The notes under the pieces were generated by a model. That model searched no databases. It had not been told where the DNA came from and saw nothing but the letters and a program-made list of their open reading frames with translations. Both the position numbers and the translations under genes were made by a program. Of a stretch of DNA of 64,000 bases, positions 1 to 64,000 are shown piece by piece (position 1 is the first letter of the stretch; every line of letters starts with the position of its first letter). The stretch lies in contig OZ018321.1 of the NCBI GenBank assembly GCA_963969495.1, forward strand, positions 131,162,293 through 131,226,292. Direction: 5' to 3'. The DNA comes from Ceratothoa steindachneri. Lineage: Eukaryota > Arthropoda > Malacostraca > Isopoda > Cymothoidae.

Positions 1-344
1 TTTGAGGAGCAACATAAAAAAAATAAACTTGAGATCAAAAGGAAAATTTTTTTAATTTACCTAAAGTTTCGATGCTCACAGTCATCGGTCTGAAATAATT
101 GTCGGTAAAAAAATGTAGATTTCCAGTACTTATTTTTTTCATGGATAATGTGAGCTTCATACATAATTTCCTCTTGAAATATTTAGACTGCATATATGAT
201 TTAAAAACGATAGAAAAATTCATCAAAATTAAAAGTTTTCTCCTTTTTTTTTTTCTAACATATGTTCGTTCTAAATAGTTCATTTTAAATTCAAAAATTT
301 TTCATTTTGATCTCAAGATTATTTTTTCTTTGTTACTCTTCAAA
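1..344. repeat. Foldback / MITE-like repeat with about 50-bp terminal inverted repeats
   Basis: Bases 1-50 and the reverse complement of about 295-344 match at most positions. Both contain the core TTGAGATCAAAA and an outer TTTGA(G/A)GAG(C/T)AAC. The interior is AT-rich and shows no credible coding sequence. A short element with long inverted ends and no gene fits a MITE or foldback element. The left end lies at the window edge, so its true terminus and any target duplication cannot be seen. The rest of the gap up to 604 shows nothing recognisable. Confidence 0.6.
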
Positions 345-639
345 ATCTTGTAAAGTATTTACATATATTTTGTATTTATAGAGAAGAAATTCTTTAAATT
401 TATTAGTATAGCCCATGAAGATGACCAATATGGTTGAAAGTCGCCTCGGATGAATACTAAATAATAATTTAAAACAATATTTATGGTACCCCCTCTTTCA
501 AGGGATAATCATTTATGAAAATTATCAAGAAACTAAAAAATGCCTCTTCTGCTGTCGAATATAACAATTACTATATCTAACATGGCCACTTTATAATATA
601 TATACGAGGGGCAGTCAATAAGTTTTGCAATTCGGATAT

Positions 640-985
640 AAGGAAACGAGATGTGAGGAAAAGTGTTTTATTACTTTTCAATATAACTACCATCGACTTC
701 AATGCACTTGCGCCACTTGTCCCTGAGGCTTCAAATTCCCGATAACCAGAAATTTCCAGACTGCTGTTCAATCCACTCGTGGACGGCGAGCTAGGCATTT
801 TCATCGTCTCCAAAACGACGTCTACGCAGTGCAGCCTTGAGCTGGCAGAAGAAAAAGTAGTCGCTAGGGGCCAAATCTGGACTGTAGGGGGGATGGTTGA
901 GCTCCTCGAATCCGCACTCGTGCAGGGCAGCTTGTGCAACTCTGGCCTTGTGGACTTTGACGACGTTGAAGTCGATCATGGGGCG
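640..985 (-). pseudogene. Mariner transposase, C-terminal catalytic remnant
   Basis: On the minus strand, 979-791 encodes the end of the mariner catalytic domain. VHKARVAQAAL corresponds to the second catalytic Asp region, and HPPYSPDLAPSDY is the signature holding the third Asp of the D,D34D triad. Shifted frames downstream give VHEWIEQQSGNFW and then DKWRKCIEVDGSYIEK, the usual C-terminus. At least two frameshifts separate these pieces. The deletion that joins this part to the N-terminal fragment removes the first catalytic Asp. Confidence 0.85.
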
Positions 986-1011
986 TGAGGTTTCGTGAGG
1001 TTTCTAGGGAC

Positions 1012-1368
1012 TCAACGGGCAGAGACCTTGGTCATGGCCAAATTGTCGTGGATCATGTTAATAACACCTCCATGTGATATTCCAAGTTCTCGCTCGATTT
1101 TTTCGACCTTCACCCGTCGATTTTCAAGGATCATCCTCTCCACACTGGCCACATTGTCCTCGTTGGTCACGTCTGACGGGCGTCTTGGCCTGGGGTCATC
1201 TTCAAGGGACTCACGATCATGGCGGATCTCATTATTCCAGCGAGCAATTGTTGCATAGGAAGGGGCGGTGTCGGTGTACACTGCAACCATGAATTGATGG
1301 ATCTCTTTTGCATTCTTGCCTTCCTTGGTCAAAAATTTGATCATTGCGCGGTGATCAACCTTCTCCAT
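1012..1368 (-). pseudogene. Mariner transposase, N-terminal DNA-binding part
   Basis: A 118-residue open stretch starts with Met at 1368. It carries the two helix-turn-helix units of mariner transposases: a first around KFLTKEGKNAKEIH, and a second around IERELGISHGGVINMIHDNL. Between them is the basic linker DPRPRRPSDVT. This part recognises the terminal inverted repeats. The frame breaks just after the second HTH, where the segment that should hold the first catalytic Asp is absent. The start codon sits about 180 bp inside the right TIR, as usual for the family. It cannot give an active enzyme. Confidence 0.88.
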
Positions 1369-1546
1369 TGTTGAAAAATTTGTGACTGACGATCTGCGCT
1401 CAGCTACTGCTTCTTAAATAGACGAGGCAGGAGCGTGCGGCTGCAGGTCTTGACTTGTCATAACTTGTCCTAACACCTCCACAAACAGCCACCCCCCTTC
1501 CTCTGTTTTTGCCCTACCGATTCGCAAAACTTATTGACGGCCCCTC

Positions 1547-1547
<1 letters not shown>

Positions 1548-1604
<57 letters not shown>
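1548..1604. repeat. (TA)n microsatellite abutting the mariner right end
   Basis: An uninterrupted TA tract of about 57 bp begins at the TA target of the mariner insertion. The transposon may have landed in, or seeded, the tract. Confidence 0.95.
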
Positions 1605-1611
<7 letters not shown>

Positions 1612-1799
1612 CGGATAACAGGTTCCTGTCTTTGATGAGTTCCTTGGGGTTAATTGGTTGATGTGATGGGATTCCTCCTCTTCTACCTCCTTAACTACGA
1701 TCATCGCTGGTCTATTGGCAAAGCAGAAGGATCCATTATTTCGCTGATTGTTTCATCTGCGTAAATAATGTAAGTTGTTCCAGTCAATCATGTGTCTCC

Positions 1800-1840
<41 letters not shown>

Positions 1841-3246
1841 AAACTCTTTTGAATTACTCTAATCCCACTACAAATTGTCTAATGACCTTACTCTTCGACA
1901 TGTACTACCTTGACTTTGATCTCCTATGTGCTCTAATCTTCCTATTATGCTCATCAATCCTCGTGTCACTTACTAACTCTCCATACCAATTACGATCACA
2001 CCTTTAGAAGGTATTTTGTAAATAATAACTTTTACATATATATATATATATATATTTATATATTAGTATAAATAGGTAGCAGTTTTTCTTGAATGCATAC
2101 CTTGTTAAAGACCATTGTATATTTTGCCTTAATTAATTTTCTTTGGAAACTTTCTATTTTCTTTATTTTCTTTTCCCCATCCTGTAGATGATAAATTATT
2201 TATCCTAGCTCCATCTCTCTCTTTTCAAGTTATCGTATTAAAAAAACCCCACTTTTTTGTTGAATTTTCGATCTTGCGCGAGCATCTTCAGAGTAGATTT
2301 AGCTTTTCTTTTTCTCCTTTACTGATGAAAGTATGGTGAAAATAGAATGTTTTTTAAGTGGAGAAAATACAGCTCGCGGGTCCTCCTCTCTTTTGTTTTC
2401 TGCCCACGACCGGGAGAGGGGACAGAAGAGGAGTAGGCCCGTAGCCGACCTGCTCCTGGAGAAACCTCTCACACTTCACGCCCTCAGTTCAAGTGAACTG
2501 TTGGGAAAGTGTTTAGTGGTAAGTCCGGAGCAAGCTTTAGAAAGGGTTTATAGTAGAAGATGGAAAAATGAAAATTAAAAGAGATAAAGTTTAGTGAGGA
2601 GGCAAAGTGTGCAACCTCTGTAGTAGTAGGTGAAAAGGAATACCCAAGCCTTGGGGGCAAGAGGATCCTACTGATTAGTGTGGATTCCGAACCACCGTAC
2701 TGCATTTATCTATCTTTCATTCTTTCATTTTCCCGCTATTATTCCCGAGTTTCTTAATTTAGTCATCGGGAGATCCGATCAATTTCGCTTTTATTAATTT
2801 TCATTCTTGTCCCTTATAATCCACTTTTTTAGTTGACAGGGGGACCGTCTCATCTCTGTAGTTATTTAATTTCTTCTCCTATAATTACATGATTCTGTAT
2901 CTTCTTCGTCTTTATTATTGACTAATCTCTCCATTTCACACTTACGATGAAGCTGAAGTTGCCATGCAGCAGTTGAAATAACGCTGAACGCTTTCACTAT
3001 ACAACCGAACACAATTGTTACTGTTGCCATCTGTTAACTGAATTTGAACTGATGCAAGCAATCTTCCCTCACCGGCTCATACAAGTTGCGATAAGCTAAA
3101 ACATGCATTACACGTTATTAACAGCTACATAAACCTATTATCAGTAAAGTATTTGCAAAAAGGATTTAAATACATGATTTCAAATGTATTTACAAATACA
3201 ATTTTACATACATAAATGTATTTAAATACAAAGTATTTAAATACTA
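1605..3246. other. AT-rich interval with no recognisable gene
   Basis: This stretch contains a (TC)n tract at about 1798-1840 and a short (TA)n at about 2036-2055. The open stretches here are short, without motifs I recognise. Around 2370-2480 is a G/C-richer patch of unknown origin. I see no RNA gene or mobile-element signature. Confidence 0.6.
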
Positions 3247-3640
3247 CTTAACTCTGGTTAGGCTGGTATTATGAATTCTCTCCATGTGATTTTTAGCCGC
3301 TCCATTTTGAAGATGCATTTTTAGACGCCTCGAAAGAGTGTTGGTTATCATGCAAACATACTTAGAGTTATTATGAAGCTCGCAGTCTTCATTTGGGCAG
3401 TTGAACTCGTAGACTATGTTAGGAGTCTTGAGTTTCGAGGAATCCTAGCAGACGCTATTTTTCATAAGGAGATTGTTTACTTTTCATGTTTTGTAATAGA
3501 TGATGAATTGTATTTTGTTCGTTGCATTTTTGACTTTGTCGTTACGATTAACGATCTCCTTGATGGCTTTTTCATCTACTTTGTAAGGCGTAGACATTTT
3601 GGTTTCAATAAAAGAGTTTGATGTTATTTTTACTTCTTGC
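3247..3640 (-). pseudogene. Penelope-like element, GIY-YIG fragment (left, inverted copy)
   Basis: Read on the minus strand, this matches the plus-strand fragment at 3795-4190 over its length with scattered differences. It translates to a decayed C-terminus of a Penelope-like retroelement. The order is YKVDEKAIKEIVN, a cysteine pair in YEFNCPNEDC, and NNSKYVCMITNTLSRRL, which is the degraded GIY-YIG nuclease core. Stops interrupt it, and the Gly of the YVG core is changed to Cys. The two copies point away from each other, 5' ends facing, with about 150 bp between them. Confidence 0.8.
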
Positions 3641-3794
3641 TGTTCCACGTATGAACTATTCCATCAGTAGATCTCCCGTGTCAAACAAACCCTAGAAAAC
3701 AACGGTTTTTCAAACAGTATGATAGAACACCAACGTCGAACATTTTTTAGGAAAGCAATTTCAAATCACAGAGCAAACTGGCAACAACCACAAA

Positions 3795-4190
3795 ATATAT
3801 AATGACGTCAAGCTCCTCTATAGAAACCTAATGCCTATGGTTTACAAATTAGATGAAAAAGCCATCAAGGCGATCGTTAATATTAAAAATAAAGTGAGGA
3901 ATTCAACAAACAAAATACAACTTATCATATGTTACAAAACAACAAAAGTAAAAAATCTCCTTATGAAAAATAATGTCTGCAAAGACTACTTGAAACTCAA
4001 GACTACTTACTTAGTCTACGAGTTTAACTGCCGACATAAAGACTGCGAGCCTTATAATAACTCTAAGTATGTTGGCATGACAACCACCACCGTTTCAAGG
4101 CGTTTAACAATGCGTCTTTAAAACGGAGCGCCTAAAAATCACATGAAGGGAATTCATAAGACCAGCCTAACAAGAGATATATTGGTTGAG
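3795..4190 (+). pseudogene. Penelope-like element, GIY-YIG fragment (right copy)
   Basis: An open stretch at 3831-4121 (96 residues) holds YKLDEKAIKAIVN, the cysteine pair of YEFNCRHKDC, and NNSKYVGMTTTTVSRRL. The last segment is the YVG core with the following basic helix of GIY-YIG endonucleases in Penelope-like elements. In intact elements this domain follows the reverse transcriptase and cuts target DNA. Here no RT is attached, so this is a 5'-truncated copy. After 4121 the homology continues briefly in a shifted frame (HMKGIHKTSLTRDIL). It forms an inverted pair with 3247-3640. Confidence 0.85.
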
Positions 4191-4879
4191 AACACCATGA
4201 TAAAAAGAAAAGAGAGAAATCCTATCTAGACTAAACATCTTAGAAACCATCATAATCAATGGAAAAAACAACGCTCGAAACTCAAGCTACAAGTTGGAAT
4301 TAAACATTAAAGTTGTTCTAAAAATTCCATCTTCCTGATTGGCCCGTTCCCTTTGACCTTACGTTCAGGCCTCGACTAATAAATACCCCTTCAAAACTTT
4401 CCATAATGTTTGCTTAAACCCCACCCCCTTACAAGTGGCACCGCACTTGTGAGCGTGATTGCCTTTTCATCGCTTCGTTTCAACTATCCACTTTTATCTG
4501 AAAGGCATAATTGGAAGCGCCTGAGAAAGCAGGTTCGAGGATTAGCCCAATGTAGAACCCAGCGTCAGAAGCTCCTTGACAAGGGGCAGAGTTGCAACTT
4601 CTTGAGAGGGTAGTGGGGGCCCGCCCTAACTCCTCTACCCTCGGAGACAACCCAGAGCCACAAAGGGAAGTAACACCCATCTCTGTGCATGCCGGAAGCA
4701 GCTCTGATACCCAAACCCTTGAGGGGCGGCACACCTGGTTAGCGATGATTGATTCCGCGCTAACCAACAAAAGATCTGCCACACCTCACCCTCGAGAAGG
4801 CCTCTCCAAGGTTCATTCCGAATCATATCATCCCTCCAAAGACATTTCACAATCACAATGACAGGGACATTTCGGGGAG

Positions 4880-6500
4880 ACGGACCACTCCGACGAGTTC
4901 AGAAGCACCAAGACATCCAAGAGACGTGAAGAGGAAAGGCTTTTTCATCTCAGTTCACAAAAGCAAAAGCTAGCAAAAGGAAAAAAAAGGAAGCAGGACA
5001 ACGTCGGTGGTCCCATGGGCACAACCATGGAGCTCACTGTCACGACGAGGATTCCACTGATGACGCTTCCCACCAGGAGAAACCGCAAGGAGGAAAAGCA
5101 TTTGAGTTGGCCTATGGAACCTTCAACGTCTCAATATTACGACCTTTGGACGTCGCAGCCGGATACATCGCGATCTGCGAGATAAAAAGCGACGTGAAAT
5201 GCTTAACCAAGGAGAGATCCATTGACAAATTACGCAAACTTAACCTTAAACCAGTCATACCACTACATATACTTACCTACCGTAGTATCAATTATAGAAG
5301 GCTAGACCCCTGGATAGAGCAACACAGTAAAAAAGAGATTAGAGTCGAGATCGCCCGAAAATACAGCTGGCTCAAATTAGAAAAATTATAAAGTTAAAAA
5401 ACAGGAGGGATAATTCTGAATACACGCATGCATTTACATAAATTATCTTTGCTGAGACTGCCATGGCGAAAAAAGCAAAAGAAGTCGAGCTGCTACTCTT
5501 CAATGTGAGGTTTTGCAGCAAACAAATAGAGAGAATGGAATACGTCCGTTTCCATACACATGTGCTATAGATGTTTCAAAATAGAAGAGCACACAACAAA
5601 AGAGTGCAAACAAGTTCAAGAGACGTGTTCCCGAGGTGGAAAACTCGGGTACAACTGGAGGGCTTGCAAACTCACCCAAGAGAAGTGAGCAAATTGAAAA
5701 ATGGGCCATAGAGCCATGGCAATTACCTGTCTACTAAAGAAGTAAATCATCCCCCAGCAAACAAATAACAAAAGAAAAGCATAAAAAAAGAAACAACTTA
5801 CACATAAGTTGCCAAGACAACGATAGCAGAATATGAGGCAAAGAAGATGTATCTCAATGTGGACGGAGAAATGCCGTTGAAAATACTATCCTGCATCATG
5901 TATGCCCACACAAGGAACTTGATGAAACCGAGGCTTTCGAAGACGAACTTAATGCCATGCTAGAAGCAAACGGGATTGGCCCAATGGTCTTTCCTAAAAG
6001 TCCCTCCTCAGAGGACGACTTTTAAATGAGGTTCGCACCCAAGGAGAACCAGGCAGCAAAAACGGAAAAAAACCAAAGAGGACGAAATCAGACGTTGAAG
6101 ACGCAACCCCCCCCCCAAAAGGAACAGATCCCCGCATCAAGGCTCAGAAGCGAAGAGAACTCGAAACGAGGAAGAAAGCAAGGAACCATGAAACAACAGA
6201 CTCGAACACCAGCGACGACACAGACACAAACTCGGAACCACTAAAAGAGTGAAGAAGAAACCAACGAAAGAGCTTGATGGAGGGGACATCAACCTCAAAA
6301 TTTACACTATCGAGGGCGCACCTTTCCCTAGAAAAGCAATGAACTCACAAATTATCGAAGAGTCAGAATAGGAAAATTCAAATAGAGCTAAGGCGCCGAC
6401 GTGGTCGAAAAAAAGGTTGAAGAATACCTCTACCTCGCTGACATAGCTCTCCGCGCCGAAATCCTCATGACTCTGACCACCCAAGAATACAAGAAAACGA
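4880..6500 (+). pseudogene. LINE copy 1 ORF1 (Gag-like, CCHC zinc knuckles)
   Basis: ORF1 is recognisable across several frames. It begins with a Lys/Glu-rich N-terminus near 4900-5100. At about 5560-5745 lies a knuckle block, CYRCFKIEEHTTKEC, then a second imperfect one, then KMGHRAMAITC, the CX2CX3GHRAMA(I/M)xC ending shared by the other LINE copies. The C-terminal part (about 5930-6250) is acidic, then Lys/Arg/Gln-rich. Stops at the end of the knuckle block and elsewhere disable it. ORF1 proteins of this kind bind the element RNA and form the ribonucleoprotein particle. The first part (5107-5391) is the longest open piece. Confidence 0.75.
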
Positions 6501-6589
6501 AGTGCGGATAACTAAACCAAAAAAGAAAGAAGACAATCAAGGACAGGAAAACAAACCTAAATAATGGAACGGAAGAGCAACAAACTAAA

Positions 6590-9136
6590 AAAAAAAATAC
6601 TGACATTAAACGTTGTCGGATGGATAGACAAAAGGCTAGTTTACTACAACGCTTTCAGACAGACAAACCCCCGACATTATCCTAATCACACAACTCAGAA
6701 TTAAAACAAAAACAAAAAAAGTAATATCCCAAAATATGTACACGACGTTAGCAAAAACCTACAATCAGGAAAGGTACGACGAGGTGGCTATCGCGATAAA
6801 GCGTGAGGAGTCCTTTTTGACGATTGCGATCGCGACCTTAGTTGGAGATCTTGTAGCGGCTTCAGGGTATCAACCTTCAAGGAGCGGGTACCTGCCCCTA
6901 CACAATTTCAACGTGCTTTTGGGTCACCGAAGGAAAGTCTTCTTCGGAGGTGACCTTAATGGGCGCAGCGGGTCTAAAACCAACGCAAAGGGAAGAAACT
7001 TGGAACTTTTAATATACCGTAACAAGTTAGTAAGAGTTGCACAAGACTTTCCAACATAGGTGACATCACGAGTAGCTACGAGGCCTGACATAATCCTAAC
7101 TAGCCGCAAATTTCCATTCAACCATCATAGTTTGCCAGGGCCTCCTTTGCTCAGGCTAACTGGGATAGGTACCGAGAAAAACTAAACGAATATCAACCAG
7201 CAGACCTGAGTGAGGCGAATCTCGAAGAGATAGACGAAGAGCTGGAAATCCTAGCCAACTTGATCATTAAGGCAGAAAGGGAGAACGTCATAACCAAATC
7301 ATACAGAACTGTCCCTCAGCCTAGATGGTCCGTCGGGATGAGGAACATTGCAAATGAGCATAGGGAGAGTCGCCTCGAAGCTGAACTGAAAAAAAAGATT
7401 TGAGACGAACAGACAGAAATATGGGCCAAACTCATGCAAAAGATCGAGGAGCAAAAACAATCCAGCTAACTCCTGGAGACAAATAGAAAAAGTTAGGAGA
7501 ATAAACACATGGGAAAAGACACGTATCAAAGAGGACGAATCGTACATCGAGGCATCAAAAGAACCCGAAGTACGATTCAGGGAGCACTGGAAAGCAGTTT
7601 TATCCATGACACCACAATACAATGAAGACTTCGACTTAAAGTTTGAAGGTAAAGTCATTGACGAGTTAAATGAAGTTATGAGCGGACCTACCCTTGTTCG
7701 TATATCTCTGAGGAAATGGAGATGACGGGACAAGGTAGAGCAATAACCAACCAGGAGTTCGTTGATACCATCAAAACCTTCAAACAAAAGGCACCAGGAT
7801 GGTCGGGAATAACAAAATACATATAACCAACTCAAGTGCCCCGGGATTTGCAAACATATTTCATGCAGCCTTCAACACCGGCTACTTCCCTAGTGCGTTT
7901 AAACTTGCAAAGGTTATATTCATCCCGAAAGGGAATAGACATCCAGACCAGCTCATACAATACAGGCCCATCTCCATCCTGGAATTAATAGGCAAGATCT
8001 TCGAGAAGATCATTGCCAACAGGTTGTAAAGCAGCCAGCAACGAGAGCGAAGCGCACAACTTCCAACATCACGGTTTCCTTAGAGGAAGAGGAACAAACA
8101 CCACGCTTGCTCTCCTCTCCGGAAAGCTAGCCAAATCCAGGGCGGGGGGAAAATACGTCGACGTAGTCCTCGGAGACGTAAAAAGGTTTGACAATATATG
8201 GCTTAGGGGACTGCAATACAAGATTTTAATTCTTATGCTAAACCTGTCATCGAAAGGATCTACTGAGACTACGTGATTGAAAGAAGGGAGCAGATACAGA
8301 TAGAGGGACACAAGGGGCTGGAATTTGGCCTTGAGTCGGGTGTGCCACAAGGCAGCTGTCTCAGCCATCTACAGTATAGCATTTTCACTATTGACTTTCC
8401 ATCACCAGTCAAGGGTGAGGCGATGTATCTGTAATTCGCAGATGACATTACGAAGATTGTTCCGAGTACATACAATAACGATATAATTCAGGACGCGGAC
8501 ACGGAGACGGCGATCGAGAGCATCAATTCGTTCAAGCAAAAATGAAAGATAGAGACGAAAGCACACAAGTTCGTCATTATCTCTATGAACCGCTTTCTAC
8601 AAGACGACATTTATGTTGGCGATCTACGCCACTACTACTCTCTAAAAGGCAAGGTACTCGGGTTCAAGCTGACCAACGCTGTGTATAAACAGCACATTGA
8701 GATCAGAATCCGTTTAGCGAAGGTAGATCTTTGAAAATTGTTCATGTTCCGCAGCCTGAGCAGCAGTACCCTAAGAAATATATACTTTTGCTTCGTTACG
8801 TCCAAGCTGATATACCCATCAGTGGTCACCCATGCTGCAGAACCCAAAGGCATGAGGTTAATGCAGAGGTTCCAGAACAAAGTCTCCTTGATCATAAATC
8901 ACACAAGAAGACAGGAACACATCCACCAACGCACACTACACAACATAGCAAAATTAGAACCACTCAATGCACTGATACAATCACATGCGAAAAAGACTTG
9001 GGACAAAGAAGAAACCGAAATTCTACCACAACTAAACCATGACTTAGAAATAGACTTGTGGGGACTAAAACGTAAAGTCTCGAGACGAGCGAAATTCAAA
9101 AGCAGTAGATTAACTGCCGCTAGAGCAATGACGTAA
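6590..9136 (+). pseudogene. LINE copy 1 ORF2 (endonuclease + reverse transcriptase)
   Basis: In order: LTLNVVGWIDKRL near 6603 is the start of the APE endonuclease. GYQPSRSGYLPLHNF (about 6866-6910) and GDLNGRSGS (about 6951) carry the catalytic Asn region. RT follows, with VIFIPKGNRHPDQL and YRPISILELIGKIFEKIIANRL at 7914-8029. Next come HHGFLRGRGTNTTLALL and VVLGDVKRFDN, then SGVPQGSCLS and, after one stop, FADDIT at about 8338-8452. The Asp pair of the RT active site is therefore still encoded. The C-terminal region, 8738-9136, is open for 132 residues. At least ten stops or frameshifts break the frame. Confidence 0.85.
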
Positions 9137-9179
9137 ATCTACACATAAGCTTTCTTTGCTCTACTTAATTTTGACGACT

Positions 9180-9628
9180 AACTTTTAAATAGCGACTTTG
9201 ATTTTGTGTGACATCACTGAAAGTAGTTATGATTTTCACCTCGCTTTTAATTTGTTATTGTTTTTGGTGTCGTTTTGCTATTCATTTGTTTTCCTAATCC
9301 ATTGATGATTTGAAAGTAAATTTTAAGTTTTATTCTGTTTTGGTTTAAGTACTCCAATAATGTCCTTAATCTTTGTGACTTAACCTAACATAAATATTCT
9401 TTATGTATAGAGACATTCAATACCATTTCTTTATTTGGCTGTAATTCAGTAGTCTTATTATATGCATATTAGTTTTAGGATTAGTTCACCAAAAGTTAAA
9501 TTATAAAGGCTTGAATACCAGCTAGGTTAAATGATTAAAAGTATTAAGTAAAAAAACAAACAAACACTAAACCAAAAAAACAAATAATAATAATTAAAAA
9601 GAGACATACATAATGATAAATAGAAATA

Positions 9629-9683
<55 letters not shown>

Positions 9684-9990
9684 TATATAAAAAATACGAA
9701 ATGAAAAAACAAAAAATTGAGTTAGACTAGATGCTAAAAAACAAGCATGATAGAGCTACCTTCAATACCAGGGCAAATTCATTATGAATTCTTTACCCAC
9801 CTATCTCTACCACTATCCTACATTTTCGCCACTTTTTTTACCTAGTTATTGTTATCAATCTATGGCCGGATGACACTTGTCACATTCTTATCTTGGAAGA
9901 AGAGATCATTCTCATAGAGCTAGTACCTACCCAATTCACCAAGAGGACTCGAGCAAAGCAAGAAAAGACTCGACTTGACTCCTTTGGAAT
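9180..9990. other. LINE 3' flank and AT-rich spacer with (TA)n
   Basis: After the ORF2 end the sequence becomes AT-rich and non-coding. An A-rich stretch with AAC/AAT repeats (about 9545-9600) is followed by a TA tract at about 9630-9681. I see no gene. The stretch may hold the 3' UTR of LINE copy 1. The boundary with the next LINE leader is unclear. Confidence 0.5.
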
Positions 9991-10110
9991 TTCACTCAAC
10001 CTCTTGACAAGACTTCTGCGTTTCTATCTCACCCCTTCTAGGACCTGTCGGTAGGGAAGATTGAGCCTACATAAATATCCATCCGGACGGAGCCATATAT
10101 GAACCTTGGG

Positions 10111-10160
10111 GCTAACTCGGCGTAGGCCGAAGCTTAGCACGGACGGGTTGGACCTGTGTG
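10111..10160 (+). other. Paired hairpins in LINE 5' leader (copy 2)
   Basis: An outer stem GCTAA/TTAGC encloses an inner stem TCGGC/GCCGA with loop GTAG. A second hairpin pairs ACGGG with CCTGT through one G-U pair around the loop TTGGA. The same arrangement recurs in three other leader copies in this window. Confidence 0.6.
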
Positions 10161-10374
10161 AGCGGCGGATCCCCGTGGATGGAGCACAACCTATGAGGGC
10201 CACTAGATGTTAGGTAGCAAGGTAGGGTTTACCAACACGTTAGCGAAATAAGCCAGAGCAATAAATGGATTTCAGCCGCACTTTTTATAATATTTCTATT
10301 CCTCTACATTTTTCCTTTTCTCTCTTAACATTTCCGATGAAGAAAATGAAAAAGAAGAAAAGAGAATAATCGCC

Positions 10375-11850
10375 ATGGAATCATCGATAAGGGTTCCTTT
10401 GCGCCCCTTGAAAGTTGCGCAAAAGCCCAACAGGACATAGATATTTAGAAAAATCTAAAGCGAACTAGGAGTTGTCCCCATTATGTTACTGGACTACGCC
10501 ACGACTAACGTCGCAGTTTGCCGAACGGAAAATGACGTAGATAGGATTAGAGCCCAAAGTCTCTTCTTAAATCAAGGTTTAAAAGACGATATACTGCCAC
10601 CAGACTGACCCGTAGATCGACAAACATTCAGCTGCCGAAATAAAAGATGAAATTCAACAACGACAGGATTGGCAAAAGTTAAGGAAGTTGTTAAACTTTA
10701 AACCAGAGTTTATAACGAACACTACACCCATGTCTTTAAAATAGTCTTCAGAGAGCCAAACATGGCAAAAAAGCGAGGAAGAATAGACTTTTGGCATTCA
10801 ACCTAAAAATAAAGCAAGATCAAATTAAAAGTGATGAATTAATAAACGTGTAGACCTGCATCACTACCTTTGCTCTCGATAAACATACCTCAAGGGACTG
10901 CCCGAACAGAGATGACAAAAGATGTTCGGAATGCATTTCAAATATGCATACCTGGAGGGAATGCAGAAGCCAGGAAAAGAAAGGCGTAAACTGGGGCGGG
11001 AGCCATCGTACTATGGCGATGGCATACTCGATAAAGAAAGAGATTATAGAGAGAAAAAGAAGAGAAAAGGCTAAAATGGAGGAAGACAAGAAGAATGAAA
11101 CTTATGCTAAAGTAGCAAAAGCTACAACAGAACAGCTCCAGCCTACAAGGAATACCATAGAGCTCAAACAATAAAAATCGTCAAATATACTGGTGTGTAT
11201 ATTACACGCCCACGTAATGAACGTAGCTCCTATTCAAAAGCACCTAAATGTTGAGAAACAATGGGTTAGAACTAATGTAGCTCCAGGAGAATCTCCCTTC
11301 AGCAGATGTTCTGAATATGAAATACAGTACAGTACACCTCAGATAATATTACACCCTCAGCTAAAATCGAGGCTCCAAGTAAGAACACAGATACCATTCT
11401 AGGCGCACAAAGGGACCCTAGACTTACACAAAAGAAGTCGCATGCTGCGGAAGAAATGATAGAGGTGGAAGCACCATCATCCAGTGTGAGAAACAGAGAA
11501 ACACCCCAAGAAAGAAAACAGTAGAAAGAGAGGAAGTAGGTGATGAGGATAAAGAGAGAAGAGAATTCAACTTGAGATTCTACGCTGCAGAAGATTTACT
11601 TTTCCCAATTGCAAACATCAAAGAAATTACCCAAGGAATAAAGAAAAGTCTTTACAAATATGAATTCGAGGGACCCTACAAGGATATTGAAGTTAGCAAA
11701 ATCATCGTGAGTGGAGGCATCAAAATCTCCAAAGAATTGTGTTTCCCTATACAAAAAGAGGAATTTAAAAAGAAGAGATGTGGGAGAACAAAGTCCCCCT
11801 CCGACGTGGAAATAAAAAAAACAAAGAACTCTTCCATAGGCCAATAAGAG
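10375..11850 (+). pseudogene. LINE copy 2 ORF1 (Gag-like, zinc knuckles)
   Basis: The ATG at 10375 begins a Gag-like ORF that aligns with the starts at about 14199 and 28716. The middle (about 10855-11035) carries the knuckle block: a first knuckle degraded to CITTFALDKHTSRDC, a second CSECISNMHTWREC, and a third reduced to GSHRTMAMA with its first cysteines lost. A Lys/Glu-rich coiled segment follows (about 11030-11150). The C-terminal domain, 11572-11847, is open and contains YKDIEVSKIIVSGGIKIS, also found at about 25040-25110. Several stops split the frame. The product would bind element RNA. Confidence 0.8.
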
Positions 11851-11858
11851 CACACAAA

Positions 11859-13779
11859 ATGGACAAAGGGAGAAAACTGAAAATAGTAAGCCAAAACATA
11901 GCAGGATGGGATGCTAAATGTCATTCGTTATGTAATGCATACTTAAAGTTAGATCCGATGGTTATCATCCTAAATGAAATCAACATTGACCCGGAAATCT
12001 ACCCTATGAAAATATATCATTATCGAAATTTGTACAAGACTACTATAGATACTAATTTCGATGGGGTAGCTATGGCCATAAGAAACTAAGTAAGATTTCC
12101 CAGGCTACAAAAGCTTGACGAAGCTTACCTTGCAAACAAGATTAAAACGTCCACAGGGGATATACTCTTAATGACGGGGTGCCAACTCCCAAGTAGGGAC
12201 TACATGCCAATTTATAACTTTATGGAAATTTTCGGCAAGTGACTAACTTTTATTATGGGAGATCTGAATGCTCGCACCAGAGCTTCCGGTTACACCGGAA
12301 ACTACAACAACTCAGGCAAGAACTTAGACACCTTATAAGAATCAGTGCGGAATTCCCAATATATTTTGGACTAAGGAGAGCCACGAAACTAGACATAGTG
12401 CTAGCGTCGCCTAACTTTCGGTACAATTACTTAATTGAAAGAGGCCCTCCATCCACTAGTGACCATTAAATGGTGATAATGAAGATCATAGCAGACCCCA
12501 TACAGGTAAAATGCCCCATCAGCAAAGACTTCAAGAATGCCAACCTACACGAGTACGCCGAAGATCTGGCAAATTACCAACAGCCAGACTTTGGCGAGGC
12601 TACGCTGGAGGAAATAGATTTAGCCACAGATAACTTAATGTAAGCATTAATTGAAGCAGACCTCAAGCACGTTCTAAGAACAGCGTTCAGAGCATTCTCC
12701 CCTTTCCCCCGCGCATACACCACAAATTGCTGAGCTGGAGAACAGATACAAAAACCTAAGAAAATCAATGGAGCATTCGGTCCTCAAAGAAGTGATAGGT
12801 CACGCCTACTTAATATAAAAAACGAAATTACTGCTACACTTGCAAGAGAAAGAGGCGCCAGATGGGATCAGTTTGTCGAAGCGATAAACGAAGAGCTCAA
12901 TCCTACGAAACTTTGGCAAAGAGGCAATCTGGCTAGAAGCATTAGAAAACCCTAAATGAAGCTAGCCATGAAATATAATGGGATAGAAATACGAGAACCA
13001 CAACAAATAGAAGCCGCGTTTAGAGAGCACTGGTGCAAAGTATTTGATATATCCCCAGAGGAAAACGAAGATTTTGATCAGGAACACAAGAACGGAATAA
13101 TAGAAGACCTAGAACGGAACAGAAGAGAGATAATACCTAATGAAAAATCAAGGTGTCAAGCTAATGAATCTTGAAGAGCTAAAAGACACTCTAAAAGCTA
13201 CCAGATAAAGCACCCCTGGTAGTTCTGGGATATCCTGTGAGAACATGGTGAGAAAACTGGATGTGTTTCTCACCAAAATATCCGAACTGTTCACCAATCG
13301 TTACCAATAGTACGTACAAGCATGCACTGAAAATGGTCAGGATAACTGCGGCCGAAATTGCAAACATCAATAATTTTGAGAAGTGGTAAATCCAAACGAA
13401 CGCTGATAAGTTAGTTATTATCCCAATAAGAAGACGAAAAACGTGAAGAGTGGGGTTAAACGACGAAAGATACAGATATCATAAATATGACAAAGTCCTC
13501 GGGCTCATGGAAACCATCAATGGTTATAGGAAAGATCTTGCAGTAAGGATAAACCTAGATAAGGCCAACTTAGGAAAGATGTACCAGCTCAAAAACCTAA
13601 ACACACATAATAAGATCAAGGAAAAAAACATAGATGTACTACTCAACGAAGAAGAAAAAAGGAAATTGGAGATTCCCATAGATTATCGGGAGAACAATAG
13701 GGGAAAAAATCTTCCTAGCGAAGATTTTGTAAGCTATCCAGATTTTCCCCTCTTAGAAGTGAGATTCAACGTTAATTAA
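11859..13779 (+). pseudogene. LINE copy 2 ORF2 (endonuclease; RT incomplete)
   Basis: From ATG 11859 the APE endonuclease is well kept: KLKIVSQNIAGWD is the N-terminal strand, and ILNEINIDPE holds the catalytic Glu of the NE motif. FDGVAMAIRN ends at a stop at 12089. In shifted frames follow GDLNAR (about 12260), ATKLDIVLASP and TSDH (about 12460), the late Asp and His of the fold. The region between endonuclease and RT is intact to about 13190. The catalytic palm is absent. The last piece, 13450-13779, is open for 109 residues and matches the C-terminal regions of other copies (KANLGKMYQLKNLN). Confidence 0.85.
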
Positions 13780-13814
13780 ATAAGACCGCAGAAGAGACAT
13801 TTAACGCGTGGCAG

Positions 13815-14327
13815 AATCTTAACGAGACACCTTAGAAGGACAATCTTTCCTTTCCTGGTGACCCTTCTTAGAGCGAGTAGGTTACGAAAGCTTAAAATCT
13901 CCATAGATACCCCTCAAAGAGGAGACTTATCTGAACCTTACGAGTAACTCAGCGCAGGCTGAAGCTTAGCAAGGGATGGATTAGACCCGTATGAGCAGCG
14001 GATTTGAGCGTGGTGGGAGCAAAGACTGTTAGGGCTAGGTGTTAGGTAGGCAGGTAAGGCTAGCGATTCGCCAGGTGAATAAGCCAGACAACTGGTTATA
14101 ACAGCACTTTTTATCTGCCTTTAGCCTCTCTCTACTTTTCTTTTTCTCCTTTCGGCCAATGAAGAAAATCAAGAAAAAGAAGATAGGACACCGCAACAAT
14201 GGACTCCACAAAACAGGTCCTTTTGCGCGTTTATAAAGGCGCACAAAACTCAATCGAACAAATGTATTTCGGATAATATATGGTGAACTCGGAGTTATGT
14301 AAGTGAGATTACTAGATTACTCCACTC
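13815..14327 (+). mobile_element. LINE copy 3, 5' leader and ORF1 start, interrupted by LTR element B
   Basis: This is the leader and first residues of ORF1 (ATG near 14199) of the same LINE family, lying head-to-tail after copy 2. Similarity to the leader and ORF1 of copy 2 holds up to 14327 and stops exactly where the LTR begins with TGT at 14328. The likely continuation is the ORF1 C-terminus that reappears at about 25030, beyond the nested LTR elements. The middle of ORF1 is missing, so the right junction is not a simple insertion boundary. Confidence 0.75.
13942..14000 (+). other. Paired hairpins in LINE 5' leader (copy 3)
   Basis: The inner stem is TCAGC/GCTGA with loop GCAG. Compared with TCGGC/GCCGA in copy 2, both partners changed and pairing is kept, a compensatory change. 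The second hairpin pairs ATGGA/CCCGT imperfectly (one mismatch, one G-U). Confidence 0.6.
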
Positions 14328-15472
14328 TGTAAAAGAACAACCTCTGACCGCCACTTCCCCCAATTTATTGGAAACCACGTGCTATGGTATCACGCAATGG
14401 GCGACGTCATTTCCTGTTCGAACATTCTCTAATTTTTGACACCTGAGTACGTTGGGAAAATATTTCCCAATCCTGCGAACTCGTCCCAAGTCCCCCATCA
14501 TCCTGTGACGAGGTGTGAAAGAACAACTCTGTCTCACCCTTGCTGCTAAATGATTAATCGACTCCGCCTCCGGATTAAAATGTCTGGAGCTTGTGACTCC
14601 TTTATCTAAACTCCCCTTTTTCCCTCAGAATCGGGCCTACAAATGCTCGGGCTATTCTGTAGTTCGACGAGTCAAACCAGCATCTCAAGGCCGTCCTTAT
14701 CGTCTCGTCCCGTGAGCGTTAGTCGGACAGCAGCCTTATTCAGCTTTGATTCTACCCAAGTCAATTGGTAGCTTCTGTGAACGGCAAGCCTTTGAATTTG
14801 CGCAACACGTTTAATCGAGCCGAAGAAAATCTCCATCGATTACCTTTGAGAAAAAGAAGATTCCTCTTTCAGTGGAATTACGAGAATGCCCACATTCCCC
14901 GTCGAACATCATCTTTGAAGTTTGGCTATCTTCATTGGAAGGTTGATTCAGATCGTGCTCAACCTGCCTAATCGGATCGTTTCCCACTCGACTCATTGCA
15001 AGAAGGACCTTCATCGAAGTCATCGACCCGTAAGACTGAACCCCTCTTCATTATTAGTATTGTCAAGTTCCCCCTTTTGATCTGAGCCTAGTTACATTAA
15101 TAAATTAATTCCATTTGAAAATCCCTCCTGATAATAATTATCAGGAGACTCTTTCAATTTAAATAAGTCCCCTTTGCCGATTATTATAATAAATTTTGAT
15201 CTTTGTAAATAAAATTATATTTTTGTTGTTTCATCTTTAACTAGCCTTGGACAATACTCTCGGCCTATTAAAGTATATCTCGCCAACCATTTATGCACTC
15301 TGATTGATTATTGAAGATTTGAAACCCAACGCCTTCAGTTTGACCTCCTACTTGGTCGTTAATCTCTGCGAACAGTCCTTCAACGGTTCTCGTTGCAGTA
15401 GGTGATTAAGTCAATCTCCAACATACTCGTAATATAGGAGTAGTGTATGGTATAGAGTGGTTGTACCACGAC

Positions 15473-15473
<1 letters not shown>
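14328..15473 (+). repeat. 5' LTR of Ty3/gypsy element B
   Basis: The segment starts TGT at the point where LINE homology ends and finishes with CCACGACA at 15473. It is followed by a TA tract and a primer-binding-like site, which fixes the 3' edge. Its length is about 1146 bp. A near-repeat of the start, TGTGAAAGAACAAC, occurs at about 14515, so that is an alternative left edge. It contains no long ORF of its own. The ending resembles that of element A (TACGACA), pointing to related elements. No matching 3' LTR was found, consistent with loss of the B 3' end. Confidence 0.65.
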
Positions 15474-15559
<86 letters not shown>

Positions 15560-15596
15560 CTTCTATATTAAAGAACTGGTGTCAAGTGTGTGAGGT
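15474..15596 (+). other. (TA)n spacer and primer-binding-like site of element B
   Basis: An 85-bp TA tract directly follows the LTR. After a short linker comes TGGTGTCAAGTGTGTGAGG (15577-15595). This begins with TGG, as expected of a site complementary to a tRNA 3' CCA end, and aligns with the equivalent site of element A at 18367. The primer tRNA is not identified. The distance from the LTR (over 100 bp) is unusual. Confidence 0.55.
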
Positions 15597-15989
15597 CTAT
15601 TACATATTAAATCAGTTTAGTTGATTTACATCCATTTTGAGTTTTAGTAGTTTCTTCTCATTAATTATTGAAGTTTCTTTTATATTTTGGCGGAAGTCGT
15701 GCAAGTTAGTTCTAGATCAGTAGATCGTTAGTCTATTAACTATTTAAAATTTAGATTATTAGTCGGGACTCGTTCTGTGTGTTTGTGTATTCCATTTACC
15801 GGAATATTTGAGTTAATCCTAACCCTGATTATAAAGATTTACCCGCCCTAACCGTGTAGGAAGAGTTCTAGTGTGATAATTTTTGAATATTCATTTTTGG
15901 AAAAAGTTAGGCTTCACGTATATTGCCGAGTAGTTCCGTTACGTCAATAGCCCCGTTCACGTATTACGTTACCCCTTAGTAAGCCAACA

Positions 15990-16888
15990 AGATGTCTTCG
16001 TTTGGCCGTTTCAAGGGTCAATGAGAGTCGTTGGGCCTGTCGGGCCAAGAATTATTAACTTATATTCAAGAAGAAGGTAAAAATGAAAGAGAAGAGAGAA
16101 GAACAAAGGAACAAGAACCAAGAAAAGCTGAAGAGGAAAGAGCAAAAGAACTAAGAGAAGCTGAAAAGAGAAGAGCAAGAGAACACTGAGAGATGGAAGA
16201 GAGTGAGAAAATAAGGCAGCATGAACTAAAATTAAGCCGTAATCAATTCGAGTCAATATCGGTTAACTCTGGGACCGAAACTTCACATTCCCCGTCAGTA
16301 AGATTACCCATCTTTCAAGAAGGAGAAAATTCTGGATCATATCTAATGCATTTCAAGAAGATTCTTTAAATCAACAATTGGGACATTGAGGAAGATGGTG
16401 TCGTTAAATTGTTCACTCTCCTAAACTCACAGTTGAGATACATATTCATTTCCCTTCCGTCAGAGGCCACTGTGGACTACTCTACCCTCAATTCTAAACT
16501 CTTAGCTGCCTTAAATATGACCCCAGACTTCTATCGTGCACGTTTCCGCCACGAAAAGATCCGCCTCGCCATCTTGGGTATACCCTCCAGAAACACCTCC
16601 AATTTTGGTTAGCTGCGTGTAAAGTCCTCCAAGAGTACGAGTGCCTTCTGGACTTCGTCCTAAAAGATGAATTCTTAGCTTCCCTGACCCCCCAAATCCA
16701 TGCCTTCGTTAAGAACAAGCGCTGTTCTACGTTCAAGGAATGCCTAGAAGAGGCTGATATTTATGCAAGTAGCCATAATTTGTATCAAAAAGTTAATAAA
16801 AAGCCTCCCCCGTCTCCTACCAAGTTTAAGATTAATAACTCCAGGCTCCCTCTAAGAAAAACCCCTAGACTCGTGAAAGTTCAAGGCC
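15990..16888 (+). pseudogene. Element B Gag: coiled coil plus SCAN-like capsid
   Basis: The start near 15990 (MSSFGRFKGQ, then a stop, then ESLGLSGQELLTYIQEE) is homologous to the Gag start of element A. A Glu/Lys/Arg-rich coiled coil follows (about 16065-16230). Next is a capsid-like domain with VRLPIFQEGEN, FTLLNSQLRYIFISLPSEA and LNSKLLAALNMTPDFYRARF. These resemble the SCAN-like Gag domains of some Ty3/gypsy elements. Such proteins form the particle around the RNA. Several stops and frameshifts break it. The insertion of element A separates it from its zinc knuckle, which resumes at about 22895. Element A has lost this capsid part. Confidence 0.7.
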
Positions 16889-16893
16889 CCTCG
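16889..16893. repeat. Target-site duplication CCTCG, left of element A
   Basis: CCTCG immediately precedes the TG of the 5' LTR and recurs at 22824-22828 directly after the CA of the 3' LTR. Five base pairs is the usual duplication length for Ty3/gypsy integrases. Confidence 0.9.
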
Positions 16894-18343
16894 TGTGATA
16901 GAACGAGTTAATTTCAACTCCTATCCCATATTATTAAAAACCACGATGCTGCCCACGTGCATCTTCGATTCGAGGCTTGGAGTCTTATCTCAGCTACCGG
17001 ATGCCAATGTTTAAACAAGGAGGTTATCGTCCCCTAAAGTTCGCCCCCATACGCCGACCTCGCCAGATCGAGTTAGGCTTATGAACAGATAAGGCATTTT
17101 TCTCCGGCCCGGCTGTGCGTTCCCTCCAAGCTTTCACTCCATTTTCCCCCACGCCAAGGAGATGTCCTGGCTATTCATATGGAAACTTTACCAATAAGAT
17201 CAGATTGGAGATCCAGATTTTCGTCGCGAAACATCACCACGACCCTCTCTCCCTTTGTGCGCCAAGAGACCTCGACCTCGAGATTCACCATCACTTGTCC
17301 AGAAGGAGGACAATATTCCTTGAGTGCCAAAGGTTCGAGCCTTTCCGACGCCAAGTCCCAAGGCTTCGCCCCCCTGTTGTTCAAGGAGAACAGCATTAGA
17401 ACAGCCATTGTTCGTTTTGAGCCCTTCGCCAAGAAACGGTTCTCATCCCCCCCCCCTGTTGTTCAAGGAGAACAGCATTAGAACAGCCATTGTTCGTTTT
17501 GAGCCCTTCGCCAAGAAACGGTTCTCACCCCCCCTGTTGTTCAAAGGAGAACAACATTAGAACAGCCATTGTTCTTGAGCCCGTAGACAAGAGACGGTTC
17601 TCATCCCCTCCCTTTGTTCAGAAGAGAACAACCTAGAACAGCCATTGTTCGTTTTGAGCCCTTCGCCAAGAAACGGTTCTCATCCCCCCCTGTTGTTCAA
17701 AGGAGAACAACATTAGGACAGCCATTGTTCTTGAGCCCGTAGACAAGAGACGGTTCTCATTCCCCCCTTTGTTCAGAAGAGAACAAAGTAGAACAGCCAT
17801 TGTTCTTCAAGCCGTTCGTCGAGTAACGGTTCTCCTTTCCAAGACGCCTCGTCAGGATCCTTTTATCCCCCCCCCCCTTCGGCTGGAACTCGCCAGCGGA
17901 CCGAATATTTCATCAAGTACCTTCCACCTCACCCTATTGAAAAGTTACGTAAGCCAAACGTCACCTTTTGAGTATTGATCCCTTTTTGTCAATTCTATCC
18001 TGTGCTTTAAATTGTTTATCGAACCATCCCATCTCTTTAACTCTATATTTGTTTTACCTTTTTTAATCCCTTAAATCCTTGGATTAGCCCGAGTCTCCAC
18101 GACCCTTTCCATTCTGTTTATGTCAATATTTTCCCTTTTTGTGTATCGTTATAGTTATTATTAATAAAACTCTATTTTATTAATGATAGCAATATTATTA
18201 TCCTTGAGCTCAGTTCCATTTCTTAAGCATATCGAAGATACATAATATCGGCCGCCAGACAGTAAACGCACTCTAAAGATAATTAAGGAAGTTCCCTCAA
18301 CAAATAGTATATATATGGTATCGTCGGGAGTCATTCTACGACA
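16894..18343 (+). repeat. 5' LTR of element A
   Basis: The LTR runs from TGTGATAGAACG to TTCTACGACA, 1450 bp, almost identical to 21377-22823 and to the inverted solo LTR at 61557-63099. A candidate TATA-like segment lies in CTTATGAACAG near 17077 (TTATAAACAG in the 3' LTR). An AATAAA occurs near 18163. The middle has six tandem units of about 78 bp. Open stretches within it are by-products of the repeats and are not reported as genes. Confidence 0.93.
17378..17835 (+). repeat. Six tandem units (about 78 bp) inside the 5' LTR
   Basis: Each unit follows the pattern poly-C, TTGTTC, a short gap, GAGAACA, AGAACAGCCATTGTTC, about 25 bp of variable sequence, then ACGGTTCTC. The TTGTTC/GAACAA and GAACA/TGTTC pairs make each unit a set of short palindromes. 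Two sub-types alternate: one with TTTTGAGCCCTTCGCC and one with TTGAGCCCGTAGAC. The 3' LTR also has six and the solo LTR seven, so the array changes in copy number. Confidence 0.85.
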
Positions 18344-18386
18344 TATATATATATACTATTTAAATTTGGTATCAGGTGTGTAAGGT
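18344..18386 (+). other. TA spacer and primer-binding-like site of element A
   Basis: TATATATATATACTATT separates the LTR from TGGTATCAGGTGTGTAAGG (18367-18385). Element B has the same order with a longer TA tract, and the two putative sites agree at most positions. In most LTR elements the primer site begins 0 to a few bases after the LTR, so the spacer is unusual. Confidence 0.55.
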
Positions 18387-18713
18387 TTAACGCTATATCT
18401 TTGCAAACACTGGTCTCAGTCGAGTAAAGCATAGTGTTATTCGTTATAATAATAGAATATAGTAGTTCCCTTTTGTTTTAACGATTGCTATCCCTCCTTT
18501 TTTTTAAAAAACTTAAGAAGCTGGAGTAGCTCAAGGAACGGTTATAATAATTTGTTTGTGTTTTTTTTTGTGATTTTAGTCAGTGGTTATTTAGATTGAG
18601 AAACCAAGTACGAATAGTACAGTGCCCATATTTAGGTAGGCTAATTCTATAGAAGCATAATTCTTGTTGCGAGGAATTTTAGTTGGTTGACTAGTGCGCC
18701 CCCAAGTGCAAAG

Positions 18714-19000
18714 ATGACTCAGTTTGAAATCTTTAAAGCGCAAGGAGAGTCCTGTGGACTCTCCGGAAAAGAACTAATTGAGTACATTTAAGAGGAGCAA
18801 AGAAAAGAGGAAGAAAGAGAAAAACAAAGAAAAGAGGAAGAAAGAGAAAGAAAAAAGGAAGAAAGAGAAATACAACGAGAAGAAAGAGAAATACAACGAG
18901 AAGAAAGAGAAAGAGAGGAACGGATAAGACAAGCTGAGCTTCAGATTGAATTAGCTCGGATTAAAGCAGAAGTTCAAAGAAAAAAGGTAGAAAAGTTAGA
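18714..19000 (+). pseudogene. Element A Gag N-terminus (coiled coil)
   Basis: ATG 18714 begins MTQFEIFKAQGE, then LSGKELIEYI and a TAA at about 18789. Element B has Gln at the equivalent position, so this is probably a point mutation to a stop. A long run of Glu/Lys/Arg heptad-like repeats follows (18795-18985) and predicts a coiled coil. A frameshift near 18990 in an A-rich run moves into the frame of the next ORF. The capsid domain seen in element B at 16290-16620 is missing, and the coil joins a Pro-rich stretch before the zinc knuckle. Confidence 0.7.
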
Positions 19001-20953
19001 GAAAGAGAGGAACGGGAAAGAGTAATCCAACGAGAAGAACGAGAAGGAAAAATACAACGAGAAGAACGAGAAAAAGAAATCCAACGAGAAGAAAGAAGGA
19101 CGGACTCGCGCTCCTTCCCAGGGAAGCTGACAAAGTTTCCGAGCCCCGTAAAACCCCAAAACTTCTTTCCCCAAAACCAACAACGGGACTCCAAACCTCC
19201 CGTTAAGACTTCTCCTCCATCTCTCTTCCCGAAGCGACCAACCATATGCTTCACCTGTGGTGTAGAAAACCACATGAGCTGGAATTGCCCCCAAAATTCT
19301 AGGCTTAAAAGCGGACCAGCCCACCAAGTTCACCAGATTAATGCGACCCCGGCTCCCCCGGTGGTGCAGACCCAAGCAGAAACTTCTCCCCCTCCGTCAG
19401 GCCACCAGGTAAATTTTGTTTTTGGTAAAAGTTCATCGGGAACTTTGAAATATGAGAAGGGCAGCGTAGACAGCTGTCGAGTATCGACTCTCGTCAGGGA
19501 CACAGGATGTACGTGCTTCATCGTGTCCGACGAACTCCTCCCAGTGGCCTCTAACCACGAAAAATTTGCGGTGGTACATGACCAACTTGGGCGGGCGAAC
19601 CGATTCCCCGTCGCTAGATGTTACCTGCAGTGTCAATATTATAATGGCTGGGCTGAAGTCATTGTAGCACCCATAAAATTCTGTTCCGTACTTATAGGAC
19701 AGAGCTTCCAAGTAAGTTTCGACCCTGTGTTTCAGGCCGCCCTTCCTCAAGGCCGAGATAAGAAAGAAGCCCAGGAGCCCGTCCCCATCAGAACCCCGAT
19801 ACCGTCCGATTTCTCGGAGACCCCTAACCAGGACTTTAGGACGGCAAAAGAGGAGTGTGAATCACTAAAACCCTTAGGTGATAAGGCCCCAGACAAGGAC
19901 ACGGAGACTGTCCCTGTACCCCAAGAAAAAAAGAACCCCCAACGCGCCCATGGAGATACCTTCGTAGAACTGGACGAAGCATCGGCGCTTGAAGAGGATT
20001 GCCCCGCAGAGTCACTTAATGTAATCCAGACAGTGTGCATCCAACCTGATGCCGATTACCCTCCTCTTTCCCTACCAGGCGAGTCTTTAGAACCTTCTAA
20101 CCTGGATAGTGACGCGCAGCTGACACCACGTCCGAAGAGTCAGCTACAAGAACTAATTAAATGGAATCACCATTTACCCCCCCTATTAGTTCTTTTCGAG
20201 CAACTGCGTGAAAATGGCCTCACCATTGGCCCCAGCAAATGCCATTTTGCTCACGAAACCATCAAATATTTGGGTTTCAAAATAGGACAAAGCAAGTTAG
20301 GTCCCCACGAGAACAAGATTAAGGCAATCGCCCACATGCCCCTCCCGATTACAAAGAAGCCATTAAGATCGTTCCTAGGATCAGCTTCTCCCTATCAGCG
20401 ATTTGTTCCGAATTTCGCTGCAATTTTGGCCCCCTTATGCCCCCTTCAGGAAAAGAATTTCCCCGATCGTTTACGTTGGAATGATGTCGCTGTTTCCCAT
20501 TTTAATCAGCTCAAAAGTAAGTTCATTTCTGCCCCCATTTTAAAGTTGCCCAACCCGGAAAAATCCTTTGGGATTAAGACCGACGTGATCAACGAGGGCA
20601 TTGGAGGTGTACTCCTTCAATACGTGGATGACAGAACGAGTCATCCAGTTGCATATACTAGTCTTCAATTATTACCACGCGGAAAGAGATATGCCACTAG
20701 AGAAAAGATAGCTCTATCAATTATCTGGGTCATAGACAAATTCAAGCTGTACTTGATATGTAAAGAATTTCGAATAGGAACCGACCACCGTCCGTTAGCC
20801 TATATTAGGAATTTGAGACACTCAAACGGCCGCATCATGCGCTGGAGTTTACTCTTGCAAGAGTATCAGTTTAAAATAAATTAGATAAAAGGTTCCGATA
20901 ACCAGGTCGCTGACGCCCTCAGTAGAAATGCGTTACCGAATAGCGTAGAATAA
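19000..20953 (+). pseudogene. Element A Gag zinc knuckle - protease - RT thumb - RNase H polyprotein
   Basis: One frame is open from about 19000 to a stop at 20882, and continues after it to 20953. The order is: coil end; zinc knuckle CFTCGVENHMSWNC (about 19249-19290); aspartic protease with DTG at about 19499-19507; and an acidic linker. A conserved peptide with LTPRPKSQLQELI follows, then the RT distal part with GLTIGPSKCHFA and KYLGFKIG. RNase H has KTDVINEGIGGVLLQ, REKIALSIIW, TDHRPLAYI, and after the stop DNQVADALSR. The RT palm and all of integrase are absent, and no integrase follows RNase H. The string YVDD at about 20625 lies in RNase H and is not the RT active site. Confidence 0.85.
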
Positions 20954-21376
20954 TTGTATTCATAGGATTAGTATCTCCATGTAGGTATATACCGTCTTGT
21001 ACGACTTAATTTAAGATTCTTTTGTAATATAATTAATTAATGTATATGTCTGAATTTTGTAACGCTCAATGTCTAATTTTTTGTATGTCTATATATTTGT
21101 TCTTATTAATTTACGTATAAATTATTTTGTCCCGTATGTCCTAAGTTTATATCATTTCATTGTTCCATGCCCTTTTTTTTTCTTTGATTAAGTTGTAATA
21201 AAGGTTATTTTCCCCTGTAATCTAAAGATCAAAATAATCATATGTATTGAGGTAATACTAGTTAGGTGCAGGAAGGTACGGTTGGTACAAGAAAACGAGT
21301 TCCCTACAACGGAGCTCTATCGTTGTCCCTTCTCTCTTTTTTTTTCGAAGTGACAACTTCCCCTGGAATGAAGGGG
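20954..21376 (+). other. Element A 3' untranslated region and polypurine-like tract
   Basis: These 420 bp between the end of RNase H and the 3' LTR hold no coding signal. The last bases before the LTR, GAATGAAGGGG (21366-21376), are purine-rich apart from one T, and could prime plus-strand synthesis. Confidence 0.6.
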
Positions 21377-22823
21377 TGTGATAGAACGAGTTAATTTCAA
21401 CTCCTATCCCATATTATTAAAAACCACGATGCTGCCCACGTGCATCTTCGATTCGAGGCTTGGAGTCTTATCTCAGCTACCGGATGCCAATGTTTAAACA
21501 AGGAGGTTATCGTCCCCTCCCGTTCGCCCCCATACGCCGACCTCGCCAGATCGAGTTAGGCTTATAAACAGATAAGGCATTTTTCTCCGACCCGGCTGTG
21601 CGTTCCCTCCAAGCTTTCACTCCATTTTCCCCCACGCCAAGGAGATGTCCTGGCTATTTATATGGAAACTTTACCAATAAGATCAGATTGGAGATCCAGA
21701 TTTTCGTCGCGAAACATCACCACGACCCTCTCTCCCTTTGTGCGCCAAGGGACCTCGACCTCGAGATTCACCATCACTTGTCCAGAAGGAGGACAATATT
21801 CCTTGAGTGCCAAAGGTTTGAGCCTTTCCGACGCCAAGTCCCAAGGCTTCCCCCCCCCTGTTGTTCAAGGAGAACAGCATTAGAACAGCCATTGTTCGTT
21901 TTGAGCCCTTCGCCAAGAAACGGTTCTCATCCCCCCCCCCTGTTGTTCAAGGAGAACAGCATTAGAACAGCCATTGTTCGTTTTGAGCCCTTCGTCAAGA
22001 AACGGTTCTCACCCCCCCTGTTGTTCAAAGGAGAACAACATTAGAACAGCCATTGTTCTTGAGCCCGTAGACAAGAGACGGTTCTCATCCCCCCCTTTGT
22101 TCAGAAGAGAACAACCTAGAACAGCCATTGTTCGTTTTGAGCCCTTCGCCAAGAAACGGTTCTCATCCCCCCCTGTTGTTCAAAGGAGAACAACATTAGG
22201 ACAGCCATTGTTCTTGAGCCCGTAGACAAGAGACGGTTCTCATTCCCCCCTTTGTTCAGAAGAGAACAAAGTAGAACAGCCATTGTTCTTCAAGCCGTTC
22301 GTCGAGTAACGGTTCTCCTTTCCAAGACGCCTTGTCAGGATCCTTTTATCCCCCCCCTTCGGCTGGAACTCGCCAGCGGACCGAATATTCCTTCAAGTAC
22401 CTTCCACTGCACCCTATTGAAAAGTTACGTAAGCCAAACGTCACCTTTTGAGTATTGATCCCTTTTTGTCAATTCTATCCTGTGCTTTAAATTGTTTATC
22501 GAACCATCCCATCTCTTTAACTCTATATTTGTTTTACCTTTTTTAATCCCTTAAATCCTTGGATTAGCCCGAGTCTCCACGACCCTTTCCATTCTGTTTA
22601 TGTCAATATTTTCCCTTTTTGTGTATCGTTATAGTTATTATTAATAAAACTCTATTTTATTAATGATAGCAATATTATTATCCTTGAGCTCAGTTCCATT
22701 TCTTAAGCATATCGAAGATACATAATATCGGCCGCCAGACAGTAAACGCACTCTAAAGATAATTAAGGAAGTTCCCTCAACAAATAGTATATATATGGTA
22801 TCGTCGGGAGTCATTCTACGACA
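21377..22823 (+). repeat. 3' LTR of element A
   Basis: The LTR is 1447 bp from TGTGATAGAACG to TACGACA. It differs from the 5' LTR at scattered single bases, by CCC in place of AAA near 21519, and by poly-C length in the tandem units. It carries six of the roughly 78-bp units at about 21857-22310. It ends at the right copy of the CCTCG duplication. Confidence 0.93.
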
Positions 22824-22828
22824 CCTCG
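22824..22828. repeat. Target-site duplication CCTCG, right of element A
   Basis: Right partner of the duplication at 16889-16893. Element B sequence resumes here, with its zinc knuckle about 70 bp downstream. Confidence 0.9.
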
Positions 22829-23480
22829 GAACCAAGAGACATTAAGCCTATAATTACCACTTCCCCCGCTTTGTTATTCCACAGAAGGCAGATAATCTGG
22901 TTCACCTGCGGAATAGAAGGTCATGTACGCACGAACTGCCCTCAAAATTCTCAATTTAGAAGCATGTCTCCAATCAGGTACACCAGCTTAGTGCCACTCC
23001 TGCTCCTTTCCACTCTCTTCAAGATACCACTACGTCTCTCTCGTCGACCAACAACTCCGGTCAGCAAGTAAATTTTATCTTTAATAAGAGCTCACCGGTG
23101 GTTTGATATTTGAAAATGGAGCCGAGAACAGATGCCTTGTGTCCACCCTTGTACGTGACACTAGGTGCACATGCATCGTGGTACCGAGAATTTACTTCTT
23201 TCAGTCGGTCCTGACAACCAAAAGTTCACTGTAGTCCATGATTACCTCAGCCGAGCAAATTGTTTCCCTATGGTAAAATGCCACATCGAATGTGGGTATT
23301 TGACTGGTTGGGTCGAAATGGTAGCAGCCCTAATCAAGTTTTGCTATGTACTGATTGGAAAGAGCCCCCAGGTTACAAGTAACCCGGTAGCACAACCCAT
23401 GGTAACCCGTGTCGAGGCCACCAGGATTCCCTGGAACCCGTTGCTTTACAAAACCCCGTCGATCCGGAGATCAAGACCCT
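22824..23480 (+). pseudogene. Element B zinc knuckle and protease
   Basis: This is the continuation of the Gag-Pol of element B after the insertion. A zinc knuckle with WFTCGIEGHVRTNC (about 22909-22945) is followed by NCPQNSQF, closely like element A. At 23110-23190, in shifted frames, lies CLVSTLVRDTRCTC, the protease active-site region, where the Gly of the DTG triad has become Arg. The longest open piece starts at 23165 and gives the rest of the protease (VHDYLSRANCFPM and YVLIGKSPQV). Frameshifts separate the pieces. Confidence 0.75.
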
Positions 23481-23699
23481 CTGGGAGGAGGATTTTGCCC
23501 GCACCCAAAAGGGGTGCGCAACTCTCCTTCCCATTTAAGAGAAAGCCAAGACTCAGGAGCAAAAGTCTTCCCGTGTTAGAAAAAGCATCTCATACACACA
23601 CTTTGTGTATTCCCCGCTCTCACGTCCTCCAATCCTCCAGATTTGTCACGATAGTTTATTCTTCGGTCATTTTAGTCATAATAAAACCTCTCAGAGGGT

Positions 23700-24360
23700 T
23701 TTTAAGTATTTTTAATGGCCAGGTGCGGCTAGAGCAATTTTAGAGTATTGCAAATCATGCGATGCCTGCCAAAGGACATCTGCAAAAGGGCGCATCAAGC
23801 CAGCCTCCCTTCCGAAAAGCCCGATCATCTCGGAACCTTTTTCTCATTGAGCCATTGATCTAATTGGCCCTATTCATCCCCCGTCTAGTAAAGGACACAG
23901 TTACGTCCTCCCTTTGATAGACTTCACTACTCGTTTTTCTGAGGCAGTTTCTCTTAAACGCATTGATAGCGTTTCGTGCGCCGAAGCCCTCATTTCCATT
24001 TTTTCTCGGGTAGGAATTCCTAGAGAGGTATTGTCGGATCGAAGAAGATAACTTACCTCCGAGCTTATAGAGTATGTCGGGAAGCTCCTCATGGTAAAAC
24101 CTCTCCTTACCACCTCGTACCACCCAGCCGCAAACGGCGTTTGCAAAAAGCTAAATGGCTCATTGAAAGCAATCCTCAGAAAATTGTGTATCGATCAGCC
24201 CCGAGAATGGCACCGCTTTTTACCCGTGACACTGTTTGCGTTTCGTGAAATCCCCCATAGGACCCTAGGGTTCGTCATCTTCGAATTACGGTATGGCCGT
24301 AATGTTCGAGGCCCCCTTGCTATTTTCGAGGAAATTTTACCAATCCTCGTCTAGATAACG
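23700..24360 (+). pseudogene. Element B integrase core
   Basis: This is a retroviral-type integrase. The end of the zinc domain is CKSCDACQRTSAKGRI at about 23748-23800. The core has AIDLIGPIHPPSSKG with the first catalytic Asp, then VLPLIDFTTRFSEA and VGIPREVLSDRR with the second Asp. In the third motif, HPAANGVCKKLNGSLKA, the position normally held by the catalytic Glu reads Lys. Stops occur after SEPFSH and after SDRRR. The gene lies upstream of the RT start at about 24889, the reverse of the order in most Ty3/gypsy elements. Confidence 0.85.
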
Positions 24361-24720
24361 AAATCCAATCATCCTATTCGTATCTCCTAGACCTCCGAAA
24401 GCGCCTCGAGATATGTGCCGATATCGCGTATCAAAATGCTGAGGTATATTTGGAGAAGTATCGAACTTATTTCTTTCTAATGGCGAAGGAAAGAAGATTT
24501 AAGCCTGATATGGAGGTGCTGTTGCTATTTCCCACGGAGAGTAACAAATTCCTTAGCCAGTGGAAGGGCCCCTTTTCCGTTTTAGAGGTAAAAAGACCAG
24601 TGGATTAACTGATTTGAACCCTCTCAGGAGATAAGGGTTTCCACAGCAATAAGTTAAAAAAATATCACCGCCATGCGTGTATCAACAATATTGTGGCCTT
24701 CGATGAAGAGTCCCCCTTGG
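24361..24720 (+). pseudogene. Element B integrase C-terminal domain (GPY/F-like)
   Basis: In broken frames, RRFKPDMEVLLLFPTESNKF is followed by SQWKGPFSVLEVKRPVD, then SGDKGFHSNKLKKYH. This is the usual end of integrases of this class: a basic strand, the GPF turn and the KLKKY tail. It is continuous with the core upstream and confirms that a whole integrase once stood before RT in element B. Confidence 0.75.
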
Positions 24721-24739
24721 AAGCGGTGTATTCGCTGAC

Positions 24740-25030
24740 CCCTTCAATGTCGTGAATTTAGTATGTATTGAACAAAATGGTGATTACCATATCCCATCTT
24801 TACCTGGACCCGGACTCATCATCCTCCGTACTGGATGTCTCCCCCAGGCTAGCACCTCTTCAAAAGAGTCGCCTGCAACAATGGTAAAATGTATTTGAAG
24901 ATGTCATCTCCAAGACCCCCGTTTGCTCCAATCAATTTGAGCATAACATCGTCTCTACTACTCAAGAGCTTGTTCGCTCGAAAACCAGATGGGTGCCAGA
25001 GCGAAAAGTTCAGAGCCATTGTCAAGATGC
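24740..25030 (+). pseudogene. Element B linker and start of reverse transcriptase
   Basis: NLVCIEQNGDYHIPSLPGP (about 24760-24815) matches the linker of element A (VCIQPDADYPPLSLPGE), which lies there between protease and RT. It is followed by SSKESPAT and, in another frame, FEDVISKTPVCSNQFEHNI and TRWVPERK. These resemble the N-terminal segment of Ty3/gypsy RTs, where the strand before the fingers binds the template. The remainder of RT, RNase H and the 3' LTR are missing, and LINE sequence begins at about 25030. Confidence 0.65.
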
Positions 25031-28000
25031 CCACTAAAAGTATGACTTTGAGGACCCATTCACAGACACTGAGCTCTCTAAAATTATAATAAGTGGCAAT
25101 CTGGAAATTTCCTAGGACCTGTGCTATACGGTAAAAAAGGAATTTAAATAGAAAAGAAGCGGAGGGACAAAATCACCCGTTGAACGGGAAGCTCATAAAC
25201 CTAAGAGAAGATCAGGTTTCGAAGTGAGAAGATCGAAATAATGCCTCAAATTATGAAAATAAAAATATTCACAATGTAACAGGATGGAATGAGAAAAGAA
25301 TCTGATTAAGCAACACCTATTAAGAGGAGGACACGGAAATTATACTACTGAACGAAATGAATATAGACCCAAAAGCGAATAGATCAAATTATACAATTAT
25401 GCCATCTTAACGTAAACCACCAACGACATCAATTTCGATGGTTTTGCATTATCAATGCTTCAAGAAACTCAGAGACTTGAAGGAAACTTATTTGGAGATA
25501 GGCGTAAGGACTTCTATAAGAAATCTTTTCATCATGAGGAGGGACTTCTTGCCCTTCGAAAACTTTGTGGAAGTGTTTGGACAAAAAGAAGAGGCAGTTT
25601 CATGGGGGACCTAAAGGCCCGTAGTTGAGCTTCTGGTTACACTCGAAACTACAATAAGGCGGGCATAGGGCCCGAATTTCCAACTTACTTTGGGCCAAAC
25701 AGGGTCACGAAGCCCGATATAGTCTTAGCAACTCCAGACTTCCAATATAACTATCTCATTGAGAAATGGTCCCCACCAACAAGCGACCATGAGATGATAG
25801 TTCTGACTCTATCTCGAGATCCTATTTAAGTCAGACAGCCCACTAGGAAGTCGTACAAGAACCCTAATTGGAACAGATATTCAGAAGATCTGGCTAGACA
25901 CCGGCAGATAGATTTATTGGAAGCAACCCTAGGGGAGATAGATCAACGACTCGATAACTTGATGGAAGTGTTGATTGAGGCTGACAAGAAGCACGTCCCA
26001 GTTGCGGCATACAGAACACTACGGCACCCACACATGATGGGCCAAAGTAAAAACCTTGAACAGCAATATATCTTCTTGAGAGAAGCCATCGAACATAACG
26101 GACCCCAAAGGGGGGACAGGGCACGGTTGCAACAGGTGAAAGACGAGTTGATTACTGCAACTGCGTTAAAAAGAAGTGCAATGTGGGATCGAGGCATGGA
26201 GGCAATGGACAGCGAATTAAATCCAACCAAACTGGCACAAAATGAACATTACGAGAAGCAAGAAACAAGCTAAGTCCAAACTCGAAATCCACCAGGACGG
26301 GGCAGAGGCGAAAGAGCCCCAAGAGATCGAAGCAGCTTTCCGCGAAAACTGGAAGGGGGTGTTCAATATTCCACCTCATGAAAACGAGGAGTTCGATAGA
26401 GAACAGGAACTAAGGTTGGTTGATAAACTAGAACAAAATTGCCTCGAAATCCTCCTCAATATTGATGCATCTCCAACGCTTTTAGAGGAAGAAGGTATCA
26501 AACTGGTTTCTCTCTAGGTACTGAAAAGAACACTGCTGGATACCTACAGATGGCGCCCGGGGAGTCAGGATTAACAAAGGAGAATCTGGTACCAGCGCCA
26601 GACTCCTTTTGAATAATATAGTACTACTGCTTAACGCCACAATTAGTGCAGTCTTTTTCCCGGCGCAATGAAAAAATGGAAAATTATATTCCTGCCGAAA
26701 CCCGGCAAGCCCATTAAGAGAGCGGGACATTTAAGTCCAAATACATTATTGGAAACATTGGCGAAACAATTGGAAAGAGCGATCAATTACAAATTGATCA
26801 GACATCTGGAAGAATAATCCCAAATATCGAACCACCAGCACGGGTTAAAAAAAATACAGAAGTACCTAAACGGCTCTGGCCGTTCCAGTTAGAAAAATAG
26901 CGAAGGCAAAGTTCGACAGCATTATACCGACATTGTACTTAATGACGTCCAAAAACTTTTGATAAAGTTTGGAGGATCGGCCTTAAGTACAAAATCAGAA
27001 GATAAGGGCTAGCTTCAACCCTAGTAAAATGCCTTTGCGACTAAGTTACAGATAGATCCGACTATATTTTGGTTGAAGGCTTTGACGAACCGAGCTTCGA
27101 GGTCCCTCAGGAGGTCCCTCAAGAGGGCTGCATAAGCCCAATACTTTCCCGCATTTTCACGAAGGTTTTACCAAGCCAACTCAATGTCTCCACGAAGTAC
27201 AAAACCTCGTTGCGACTAGCGCATAAAGGTATGCTCCAACAATGGCGAGGATCACGGCAGCCGAGATCGCAAACATCAACGATTACGAGCGCAAATGCAA
27301 GATCCGCACAAATGCTGATAAGTTCTCCATTATCCCCATAGGGAGCATAGTGAGATGCAAGACCTCCAGAGTACAAATAGAAGACAAAAGGTATCGTTAC
27401 GAAAACGAAAGAAGAGTGATTTGGCCCGAGATCTCCCGACACGGCTACGGGCAACACGAAACAGAAAGACTCCGTCTAGCGAAGGCGAACTTAACTAAAT
27501 TGTTGTAATTTAGAGGCCTAGAAAGAGAAAATAAGAGGAAGATATACAATGCTATCAGGAGAGCCACACTGCTATACCCAGCAGTCCCGATGAATAGACT
27601 CCACAATACAAATGCAGTTAATCTTCATATGTTCCAAAACGCAGCAATCTCTATCATTACAGACACTAGAAGAAAAGAGCATAAAAAGTAAAGAGACTTA
27701 CACAGTGAAATAGACCTTTCATCCACAAATGTTCCCTTCACAACAGAGCTTGCAAAGTATGGAACAAATAAAAGAACATACTTAGCTAGCAAGAAAAATG
27801 AATTATGGGAATCCCGCAAAACTACAGGATCAACAACCAAGGAAATTTCAGGAGCGGGAAACCTGACACGAGAGAAGAACCGCCTCCAATATTCACAAGT
27901 AGATAAGATTGCTAAGCAATTGTACAAAAATCAAACAAGATAATCTGCATTAGACAAGTAAAATAAAAACAAAAACAAACAAAGAAACATAGAGGCTTGA

Positions 28001-28180
28001 GAGCATCCAACTAATGAAGACAGAAGACTGAAGAAAAATAATCTGCAAGAAGAATCCAGGAGATGGCTGGTCACCCAGCAACGAACACTAATTCTCAACT
28101 CATTCCTTCTCATTACTTTACCTAAACACTCACTGTCCACTCTACTCTTAATATATACTTTTATCTTCAATTTATTTCAA
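25030..28180 (+). mobile_element. LINE copy 3 (continued): ORF1 C-terminus and ORF2
   Basis: LINE sequence of the same family resumes with the ORF1 C-terminal domain (about 25038-25240) and runs through ORF2 to about 27940. It is the natural downstream partner of 13815-14327, with the nested LTR elements between. The middle part of ORF1 is not present on either side, so a deletion accompanied or followed the insertion of element B. The 3' region carries A-rich segments with AAAC repeats near 27960-27985. Confidence 0.75.
25241..27940 (+). pseudogene. LINE copy 3 ORF2 (endonuclease, RT, C-terminal region)
   Basis: Starting at ATG 25241, the endonuclease pieces are VTGWNEKRI, IILLNEMNIDPKA with the catalytic Glu, a degraded form of GDLNAR at about 25603, and TSDHEM at about 25788. 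The long open stretch 25917-26273 is the linker between endonuclease and RT. RT traces follow (WKIIFLPKPGKP at about 26677; VPQEGCISPILS at about 27113). The post-palm segment ITAAEIANINDYERKCKIRTNADKFS is kept at 27250-27330. The C-terminus includes KANLTKLL and KRKIYNAIRRATLLYPAVP, interrupted. Many stops make it inactive. It is the closest relative of copies 1 and 2 by shared segments. Confidence 0.8.
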
Positions 28181-28715
28181 GACGTAAGACGTATGATCTA
28201 TGGCAGATTTCAAAACTCTTACTACGGAAGATTTTTTGCAATCAATCCTGATTTTCCTACTAACTGAAGTAAGAATCAAGTCTACTTGAAGAAAACCTAG
28301 AAGAGACGACTACCGATTGGCAAGACTTATACGAGACATCTCTGAAAAGATGATCTTTCCTACCCTTTCCACCCTTTTTAGAGCGAGTCATTTAGGGTAG
28401 CTTAAAGTCTCCATAGATATATACTCCTCGTGCGGGATGCATATCTGAATCTTGCGGCTAACTCGGCGCAGGTCAAAGTTTAGCAAGGGACGGGTTAGAC
28501 CCGTGTGAGCGGCGGACATTAGTGTGGTGTAAGTAAGAAATTATAGGACTAGGTGCTAGGGCAGGAAAGTATGGATACCGACTCTCTAGCTAAATAAGCC
28601 TACTAGATAACTGGATATAACAGCACCCCCTATCTACTTTTAGTATCCTCTCTCTCTTTTCCTTTTCCCTTTTTCGTCGATGAATAAATCAAAGAAGAAG
28701 ATATGCTAGCGAAAA
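28181..28715 (+). other. LINE 3' end joined to LINE 5' leader (copy 4)
   Basis: The block from about 28085 to 28500 recurs at 29405-29800 with scattered changes. It contains the end of one LINE followed directly by the leader of the next. From about 28360 it matches the leaders at 10020 and 13860, including the hairpin block. No independent gene is present. Confidence 0.65.
28454..28506 (+). other. Paired hairpins in LINE 5' leader (copy 4)
   Basis: The outer stem GCTAA/TTTAGC and the second hairpin ACGGG/CCCGT (loop TTAGA) pair well. The inner stem TCGGC/GTCAA is degraded here, with one mismatch and one G-U. Confidence 0.55.
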
Positions 28716-29381
28716 AATAGACTCCACCAAACGGATCCCTTTGCAAGTCGGGAAGGGCGCGCAAAATCCCGACTGGACCACTGTATTTAGGATAAACTAC
28801 GGGAAACATTGAGTGGTGCTTTGTCAGAATGTCAAAGATGTTGACAAGCTTCTTTCGGAACGAGCCACGGAAGAGTCAGAAAGTATCGGTTTTGGAGTCA
28901 AAATTGCCCCTCCCCCAAATCAAGGCCCAAAAGGCAGTCTATTTTCGGCGAACACAAGGCCGATGAAATAAAAGAGGATATTCAGCGTGCTCAGAAAGGG
29001 GCCAAAGTAAATGAAGTTATAAAATTCACTAATCTCAACAACGGCACCGAATATACCTATGTTTTTAAAATGATCTTCCTGGAGACCGACATGGCGAGAA
29101 AGGCAAAAGAGAGCGGCCTATTAGCATTCAATCTAAAAATTAAACCTGAGCAGATCAAAAGCGACTACTTTGTCAGCGTCCAAACGTTCTTTAGCTGCGT
29201 CGCGGTAGAAAACCACGTAACCCGAGAATGCCCCTTGAAAGAAATCAAGTGGCGTTCGGAGTGCAGCAGTAAAACGCATGCATGGCGCGAATGTGACTCC
29301 CAAATCAAGAAGTGTTTGAATTGCAACGGAAGTCACTGCATCATGGCGATGGCTTGCCGAAGAAATAAAAATGAAGAATAA
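28716..29381 (+). pseudogene. LINE copy 4 ORF1 (zinc knuckles)
   Basis: The start aligns with the ATG of the other copies but reads ATA (AAATAGACTCC), so the initiator is lost. After several stops, an open piece at 29070-29381 (103 residues) holds the knuckle block. It has a first motif lacking its first Cys (SCVAVENHVTREC), a second CSSKTHAWREC and a third CLNCNGSHCIMAMAC. The copy jumps directly from here to 3'-end sequence at about 29400, so ORF2 is entirely absent. Confidence 0.75.
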
Positions 29382-29399
29382 GAATCAGAAAGAACAATC

Positions 29400-29805
29400 C
29401 AGAAGGTAGCTTGTCACCCAGCGACCAACACCACTTTACCTAAACACTCACTGTCCACTCTACTCTTACGATATAGTTTTATCTTCAATCTTTTTCAAGA
29501 CGTAAGACTTATGATTGATAGCAGATTTCAAAACTCTTACTACGGAAGATTTTTTTGCAAGAAATCCTGAATTTCCTACCCCCTGAAATAAGAATCAACT
29601 CTACCTGAAAAGGACCTAGAAGAAAAGAATTCCCACTGACAAGGCTTATAAGAGACACCTCTACAGAGACAATCCTTCCTACCTTGTCCACCCTTTTTAG
29701 GGCGAGTAAGTTTGGGAAGCTTAAAGTCTCCATAAATATTCCTCATGCGGGAGTCATATCTGAATCTTGCGGCTAACTCGGCTCAAGCCGAAGTTTAGCA
29801 AGGGA
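29400..29805 (+). other. Second LINE 3' end - 5' leader junction block (copy 5)
   Basis: This repeats the 28085-28500 block. The leader hairpin at about 29771-29800 pairs TCGGC/GCCGA around loop TCAA. The match stops just after AAGGGA, where ORF1 sequence (GACCGACATG) begins at about 29804, so the rest of the leader and the ORF1 start have been deleted. Confidence 0.65.
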
Positions 29806-30275
29806 GACCGACATGACACGAAACGCCAAAATGATCGGCCTATTAGCATTTCATCCAAAAATTGGACCTGAGCAGATCATAAGCAACGACTTTGTCAGCG
29901 TCCAAACTTGCTTTAACTGCTTTGCGTCAGAAAAACACGTAACCCGAGAATACCATTTGAAGAATATTAAGTGGTGTTTAGAGTGCTGTAGTAAAATGCA
30001 TACGTGGCACGAATATGACTCCCAAATCAAGAAGTGTTTGAATTGCAACGGAAGTCACCGCACCATGGCGATGGCTTGCCCCGAGAAAACGTGAATTAAT
30101 TGAAAACAAAAGGAAGGGCAAAACAAGGCTAGAAGAAGAAAAGCAAAACCTTACTTTCGCTAAGGTCGCAAAGGCCACAGCGGAAAAGATGCAACCGCGA
30201 AAAACATAATTGTAGAATATACTGCCATGCATCCTGCATACTCCCGTGTTAAATGTAGCCAATCCAGGATCACAC
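29804..30275 (+). pseudogene. LINE copy 5 ORF1 fragment
   Basis: This is homologous to 29082-29381. An open stretch at 29813-30094 holds CFNCFASEKHVTREY (last Cys of the knuckle changed to Tyr), then CSKMHTWHEY and CLNCNGSHRTMAMAC. A coiled Lys/Glu-rich segment follows, with FAKVAKATAEKMQP, as in copy 2. The copy ends near 30275, where it abuts a LINE on the opposite strand. Confidence 0.75.
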
Positions 30276-30379
30276 TCGAGGGAACTAAACCTCATGATCC
30301 TCATCTCTCCTATGTTGGGCGAAGTGGGATCAGGATCTTGTGCTTTTTGCTCAGGATTGCGTTGTCCGTGGTGGCAAAG

Positions 30380-31165
30380 CCATCAGAGATGCTGGACAAC
30401 TCCTCGTCGATTTGCTCTTGTGTTGCACCATTCATCTCAGGAATTACCTCTGGTAATGACCTTCTTTAAGCGTCCTAGTCTGCATCCGTAAAGTTTTTCG
30501 GGTATGGGCATGGGAGCGTTGGCCACCGTGATGACCATGGTGATATGGTCACTAAGTGTAGGGGGATCAGGCTGCACATGATGATGGAAGGGTAAGTAGA
30601 GGTCCGTAAGCACTATGTCCGGCTTGGTGGCTGACCCTTGGTACATAAACGTCAAGAAGTCTGGTCCGATCCTCTCCGCTGCGCCTCTACGCAGGAGTAA
30701 GTCAAGGTTCTCCCCTTGAACATCCGCTCGAGCGTTGCCAACGATTTTTGATCTAGCGTTAAGGTCGCCAGCTAGGATGACGATCTTGGTCTTCCCGAAC
30801 AGGGTGAACCGATTGTGAATCGGAAGGTACCCTCTTCTTGGAGGTTGGTATCCTGAAATCACTTAAATGTTGCCCATGTATGTCTTAAGAGTGATGGACA
30901 GGAGCGACTTGTCCATTTCTTTCCCCTTTACAAACTGAAGTCCCAATCGCACCGCTACTGCTGCTCCATCAAATCTTTCGCCAGTCAGGTTCTTTTAAAT
31001 GACGTCGTAACCGTGGATCTTGATGGGGTTCTCGTCTTTTATTCCAGTTTTGGAGAGAAGTAGGAGATCAGGGTCAATTTACCTGTATATGTTGTACAGC
31101 TGGTGTTTGTGGTTGGTCCATCATTGCACATTGTGTGCAAGAATCACTAGTCTGTTTATTGTAGC
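30380..31165 (-). pseudogene. Second-family LINE ORF2, APE endonuclease only
   Basis: Starting at ATG near 31168 (MATINRLVILAHN), it continues through DPDLLLLSKTGI, where the catalytic Glu of the usual NE motif reads Lys, then FDGAAVAVRLGLQF. The open piece 30862-30437 has GYQPPRRGYLPIHN, ILAGDLNARSK with the catalytic Asp and Asn, SATKPDIVLTDL and TLSDH with the late Asp and His. The fold is that of APE-type LINE endonucleases, which nick the target to prime reverse transcription. No RT follows. Confidence 0.8.
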
Positions 31166-31229
31166 CATGATTACTTCCTGGGTTTGATCAGAAAATTCTG
31201 GTAATTCGGAGGGCTATACAGCTTGCCAA

Positions 31230-32689
31230 AGCGGAGTTTTATTTTGTACAAACTCACTCGTAAATTTGAGGGTCGAGTCGTACAGCTTTACTTGTTTTTT
31301 TCAGAAGAGTGGTCTTAACCTCGTCTTCCTCAGTTGGGGAGTTGAAAAATCATTTGAAATATCTCCTGCGGATACCCATGGTGATGTCCTCAATAGTGAA
31401 GTTTCCTGTTTGGTTCATACTTTTGTTCACCGCGATGACAAGTTGATCTGCTTGGCATCGAGCGAGTAGGATTTTGAGGTTTGTTTGGAATCGCCTTTTA
31501 GTGCAGTTTTATCCTCTTCTATTGATATCGGGAAAGTCTTTTGTCGAGTCGGCTCCGTGGAGGGGCCGGCAGCGTCCATATCTCCACCAGCAGGTGTAGC
31601 TTCTTTGAGTTCTTGGTCTACTGCTCCAGCTTGATTGGGGGCTGGGGCGGTAGGGGTGGGATTACGCTCCATAACTTTAGGGGTTCTATGCCGTTTGCTT
31701 CCTGCATTCTGTTCTGCTCCATGTTGAATGAGCCAGGAGCCGCCTAATTTAGTACGTGTGCGTGTAGAATGCACGCTAGTAGTTTGCTGGGGATTGAATC
31801 TGATAACTGGAGGACTATTTGTGGCTGAGGTTGGGGTTTGTTGGCTACCGGGGTGGCCTAGACTTTGCTGCACTGGCGTATGTCATACTCGAATAGACTC
31901 TGTCAGATGGCTTTTGCGGTTGTGGTGTCCTCTGCGCACAGCGCACTGCATGCTCATGGTTCTGTGAGGCACTGAGCAATTTAGGCACTTTTTATTTGCG
32001 AGACACAACGCATCCAGGAGTGCTTTTCTTGTCTGCATTCTGAGCAAAGCGTCTCTCTTTTTCGGGGCAGTTGCAGGTGGCGTGTTCCTCAACTTCATAG
32101 CAGGAAAAGCCATCAGAAGGTGGAAATGCTTATCTCACGAGACTTGCATAGTTCCGATAACCATACTGAAGAGTCTCATCTGAGTCATTTGTGCCTTTTC
32201 CGCCATCTTTGATTCTTCGAAGACCACTTTGAAAATATGCGTTAGGTCACGGAATTTGATGACCGTACGACTTTGGCCCAGGCGGGATTTCTCTCGATTT
32301 CAGTCCTGATTTCTCACTCGGTTTTAGCTCCTACCCAGAAATCTATCTGCCTGCCTATTTCCGCCTTTCTTGCGGTGACTGAAGGGGCTGGTTTCGGGTG
32401 GAGTCCGATTTGGGCAAAGCAGATCTGATGCCTCCTTGGAGGTAAGTTTTTCTAAATCCGATAGATTACGGCATATGGCTGCGTATTCGTTTCCGAGTTC
32501 AATGAACTTTTTTATGCTAACATCCAGTTGTCCAAAGATTACCTCGAACACTTGGGACTTAGAAGGACGCTCTTCATTGGTCAGGCGAAGCGAGACCCGA
32601 ATGTCTGGCGGCTCCTCTGGGACGCTCATTGGTCCGACGTCACCACTGTCAAACCAGAGCAGGCACGGTGCAATTTTCTCCCTGCCCAC
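31230..32689 (-). pseudogene. Second-family LINE ORF1
   Basis: The N-terminus (32689-32324, open for 121 residues) has the pattern VSLRLTNEERPSKSQVFEVIFGQLDVSIKKF, a Gag-like RNA-binding fold in shape only. After frameshifts a knuckle block follows: AMKLRNTPPATAPKKRDALLRMQTRKALLDALCL, partly out of frame, then KCLNCSVPHRTMSMQC. The last motif is the third knuckle shared with the other LINE family. The C-terminal region (31873-31427, 148 residues open) is Pro/Thr/Gln-rich and low in complexity. Several breaks make it inactive. Confidence 0.7.
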
Positions 32690-33130
32690 TTTCTAGTCCA
32701 CGTCCGAGAGAGAACAGGAGGAATCTCCAATTAGTCACCCTGTAGACGTTTTTTTAACTTAGTGAGGTGGACATAACCAGAAAATATCTTCAATCTGTCT
32801 ATCTCTTCTCTACTGAGTCCTGGAAGGAAAGGTGGGATAGGGGAGCCACTGATACCCTCCTTTCAAGAAGTAAAGACACAGGAGGAATCTCTAATTAGCC
32901 TGCCTACGCTTGCTACTGCCACTTTTGGGAGCAGAAGGTAGTTATCAGGGCGTAGAAGTGCACCTGTAGGCTGCCGTGGGGTAGTCCTTTCCGAGGGGTT
33001 CACTGGGTGAAAACCTGGAGTTATGTGAGGAACTACGTCTCGCATTAACGAGTCCCCTGCGAGGTGAGGAGGAGGGGGGGGGGGAGGTTAGGGGAACAGC
33101 AAGGGAGCCAATGTCTCAGGGACAGATGTC

Positions 33131-33642
33131 CAAGTCTATCCCGAAAACATGCAACAGTCACGGATTTAGAGGCTTCTTCTTATTCTTGGTCTTGACTCCT
33201 TTACCATGTTGAATAGTCCAAAGCGCGGACGATAACTCTATCTTATCTGCAACTACCCTATGATCGACAATGACAATCTAATGAACAAGAAATGACCAAT
33301 AATATTCTTATGTTAAGATCAAATCATTTTTTTTATCTAAACATTATTCTAGCTTTATATTTTCTGTTTCGTCTGATTGGTCCTAAAACATATTCTTATG
33401 TTAAGATAATTCATATATAAAACCCATTTTTGTTATTTTTTTCATCTTTGCCCAAAAGAAGACCTTTGAAGAGGTTAAAAGATGTCTCGGCTAATAAAGA
33501 TATGCCAATTGCCAACATTTTTTGCCACCTTCTCTTTCTGAAAGGAAAGTTTGAAAAGGTTTAAAAGCTGCAGCGCAAGCTTAACCAAGCGGCAATCGCT
33601 GTTAATTTTAACAAAACTTGTATACAACATGGCCTCTTACCA

Positions 33643-33697
<55 letters not shown>

Positions 33698-33728
33698 TAT
33701 GAGTTGCTGCTGACCAGTCTAATCTTCA
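33131..33728. other. Interval without a gene; (TA)n at 33643-33693
   Basis: AT-rich sequence with two similar stretches (ATTCTTATGTTAAGAT at about 33303 and 33390). A TA tract of about 50 bp lies shortly before the Penelope element. I see no coding signal. Confidence 0.6.
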
Positions 33729-34265
33729 ATTTCACGATGAAGGTAAGGACACATAGGAGGCTGAGGTACATGTGATTTATTTATGGAACTACGTTTCGGG
33801 CGTATCACCCATCTTCAAGTTCTAAAACATAAATTAATCTAATACAGTTAAAGAATATTAAAAAAAATAATTAGGTTATGACTATGTAGGTAAATTAGAA
33901 AATAACTCAAGAATTTAAAAGTCAAGAGAATCAAATTATCAATCTAATATAACACTATTGAAACGAAAAAAAACACAAAAAACAAAAGTAAATAATTACA
34001 GTATAATATTGCTTGCTGATAATTCAGGAATTTAAAAGGCAAGAGAATTAAATTATTAATCTAATGTAATCACTATTGACACGAAAAAAAGAAGCAAAAA
34101 CACCAAAGTAAAAAATTACAGTATAATATTGCTTACCGATGAAGTTCAGGAGAAATCACAAAGTGAAGAAATTATAAAGGATGTGGCTTAAAGAAGGATA
34201 GGAATTTGATTGGTTGGTTGTTTAATAAGAGAAGTTTGGTTGGTTGTTGAATGAGGTAATTAAAA

Positions 34266-35950
34266 TTAAGAAATAAGAAGAGGAACAGCGGTATTATCTA
34301 TGTTGAGTGTAGGAGATTTTGTACGTATTAGTAGGGATTCCAAAATTCTTAGACTATATTCATTGTTATTATGACCAATTATTTTGAAGTTATCTATGGA
34401 ACATTTTGTCTTGCATTGTATACTATGATTTCTTATTACAGAAGCTTCCTTCTTAGACAATATTTTTCCAGTGCGATGGCTTATTCCCATGTGAGAACAA
34501 AACCTCTCTTTCAATGAGCGAACCGTACTACCAATATAGGTTCCTTGCAAATAACAAAGACAGGTAAAAGCATAAACAACACGGCTGCTCATTTCTAGAA
34601 GAAGTTTGTCTTTTGACGAGAAGAAACTTCCTATGGAAAGTGGGTTAACAAAAGTGATTTTGAAGTTGGTATGAAAGAAATATTTTTTGAGTAATTTGTT
34701 GCATTTTCTAGTGAATAATTTATTGTAAGGTCCCATTTCTGGTACTACGAAAAAATTTTCATTTTGGGGAACATTATATGAGAGAAAGGATGAGAGTAAA
34801 TTTTGGTAAGAAAATTATTGATTAGTTTGTCAACCAAAGGTGGGGGGTAACAATTATTTTTAAAATAAGACTTTAGAGTCTGAAATTCATTGTGCATTAG
34901 GGAATAATTGGAGGAGAGATGGTAACCTCTATATATTAGAGATTTAATTGCACTGAGTTTGTGTGACAAGTCACAATGGCGGAAAAAATTGATTCCTAGG
35001 CCACTAAAGGTAGGCCTTCTGTATATTGAGGTATTTAGTTTGTCGTTTTTTTCTATAATGACGTCTAGAAAAGGAAGTTGATAGTTACTCTCTAATTCAA
35101 TGGTATATTTAATGTTGGGATGATAAGAGTTTAGAAAATCAAAAAAAAATGGTGGGCATGTTCTATATTATAAAAAATAGCGAAGGAGTCGTCAACATAC
35201 CTACGATAAAATATGGGTTTGAAATCTAAAGGGCAATGTTTCATAAAGTTATTTTCAAGATGAATCATGAAAATATTAGCTGCTATTGGAGCAATTGGTG
35301 ATCCCATTCCTACTCCATCTATCTTTTGGTAAACCTTGTTATTAAATAAAACTAATTCTCATTAAAAATCTTTTCTAAAATAGTCTTGAACTTTTTACGA
35401 GAGAAATTGTGAAAGGTGCCTGTTTTGTTAAAAATTAGATTTAAAATAATATCAATTGTTTCATTAACAGGAACATTTGTATATAGTGATGATACATCGT
35501 AACTGACTTAGACTTTTGAGGATGCAAAATTGTGTGACAATAATTTATTAACAAAGGAATAGCTGTTTTTTATGGTGTATTGACCTATGGCTAACCCGGA
35601 GAGCAATTTAGCAACATATTTAGAAAGGTTAAAAGTTGCAAGAGAATCGGAAGCCAGAATTGGTCGGAGAGGAACACCAGCTTTGTGTAGCTTAGGGAGG
35701 CCGTATAATAAGTCTAACACAGAACCACTAGAATGTAGGACATCATAAGTTTGTTGGTGTATAACTTTAGTGGATTTTAGATTTAACAGAACTCTGTTAA
35801 CTTTATCTTCTAGTTTTAGAGATATTTTTGTAGGTGTTTCTGAGAGCAGTTTAAATTTTGTAGTGTCTGCAAGTATGGATTCCATTTTGTGTACATAGTC
35901 AGTTCTATTTAATAGAACAACTCCATTTCCTTTATCGGGTTTGGTAATGA
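34266..35950 (-). pseudogene. Penelope-like RT + GIY-YIG (left copy)
   Basis: Read from 35950 leftward: ITKPDKGNGVVLLNR, then the open piece 35885-35508 with YGLPKLHKAGVPLRPILAS, which is the RT fingers. After a stop and a 1-nt frameshift near 35345 come VGMGSPIAPIAANIF and FYRRYVDDSFAIF, with the catalytic Asp pair at about 35197. PFLDVIIEKNDKLNTSIYRRPTF follows. The last open piece (34736-34266) is the nuclease, with CLCYLQGTYIGSTVRSLKERFCSH, the YIG core. The N-terminal part of the protein before the DKG motif is missing. Two frame breaks in otherwise well-kept sequence suggest moderate age. Confidence 0.88.
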
Positions 35951-36582
35951 TTTTTTAATAAGAATTATTTTTTATTTAATAACAAGGTTTACCAACAGAT
36001 AGATGGAGTAGGAATGGGATCACCAATTGCTCCATTAGCAGCTAATATTTTCATGATTCATCTTGAAAATAACTTTATGAAACATTGCCCTTTAGATTTC
36101 AACCCATATTTTATCGTAGGTATGTTGTCGACTCCTTCGCTATTTTTTATAATATAGAACATGCCCACCATTTTTTTTTGATTTTCTAAACTCTTATCAT
36201 CCCAACATTAAATATACCATTGAATTAGAGAGTAACTATCAACTTCCTTTTCTAGACGTCATTATAGAAAAAAACGACAAACTAAATACCTCAATATACA
36301 GAAGGCCTACCTTTAGTGGCCTAGGAATCAATTTTTTCCGCCATTGTGACTTGTCACACAAACTCAGTGCAATTAAATCTCTAATATATAGAGGTTACCA
36401 TCTCTCCTCCAATTATTCCCTAATGCACAATGAATTTCAGACTCTAAAGTCTTATTTTAAAAATAATTGTTACCCCCCACCTTTGTTGACAAACTAATCA
36501 ATAATTTTCTTACCAAAATTTACTCTCATCCTTTCTCTCATATAATGTTCCCCAAAATGAAATTTTTTTCGTAGTACCAGAA

Positions 36583-37053
36583 ATGGGACCTTACAATAAA
36601 TTATTCACTAGAAAATGCAACAAATTACTCAAAAAATATTTCTTTCATACCATCTTCAAAATCACTTTTGTTAACCCACTTTCCATAGGAAGTTTCTTCT
36701 CGTCAAAAGACAAACTTCTTCTAGAAATGAGCAGCCGTGTTGTTTATGCTTTTACCTGTCTTTGTTATTTGCAAGGAACCTATATTGGTAGTACGGTTCG
36801 CTCATTGAAAGAGAGGTTTTGTTCTCACATGGGAATAAGCCATCGCACTGGAAAAATATTGTCTAAGAAGGAAGCTTCTGTAATAAGAAATCATAGTATA
36901 CAATGCAAGACAAAATGTTCCATAGATAACTTCAAAATAATTGGTCATAATAACAATGAATATAGTCTAAGAATTTTGGAATCCCTACTAATACGTACAA
37001 AATCTCCTACACTCAACATAGATAATACCGCTGTTCCTCTTCTTATTTCTTAA
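36583..37053 (+). pseudogene. Penelope-like GIY-YIG endonuclease (right copy)
   Basis: An open frame of 156 residues, almost identical to the left copy (Asn to Ile at one site). It starts MGPYNKLFTRKCNKLLKKYF, continues with a cysteine pair and the nuclease core TYIGSTVRSLKERF, and ends at 37053. Upstream (35990-36580) the RT distal half is present in broken frames, with VGMGSPIAPL and PFLDVIIEK. The equivalent of the YVDD frame is at about 36121-36132. RT fingers are absent, since the copy begins at about 35966. The Met at 36583 is just the first Met of the open stretch, not a natural start. Confidence 0.88.
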
Positions 37054-37589
37054 TTTTAATTACCTCATTCAACAACCAACCAAACTTCTCTTATTAAACA
37101 ACCAACCAATCAAATTCCTATCCTTCTTTAAGCCACATCCTTTATAATTTCTTCACTTTGTGATTTCTCCTGAACTTCATCGGTAAGCAATATTATACTG
37201 TAATTTTTTACTTTGGTGTTTTTGCTTCTTTTTTTCGTGTCAATAGTGATTACATTAGATTAATAATTTAATTCTCTTGCCTTTTAAATTCCTGAATTAT
37301 CAGCAAGCAATATTATACTGTAATTATTTACTTTTGTTTTTTGTGTTTTTTTTCGTTTCAATAGTGTTATATTAGATTGATAATTTGATTCTCTTGACTT
37401 TTAAATTCGAGTTATTTTCTAATTTACCTACATAGTCATAACCTAATTATTTTTTTTAATATTCTTTAACTGTATTAGATTAATTTATGTTTTAGAACTT
37501 GAAGATGGGTGATACGCCCGAAACGTAGTTCCATAAATAAATCACATGTACCTCAGCCTCCTATGTGTCTTTACCTTCATCGTGAAATT

Positions 37590-38700
<1,111 letters not shown>

Positions 38701-38702
38701 AA

Positions 38703-40655
<1,953 letters not shown>

Positions 40656-40945
40656 TAGCATCTTTAACATCTCAGATTCGGAGACTTTTTCAGTATCTCG
40701 TAAACAGTCGCATCGTCAGCATCTCTAAATCGTCAGAAACTTCACCATCTTGTCAGCGTTGGAATATTAGGCATCTCTGAATCGTCAGGAGCGTCAGCAT
40801 CTTGGCAGCATTGGCATATTCAACATTGCTGAATCGTAAGGAACTTCAGCAGTATTGGCATATTCAACATCAAGATCGAGGGCATCTTCCATACTTTTTG
40901 GTAGTTAGCATCTTTAACATATTTCACTGGTCTGCGCTATTTTCA
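40656..40945. repeat. Irregular minisatellite 1, left part
   Basis: Variable repeats built around CATCTTTAACATCTC and GAATCGTCAG(C/G)A. The same motifs resume at 42820, so the array appears to be split by the segment between. Confidence 0.7.
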
Positions 40946-41253
40946 AGGCCTAGCACATAATATCTGATTTTAGGCCAGTTATTCGCGCTGAATCCGAAAA
41001 TTATGCTCATTTTATCTAATCAGATCAAGTATTTGAGATATAAGCACATGCTAGAAATTCATATATTCCAATCTGTAGGTAGGCGAATATACAAACAATA
41101 GTAAATATCTAACTTATTTATACACATAAGGCTTACCGAATGTTCTTATTTATACTCATGGATGAATGGTATCTTCACGGATTTCCGATTGTGCCTAGCA
41201 GACACCAAATCCCCTTTCAGGCAACAGCAGTACTCAGCCAGAAAGGGGACATC

Positions 41254-42490
41254 CTAACGCCTTTGGTAGCGTTCCTCTATCACACGAATATTTGGGTGAA
41301 AGCGTTCACCCTGTTCTTCACTGAAGTCTTCGCCATTATCGGGAAAATATTCCAGGTGAGACCGAAGGAAGTGCATTTTAGCTGACATGCGCTCACCAAG
41401 TTTGCGGAAATTCTCCATTAACTCGTCAACAGCCTTCTTATACTGAAAACTTTTGTGGTTGCCAAGGAAGTTTGCAATGGCTGATTTAAGGGACAAGCAG
41501 GCAGAGAGTTCAGCAAGATTCACTGCTTTATCAAAACTGGTGTCCTTGATGAGTTCCCTTATTTGAAGAACATCAAATACACCTGCCTTCAGTTTTTCCA
41601 TGCTGAATCGTGGAAACTTCTGACGGAGGAAAGCAAATCCTTCACCTTCCCTGCCCATTACCTTGAAAAAGTTCTTCATCAAACCGAGTTGTATGTGCAG
41701 GGATGGAAGCAATATCTTGCTTGGTTCAACCAGAGGGTGGGACAGAATGTTGTGTGAACAAGGGTTCTAATCTTTGTCTTGACGGCCCGTCTTGTATGAC
41801 ATAATGCTGATCGTCAGCCCGACTTCAGGCCCATTAGGTTGAGCAAGTCAGCAATGTTATTCCAGTTGACTAGTAGAGAGGCTTCACAAAACGCAAAAAA
41901 ATTCTTAATTTCTTTCTTGCGGTCCCAATACCAATAAAATATTGTCCTTGGTGCCAGTATACATTTCTCTCAAAGACGTGAACCGAATAGCTGAGCAGAT
42001 TCTTTAGAAAGGTTCAGGTCTTGTGTTAGGTCGTTGAGTTAGGCTTGTATAAATGGCAACAGCTGTTTGCTCTCTTCTGGTTTTTATGTATGCATCAAAC
42101 TCAGTTGTATTAGTAGTGACACTTGCTTCGGAATCAGAGCTAGAATCCATGGAAAAATCAGGCTCAGGAACCGGAAGATCGGGCCCATGTGAAACTGGTT
42201 TTATAGCAGAAGGAACATTGGGGTATTGAACATGGTGCTTGTTCTTTCGATTGATGCCTTTCAAATTTGTCATGCAGAAATAGCAGTTGGTGACGTGATC
42301 TTTGCCTTCCCTTTACACTATTGGGACACCAAATGGCATACTCTTTCTTTTCTTATTAATCCAAATCCCCTAAATTTTCGATACATGTTTTACAGCAAAT
42401 ATGGGAATCAAATGGCTTATCATGGTCGCTTAATTTCCCTCCAAAATATGCATGGTATCCCTTTTTCACAAAAATCCGTGCTTTTTGCTT
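41254..42490 (-). pseudogene. Decayed gene of a multicopy animal family of unknown function
   Basis: On the minus strand, from right to left: KSMPFGVPIV and CYFCMTNLKGINRKNKHHV with a CX2C pair; an acidic Ser-rich piece (open 42273-42004); ERNVYWHQGQYFIGIG and SRADDQHYVIQDGPSRQR in other frames. Then a 152-residue open piece (41712-41254) with LGLMKNFFKVMGREGEGF, LSLKSAIANFLGNHKS, MHFLRSHLEYFPDNGEDF and EEQGERFHPNI. I recognise this arrangement as a protein annotated as uncharacterised and found in many copies in arthropod genomes. I know no accepted function. Stops and frameshifts show this copy is dead. It sits inside minisatellite 1. Confidence 0.65.
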
Positions 42491-42819
42491 GACGGTCTGG
42501 AAGAGTGACAAGTTTGCACATGTAAAAAAACATTCGGATGATTCTTACAAGTACAATCAATTGTAATGCAAATCTAGACCTGAAAAGATGAATAAAAAAG
42601 GTTACATAAATAATATGTCTGGTTACTCATCACTAGATGAGACAAAACAGAAGTAATGAACGGTTGGAGGATAGCGATATTTTGGAATATACTTTCTAAG
42701 ATTAATTGAGCATATCTTAGAAACCAGACCTGACCAAAAAAACTAATTATATTTTTAAATTCAGCCTGCATAAATGATTCTAAATCTGTTAGAGAACCTA
42801 TGACCTTTGAAAAAAGGTT

Positions 42820-43520
42820 TCAGCAAGGTCAGCCTCTTCAATATCTCAGGATCGTCTACATCTTTAATATCTTAGTGTCGTCGGCAACGCTGGCCTCAGA
42901 AAATCATCAGCCTCTTGAACATCTCCGAATCGTCTAGAACTTTGACATCTCAAAATCGTCGGCAACGTCAGTCTCAAAAATTCATCAGCCTTTTCAATAT
43001 CTACGAATCGTTTGTATCTTTAACATCTGATAATAGTCGGCGAAATTAGACTGAAAAATCATCAGACTATTCAACATCTCTGAATCATCCGCATCTTTAA
43101 CATCTTAGAATCGTCAACAACGTCAGCCTCGAAAAATTATCCGCTTCTTCAACATTTTAAAATCCTCAGCTTCTTTAACACTTCTGAATCGTCGTCATCT
43201 TTAGCATATCATAATTTTCACTAACTTCAGCCTCTTCAACATCTCCAAATGGTCTTTTTTTAACATTTCTGATTCGTGGGCCTCTTTAGCATTTCAGAAT
43301 TATGGTGAATCTATCAAAATTTTCAGCATTTTCATCTAATCAGATTGCCAACAACTTTAACCCCACAGAATCGTCATCATTTTTAATACATGCATCTTTG
43401 ACATCTTTAACATATGATAATCATCAGCAACATTTTTACCATCTCACATTGAGAGTATCTTTAACACGCTAGAATCGTCAGCATCTTCAGCAAGTCAAAT
43501 TCTTCCTTACATTTAGATTC
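42820..43520. repeat. Irregular minisatellite 1, right part
   Basis: Repeats of CATCTTTAACATCTCAGAATCGTC, GCAACGTCAGCCTC and AAAATCATCAGCCTCTTCAA in varying order and spacing. They are diverged, with no constant period. No gene is present. Confidence 0.75.
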
Positions 43521-43559
43521 AATTCTCGCATAGAGACGTGTTCTTGTTGGTTAAAGATA

Positions 43560-44185
43560 AAGTTGAGAGATAATTTGCTGCTCTACACTTCATTCTTATT
43601 TCACTTCATTATTTGATTAAATTCTTTCTTCGTTTCTCTAATAACTTCGCTTCGTTCTTCAAATTATTAATTGCTTCACTTCTTTCTTCAACTTACTAAT
43701 AACCCGACTTTTTCTTCGCTTTACTAATTGCTTGTCTTCTTTCTTCCCTTCAGTAATTGCTTTACTTATTTTTTAATTTACTAACAACTTCACTTATTTC
43801 TTTGTATTGCCAATTTATTTTCTTCTTTCTTCACTTTAGTAATTACTTCATTTCTTTCTTAATTTTTCAGTTACTTCAATTATTTTTTCGCATTACTAAT
43901 TGCTTCTCTTCTTTCTTCACTTCATTAATTATTTCACTACTTTCTTAATTTTCTAATTACTTTAATTATTTCTTCGCTTTACGAATTGCTTTTCTTATTT
44001 CTTAAGTTCAATCTTCAACTTACTAATTACTTTATTTCTTTCCTCGCTTTATTAATTATTTATCTTCTTTCTTAACTTTTGTCATTACTTCACTTCTTTC
44101 TTCAACTTACTAATTACTTCACTCCCTTCTTGAACTTACCAATTACGTCACCTACCTCATTAACTTACTAATTAGTTCACTACTT
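43560..44185. repeat. Minisatellite 2, about 30-bp unit
   Basis: The unit is roughly CTTCAACTTACTAATTACTTCACTT plus a few pyrimidines, repeated about 20 times with many changes. Open stretches rich in Phe, Leu and Ser in this area come from the repeat. Confidence 0.8.
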
Positions 44186-44600
44186 TCTCTAAGACATGTT
44201 ATTTATTCCACGAGTCTGCTAGAGTAACAACATAACACGACCATTGCAGTTCAAATAAAAAATGAGTCAAGTTTACCCCTTTCTGCTCAACATCTTATCA
44301 TTTATGGTTGTGCCATTAACCCTTGATATTGATATGCACTATAATTGAGCAAACCATTCATGGGGCCAGGAGCTTCTGATGCCAATCTCCTCTTGATTTT
44401 CTTTTTACTCGAATATAAAGCGCAATAGGAACGAGGTCATGGCACGCAGGAATTTTGTGAAGAGATCTGTAAAGAAAGTGGTGAAGGTATACGAAGTGAA
44501 AATAGCCGCAGGTCCTCCAATAGGTATTAAGGCAAAGAGGGTGAATAAGTGTAGGCATCAAGGCAGGGGGGGCGTGCGGTTCCTCTAGCTTTCAGATAAA
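44186..44600. other. Spacer between minisatellites
   Basis: No repeats or coding signal that I can recognise. Confidence 0.5.
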
Positions 44601-44601
44601 A

Positions 44602-45292
44602 CCTGGTCATTAAACAAGCTACATTATCCACCCCTTTGTAATCTCTCTTTGACAACACCTCTAGCCCCTGGTAGTTACACCATATACCCCTTTGTAATAT
44701 TTCTTTGACTACGCCTCTAGCCCCTGGTAGCTAAACCATCCACCCATTTGTAATCTCTCTTTGACAACGCCTCTAGCCCCTGGTAGCTACACCATCTACC
44801 CCTTTGTAATATCTCTTTGATTATGCCTCTAGCCCCTGGTAGCTACACCATCCACCCATTTGTAATCTCTCTTTGACAACGCCTCTTGCCCCTGGTAGCT
44901 ACATCATCCACTCCTTTGTAATCTCTCTTTGACAACGCCTCTAGCTCCTGGTAGCTACACCATCAACCCCTTTGTAATCTCTCTTTGACAAAGCCTCTTG
45001 CTCATGGTAGCTACACCATCCACCCCTTTCTACTCTCGCTTTGACAACGCTTCTAGCTACTCGTAGCTACACCATCCATCTCTTTGTAATCTCTCTTTGA
45101 CAACGCCCCTAGCTCTTGGTAGCTTCACCATCCACCCCTTTGTAATCTCTCTTTGGTAACGCTCCTATTTCCTGGTAGCTATACCATCCACCCATTTGTA
45201 ATCTCTCTTTAACTACGCCTCTATCTCCTGGTATCTACACCATCCACCACTTTCTAATCTCTCTTTGACAATGCCTCTAGCTCCTAGTACAG
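44602..45292. repeat. Minisatellite 3, 56-bp unit, about 12 copies
   Basis: CCTCTAGCCCCTGGTAGCTA starts at 44658, 44714, 44770 and 44826, exactly 56 bp apart, and the pattern continues to 45274. The unit also carries CACCATCCACCCCTTTGTAA and TCTCTCTTTGACAACG. The first copies are the most regular. No gene is present. Confidence 0.92.
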
Positions 45293-46518
45293 GCCCCGAA
45301 CACCTGTAATCTCTTAAGAAGACCGCAGTTGCAAGGGGGCCTGGAGCAAGAGGACAAGGGGAAGATGATCGGCGTTGAAAAATAAGTTATAAGAAGTTGA
45401 AACCAAATATCTTTTTAGAAAATGATAGTTAAAATTAAAGTATGTTAAGCAAATTAAATATTTTAGATCAGGTGAAATAAGTACTCAAGCTTTGCAGATA
45501 TTATAGCAATGAGTTGCCCCATTGACACTGTATCAATTGGGTGATTTAACATTCACTTTTTCCGTTGCACTGCACGGGGTCGTTTTGACCCAATCCTGGG
45601 GATACATGATCGTTTGCATCCACTCGTGTGCGTACGTTATATCTCCCCAAAGCGTGCCCGATGCAATGTGAAGGTGGATACTGATTGCTATACCAACTAC
45701 ATACCATAGCCGTGTCCATTGTAGTTTACCTTCTACGGGATCTTTGATTATTTGAGTAAAGTTTCATTAAATAATGAAATATGATCATAGTCACAGTAAT
45801 GAGCCATAGCCCGGAGAAGGCTTCGTCTCCAACAAGGAGAAAAATAATAAAGCCCCAAGTGGTGAGAGGAATTAGTCTTATCTTACACTACAATTATATT
45901 GATAATTCCTAAAGCTATAAGTAACAAATTCAGTATATTTTAGTTCTTTTAATATATTAAAAACAAAATTGTAATAAAATAAATCGAAGTTAATACCACA
46001 AAGGGCCACTTGCAGCAACTTCTAATAACCAATGTTTTTAAACCGGAAAATTAGGCCCTTTCTTATTGGAATTGAAACGGGTCTAACTTCTAAACCAAGG
46101 CTATAATGGGGAGGTCTTTTGGGTAAGGTGCTGCTAATTTTGGGGGTTAAAAATAATTTCATACTGCACAGGGTCTTAGTAATTATATTACTTTTATAAT
46201 AGGGTAAGTAAATAAATTATTTCGTAAATTACGATCCAACAAGTTAAAATTTTAATTCTGAATTGGAAATATATAACGCAAACTAAACTAGCCAACGGTT
46301 ATGTAACTAACCTTCAACTAGTTTAGAGTTCCATTTCCTCATCATACGTTCATACACAAAATATTTTAATACTACTATATTATTTCATATAAGAAAATTA
46401 ATAAGCTAATTAAACGTTTCATTTTGTTTTAGTATATTCGTATCATAATTTGAACGGTGAAATATAAAAGTATAGAACTCAATCCCATATTATTAATAAA
46501 TACATTCAATTAATGCAC
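45293..46518. other. AT-rich interval without a gene
   Basis: I see no coding signal. A short palindromic patch, GGGGTCGTTTTGACCC, lies near 45578. Its surroundings do not form the ends of an element I can recognise. Confidence 0.55.
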
Positions 46519-46666
46519 CCCCGTAAGGGGCGCAGAGATTTGCCTTCCTGGCCGCCGTGCTGACGGGACTCAGCGCCCCTTCCGGCCCCAGCTTAGCCTC
46601 TTCTCCTTCTTTCTTTCAGCACACTGAGCGTAAATAAGGACTGTGCCTAAAAACTATTAGAAAAAA
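46519..46666 (+). mobile_element. Short SINE-like insertion with 13-bp target duplication
   Basis: TCAATTAATGCAC occurs at 46506-46518 and again at 46667-46679. Between lie 148 bp that are GC-rich in an AT-rich setting and end in AGAAAAAA. The head contains CCCCGTAAGGGG, then GGGGCGC, paired about 40 bp later with GCGCCCC, and a pyrimidine tract ending TTTCTTTCAG. The duplication and A-tail indicate LINE-type retroposition. I see no clear tRNA-like A and B boxes, so it may be a shortened LINE derivative rather than a classical SINE. Confidence 0.7.
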
Positions 46667-46669
46667 TCA

Positions 46670-48032
46670 ATTAATGCACACAGGCAATATTTACAATGAT
46701 GTCCCTTATTCTTCAGGAATGCTTCAATTCTTTAGGAATCCTGGAGACCAAATTTGTGATAATATCTTGACTGATATTACTCTATTTTTGTTCACCAAGA
46801 ACCAACAACTCCTCATAATTGGATGGCTTCTGTTTATCGACCGCCAGTTAGATTATTTTATCGCCCACCAATTCTATATTATATTCAAATCTGGGGACTT
46901 CTTGGGACAAGGTCCAAAAAATTCGATGATAATTTCATCTAAGGAATTTTTATTGCTTTTGCCTTGTGACAAGCTGCGCCATCATGCCTAAAATTACAGT
47001 CGTCATCATCATCTTTAAGTTGGTTCGGAATTATTGGAAAAAGGTGCTGATAAAGCATGTTTTGCTACCATTTTGAGTTCATAGCAGTATTATTGGGCAA
47101 AACTTTTAGTGTTCCAGTTCCTTTAGTTGAGAAGCAGCCCCATAAATAGTATCCGTATGCTTTACAGTGGGTAAGGCGGAGGACTCGTGAAGGCGTGATC
47201 ATTTTCTCTTATTAAGAAGGGATCTTCCAGAAGCTCAAAACAAACGAAAGGGAGCTTCATCAGAGAATACCACTTTGCCCCATTCTTCAACACTCCATTC
47301 TTTATATTTCCTACAAAAGTGGAGCCTATCTGCAAGCTTCTTCTTTGTACGTTGAGTCTTATTCGCAGCCCTTCACGAATGAGACTCTCTTCGAAAAATG
47401 ATCGCCTCAGTGCGCGTGCTGAAGCGTTTCGTGAGCAAGATTGGAAATGGAGGCAACCCGATCCTTGAACTGGGACCTTACCAAGAGGCAATCTTGACAT
47501 TCATTTTAAGATTTTGGGTGTCCAGAAAACTCGTTCACAGGATAGTAACCAGTCTTTTTAAAGTAATTAGTGATCCTCAAAATGATGCTCCGTGATGCAA
47601 TACCCTAAGAACTATCATCTTGCATTTCATGCCACTTTATTGCAGAGCAAGAATGGCTGTACGCTTTTCTTTGCAAATTTCCGTTTCTGGAATTGAAAAA
47701 GATTCAAACATTTTTTACCAAGGAATATTACGATATATATTATACTTCCTCAGACCATTCATTTAACTCATATTTGTCAACAATTTACTCTTTTGATCGA
47801 ATAGCAAAGTTCCAGACTGAAACCCACCTCCTACAGGAACAGGACTACAGTGCGATTTTGGAATCAGGAAAAAATGCAGTTTTTTCTTATTATTTTTTTA
47901 ATGCTGAATTTTTAATAAATCTGTATGTAATAATTTAAATATTAGAATAATTATTTCGATCACGTATTTTTTTAAGTCGAATGAAATAAATAAAAATGTA
48001 TATTAGTCTCAAAACCTTTGACCATTACTGTA
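46670..48032 (-). mobile_element. Tc1-like DNA transposon, decayed
   Basis: The transposase reads on the minus strand. The right end is probably at 48030, where the minus strand begins CAGTAATGGTCAAAGG next to a TA (48031-48032), which is typical of a Tc1 terminus. The matching left terminus was not found; the SINE-like insertion and its flanks are where it might be expected. Confidence 0.7.
46740..47600 (-). pseudogene. Tc1-like transposase
   Basis: On the minus strand, NASARALRRSFFEESLIREGLR (47430-47360) is the region after the second HTH of Tc1 transposases. In a neighbouring frame, VVFSDEAPFR (about 47275-47247) holds the first catalytic Asp. In the distal half, HDGAACHKAKAIK (about 46983-46950) holds the second Asp, followed by KKSPDLNII and a stop where the third catalytic acidic residue (Glu of ENLW) is expected. 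Several frameshifts lie between. The fold and motif order fit the Tc1 branch rather than mariner. Confidence 0.8.
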
Positions 48033-48640
48033 TACAAAAAATAACCCAACCTAATCTAGATTATGTAATGTAAAAGCATAATTGTGGATAAATGTTATAC
48101 AAAAGTGTTCTTTTACATTGAATTTGTTAATTTAACCAATTGGATTGGTTGGTGTTGAATTGATCATAGATTGTTAATGGGATCAGATCTATGTAACTTT
48201 ATTTGATGGGAAATAAAACCTAATCATAGATGGATAAACTCAAACAACCAACAGATACTTTTAAAGTCCACCAGGTTACCCCTCAATTATCTAATTATCC
48301 CGCTTTTACTACTATTATGTTGCCACTACAAATTGGCCCTTTTCCAAACGCCGCCTCTAATGATACTTCTCCAATAACCTTTATTTCCACAAGATTGGCC
48401 TTCCTGATAAACTAAGCAATTGCCAGAGCAAGTAATTGCTGATTTGCATTTGAATAATGCATATGATGGCCACTTGCCAAGAGGAAATCATTAATTAAAT
48501 TTGATGATTACTCCTCTGCCGAATCGCGAATAAATCTTGGCTGAGCAAAGGCGCTAACTTGGATCGATTGGACAAACATTTCACCTACGATCCGATGAGG
48601 TCACGTTAGGATTCAACTCGCTGCTCCCAGTCGGGTACAG
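48033..48640. other. Interval without a gene
   Basis: AT-rich sequence with no motif-bearing ORF. The 61-residue stretch at 48230 resembles nothing I know. Confidence 0.5.
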
Positions 48641-49560
48641 ATGGATACACGGATGGCGCATGGTAAGTTGGGTACATGGAGGTGGCCATAGTCTAATAGG
48701 TACAGGAAGGTAGCCATGGTACATTGGGTACAGGGATGTGGCAATGTTCATTTGGCTACACAGATGTAGTCATGGCTTTTGGGTACAGGGTTTCGGCTAT
48801 GATCACATAAGTACAGGAATGCGGTTATGATGAGTTGGAAACAGGGTTATGAACAAATGGAAATAGAGATGTGGCCATGGTCAGAGGGCTAGCATTATAT
48901 GACCATGTTTAATTCGGTACAGGTATGTGGATATGATAATATTCTTACATGAATTTGGCTATGGTCAGGTGGTTACAGAAATGTGGCCATGCTATGCTGA
49001 GAACATGGTGAGAAAGTTTAAGTGGATAAAGAGAGGTAACCATAACTATTTGAGTACAAGAACGTTGCAATTGTCACCTGGATAAAAGGATGGAGGCCAT
49101 GATCAGTTTTTTTACAGGGATGTAACCATAGTCAAATAGATGCACGGATGTGGCCATCGATACAATATATTGCTATTGTTAGTTGGTTAAATAGATAATG
49201 GAATGGTTGGTTGAGTAATAAGATCCGGCTTTAGTTAGTTGGGTGCTAGGTTGTGGTCATGGTGAAATTGGTACATGAAATTTGCCATGGTTAGTTGGGT
49301 AGAGGGATGTAACTTGCTTAGAAGGATGCGACTGTGACCAGTTGGGTTCAGGTTATGGCCATATTCATCTAGGTATAGGGCTGCGGCCATGATCAGTTGT
49401 TAACATGGATAAGGCCATTTTCAGTTAGGTGCCAGGATGAGGCAATGGATGGTTTATACAGGAATGTAGCCATGGTAATTTGGGTACAGAGCTATGGCCA
49501 CTGTCACTTGGCTACAGGGATGTAGCAATGGTCAGTTGGGTAAAAACACGTGATAATGTT
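48640..49560. repeat. Minisatellite 4, about 30-bp unit (first block)
   Basis: The diverged unit is close to ACAGGGATGTGGCCATGGTCA followed by GTTGGGT. About 30 copies are readable. The same unit returns at 52670-53120 and 60210-60560, in the same orientation. Confidence 0.85.
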
Positions 49561-50049
49561 CAATGACTAAATGCTTGCTTCTTTGGGCAATACAGCGTAG
49601 TATTGCAGCCAATTTTAACCCATATTTCAGATCTTTTAAATCAGACCATCTAAAATTTGGAAATGAAGACGAACAAAATCTAAGAAAATTGTAATACGCT
49701 CTTTTTGGGGCCTAAATTTTGCTTAAAAATGATATTTTCCGTAGAGTCAGGCTGGTTTTATTCAGTTATTATAGTTCTCGTCTCTGAAGTTAGAAATGGG
49801 TAATTTTCGTACAGGAAGAAAATTTTCACTTGAACTCCTTAGGTACCTAAGGTTTAGGCAATTTTAGATTGAGGTATTCCTTGTTTGTAAACTACTCGGA
49901 GAGCACTATGAATTAATTGATGTATGACGAATTTCCAAGATATTTAGAGAGTATTTCCTATGGAGGGAATGTATGTTATAGATTCACTCATCACATTTAT
50001 TATTTCTGTTTTATACTAACGGGTCCTTTCTATTATTCATTTTCAGTGC
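49561..50049. other. Interval without a gene
   Basis: Unique-looking AT-rich sequence between the minisatellite and the decayed gene. Nothing recognised. Confidence 0.5.
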
Positions 50050-52080
50050 TAAGATGAGTAAAAGAACTAGAACATCAACAAGTCAAAAAAGCTGCAAAAA
50101 AAGCAAAAGGTTGGAAGATATATTCATTATGTAAAAAATAATAAATACAAGAAGAACAAGGATGTTATTCTTGAAGTATCCGAGGCCCGTCCCGAGATTT
50201 GGAAAAAAGCCAGTATTCCGGTTCAGCCGATCAAGAATGTTAAAACCTAATTGCTTCGATGGTTGTTGCCGTGCTGTGGTATCAAAACAAGGAATGAATG
50301 CCAATAAGAGTAATAAGTTTATCTCATCATTGGGTCAACTCTTTGGTATAGCAGATGCCAGTGTGCTGATCTCTTGGATTGCGAGTGTGAAAAGAACATG
50401 AAAGTGCCACGTCGATAGTATGAATCTCTTATTGACCAAACAACTGGGCGTGACATGAAAATTGGAGGAGTGGATGTAAAACAAGTTGAATGATTAAAAA
50501 AAAGGAAAATCAGAGATGATCAAGTTTAGGAAATAAGAGAAGAAGAAGAGTGACAAAAATAGAAGAGGGAAGAGAAAACTACAATTTCAGACGATCGGTA
50601 TTTTGTGTCAAATAGAGCTGCTGCTGCTGCTGCTATTAGCAGTGAAGCCCTATTCGAATATAGTATTATATATTCATAAGACCACTCGCATGAAATTCAC
50701 CATCACAAAGTCTGGAGGGCTCGACAGAAGTTAAGGAGGAATTTCACCGAGTTTGAATGTTTGGGAGATAAGAAAATTACTGCTTTCTTTTATGATAGAA
50801 GAAGAGACACAACACTAACTAAAAAGGAGAAAGGGAACAAATGGTATGGAGCAAAAGAAATTCAAGATCACTCTTTGCTTGTAGGAGAACCTGGTACTGT
50901 CTATATTTTAGATAATTTAACTATTGAACGAGGTATTACAGACGGACAGAGGAAATGGCTTGTTGAAATGAGATAAAGGCAGTGGGAGATGACAGCACGG
51001 CAACAAATACTGGCTACAAGAATGGAGCCATAAGAGGGCTGAACTGTCAATTACATCGTCCTTTACAGTGAATCATCTGCAGCTTGCATCTAAATGAGAT
51101 TCCTTGAGGCACCTGTGCAGGAAATATATTGGTCAAACAGAAAGTGGAACTCAATGGAAAGGACTGGTAAAGCCTTAACCACCCGTGAAACTCTACCAGT
51201 ATCACCAAATGGCTTTCAATTTATTGCTAAAGGATCTCCTCTTCCAAATGTAGATGTAAATGAGCTTAGTTAGGACCAAGCTTACCAGTACAAATTATCA
51301 GTGCTATTAGTAGTGGTGTAATTGACGATGATCTCTTACATATGGAACCAGGGCTAATATCTGATGCAAGATAGCTCACCACTGCCAGCAGAATAGGACG
51401 ACTTTATGTGGCAACAGAAAAACATAATAATGACTTGTATGTCCTCACAGAGTTTGTCGTGTATCATTATGGGCACATCTGGTTTCGCATCAAATTCTCT
51501 CCGAAATGCACGGAGAGATCTAAACATCTCCTGGAACAGATCAATCTTCTATAAAATACTCCAACCTACCATTAGAGCCATATCATGGCAAACAATCCAA
51601 AGGAATTCCTACTGGGCCCATCCTGAGAACGTCCTTTTTGTCAATGCTGGCAGACGTTGATGAGAAGAACAGGAAATTAGCTATTGACAGAATCAAGAAG
51701 ATCCGAGAAGTTACTGTGTATGAGGAAGAGATAGGTGATTTTAGGCTACCAAAAATAGATTAGGCTGCTAAGAATCTAACAGATCTACTTCCTCCTGAAG
51801 AGGAGTGCATGTTTGAGCCACCATTTACAATGCATCTATCTAATGCGGACCTACAAAATATTGTCGACGAGCCACTTTCTATTGGCATTCCATGCCATTC
51901 TCAAGGCGAGGAGCGGTGTGTGCGAATAGAAACTGAAGCTTCTGGCAAAGTTTAGGGAAAAGAAGCAAGAGATGGTTACATTTGGGCGGTACTAAAATCC
52001 TGTGACTTCATGCCATCGTTTGAGACAAAGCAGGATTTAAATATATCAGTTGAAAAATAGTATCAGTTTGTCAAGGTATG
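50050..52080 (+). pseudogene. Decayed member of a second multicopy animal gene family (unnamed)
   Basis: From the possible start at 50055 (MSKRTRTSTSQKSCKK, basic) many short frames follow. Recognisable pieces are KITAFFYDRRRDTTLTKKEKGN and LLVGEPGTVYI (50761-50976), then DDSTATNTGYKNGAIRGL and PLQ-stop-IICSLHLNEIP (50984-51085). Next are YVLTEFVVYHYGHIWFRIKF (about 51436), DVDEKNRKLAIDRIKKIREV (about 51656), LTDLLPPEEECMFEPPFTM, and CHSQGEERCVRIETEASGKV near 51900-51950. I have seen this arrangement in uncharacterised, often repeated proteins of insects, crustaceans and cnidarians. A link to a transposon is likely but not shown. This copy is dead. Confidence 0.55.
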
Positions 52081-52291
52081 CCTGTGAAGACTCGCTCGGC
52101 TCAATGGCGCATACACAAACACTGGCAGATAGCTGTCCCGAGGCCGCCTGTGATATGCTTTGGGGCAATTAAAGGAGTGCAGGACCGCCTCCTTGATTTT
52201 TATAGAGCGCGATTTACGGTTGACCGGGATTTATCTAATGGCTTGCCAAGTTGCAGTTCGAATATAATTCTAATATATATAATAAATGGGG

Positions 52292-52349
<58 letters not shown>

Positions 52350-52669
52350 AAGGGGGGGAAAATTACTCGATTAAAATAGTTAATTGGATTATGACAATTT
52401 ATAATATGACAGAGTTAAGCGGGAGGAGCAAAATTAAGGTTAACTCGAACAAGAGATATTAATTACGATTGAGCCCGAAGTCAATTCAAAAGTGGATGTA
52501 GGTAACGATTGACGGAGTGTAATCGGAAGGGGGGGGGGTTACAACACAAGATCGCTTTACCTTGAAGCGTGGTGGTGACCTGCTTGGAGTGAGGGAGACC
52601 AACTATTCAATTCTTCGAGAAGATACTTCGGGCAGTTCTACGAGGAGGACTCGTAAACGGGGGTTTGAG
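52081..52669. other. TA tract and G-rich, possibly LTR-derived segment
   Basis: A TA tract at 52294-52346 is followed by GAAAAGGGGGGGAAAA and a G-rich body with another poly-G run at 52530, in character like 37853-38700. No ends are defined and no gene is seen. Confidence 0.35.
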
Positions 52670-53125
52670 TAGGTTGCAGGGCAATGGCCATTTTAATTTG
52701 GCTACAGAGATATGGCATTGGGTAGTGTATACAGATATGTGGTAATGGCTTTTGGGCACAGATATTTGCCCATAGACAGTTGGGTAGAGGCATATAGTCA
52801 TTGTCATTCGGGTACAGATATGTGCCCATGATCATTTGCGTATATGGATGTGGCCATGGTTAGTTGGCTACAAGGATGTGGCCATGCTCAGTTGCCTACC
52901 GGGATGTCATTACAGCCAACTGGTTTAAGGATTGTTTCCATGATAATTTGTATATAGGGATATGGTTATGGTCAGAAAATTACATTAATTTAGGCATGGT
53001 AAGTTTGATTACTGGGATGTGGTCATGGTTCGTTTGGTATAGAGGTTTTTCTATGATCAATCTCGTACAAGTATGTGGCCATGTTCATTTGGGGACGATG
53101 TGGCCATGGTTATTTTTTAAATTTT
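52670..53125. repeat. Minisatellite 4, second block
   Basis: Same approximately 30-bp unit (GGATGTGGCCATGGTTAGTTGG). It stops at 53125, where the LINE 3' end begins, and continues beyond the LINE at 60206. Confidence 0.8.
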
Positions 53126-53780
53126 AGGAGCTTATCTGGTGACTACCCACTTGGGAATAAGTTGCCGCAATCATAACAGCCTAGCACTAGGCTACTTTAA
53201 AATAAGAATATGAAAAAAAAACAGTAAAAAGGAAAAATGGCAACAATTAGGAAGCAAGCTCTGGCGTCGGGGGGATGTCCGCCTGCCACCGGCGCAGGAG
53301 CGTGCGACCTACAAAGAAAACAACAACAAAAACAGAACCAGCTAAATAAAGGGCAGAAGGCCGGCCTCCACCAAAAAGTCTATAAGTCCACCAGTCAATG
53401 TGCACGAACTCGTCCCGAGTACAAGGGACAGGCGGTAGTGACCCCGCCCATCTCGGTACCGGGACAGGCAACGTGCGCGGAGATCGGCCAGACTGGAACA
53501 TTCAACAAGAATGTGCCGAACAGTCTGGGGGACAACGCAGTCTTCACAGTAGGGCGCTGGCGAGCGCTCCATCAGATAGCGATGCTTCCCGCGAGTGTGT
53601 CCAATTCGGAGACGACAGAAAGCAACCTGAAGCCTTCGCGGCATTGGGAGGTAGGTCCATGGGAACAGTCGCGGCACAATGGCACGCAACTTTAAGTTCC
53701 CTTCAACCGTCTTCCATCTTCTTTGTCAAGCAGCCCGAAGAGCTTCCCGTATTCCTGCCATGTAGTCGGTGTGATTTTGA
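53126..53780 (-). mobile_element. I-type LINE, 5'-truncated copy (minus strand)
   Basis: This 3'-terminal fragment is homologous to 53800-54460. Its minus-strand reading (53689-53342) gives LFPWTYLPMPRRLQVAF, LRIGHTRGKHRYLM and CVVPQTVRHILVECSSL, the C-terminal zinc-like segment of I-type ORF2. Homology ends at GTCGGTGTGA (about 53764-53773), where the tail of the neighbouring longer copy begins. Confidence 0.85.
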
Positions 53781-54087
53781 TTTTGATTTTATTTTTTTAA
53801 AGAGTTCATCTGGCGACTGTCTAATTGGGCATTAGTCGCCGTATTCAAAACTGGCCTAGTACTAGACTACTCCAAAATAAAATCCAAAAAGATAAAAAAC
53901 AACCCCCCATCCCCCCCAAAAAAAGAGAAAAGAAAGCAAGCAGTAAGCAAGCTCCTGCGTCGGAGGGAGATCCCCCCGGCGCAGGAGCGTGCGACCTATA
54001 AGGGAAAAAAACAAAACAAAACAAAAAAAACCTGCCTAAATAATAAGGAGAGGGCCGGCCTCCCCCAAAAGTCAACAAGTCCACCAG

Positions 54088-57000
54088 TCAGTGTGCACGC
54101 ACTCGTCCCGAGTACAAGGGACAGGCGGTAGCGACCCCACCCATTCCGGTACCGGGACAGGTAACGTGGCGAATATCACCCAGACTGGGACATTCGACAA
54201 GAATGTGCCGAACAGTCTGGGGGACGACGCAGTCGTCACAATAGGGCGCAGGCGAGCACTCCATCAGATAGCGATGCGTCACACGAGTGTGTCCGATTCG
54301 GAGACAACAGAAAGCGACCTGAATCCGTCGCGGCATTGGGGGATAGGTCCATGGGAACAGTCGCAGCGCAATGGCACGCAACTTTAAGTTCCCTTCAACC
54401 GTTTCCCATCTTCTTTGCCAAGCAGTCAGAAGAGCTGCCCGTATTCCTGCCATGTAGTCGGTGTGAGGAAGAGAAAAACGCTGGTCTGGTCTCAGAGTAC
54501 TTGCAGACTCTTTGGTGCCCTCATCGGCGCACTCCTTCCCCGCAATTCCTAAATGTCCAGGAACCCAGCAGAAGATAATTTCGACATCCGCCCAGCTTGC
54601 CAAAACCGTGGTGTCGCAGATATTATGAACCATGTGATGCGATCAATCTAATGGTTCGAGAGCATGCAGGACGCTTTGTGAATCGCTATAGATCACAATC
54701 CGGTCTCCGAACCGGGAACGTCGTGTAATCTCCCGGAGCGAGTGGAGTATTGCCACCAGTTCGGCCGTTAAGACAAACGCAGAACCCCGCTGTCTTCATA
54801 CAGAGGGGATACGGCATGGAATGCGACCCCTCTTGGGACTTGGAGCCATCCGTATTCACTGGTGCGATTCCAGCGTGACACGAGGTGTGCTCCAAAAGGT
54901 TGAACGCAACACTCCCAGCGCTGTAGAAGCTTTGTGAGCAGACGCGTGGCGACAAATAGCCAAATGTGGTACCCTCCAGGGTGGCATCTTGGACAGAACC
55001 AGGGACGCCACCGGCCCGAGAGCTATACTTAGCTCCTAAAGGAGTTTCCTGGCCCTAAACACAAAGGGCCTAGGGTATGACTGGCGTCCCTCAACGACAT
55101 AGGCCCCGTCGAGATCAGCTGCGGATGCAGTGAGAGCCTTTGGCGATTGAGGGAGGCGCCAAGCTCGCGCCTGCAGGTGAATAATGCAGTGTACACGCCG
55201 TAGAGCGAGTGAAATCTCGCCAGCATCGACTAGTAGACTCTCAATGGGGGAAGTGCGGAAGGCACCAGTCGCCAGGCGAAGACCAGTGTGGTGGATCGAG
55301 CCCACCTTCCGCAATACACGCTCGAGTGCGGATGCATAAAACTCGCATCCATAGTCGAGCTTCGAACGAACAAAGGATCGATAAAAAAGTAAGGCAGTAG
55401 CCCTATCAGCTCCCCAAGCTCTGAACGTTACGGAACGGAGAATATCCAAGGCACGGTTACAACAGACCCTAAGGCTGCGAATATGAGCCTCCTGGGTGAG
55501 GCGTTGGTCAAATAAAAGACCAAGGAAACGGCATTGATGTGATGCCGTTGATGCTCATGGTAAAGAGTGTTACACTGAGGACACTTCCCTGCGGGACACC
55601 CTCTTCCTGCTCCTTTGGGCAGGAGAGAGCTCCCCTCACCCACACGCGGAATCGACGATTTCGCAAAAAATTCAGATATAAAGACTGCGAGGCGTCCCCT
55701 CGACTCCATCGCGTGGAGAGTCTCCATGATACCGTATCGCCATGCGGTATCATAGGCCTTCTCCTGATCGAAAAACACACCGTGGCGTAGTGCTGTCTAC
55801 AAAGGAAGGCCTCGCAGACGGCATTTTCCAGTCGGAAAAGAGCATCGGACGTGGAGTGGAACTTGCGGAAGCCGCACTGTGCAGAAGATAGATGGCCTCC
55901 GCTGTCCAGGAAAAAGGCAAATCTAACATTTACCAATTTCTCCATCAACTTGCACACGCAAAAGGTTAGAGAGATTGGGCGGAAACCTGCCGGAGTAGAG
56001 TGATCTCTCTTAGGTTTGCGAAAGTCGAGCACACTAGCGATTCGCTGAGAATCTTGGAGGAGACCCTCCACCCAGATCCTGTTGAACAAATCTAACAGAA
56101 ATGCGATGCCTTGCTCACCCAGGTGTGGAAGTATAGCGTACGGGACATCGTCCGGACCATGGGTAAAGTCCACTCCCGAAGCAAGAACGAAAGGCAACTC
56201 ACTTGCAGTAAACCTATCGTTGAAGAGTACCCTGCCTCTGGAGGTAAAGTCCATTCGGCGACCTTCTGAGTCATCACGATGTGCATTGAATGCTGGCAGA
56301 GCAGCATCCCGGCTAGAGAATGCGGAGAAAGCGGTCGCGAAGTATTCCATACGCACACGGGGTCCAAGATTGCGGTCCCATTCTGCTGGAGAACGGTGGG
56401 GGGGAGGGGGGGAGGGGGGGGGGAGACTGCGAGAACTTGCCCTGAATCCTTTCAACTCGCCTCTACACTTCTGCTAGAATGGAGACACCTATGCCCGTCA
56501 AGAAGAGCGGCGGAACCTAGCTCTAGCCCGACGAAATTCAGTGACAGTTAAATCGTTCGGGCGGCGCTTATAGCGCATGTTGGCGTAATGCTTCTTTTTT
56601 AGGGCCGTCTCACACTCGGCCGACAACCATGGGACTGGTCGGCGTGCAAAATGGCCAGACGTTCTGGGAATAGTAGTCAGGCCCGCGGTGATAAGGTTGC
56701 CGGAGAAGAACTCAATGGCCTCATCTACCGACTTAAACTCTCCGAATGAGATAGGGAATCCAGTAATTTCCTGAAATGCAGGTCACCGCGCCCGCGCCAA
56801 GCACCACCGAGGTGAGCTCTCAGGCGGCAGCGGCCCAGAAAATGAAATTTGAATGGGAAAGTGATCACTACTATGGAGGTCATCGACCAACCCAAATTAA
56901 AATCAGTCTGTCCATCCGGAGAGCGCAGAGATAGATCAAGGCAAGAAAATAAGGCGGTTCACGGGCAGTGATGCGTAAATTCATCCACATTTACGACACC

Positions 57001-57600
57001 TATCTCAAGCTCTTCGGTCAGATCAGCAAGGAGTTGTCCCCTGGGATTGATAGAGTAGTCTCCCCAGAGAGGATGCCTCCCGTTCAGATCTCCGAGCAAG
57101 AGATAGGGCCTCGGCAACCGTGCTACGACGCGGCAGAAGTCCCCCGCGTCGAAGTCGGCTGACGGTGGAATGTACCCTGAAAGAACAGTATACCTCCTAT
57201 CATAGGTGCAGCTGCACAGCTACTGCCTTAAAGGATGTATCTAAAGCAAAGTGGGAAACGGAGACATCATGTCGGGTGTAAATCGCCCATCATCCCACCT
57301 AGCCCCCATTCCGTGGTGGTGGTAGTATGGGGGGGGTCGCTAAACCCTTATACACCGGTCGGGTGGACAGGGGGCATGCGCCCAGCATGATATCCTGCAA
57401 AAAGATAGATAACAGGGAACGGGAGGAGACGAGTCTCCGCAGCTCCTCCCAGTTGGTCCGGAGTCCACAGCAATTCCATTGAGGGAATATACCCTCCAGG
57501 CCTAGCTCGAAGGAGACGCGCAGGCCCTCTTCGAAGAGAAGACCCTCACGGGAATGGCCATACGCTTCCCGGAGTCAGAAGCCCGGGTGCTGTTGGCCAG
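54088..57600 (-). pseudogene. I-type LINE ORF2 (endonuclease, RT, RNase H)
   Basis: The endonuclease has QWNCCGLRTNWEELRRLV at about 57478-57425 and LLLGDLNGRHPLWGD at about 57108-57064. RT (56455-55508, 315 residues open) has GPDDVPYAILPHLG, RPISLTFCVCKLMEKLV, SSAQCGFRKFHSTSDAL and EGVPQGSVLSVTLFTMSING. The sequence then jumps to LFDQRLTQEAHIRSL, so the segment with the catalytic YADD is deleted. The RT C-terminal part lies at 55449-55036. RNase H has NTDGSKS, TAELVAILHSLREI and IVIYSDSQSVLHAL in several frames (54870-54640), then IIFCWVPGHLGIAGKECADE (54600-54530). The C-terminal CX2C segment ends near 54150. Confidence 0.85.
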
Positions 57601-57654
57601 ACATTGCGCTGAAGGCGCTGTCGCTTTCGAGGACATATTTGGGGAGGTTGAGCT

Positions 57655-59870
57655 CGTCATGCGAGTCTTTTCCTCCCTCCGCCTCTAAATCTTAGGCGGG
57701 CGTTTCGGCTTAGGAGGCGGGGAGCAGCTTTAGGAACCCCGGAAAATGGCCTGGCGACCAACTTCAGGGGTGTTGCCTCCTTTGAGACTAACGACTCGGT
57801 GGAGGTGCGTGGCCATTTGGCCTTACGGAAAACGGTCGCGTTGAGGGAAGGAAGGGGAGCCCTGGTTTTAGCCGGGACTGAAGGGGAATCCTTTGTGCCG
57901 CTAGCTTTACCAGGGAAGCGCCCGGGTTGAGTAGAACTTGCAGTAGGTCTCCGAATGGGCGCGGAAACAACCATGCTCATTGGCGTGGATGGGCCAGCAG
58001 GAGAGGGTGTCTTCCTAAGCATTGAGGCTTAAGACGTTCCAGGCAGAGTCAGGCACTGCAGGCCTAAATCCTTAGCCTTGCGGAATGAGAGACGATCCTG
58101 GGCCTGAACGGCCAGGATTTCTTTCTCAAGGAGATATGCACCACATTGCTTCGAAGAAGCGGGGTGCAGCTCTCTGCACTTGACACACTTGGCCTTACAC
58201 GATTTGGACTTATCGTGTGCGGCCTTGGCGCAATTTACACAGACTTTTGATTACCCCAACTTGGACGTCTACATGAGCGATTCGTATGGCCAAAGCGGTG
58301 ACAATAATAGCACCTCCACGGCAGTGGCACGAATGCCTTCACGCGGTAGCGGTACCAACCAGCACTCACCAACTCAGGGAGCTTGTCACATTCAAACGTG
58401 ACGAAGAGTGTAGGGGTGGGTCTCGAGGCCTGTTTTCTCATCTCTTATCACACGCTTGACCTTGACCACCCCGTGGTCGGCCAGCTCTAGATTGATATCT
58501 TCTATGGAGTAGTCAACGAGTTCCCTCGCATAAACTACTACTTTCACAAAGTTCATGGTAGAGTGCGGCGTCACACACTCCGGGGTACATTCAAGTGTCT
58601 GAAGGGCACTTATATTGGCTGCCTCGGAGGGACCCGCCGCATACGCCAGAAGACTCCCGTCCGAGAAACCAGTTACCTTCGGATCTCTGACAATCACACT
58701 AGCTAAAGCTTTCCTCTGATGGATCAAGTTGCTCTTAGCCAACATGGTGCCTTCAGTGGAGCGAATAACGAGGAAGCGTTTGCCGCCAGTGGGCTCAAAA
58801 ACGCCGGGTAATCTCTGAATAAGGGGCCCCGATGTAATTGAGGCTCCGCTCTGCGCTCTAGTACTTTTGGTCATAGTAAGGGTCCCCACACCCGGAGGGG
58901 CAGAGGGGCCGGATGTGCCGATCTTAGCTTGGTCGCTCACCAAAATGGCAGCAGACCCATCCGTCCCCGCAGCCCCCGTGGATTGAGAGGAACTCCAAGT
59001 CTTTTTAATCTTTTGTTGTTTTTTTTTCAGGAAAGGATGGCGGGAAATTAACGCTCTTCTCCCCTCCACCCGCGATAGCCCCCAAGCAAGATGCACCAGT
59101 TTCAGCAAGGTACTTTCCAAGATGAAGAAGGTTCTGGCAGTCGTAGGGGCACCGGTTGGAGAAGAAGTGCCTCCCCTCCTTGTACTGCCTTGGAAACCCT
59201 AGCCGTTTTAGGAGGACCTTCTATAGAAACGGACTCAAGTTCGATGCTGGCGCCGAGCCCGGATTCGCTCCTATGCAAGCCCCTACCGTCTGAGGCTGGG
59301 TTGCCTCAAGGACCATGTATATCTCGGGGCTAAATGGGGCCTTCATTTGGCCATTCCCCTCCCTGGACATCAAAGGTCCTATTAGGCATCAGTGTCATTA
59401 GTCTTGTCTTTGGAGGCACAGGTTTAGTATTCTATCCAGAAGGTCTTTTGAGGGAAGTGACCGAAGGGGCCTGGCTTCCCTCTCCCTCCTAAGGGGGTTT
59501 GCCCTACCAAGCGGCTTCAATGGAGAGCCATCGGCTATTGCCTGCCTGCTGGCTTTCTTGGCAGTCCCCTTGGAAAGTAAAGGGGGGACTGCCGCTGGAA
59601 AGAGGGAGGTGCCCGAAGGCATTTTCAGGCAAGGGGCTAAGGGGGAGACCTTAGCTGCCCGAAAGCGGCTCCGTTAATTGTAAGGCGGAAAAGGGAAGTT
59701 TTTTTTTTCATTTGAATCATTGGGCATGGTGACTTTAATTTTCTAACGGGATGAACACGCTCATCACCCTTCGCAGTAGCCCGCCCTGCAAGAGGTGCCA
59801 CAGGCCTGGCTGATGAAGGGGCTGCCATTCAAGACCACCCCTCAGGCCTGGTAGCCTGGCCGTTCCTCAG
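57655..59870 (-). pseudogene. I-type LINE ORF1 (Gag-like, three zinc knuckles)
   Basis: Starting near 59870 there are Pro/Ala/Arg-rich pieces (59828-59637, 59622-59398). Then the main open stretch, 59120-58392 (242 residues), has a Ser/Thr-rich part and an RNA-binding-like domain (RFLVIRSTEGTMLAKSNLI in approximate form, and VVVYARELVDYSIEDINLEL). Next come ALIPLPWRCYYCHRFGHTNRSC-like knuckle 1 (CYYCHRFGHTNRSC), knuckle 2 CVNCAKAAHDKSKSC and knuckle 3 CVKCRELHPASSKQC at 58330-58150. A Pro/Ser/Arg-rich C-terminus follows (58022-57657). Three knuckles are typical of I-type ORF1. At least four frame breaks occur. Confidence 0.78.
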
Positions 59871-60176
59871 CATGGAGGCTCCACCTTGAACGTGGCGTAA
59901 AATTGATAGAGTGTGGAGAGAGAAGAAAAAAGGATGTGAGGAAGGTATGGGTGGGGATGAATCAGGTTGTTAAAAACCCACCGTCGCAAACAAGAGCTCA
60001 GGGGTTAGAGAACATTGTCCTCTCCCACCTCAGCCCCGATCCGGAATAGTTGGCTGAGAAGAAGGTCAGCATCTATCCTATGAAAATAGAGGCCGACCAT
60101 AGAAAGTTGTGGGAGAGGTTGTAGGGGAAGTGAGAAAGTTGGGGAGAAATACAGGCTATCTGAAAGAAGAAGAAGA

Positions 60177-60201
60177 GGGGCGCGGCAATTTGCCGCGCCC
60201 C
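60177..60201 (-). other. Perfect GC hairpin at the LINE 5' end
   Basis: GGGGCGCGGCAA and TTGCCGCGCCCC are perfect inverted partners around a single T. On the element strand this is the first sequence of the LINE, followed by TCTTCTTCTTCTTTCAG. Confidence 0.8.
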
Positions 60202-60205
60202 TTGT

Positions 60206-60560
60206 CCATGCATAGTTGGGTTCACGGAATGGTCAGATAGCTACAGTGATGTGGCTATTGTCCGTTTGCCAAATGGATACAGGGATGTGACCATGGTTTT
60301 TGTATACATGGATATAGCTATGGTTAGTTGGGCAATGAGATATGGCCATGGTCAAATGTATATATGAATGTGGCTATGATCAGTTGCTTGTAGGGTGCTG
60401 GTCATAGTCAATTGGTTACATGGATGTGGCCAAGTTTAGTTGAGTGAAGGGATGTCGCCATGATCAATAGCGATACATGACTGTGTCCTAGGTTAGTTGA
60501 GTACTCGGATATGGTCATGGTCTCTTTGGTACAATAATGTGACCATAGTTAGTTAAGTAC
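60206..60560. repeat. Minisatellite 4, third block
   Basis: The approximately 30-bp unit resumes directly after the LINE 5' end (CATGCATAGTTGGG, then GATGTGGCTATTG). This block and 52670-53125 look like two halves of one array split by the LINE. A clean target duplication is not visible; CCATGGTTA and CCATGCATA at the edges are an imperfect match. Confidence 0.8.
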
Positions 60561-61240
60561 AGGAACAATGGCGACTAATTGCGCGTACATATTCTTTCGA
60601 GGAACAAATAATCGTCCTATCATATAAAGAGGCAAGAGTCCATTAAAAGAAGCCAGTCTTAATTTGAGGCAATGGTATCGAAATTCCCACCTGTGTTATC
60701 CTTTCTTCAAAGAATCAGTAAAGGGACTTAGTTTAGTTTGGCAAACTGGAAACAATGAATTGTTAAACTTTTCAATCAACAAATTCCCTTTGCAGCCAAA
60801 AGTAAAAAGAAGTTTATTCGAACCTTGGTCTCTATTTACAACCCTGTAGTCTATCTTCTCCTAATCACTTAAAATACAAGATTGGTGTTTGCTTTATTTT
60901 TTTTCATCCTCTTTGTTGATTCTCCAGAGTTAAGGACATATAAATAGGAGTGCCTTTTTTCCTTCTACTGGGTGGTCACAAAGTCCCGGGGCAATATGTC
61001 ACCTTATTACATATACATTATATCTATAATTTATATACATATTGTCCCTTTATAATATGTTCCACGAGGATTTTGTGGTCACCTTTCACGTGCTGATCTG
61101 TCTTTGATAAGGAATCTTCCCAAATGATTCACGTGCCTGTATTCATTCCTGTTCATGGATATTAACTAAAGTGGATAATATGTAGGTACAATTGTGAAGG
61201 ATAGCAGCCGTGATTGACGCAAGGATCGCTATTCTTCTAA
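60561..61240. other. Interval without a gene
   Basis: AT-rich sequence. The 61-residue open stretch at 60664-60849 resembles nothing I recognise. No inverted or direct repeats stand out. Confidence 0.5.
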
Positions 61241-61556
61241 TGGACAACACTGGTTTATTGTTTAAATGGGTTCATTGGTTTTAATGGAGTTAATGGGTTA
61301 TTGATCAAATGTATTCTTTAGATCCATGGGCTCAATGGGTTATTGATCAAATGTATTCATTAGATCCATGGGCTCAATGGGTTATTCTTCAAATGGACTC
61401 AATAGGTTATGGTTCAAATGGGTCCATTAATTGTAATGGATTCATGGGTTCAGCAGCTTATTGTTCAAATGGGTTCAATGGGTTATTGTTCAATTGGCTG
61501 ATTAGTTTTAATGGGTTATTGATCAAATATATTCATTGGATTCAGTTGTTCAATAG
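61241..61556. repeat. Minisatellite 5, about 50-bp unit (left half)
   Basis: The unit is near GGTTCATTAGTTTTAATGGA, TTCATGGGTTCAATGGG and TTATTGTTCAAATG. It ends with AATAG, the left target duplication of the solo LTR, and resumes after 63104. Confidence 0.88.
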
Positions 61557-63099
61557 TGTCGTAGAATGACTCCCGACGATACCATATATTACACTATTCG
61601 TTGAGGGAACTTCCTTAATTATCTTTAGAGTGCGTTTACTGTCTGGCGGCCGATATTATGTATCTTCAAAATGCTTAAGAAGTGGAACTGAGCTCAAGGA
61701 TAATAATATTGCTATCATTAATAAAATAGAGTTTTATTAATAATAACTATAAACAATACACAAAAAGGGAAAATATTGACATAAACAGAATGGAAAGGGT
61801 CGTGGAGACTCGGGCTAATCCAAGGATTTAAGGGATTAAAAAAAGATAAAACAAATATAGAGTTAAAGAGATGGGATGGATCGATAAACAATTTAAAGCA
61901 CAGGATAGAATTGACAAAAGGGATCAATACTCAAAAGGTGACGTTTGGCTTACGTAACTTTTCATTAGGGTGCAGTGGAAGGTACTTGAAGGAATATTCG
62001 GTCCGCTGGCGAGTTCCAGCCGAAGAAGGGGGATAAAAGGATCCTGACGAGGCGTCTTGGAAAGGAGAACCGTTACTCGACGAACGGCTTGAAGAACAAT
62101 GGCTGTTCTACTTTGTTCTCTTCTGAACAAAGGGGGGGGAATGAGAACCGTCTCTTGTCTACGGGCTCAAGAACAATGGCTGTTCTGATGTTGTTCTCCT
62201 TGAACAACAGGGGGGGTGAGAACCGTTTCTTGGCGAAGGGCTCCAAACGAACAATGGCTGTTCTAGGTTGTTCTCTTCGAACAACAGGGGGGGGATGAGA
62301 ACCGTTTCTTGGCGAAGGGCTCAAAACGAACAATGGCTGTTCTAATGTTGTTCTCCCTTGAACAACAGGGGGGGGGGGGGAAGAGAACCGTTTCTTGGCG
62401 AAGGGCTCAAAACGAACAATGGCTGTTCTAATGTTGTTCTCCCTTGAACAACAGGGGGGGGGGAAGAGAACCGTTTCTTGGCGAAGGGCTCAAAAGGAAC
62501 AATGGCTGTTCTAATGTTGTTCTCCCTTGAACAACAGGGGGGGGGAGAGAACCGTTTCTTGGCGAAGGGCTCAAAACGAACAATGGCTGTTCTAATGTTG
62601 TTCTCCCTTGAACAACAGGGGGGGGGGGAAGCCTTGGGACTTGGCGTCGGAAAGGCTTGAACCTTTGGCACTCAATGAATATTGTCCTCCTTCTGGACAA
62701 GTGATGGTGAATCTCGAGGTCGAGGTCCCTTGGCGCACAAAGGGAGAGAGGGTCGTGGTGATGTTTCGCGACGAAAATCTGGATCTCCAATCTGATCTTA
62801 GTGGTAAAGTTTCCATATAAATAGCCAGGACATCTCCTTGGCGTGGGGGAAAATGGAGTGGAAGCTTGGAGGGAACGCACATCCGGGCCGGGGAACAATG
62901 CCTTATCTGTTCATAAGCCTAACTCGATCTGGCGAGGTCGGCGTATGGGGGCGAACGGGGGGACGATAACCTCCTTGTTTAAACATTGGCATCCGGTAGC
63001 TGAGATAAGACTCCAAGCCTCGAATCGAAGATGCACGTGGGCAGCATCGTGGTTTTTAATAATATGGGACAGGAGTTGAAATTAACTCGTTCTATCACA
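61557..63099 (-). mobile_element. Solo LTR of the element A family (inverted)
   Basis: It is the reverse complement of the element A LTR, from TGTCGTAGAATGACTCC to TCTATCACA, 1543 bp. AATAG lies on both sides (61552-61556 and 63100-63104), so it is a complete insertion that lost its interior by LTR-LTR recombination. It is about 93 bp longer than the LTRs of element A, mainly because it carries seven rather than six of the roughly 78-bp units (about 62090-62630). It is otherwise very similar by eye. Confidence 0.93.
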
Positions 63100-63104
63100 A
63101 ATAG
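63100..63104. repeat. Target-site duplication AATAG, right of the solo LTR
   Basis: Direct repeat of 61552-61556. The minisatellite continues at once on the right (GTTATTCTTCAAATAGG), so the target was inside the array. Confidence 0.88.
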
Positions 63105-63420
63105 GTTATTCTTCAAATAGGTCAATTGAGTTATTGTTCAGATGGGTTCATTAGATTTAATGGGTTCTTTTTCAAATGGATCCATTAGTTTTAATAGATT
63201 CATGGGTTCAATGGGTTATTGTTCAAGTAGGTTCATGGGTATTGTTCATATGGGTTCAGTGGATTTAATAGGATCATGATTTCAATGGTGATTGTTTAAA
63301 TGAGTCCATTAGTTTTAATGGATTCATGGGTTCAATAGATTATTGTTCAAACGGGTTCATTAAGTTCAATTTGTTCATGAATTCAATGAGTGATTGTTCA
63401 AATGAATTCATTTGAGAAGA
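63105..63420. repeat. Minisatellite 5 (right half)
   Basis: Continuation of the approximately 50-bp unit, with GGGTTCATTAGTTTTAATGG and TTCAATGGGTTATTGTTCAA, in the same orientation as on the left. Confidence 0.88.
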
Positions 63421-64000
63421 CCGAGATTAGAATGGTTGGCGCCTGGTGTCGCGTATCCCCTTTTTCCATATTACAATATTGATATTTCAGTATTGGCAAT
63501 GTTGGGGGAAATTTCCCTTTGTTAGGTTAGTTTAAAATTTGTATCTATTGTGCTGTATAGAGCCAACCTAACCTAACCAAATTGTCGTGGTATAGGAAGG
63601 ACTGAGTGATGGAAGGAGTTCATACGTATGGGTTGTTTACGTACTACACAAAAAAACTCCGTGATTAACGTTTTATCTCTCTAAGAGTGCTATATATTTA
63701 ATTATTATATATTATTTATTGTTATCTGATTATAACTTCTTTAATCTTTGAGGTTTCCTTGTGGCTTTCTTAGTGTTTCGAGGATAGAATTCAAATTTGT
63801 TAAAAAACCTAAAACTTGAATAAAAAAAACATAAACCAAAGAAATATCACACACCAATACACATAAATGACTTCAATAAGTTTAAGTAAGGCTTTCTAAA
63901 TTGACCTACTTGAAATTATAGTGATGGTTGACCCACCGCTCACTTCAATATAAAAAAATGCTAACAGCCTTTACCTGACGGATACCGGAGTTTAAATACC
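63421..64000. other. Terminal interval; possible LTR edge at 63584
   Basis: TGTCGTGGTATAGG at 63584 resembles the inverted LTR ends at 37853 and in element B, so an LTR reading on the minus strand may begin here and leave the window. Otherwise the sequence is AT-rich and without a gene. Confidence 0.3.

What the first reader, a model, noticed from the sequence alone, without database searches (positions are those of the whole stretch)
14328..25030. Ty3/gypsy element with integrase upstream of reverse transcriptase (Gmr1-like order)
Seen: in element B the integrase core (23700-24360) and its GPF/KLKKY tail come before a linker and the first RT segment (24740-25030). In element A the same linker precedes the RT distal part and RNase H, and 420 bp of non-coding sequence then leads straight to the 3' LTR. 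Known: most Ty3/gypsy elements end with integrase, while the Gmr1-like group has integrase before RT, as in Ty1/copia, although its RT is of gypsy type. Inference: A and B belong to that group, and the SCAN-like capsid and long LTRs are part of this lineage.
Basis: partly seen in the sequence, partly recalled or inferred. Interest (0 to 1): 0.75.

Follow-up and report, generated by a model that had tools for sequence, protein, structure and literature searches.

The report
Broken retrotransposons with integrase-first order
The window holds two damaged, nested jumping elements whose cut-and-join enzyme (integrase) is encoded before the copying enzyme (reverse transcriptase), a swapped order already described as the Gmr1-like group; their shrimp and crab relatives show an unexpected change in the copying enzyme's active site that deserves a test.

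Summary
Element A (LTRs 16894-18343 and 21377-22823, 15 substitutions in 1446 aligned bases, 5-bp target duplication CCTCG) is inserted into the Gag region of older element B (14328-16893 and 22824 to about 25112). B reads Gag, protease, integrase with GPF tail, linker, start of RT. A keeps zinc knuckle, protease, the same linker, the end of RT and RNase H, then about 430 bp to its 3' LTR without integrase remnant. Neither copy holds a whole RT. Relatives settle the order: B's integrase and A's RT/RNase H map onto the same full-length proteins, integrase first. Of 140 fetched proteins 98 are integrase-first, 13 integrase-last, 29 show only one of the two; 84 of 84 with five domains are colinear. 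This is the known Gmr1-like organisation, already reported from decapods (PMC3587641), with its known SCAN-like capsid: a new member of a known kind. Unexpected: in these relatives RT motif YXDD reads YFDN in 90 of 93 readable stretches. Engineered Asp-to-Asn changes there abolish transposition of Ty1 and Ty3. The window's copies have lost that stretch, so this concerns the family, not these copies.

The parts
14328..15473 (+). 5' LTR of element B, 1146 bp, single copy; TG...CA ends resemble those of A
   Evidence: ends read from sequence; no second copy in the window, so the LTR is inferred
15992..16893 (+). B Gag, left part: coiled N-terminus and SCAN-like capsid, broken by stops and frame changes
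   Evidence: two capsid pieces match 78 and 85 of 98 integrase-first relatives at E<1e-3, 0 of 13 integrase-last; Pfam SCAN 0.0091, below cut-off
16889..16893 (+). target-site duplication CCTCG, left copy (A into B)
16894..18343 (+). 5' LTR of element A
18714..18964 (+). A Gag N-terminus and repetitive coil, interrupted; capsid missing
   Evidence: read from sequence; no capsid match in A in the 25 proteins listed
18965..20884 (+). A open reading frame, 639 codons: zinc knuckle, protease, linker, end of RT, RNase H
20006..20089 (+). linker of A shared with B; in B it follows integrase
   Evidence: 46% over 28 residues
20162..20926 (+). A RT end and RNase H
20950..21376 (+). A stretch without coding matches, running to the 3' LTR; no integrase remnant
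21377..22823 (+). 3' LTR of element A
22824..22828 (+). target-site duplication CCTCG, right copy
22824..23068 (+). B Gag resumes: zinc knuckle (0.0047, below Pfam's cut-off)
23115..23440 (+). B protease remnant, broken
   Evidence: similarity to relatives; no Pfam hit
23488..24351 (+). B integrase: zinc-binding part and catalytic core, broken by stops
24303..24605 (+). B integrase C-terminus with GPF motif
24734..24817 (+). B linker between integrase and RT
24888..25034 (+). B start of RT (matches reach 25112 in 3 of the 25 proteins listed), then truncated
61557..63099 (-). solo LTR of the A family, TSD CTATT, pieces 91-95% identical to A's LTR

Best explanation
A and B are defective copies of Ty3/gypsy-type LTR retrotransposons of the Gmr1-like organisation: LTR, Gag with SCAN-like capsid and zinc knuckle, protease, integrase (H2C2, catalytic core, GPY/F tail), linker, RT, RNase H, untranslated tail, LTR. 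Shown here: the order, the nesting of A in B, the Ty3 type of both enzymes, and the placement of A with integrase-first relatives. Inferred: the element copied itself as LTR elements do (packaging of RNA by Gag, reverse transcription by RT/RNase H, insertion by integrase with a 5-bp duplication). The permuted order arose inside the gypsy lineage by moving integrase, not by taking one from Ty1/copia. A, lacking capsid, integrase and most of RT, could have jumped only with enzymes supplied by another copy, unless it lost these parts after insertion.
For: Pfam on pieces; B integrase and A RT/RNase H colinear on the same proteins, e.g. P0092: integrase 483-787, linker and RT start 780-1006, RT end and RNase H 1163-1416; 6 of 6 relatives: SCAN, H2C2, rve, RVT_1, RNase H in this order; 98 integrase-first, 13 integrase-last, 23 integrase only, 6 RT/RNase H only, of 140; 84 of 84 with five domains colinear; P0044 RT 1015-1376 aligns to Ty3 584-944, its integrase 565-817 to Ty3 1087-1341: same domains, swapped order; integrase-first rows with window A on one side of a 100% SH-aLRT branch against 8 conventional rows; B's zinc-domain piece and two core pieces match 98 of 98 integrase-first proteins at E<1e-3, top hits 58-75% identical, against 0, 4 and 4 of 13 integrase-last, top hits 30-36%; LTRs, TSD.
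Against: No intact copy from the host was seen, because its genome could not be searched. The catalytic RT is absent from both copies. B's Pfam integrase hits are below the curated cut-offs. The set of relatives was seeded with an integrase-first protein and the search listed 120 of 684 hits, so 98:13 is not a survey. Many relatives come from unnamed sources, and one (P0085) is labelled as from Cucumispora, which I recall as a microsporidian. No Gmr1, Mag or mdg1 reference was in the tree, only 8 conventional RT rows, five of them one tight cluster; A's branch is long, and SH-aLRT from a quick search is weaker support than a full bootstrap. No integrase tree was built. P0004, a spider integrase-last element, has a sub-threshold SCAN match (21.7 bits), and P0001 and P0004 matched my grown SCAN-like profile, so a SCAN-like capsid is not exclusive to this order.
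Confidence: 0.95

Rival explanations
1. The elements are conventional Ty3/gypsy copies (integrase last), and B's integrase and RT pieces come from two insertions lying side by side by chance.
For: B is heavily decayed and A sits inside it; each piece on its own is short.
Against: B's integrase, linker and RT start run onto the same single proteins in the same order; A has no integrase trace after RNase H; 84 of 84 five-domain integrase-first relatives share the order.
Confidence: 0.02
2. The elements are Ty1/copia elements, or gypsy elements that took a copia integrase, which would give the copia-like order.
For: The protease-integrase-RT order is that of Ty1/copia (recalled; integrase upstream of RT is called Copia-like in passages of PMC6238403 and PMC8220671).
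Against: The integrase is the H2C2 type; that of relative P0044 aligns with Ty3 and foamy-virus integrases. GPY/F lies between core and RT in 85 of 96 relatives tested. RT and RNase H of P0044 align best with Ty3. I put no copia sequence into any comparison of my own.
Confidence: 0.02
3. Element A is one of a family of internally deleted, non-autonomous copies spread in trans by intact relatives, rather than a full copy that lost its parts after insertion.
For: A's LTRs differ at only about 1% (15 of 1446), yet capsid, integrase and most of RT are missing while a 639-codon frame stays open across the losses.
Against: Only one copy with these losses is known; deletion after insertion explains it as well. 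The open frame is not in frame with the Gag start codon at 18714 (read). The only other LTR of the family in the window is a solo LTR.
Confidence: 0.4

Closest known systems
Gmr1-like clade of Ty3/gypsy (Metaviridae), including decapod elements GyRex4, Gychoro2, GyMaja1 and GyLiva4 (PMC3587641, passages read)
   Same: Gypsy elements with integrase upstream of RT; decapod hosts
   Different: Window copies are broken and from an unidentified host; no direct sequence comparison with Gmr1 or the named elements was possible here
Database proteins P0022-P0140 (Penaeus, Oratosquilla, Portunus, Eriocheir, Cherax, Palaemon, Macrobrachium and many unnamed sources)
   Same: SCAN-like Gag, protease, H2C2/rve integrase, GPY/F, RT, RNase H in this order; top hit of A over RT end and RNase H 48% (P0139, P. 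vannamei), top hits of B's integrase pieces 58-75% (unnamed sources)
   Different: Many relatives are long single frames; window copies lack whole domains
Ty3 of yeast (7q5b, 4ol8)
   Same: Homologous RT/RNase H and integrase
   Different: Integrase after RNase H; RT motif YLDD where the relatives have YFDN
Ty1/copia
   Same: Protease-integrase-RT-RNase H order (recalled)
   Different: Different integrase and RT types (recalled; one search shows the Ty3 type of a relative)

Membership tests
Gmr1-like Ty3/gypsy | Integrase between protease and RT | tested here: met
   B; relatives:
Gmr1-like Ty3/gypsy | RT/RNase H of Ty3/gypsy type | tested here: met
   A: Pfam RT_RNaseH 2.3e-28; relative P0044 aligns with Ty3 RT
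Gmr1-like Ty3/gypsy | No integrase after RNase H | tested here: met
   A tail 20960-21376 has no match to 140 proteins at E<=1; integrase-first relatives end a median of 22 residues after the RNase H match, range 0-248
Gmr1-like Ty3/gypsy | Clusters with Gmr1 in RT and integrase trees | not testable with these tools
   No Gmr1 reference obtained; A clusters with integrase-first relatives at 100% SH-aLRT; no integrase tree was built, pieces were compared by BLAST
Gmr1-like Ty3/gypsy | SCAN-like capsid (reported for Gmr elements in passages of PMC4131045 and PMC3424704) | tested here: inconclusive
   B 16.2 bits, below Pfam cut-off 27; relatives 7 of 8 above it; B's capsid pieces match relatives
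Conventional Ty3/gypsy (integrase last) | Integrase after RNase H | tested here: not met
Ty1/copia | Copia-type RT and integrase | tested here: not met
   H2C2 integrase pieces and gypsy-type RNase H in the window; Ty3-type RT and integrase in relative P0044

The most novel reading that the evidence does not exclude
The crustacean Gmr1-like lineage runs on a reverse transcriptase in which the last of the three catalytic aspartates is fixed as asparagine (YFDN instead of YXDD), the very change that abolishes transposition when engineered into Ty1 and Ty3. If so, this lineage lives naturally with two catalytic carboxylates, perhaps through compensating changes elsewhere in RT/RNase H (second-site changes in RNase H partly rescue the Ty1 mutant) or through a different need for speed and processivity. 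The change, like the moved integrase, may be a signature of the clade.
Probability: 0.6. Interest if true: 0.6.

Novelty: new member of a known kind. Interest (0 to 1): 0.35.

Why it matters
The integrase-first order in a gypsy element is known, also in decapods, so the window adds a new, broken member. What could matter is the family-wide YFDN. All 82 integrase-first rows with usable RT and RNase H carry Asn there, over a tree of 36.8 substitutions per site, although Asn and Asp codons differ by a single transition. Passages of PMC2148107 and PMC5371799 report that D211N in Ty1 and D214N in Ty3 keep polymerase activity in vitro but lose transposition. A successful natural lineage with this residue would make the role of the third aspartate directly testable.

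Tried and rejected
Rejected: two adjacent insertions; a copia integrase; an integrase hidden in A's tail. Led nowhere: protein search with the B integrase piece alone (one candidate, none scored); viral contigs with P0044 and with alignment A1 (1 and 27 pattern stretches, none confirmed); genome contigs with A1 (68 stretches, none confirmed), so YFDN could not be tested outside the set. Rfam found nothing. Literature searches for the residue change: YFDN with reverse transcriptase (two E. coli papers, listing only, unrelated by title); YXDD with four other terms (listing of 20 of 39; two of its papers read in passages); YXDN with reverse transcriptase (none); Gmr1 with YXDD (one paper, PMC2582038, not opened); YFDN anywhere with retrotransposon (none). 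In PMC3587641 the terms YXDD, catalytic and aspartate do not occur. All this covers only the held open-licence library. The original Gmr1 paper was not looked for by id and not read; the SCAN-origin paper PMC3209298 and the Ty3 mutagenesis paper PMC546138 are not held, so for Ty3 I rely on passages of the review PMC5371799.
Full report
What is there. Two LTR retrotransposons are nested. A has LTRs at 16894-18343 and 21377-22823 (1450 and 1447 bp; 1446 columns aligned, 15 substitutions, 3 gap events), TG...CA ends, and CCTCG on both sides. It sits in the Gag region of B, whose zinc-knuckle part resumes directly after A's right end. B starts with an inferred LTR (14328-15473, single copy in the window) and breaks off at about 25030-25112. 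A third LTR of A's family at 61557-63099 (minus strand) has CTATT directly on both sides, so it is read as a solo LTR.

The order in the window. In B the pieces run Gag, protease, integrase zinc domain (1.9e-5), integrase core (7.3e-6), integrase C-terminus with GPF, linker, start of RT. The two integrase hits are below Pfam's curated cut-offs (25.1 against 25.5 bits, 26.6 against 32.6), as expected for short broken pieces; the weight lies on the matches to relatives. In A the frame 18965-20884 runs zinc knuckle (below cut-off), protease, linker, the last 36 positions of the RVT_1 model (below cut-off), and RNase H (2.3e-28), then about 430 bp to the 3' LTR. Protease is assigned by similarity to relatives and by a DTG motif in A (read from sequence), not by Pfam. 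A's linker (20006-20089) matches B's post-integrase linker (46% over 28 residues; E 5.9e-4 in a search of B's two stretches only). None of the 140 proteins matches A's tail at E<=1. So A lacks capsid, integrase and most of RT, and B lacks RT from just after its start. The window alone shows integrase before the start of RT in B, and linker before the end of RT in A.

The relatives. A search with A's frame gave 21 proteins. One was an uncharacterised Penaeus vannamei protein (P0014) with Gag, integrase and then, by eye, the start of RT. A search with P0014 gave 684 proteins, of which the best 120, P0014 among them, were listed; both searches scored only the roughly 8000 candidates that shared most words. 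All 140 fetched proteins were scanned with profiles grown from P0023 domains: 98 have integrase before RT/RNase H, 13 after, 23 only integrase, 6 only RT/RNase H. All 13 integrase-last ones come and all 98 integrase-first ones, whose seed is itself of the integrase-first kind, so this is not a census. All 84 integrase-first proteins with five domains are in the order SCAN, H2C2, rve, RT, RNase H; a simple protease pattern lies between SCAN and H2C2 in 76 of 95. Pfam places the domains likewise in 6 of 6 scanned: P0023, P0032, P0044, P0058, P0126, P0136. The acidic residues that I take as the integrase triad are invariant in the 23 proteins aligned; a stricter pattern matched 54 of 98. RNase H ends a median of 22 residues before the C-terminus (range 0-248). 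Aligned with Ty3, P0044 shows the swap plainly: its RT 1015-1376 matches Ty3 584-944 and its integrase 565-817 matches Ty3 1087-1341.

The window elements belong with them. B's zinc-domain piece and two core pieces match 98 of 98 integrase-first proteins at E<1e-3, and 0, 4 and 4 of 13 integrase-last ones; the top hits are 58-75% identical against 30-36%. On single relatives the B right part and the A RT end fall at separate, ordered places (25 best proteins listed). In a tree of RT to RNase H (41 of the 81 integrase-first proteins with both RT-RNase H and integrase usable, 8 conventional rows and window A) the integrase-first rows and A form one side of a branch with 100% SH-aLRT. This was a quick search without bootstrap; A's branch is long, and five of the eight conventional rows are one tight cluster. 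No integrase tree was built, because only 2 integrase-last proteins had a usable integrase.

What is known. PMC3587641 (passages) states that Gmr1-like elements carry integrase upstream of RT and lists four decapod elements, one from L. vannamei, as the first Gmr1-like ones in protostomes. PMC8220671 (passages) reports an annelid family in the Gmr1 lineage; PMC6238403 (passage) names the order as an exception among Gypsy. The SCAN link is known too: PMC3424704 (passage) derives the SCAN domain from Gag of a Gmr1-like element, and PMC4131045 (passages) finds SCAN in over half of frog Gmr elements. The finding is therefore a correct reading of a known kind. The SCAN-like capsid is not a perfect mark of the order: two spider integrase-last proteins matched my grown profile, one of them Pfam SCAN below cut-off.

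The unexpected point. In the RT alignment of integrase-first relatives the catalytic motif C reads YFDN in 90 of 93 readable stretches, otherwise YYDN, YFNN and YFDT once each; 4 further stretches have no residues there. Of 10 readable stretches from the other proteins, none has Asn in the last place: nine end in D, one in A; five of the ten proteins form one tight cluster. P0044's N aligns with the second D of Ty3's YLDD. In 82 integrase-first rows with usable RT and RNase H, all 82 have N, over a total tree length of 36.8 substitutions per site (no YFDT protein is among these rows). Passages of PMC2148107 report Ty1 D211N with kpol reduced 223-fold and no transposition, with second-site changes in RNase H restoring 5-10%; passages of PMC5371799 report that Ty3 D214N keeps activity with substantially reduced processivity, and that all the active-site mutants were lethal for transposition. 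The natural lineage thus carries a residue that fails in yeast elements. Limits: the window copies have lost this stretch; activity of the relatives is inferred from long open frames and clusters with many member sequences; no Gmr1-like RT from outside the set could be examined.

The host. It was not identified. The relatives that carry an organism name are malacostracan crustaceans (classification recalled), apart from P0085 (Cucumispora, recalled as a microsporidian), at about half identity, so a crustacean host is likely but not shown.

Noticed in passing
relatives among P0022-P0140 (not in the window): RT motif C is YFDN in 90 of 93 readable integrase-first RT stretches, instead of YXDD.
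   Followed up: partly
33728-35351 and 35970-37589: Near-perfect inverted repeat of about 1.6 kb per arm (pieces 98-100% complementary, 618 nt between), each arm with a 182-aa ORF that looks like a GIY-YIG end of a Penelope-like element (from memory; Pfam found nothing for the one scanned). Could be two insertions or an assembly fold-back.
   Followed up: partly
61557-63099 (-): Solo LTR of A's family (1543 bp against 1450) with TSD CTATT inside a satellite-like run of TTGAACCCATT-type repeats; it seems to carry more internal repeat units than A's LTR.
   Followed up: partly
17369-17840 and 21850-22323: A's LTRs contain a tandem array of related units of about 75-80 bp (self matches).
   Followed up: no
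P0004 (Araneus, integrase last): Sub-threshold Pfam SCAN match (21.7 bits, cut-off 27) in a conventional-order element: SCAN-like capsids may be wider than the Gmr1-like group.
   Followed up: no
55511-56473 (-); 10071-14316 and 25150-30000: Remnants that look like non-LTR retrotransposons: an RVT_1 match (9.3e-10) and repeated pieces on both sides of B.
   Followed up: no
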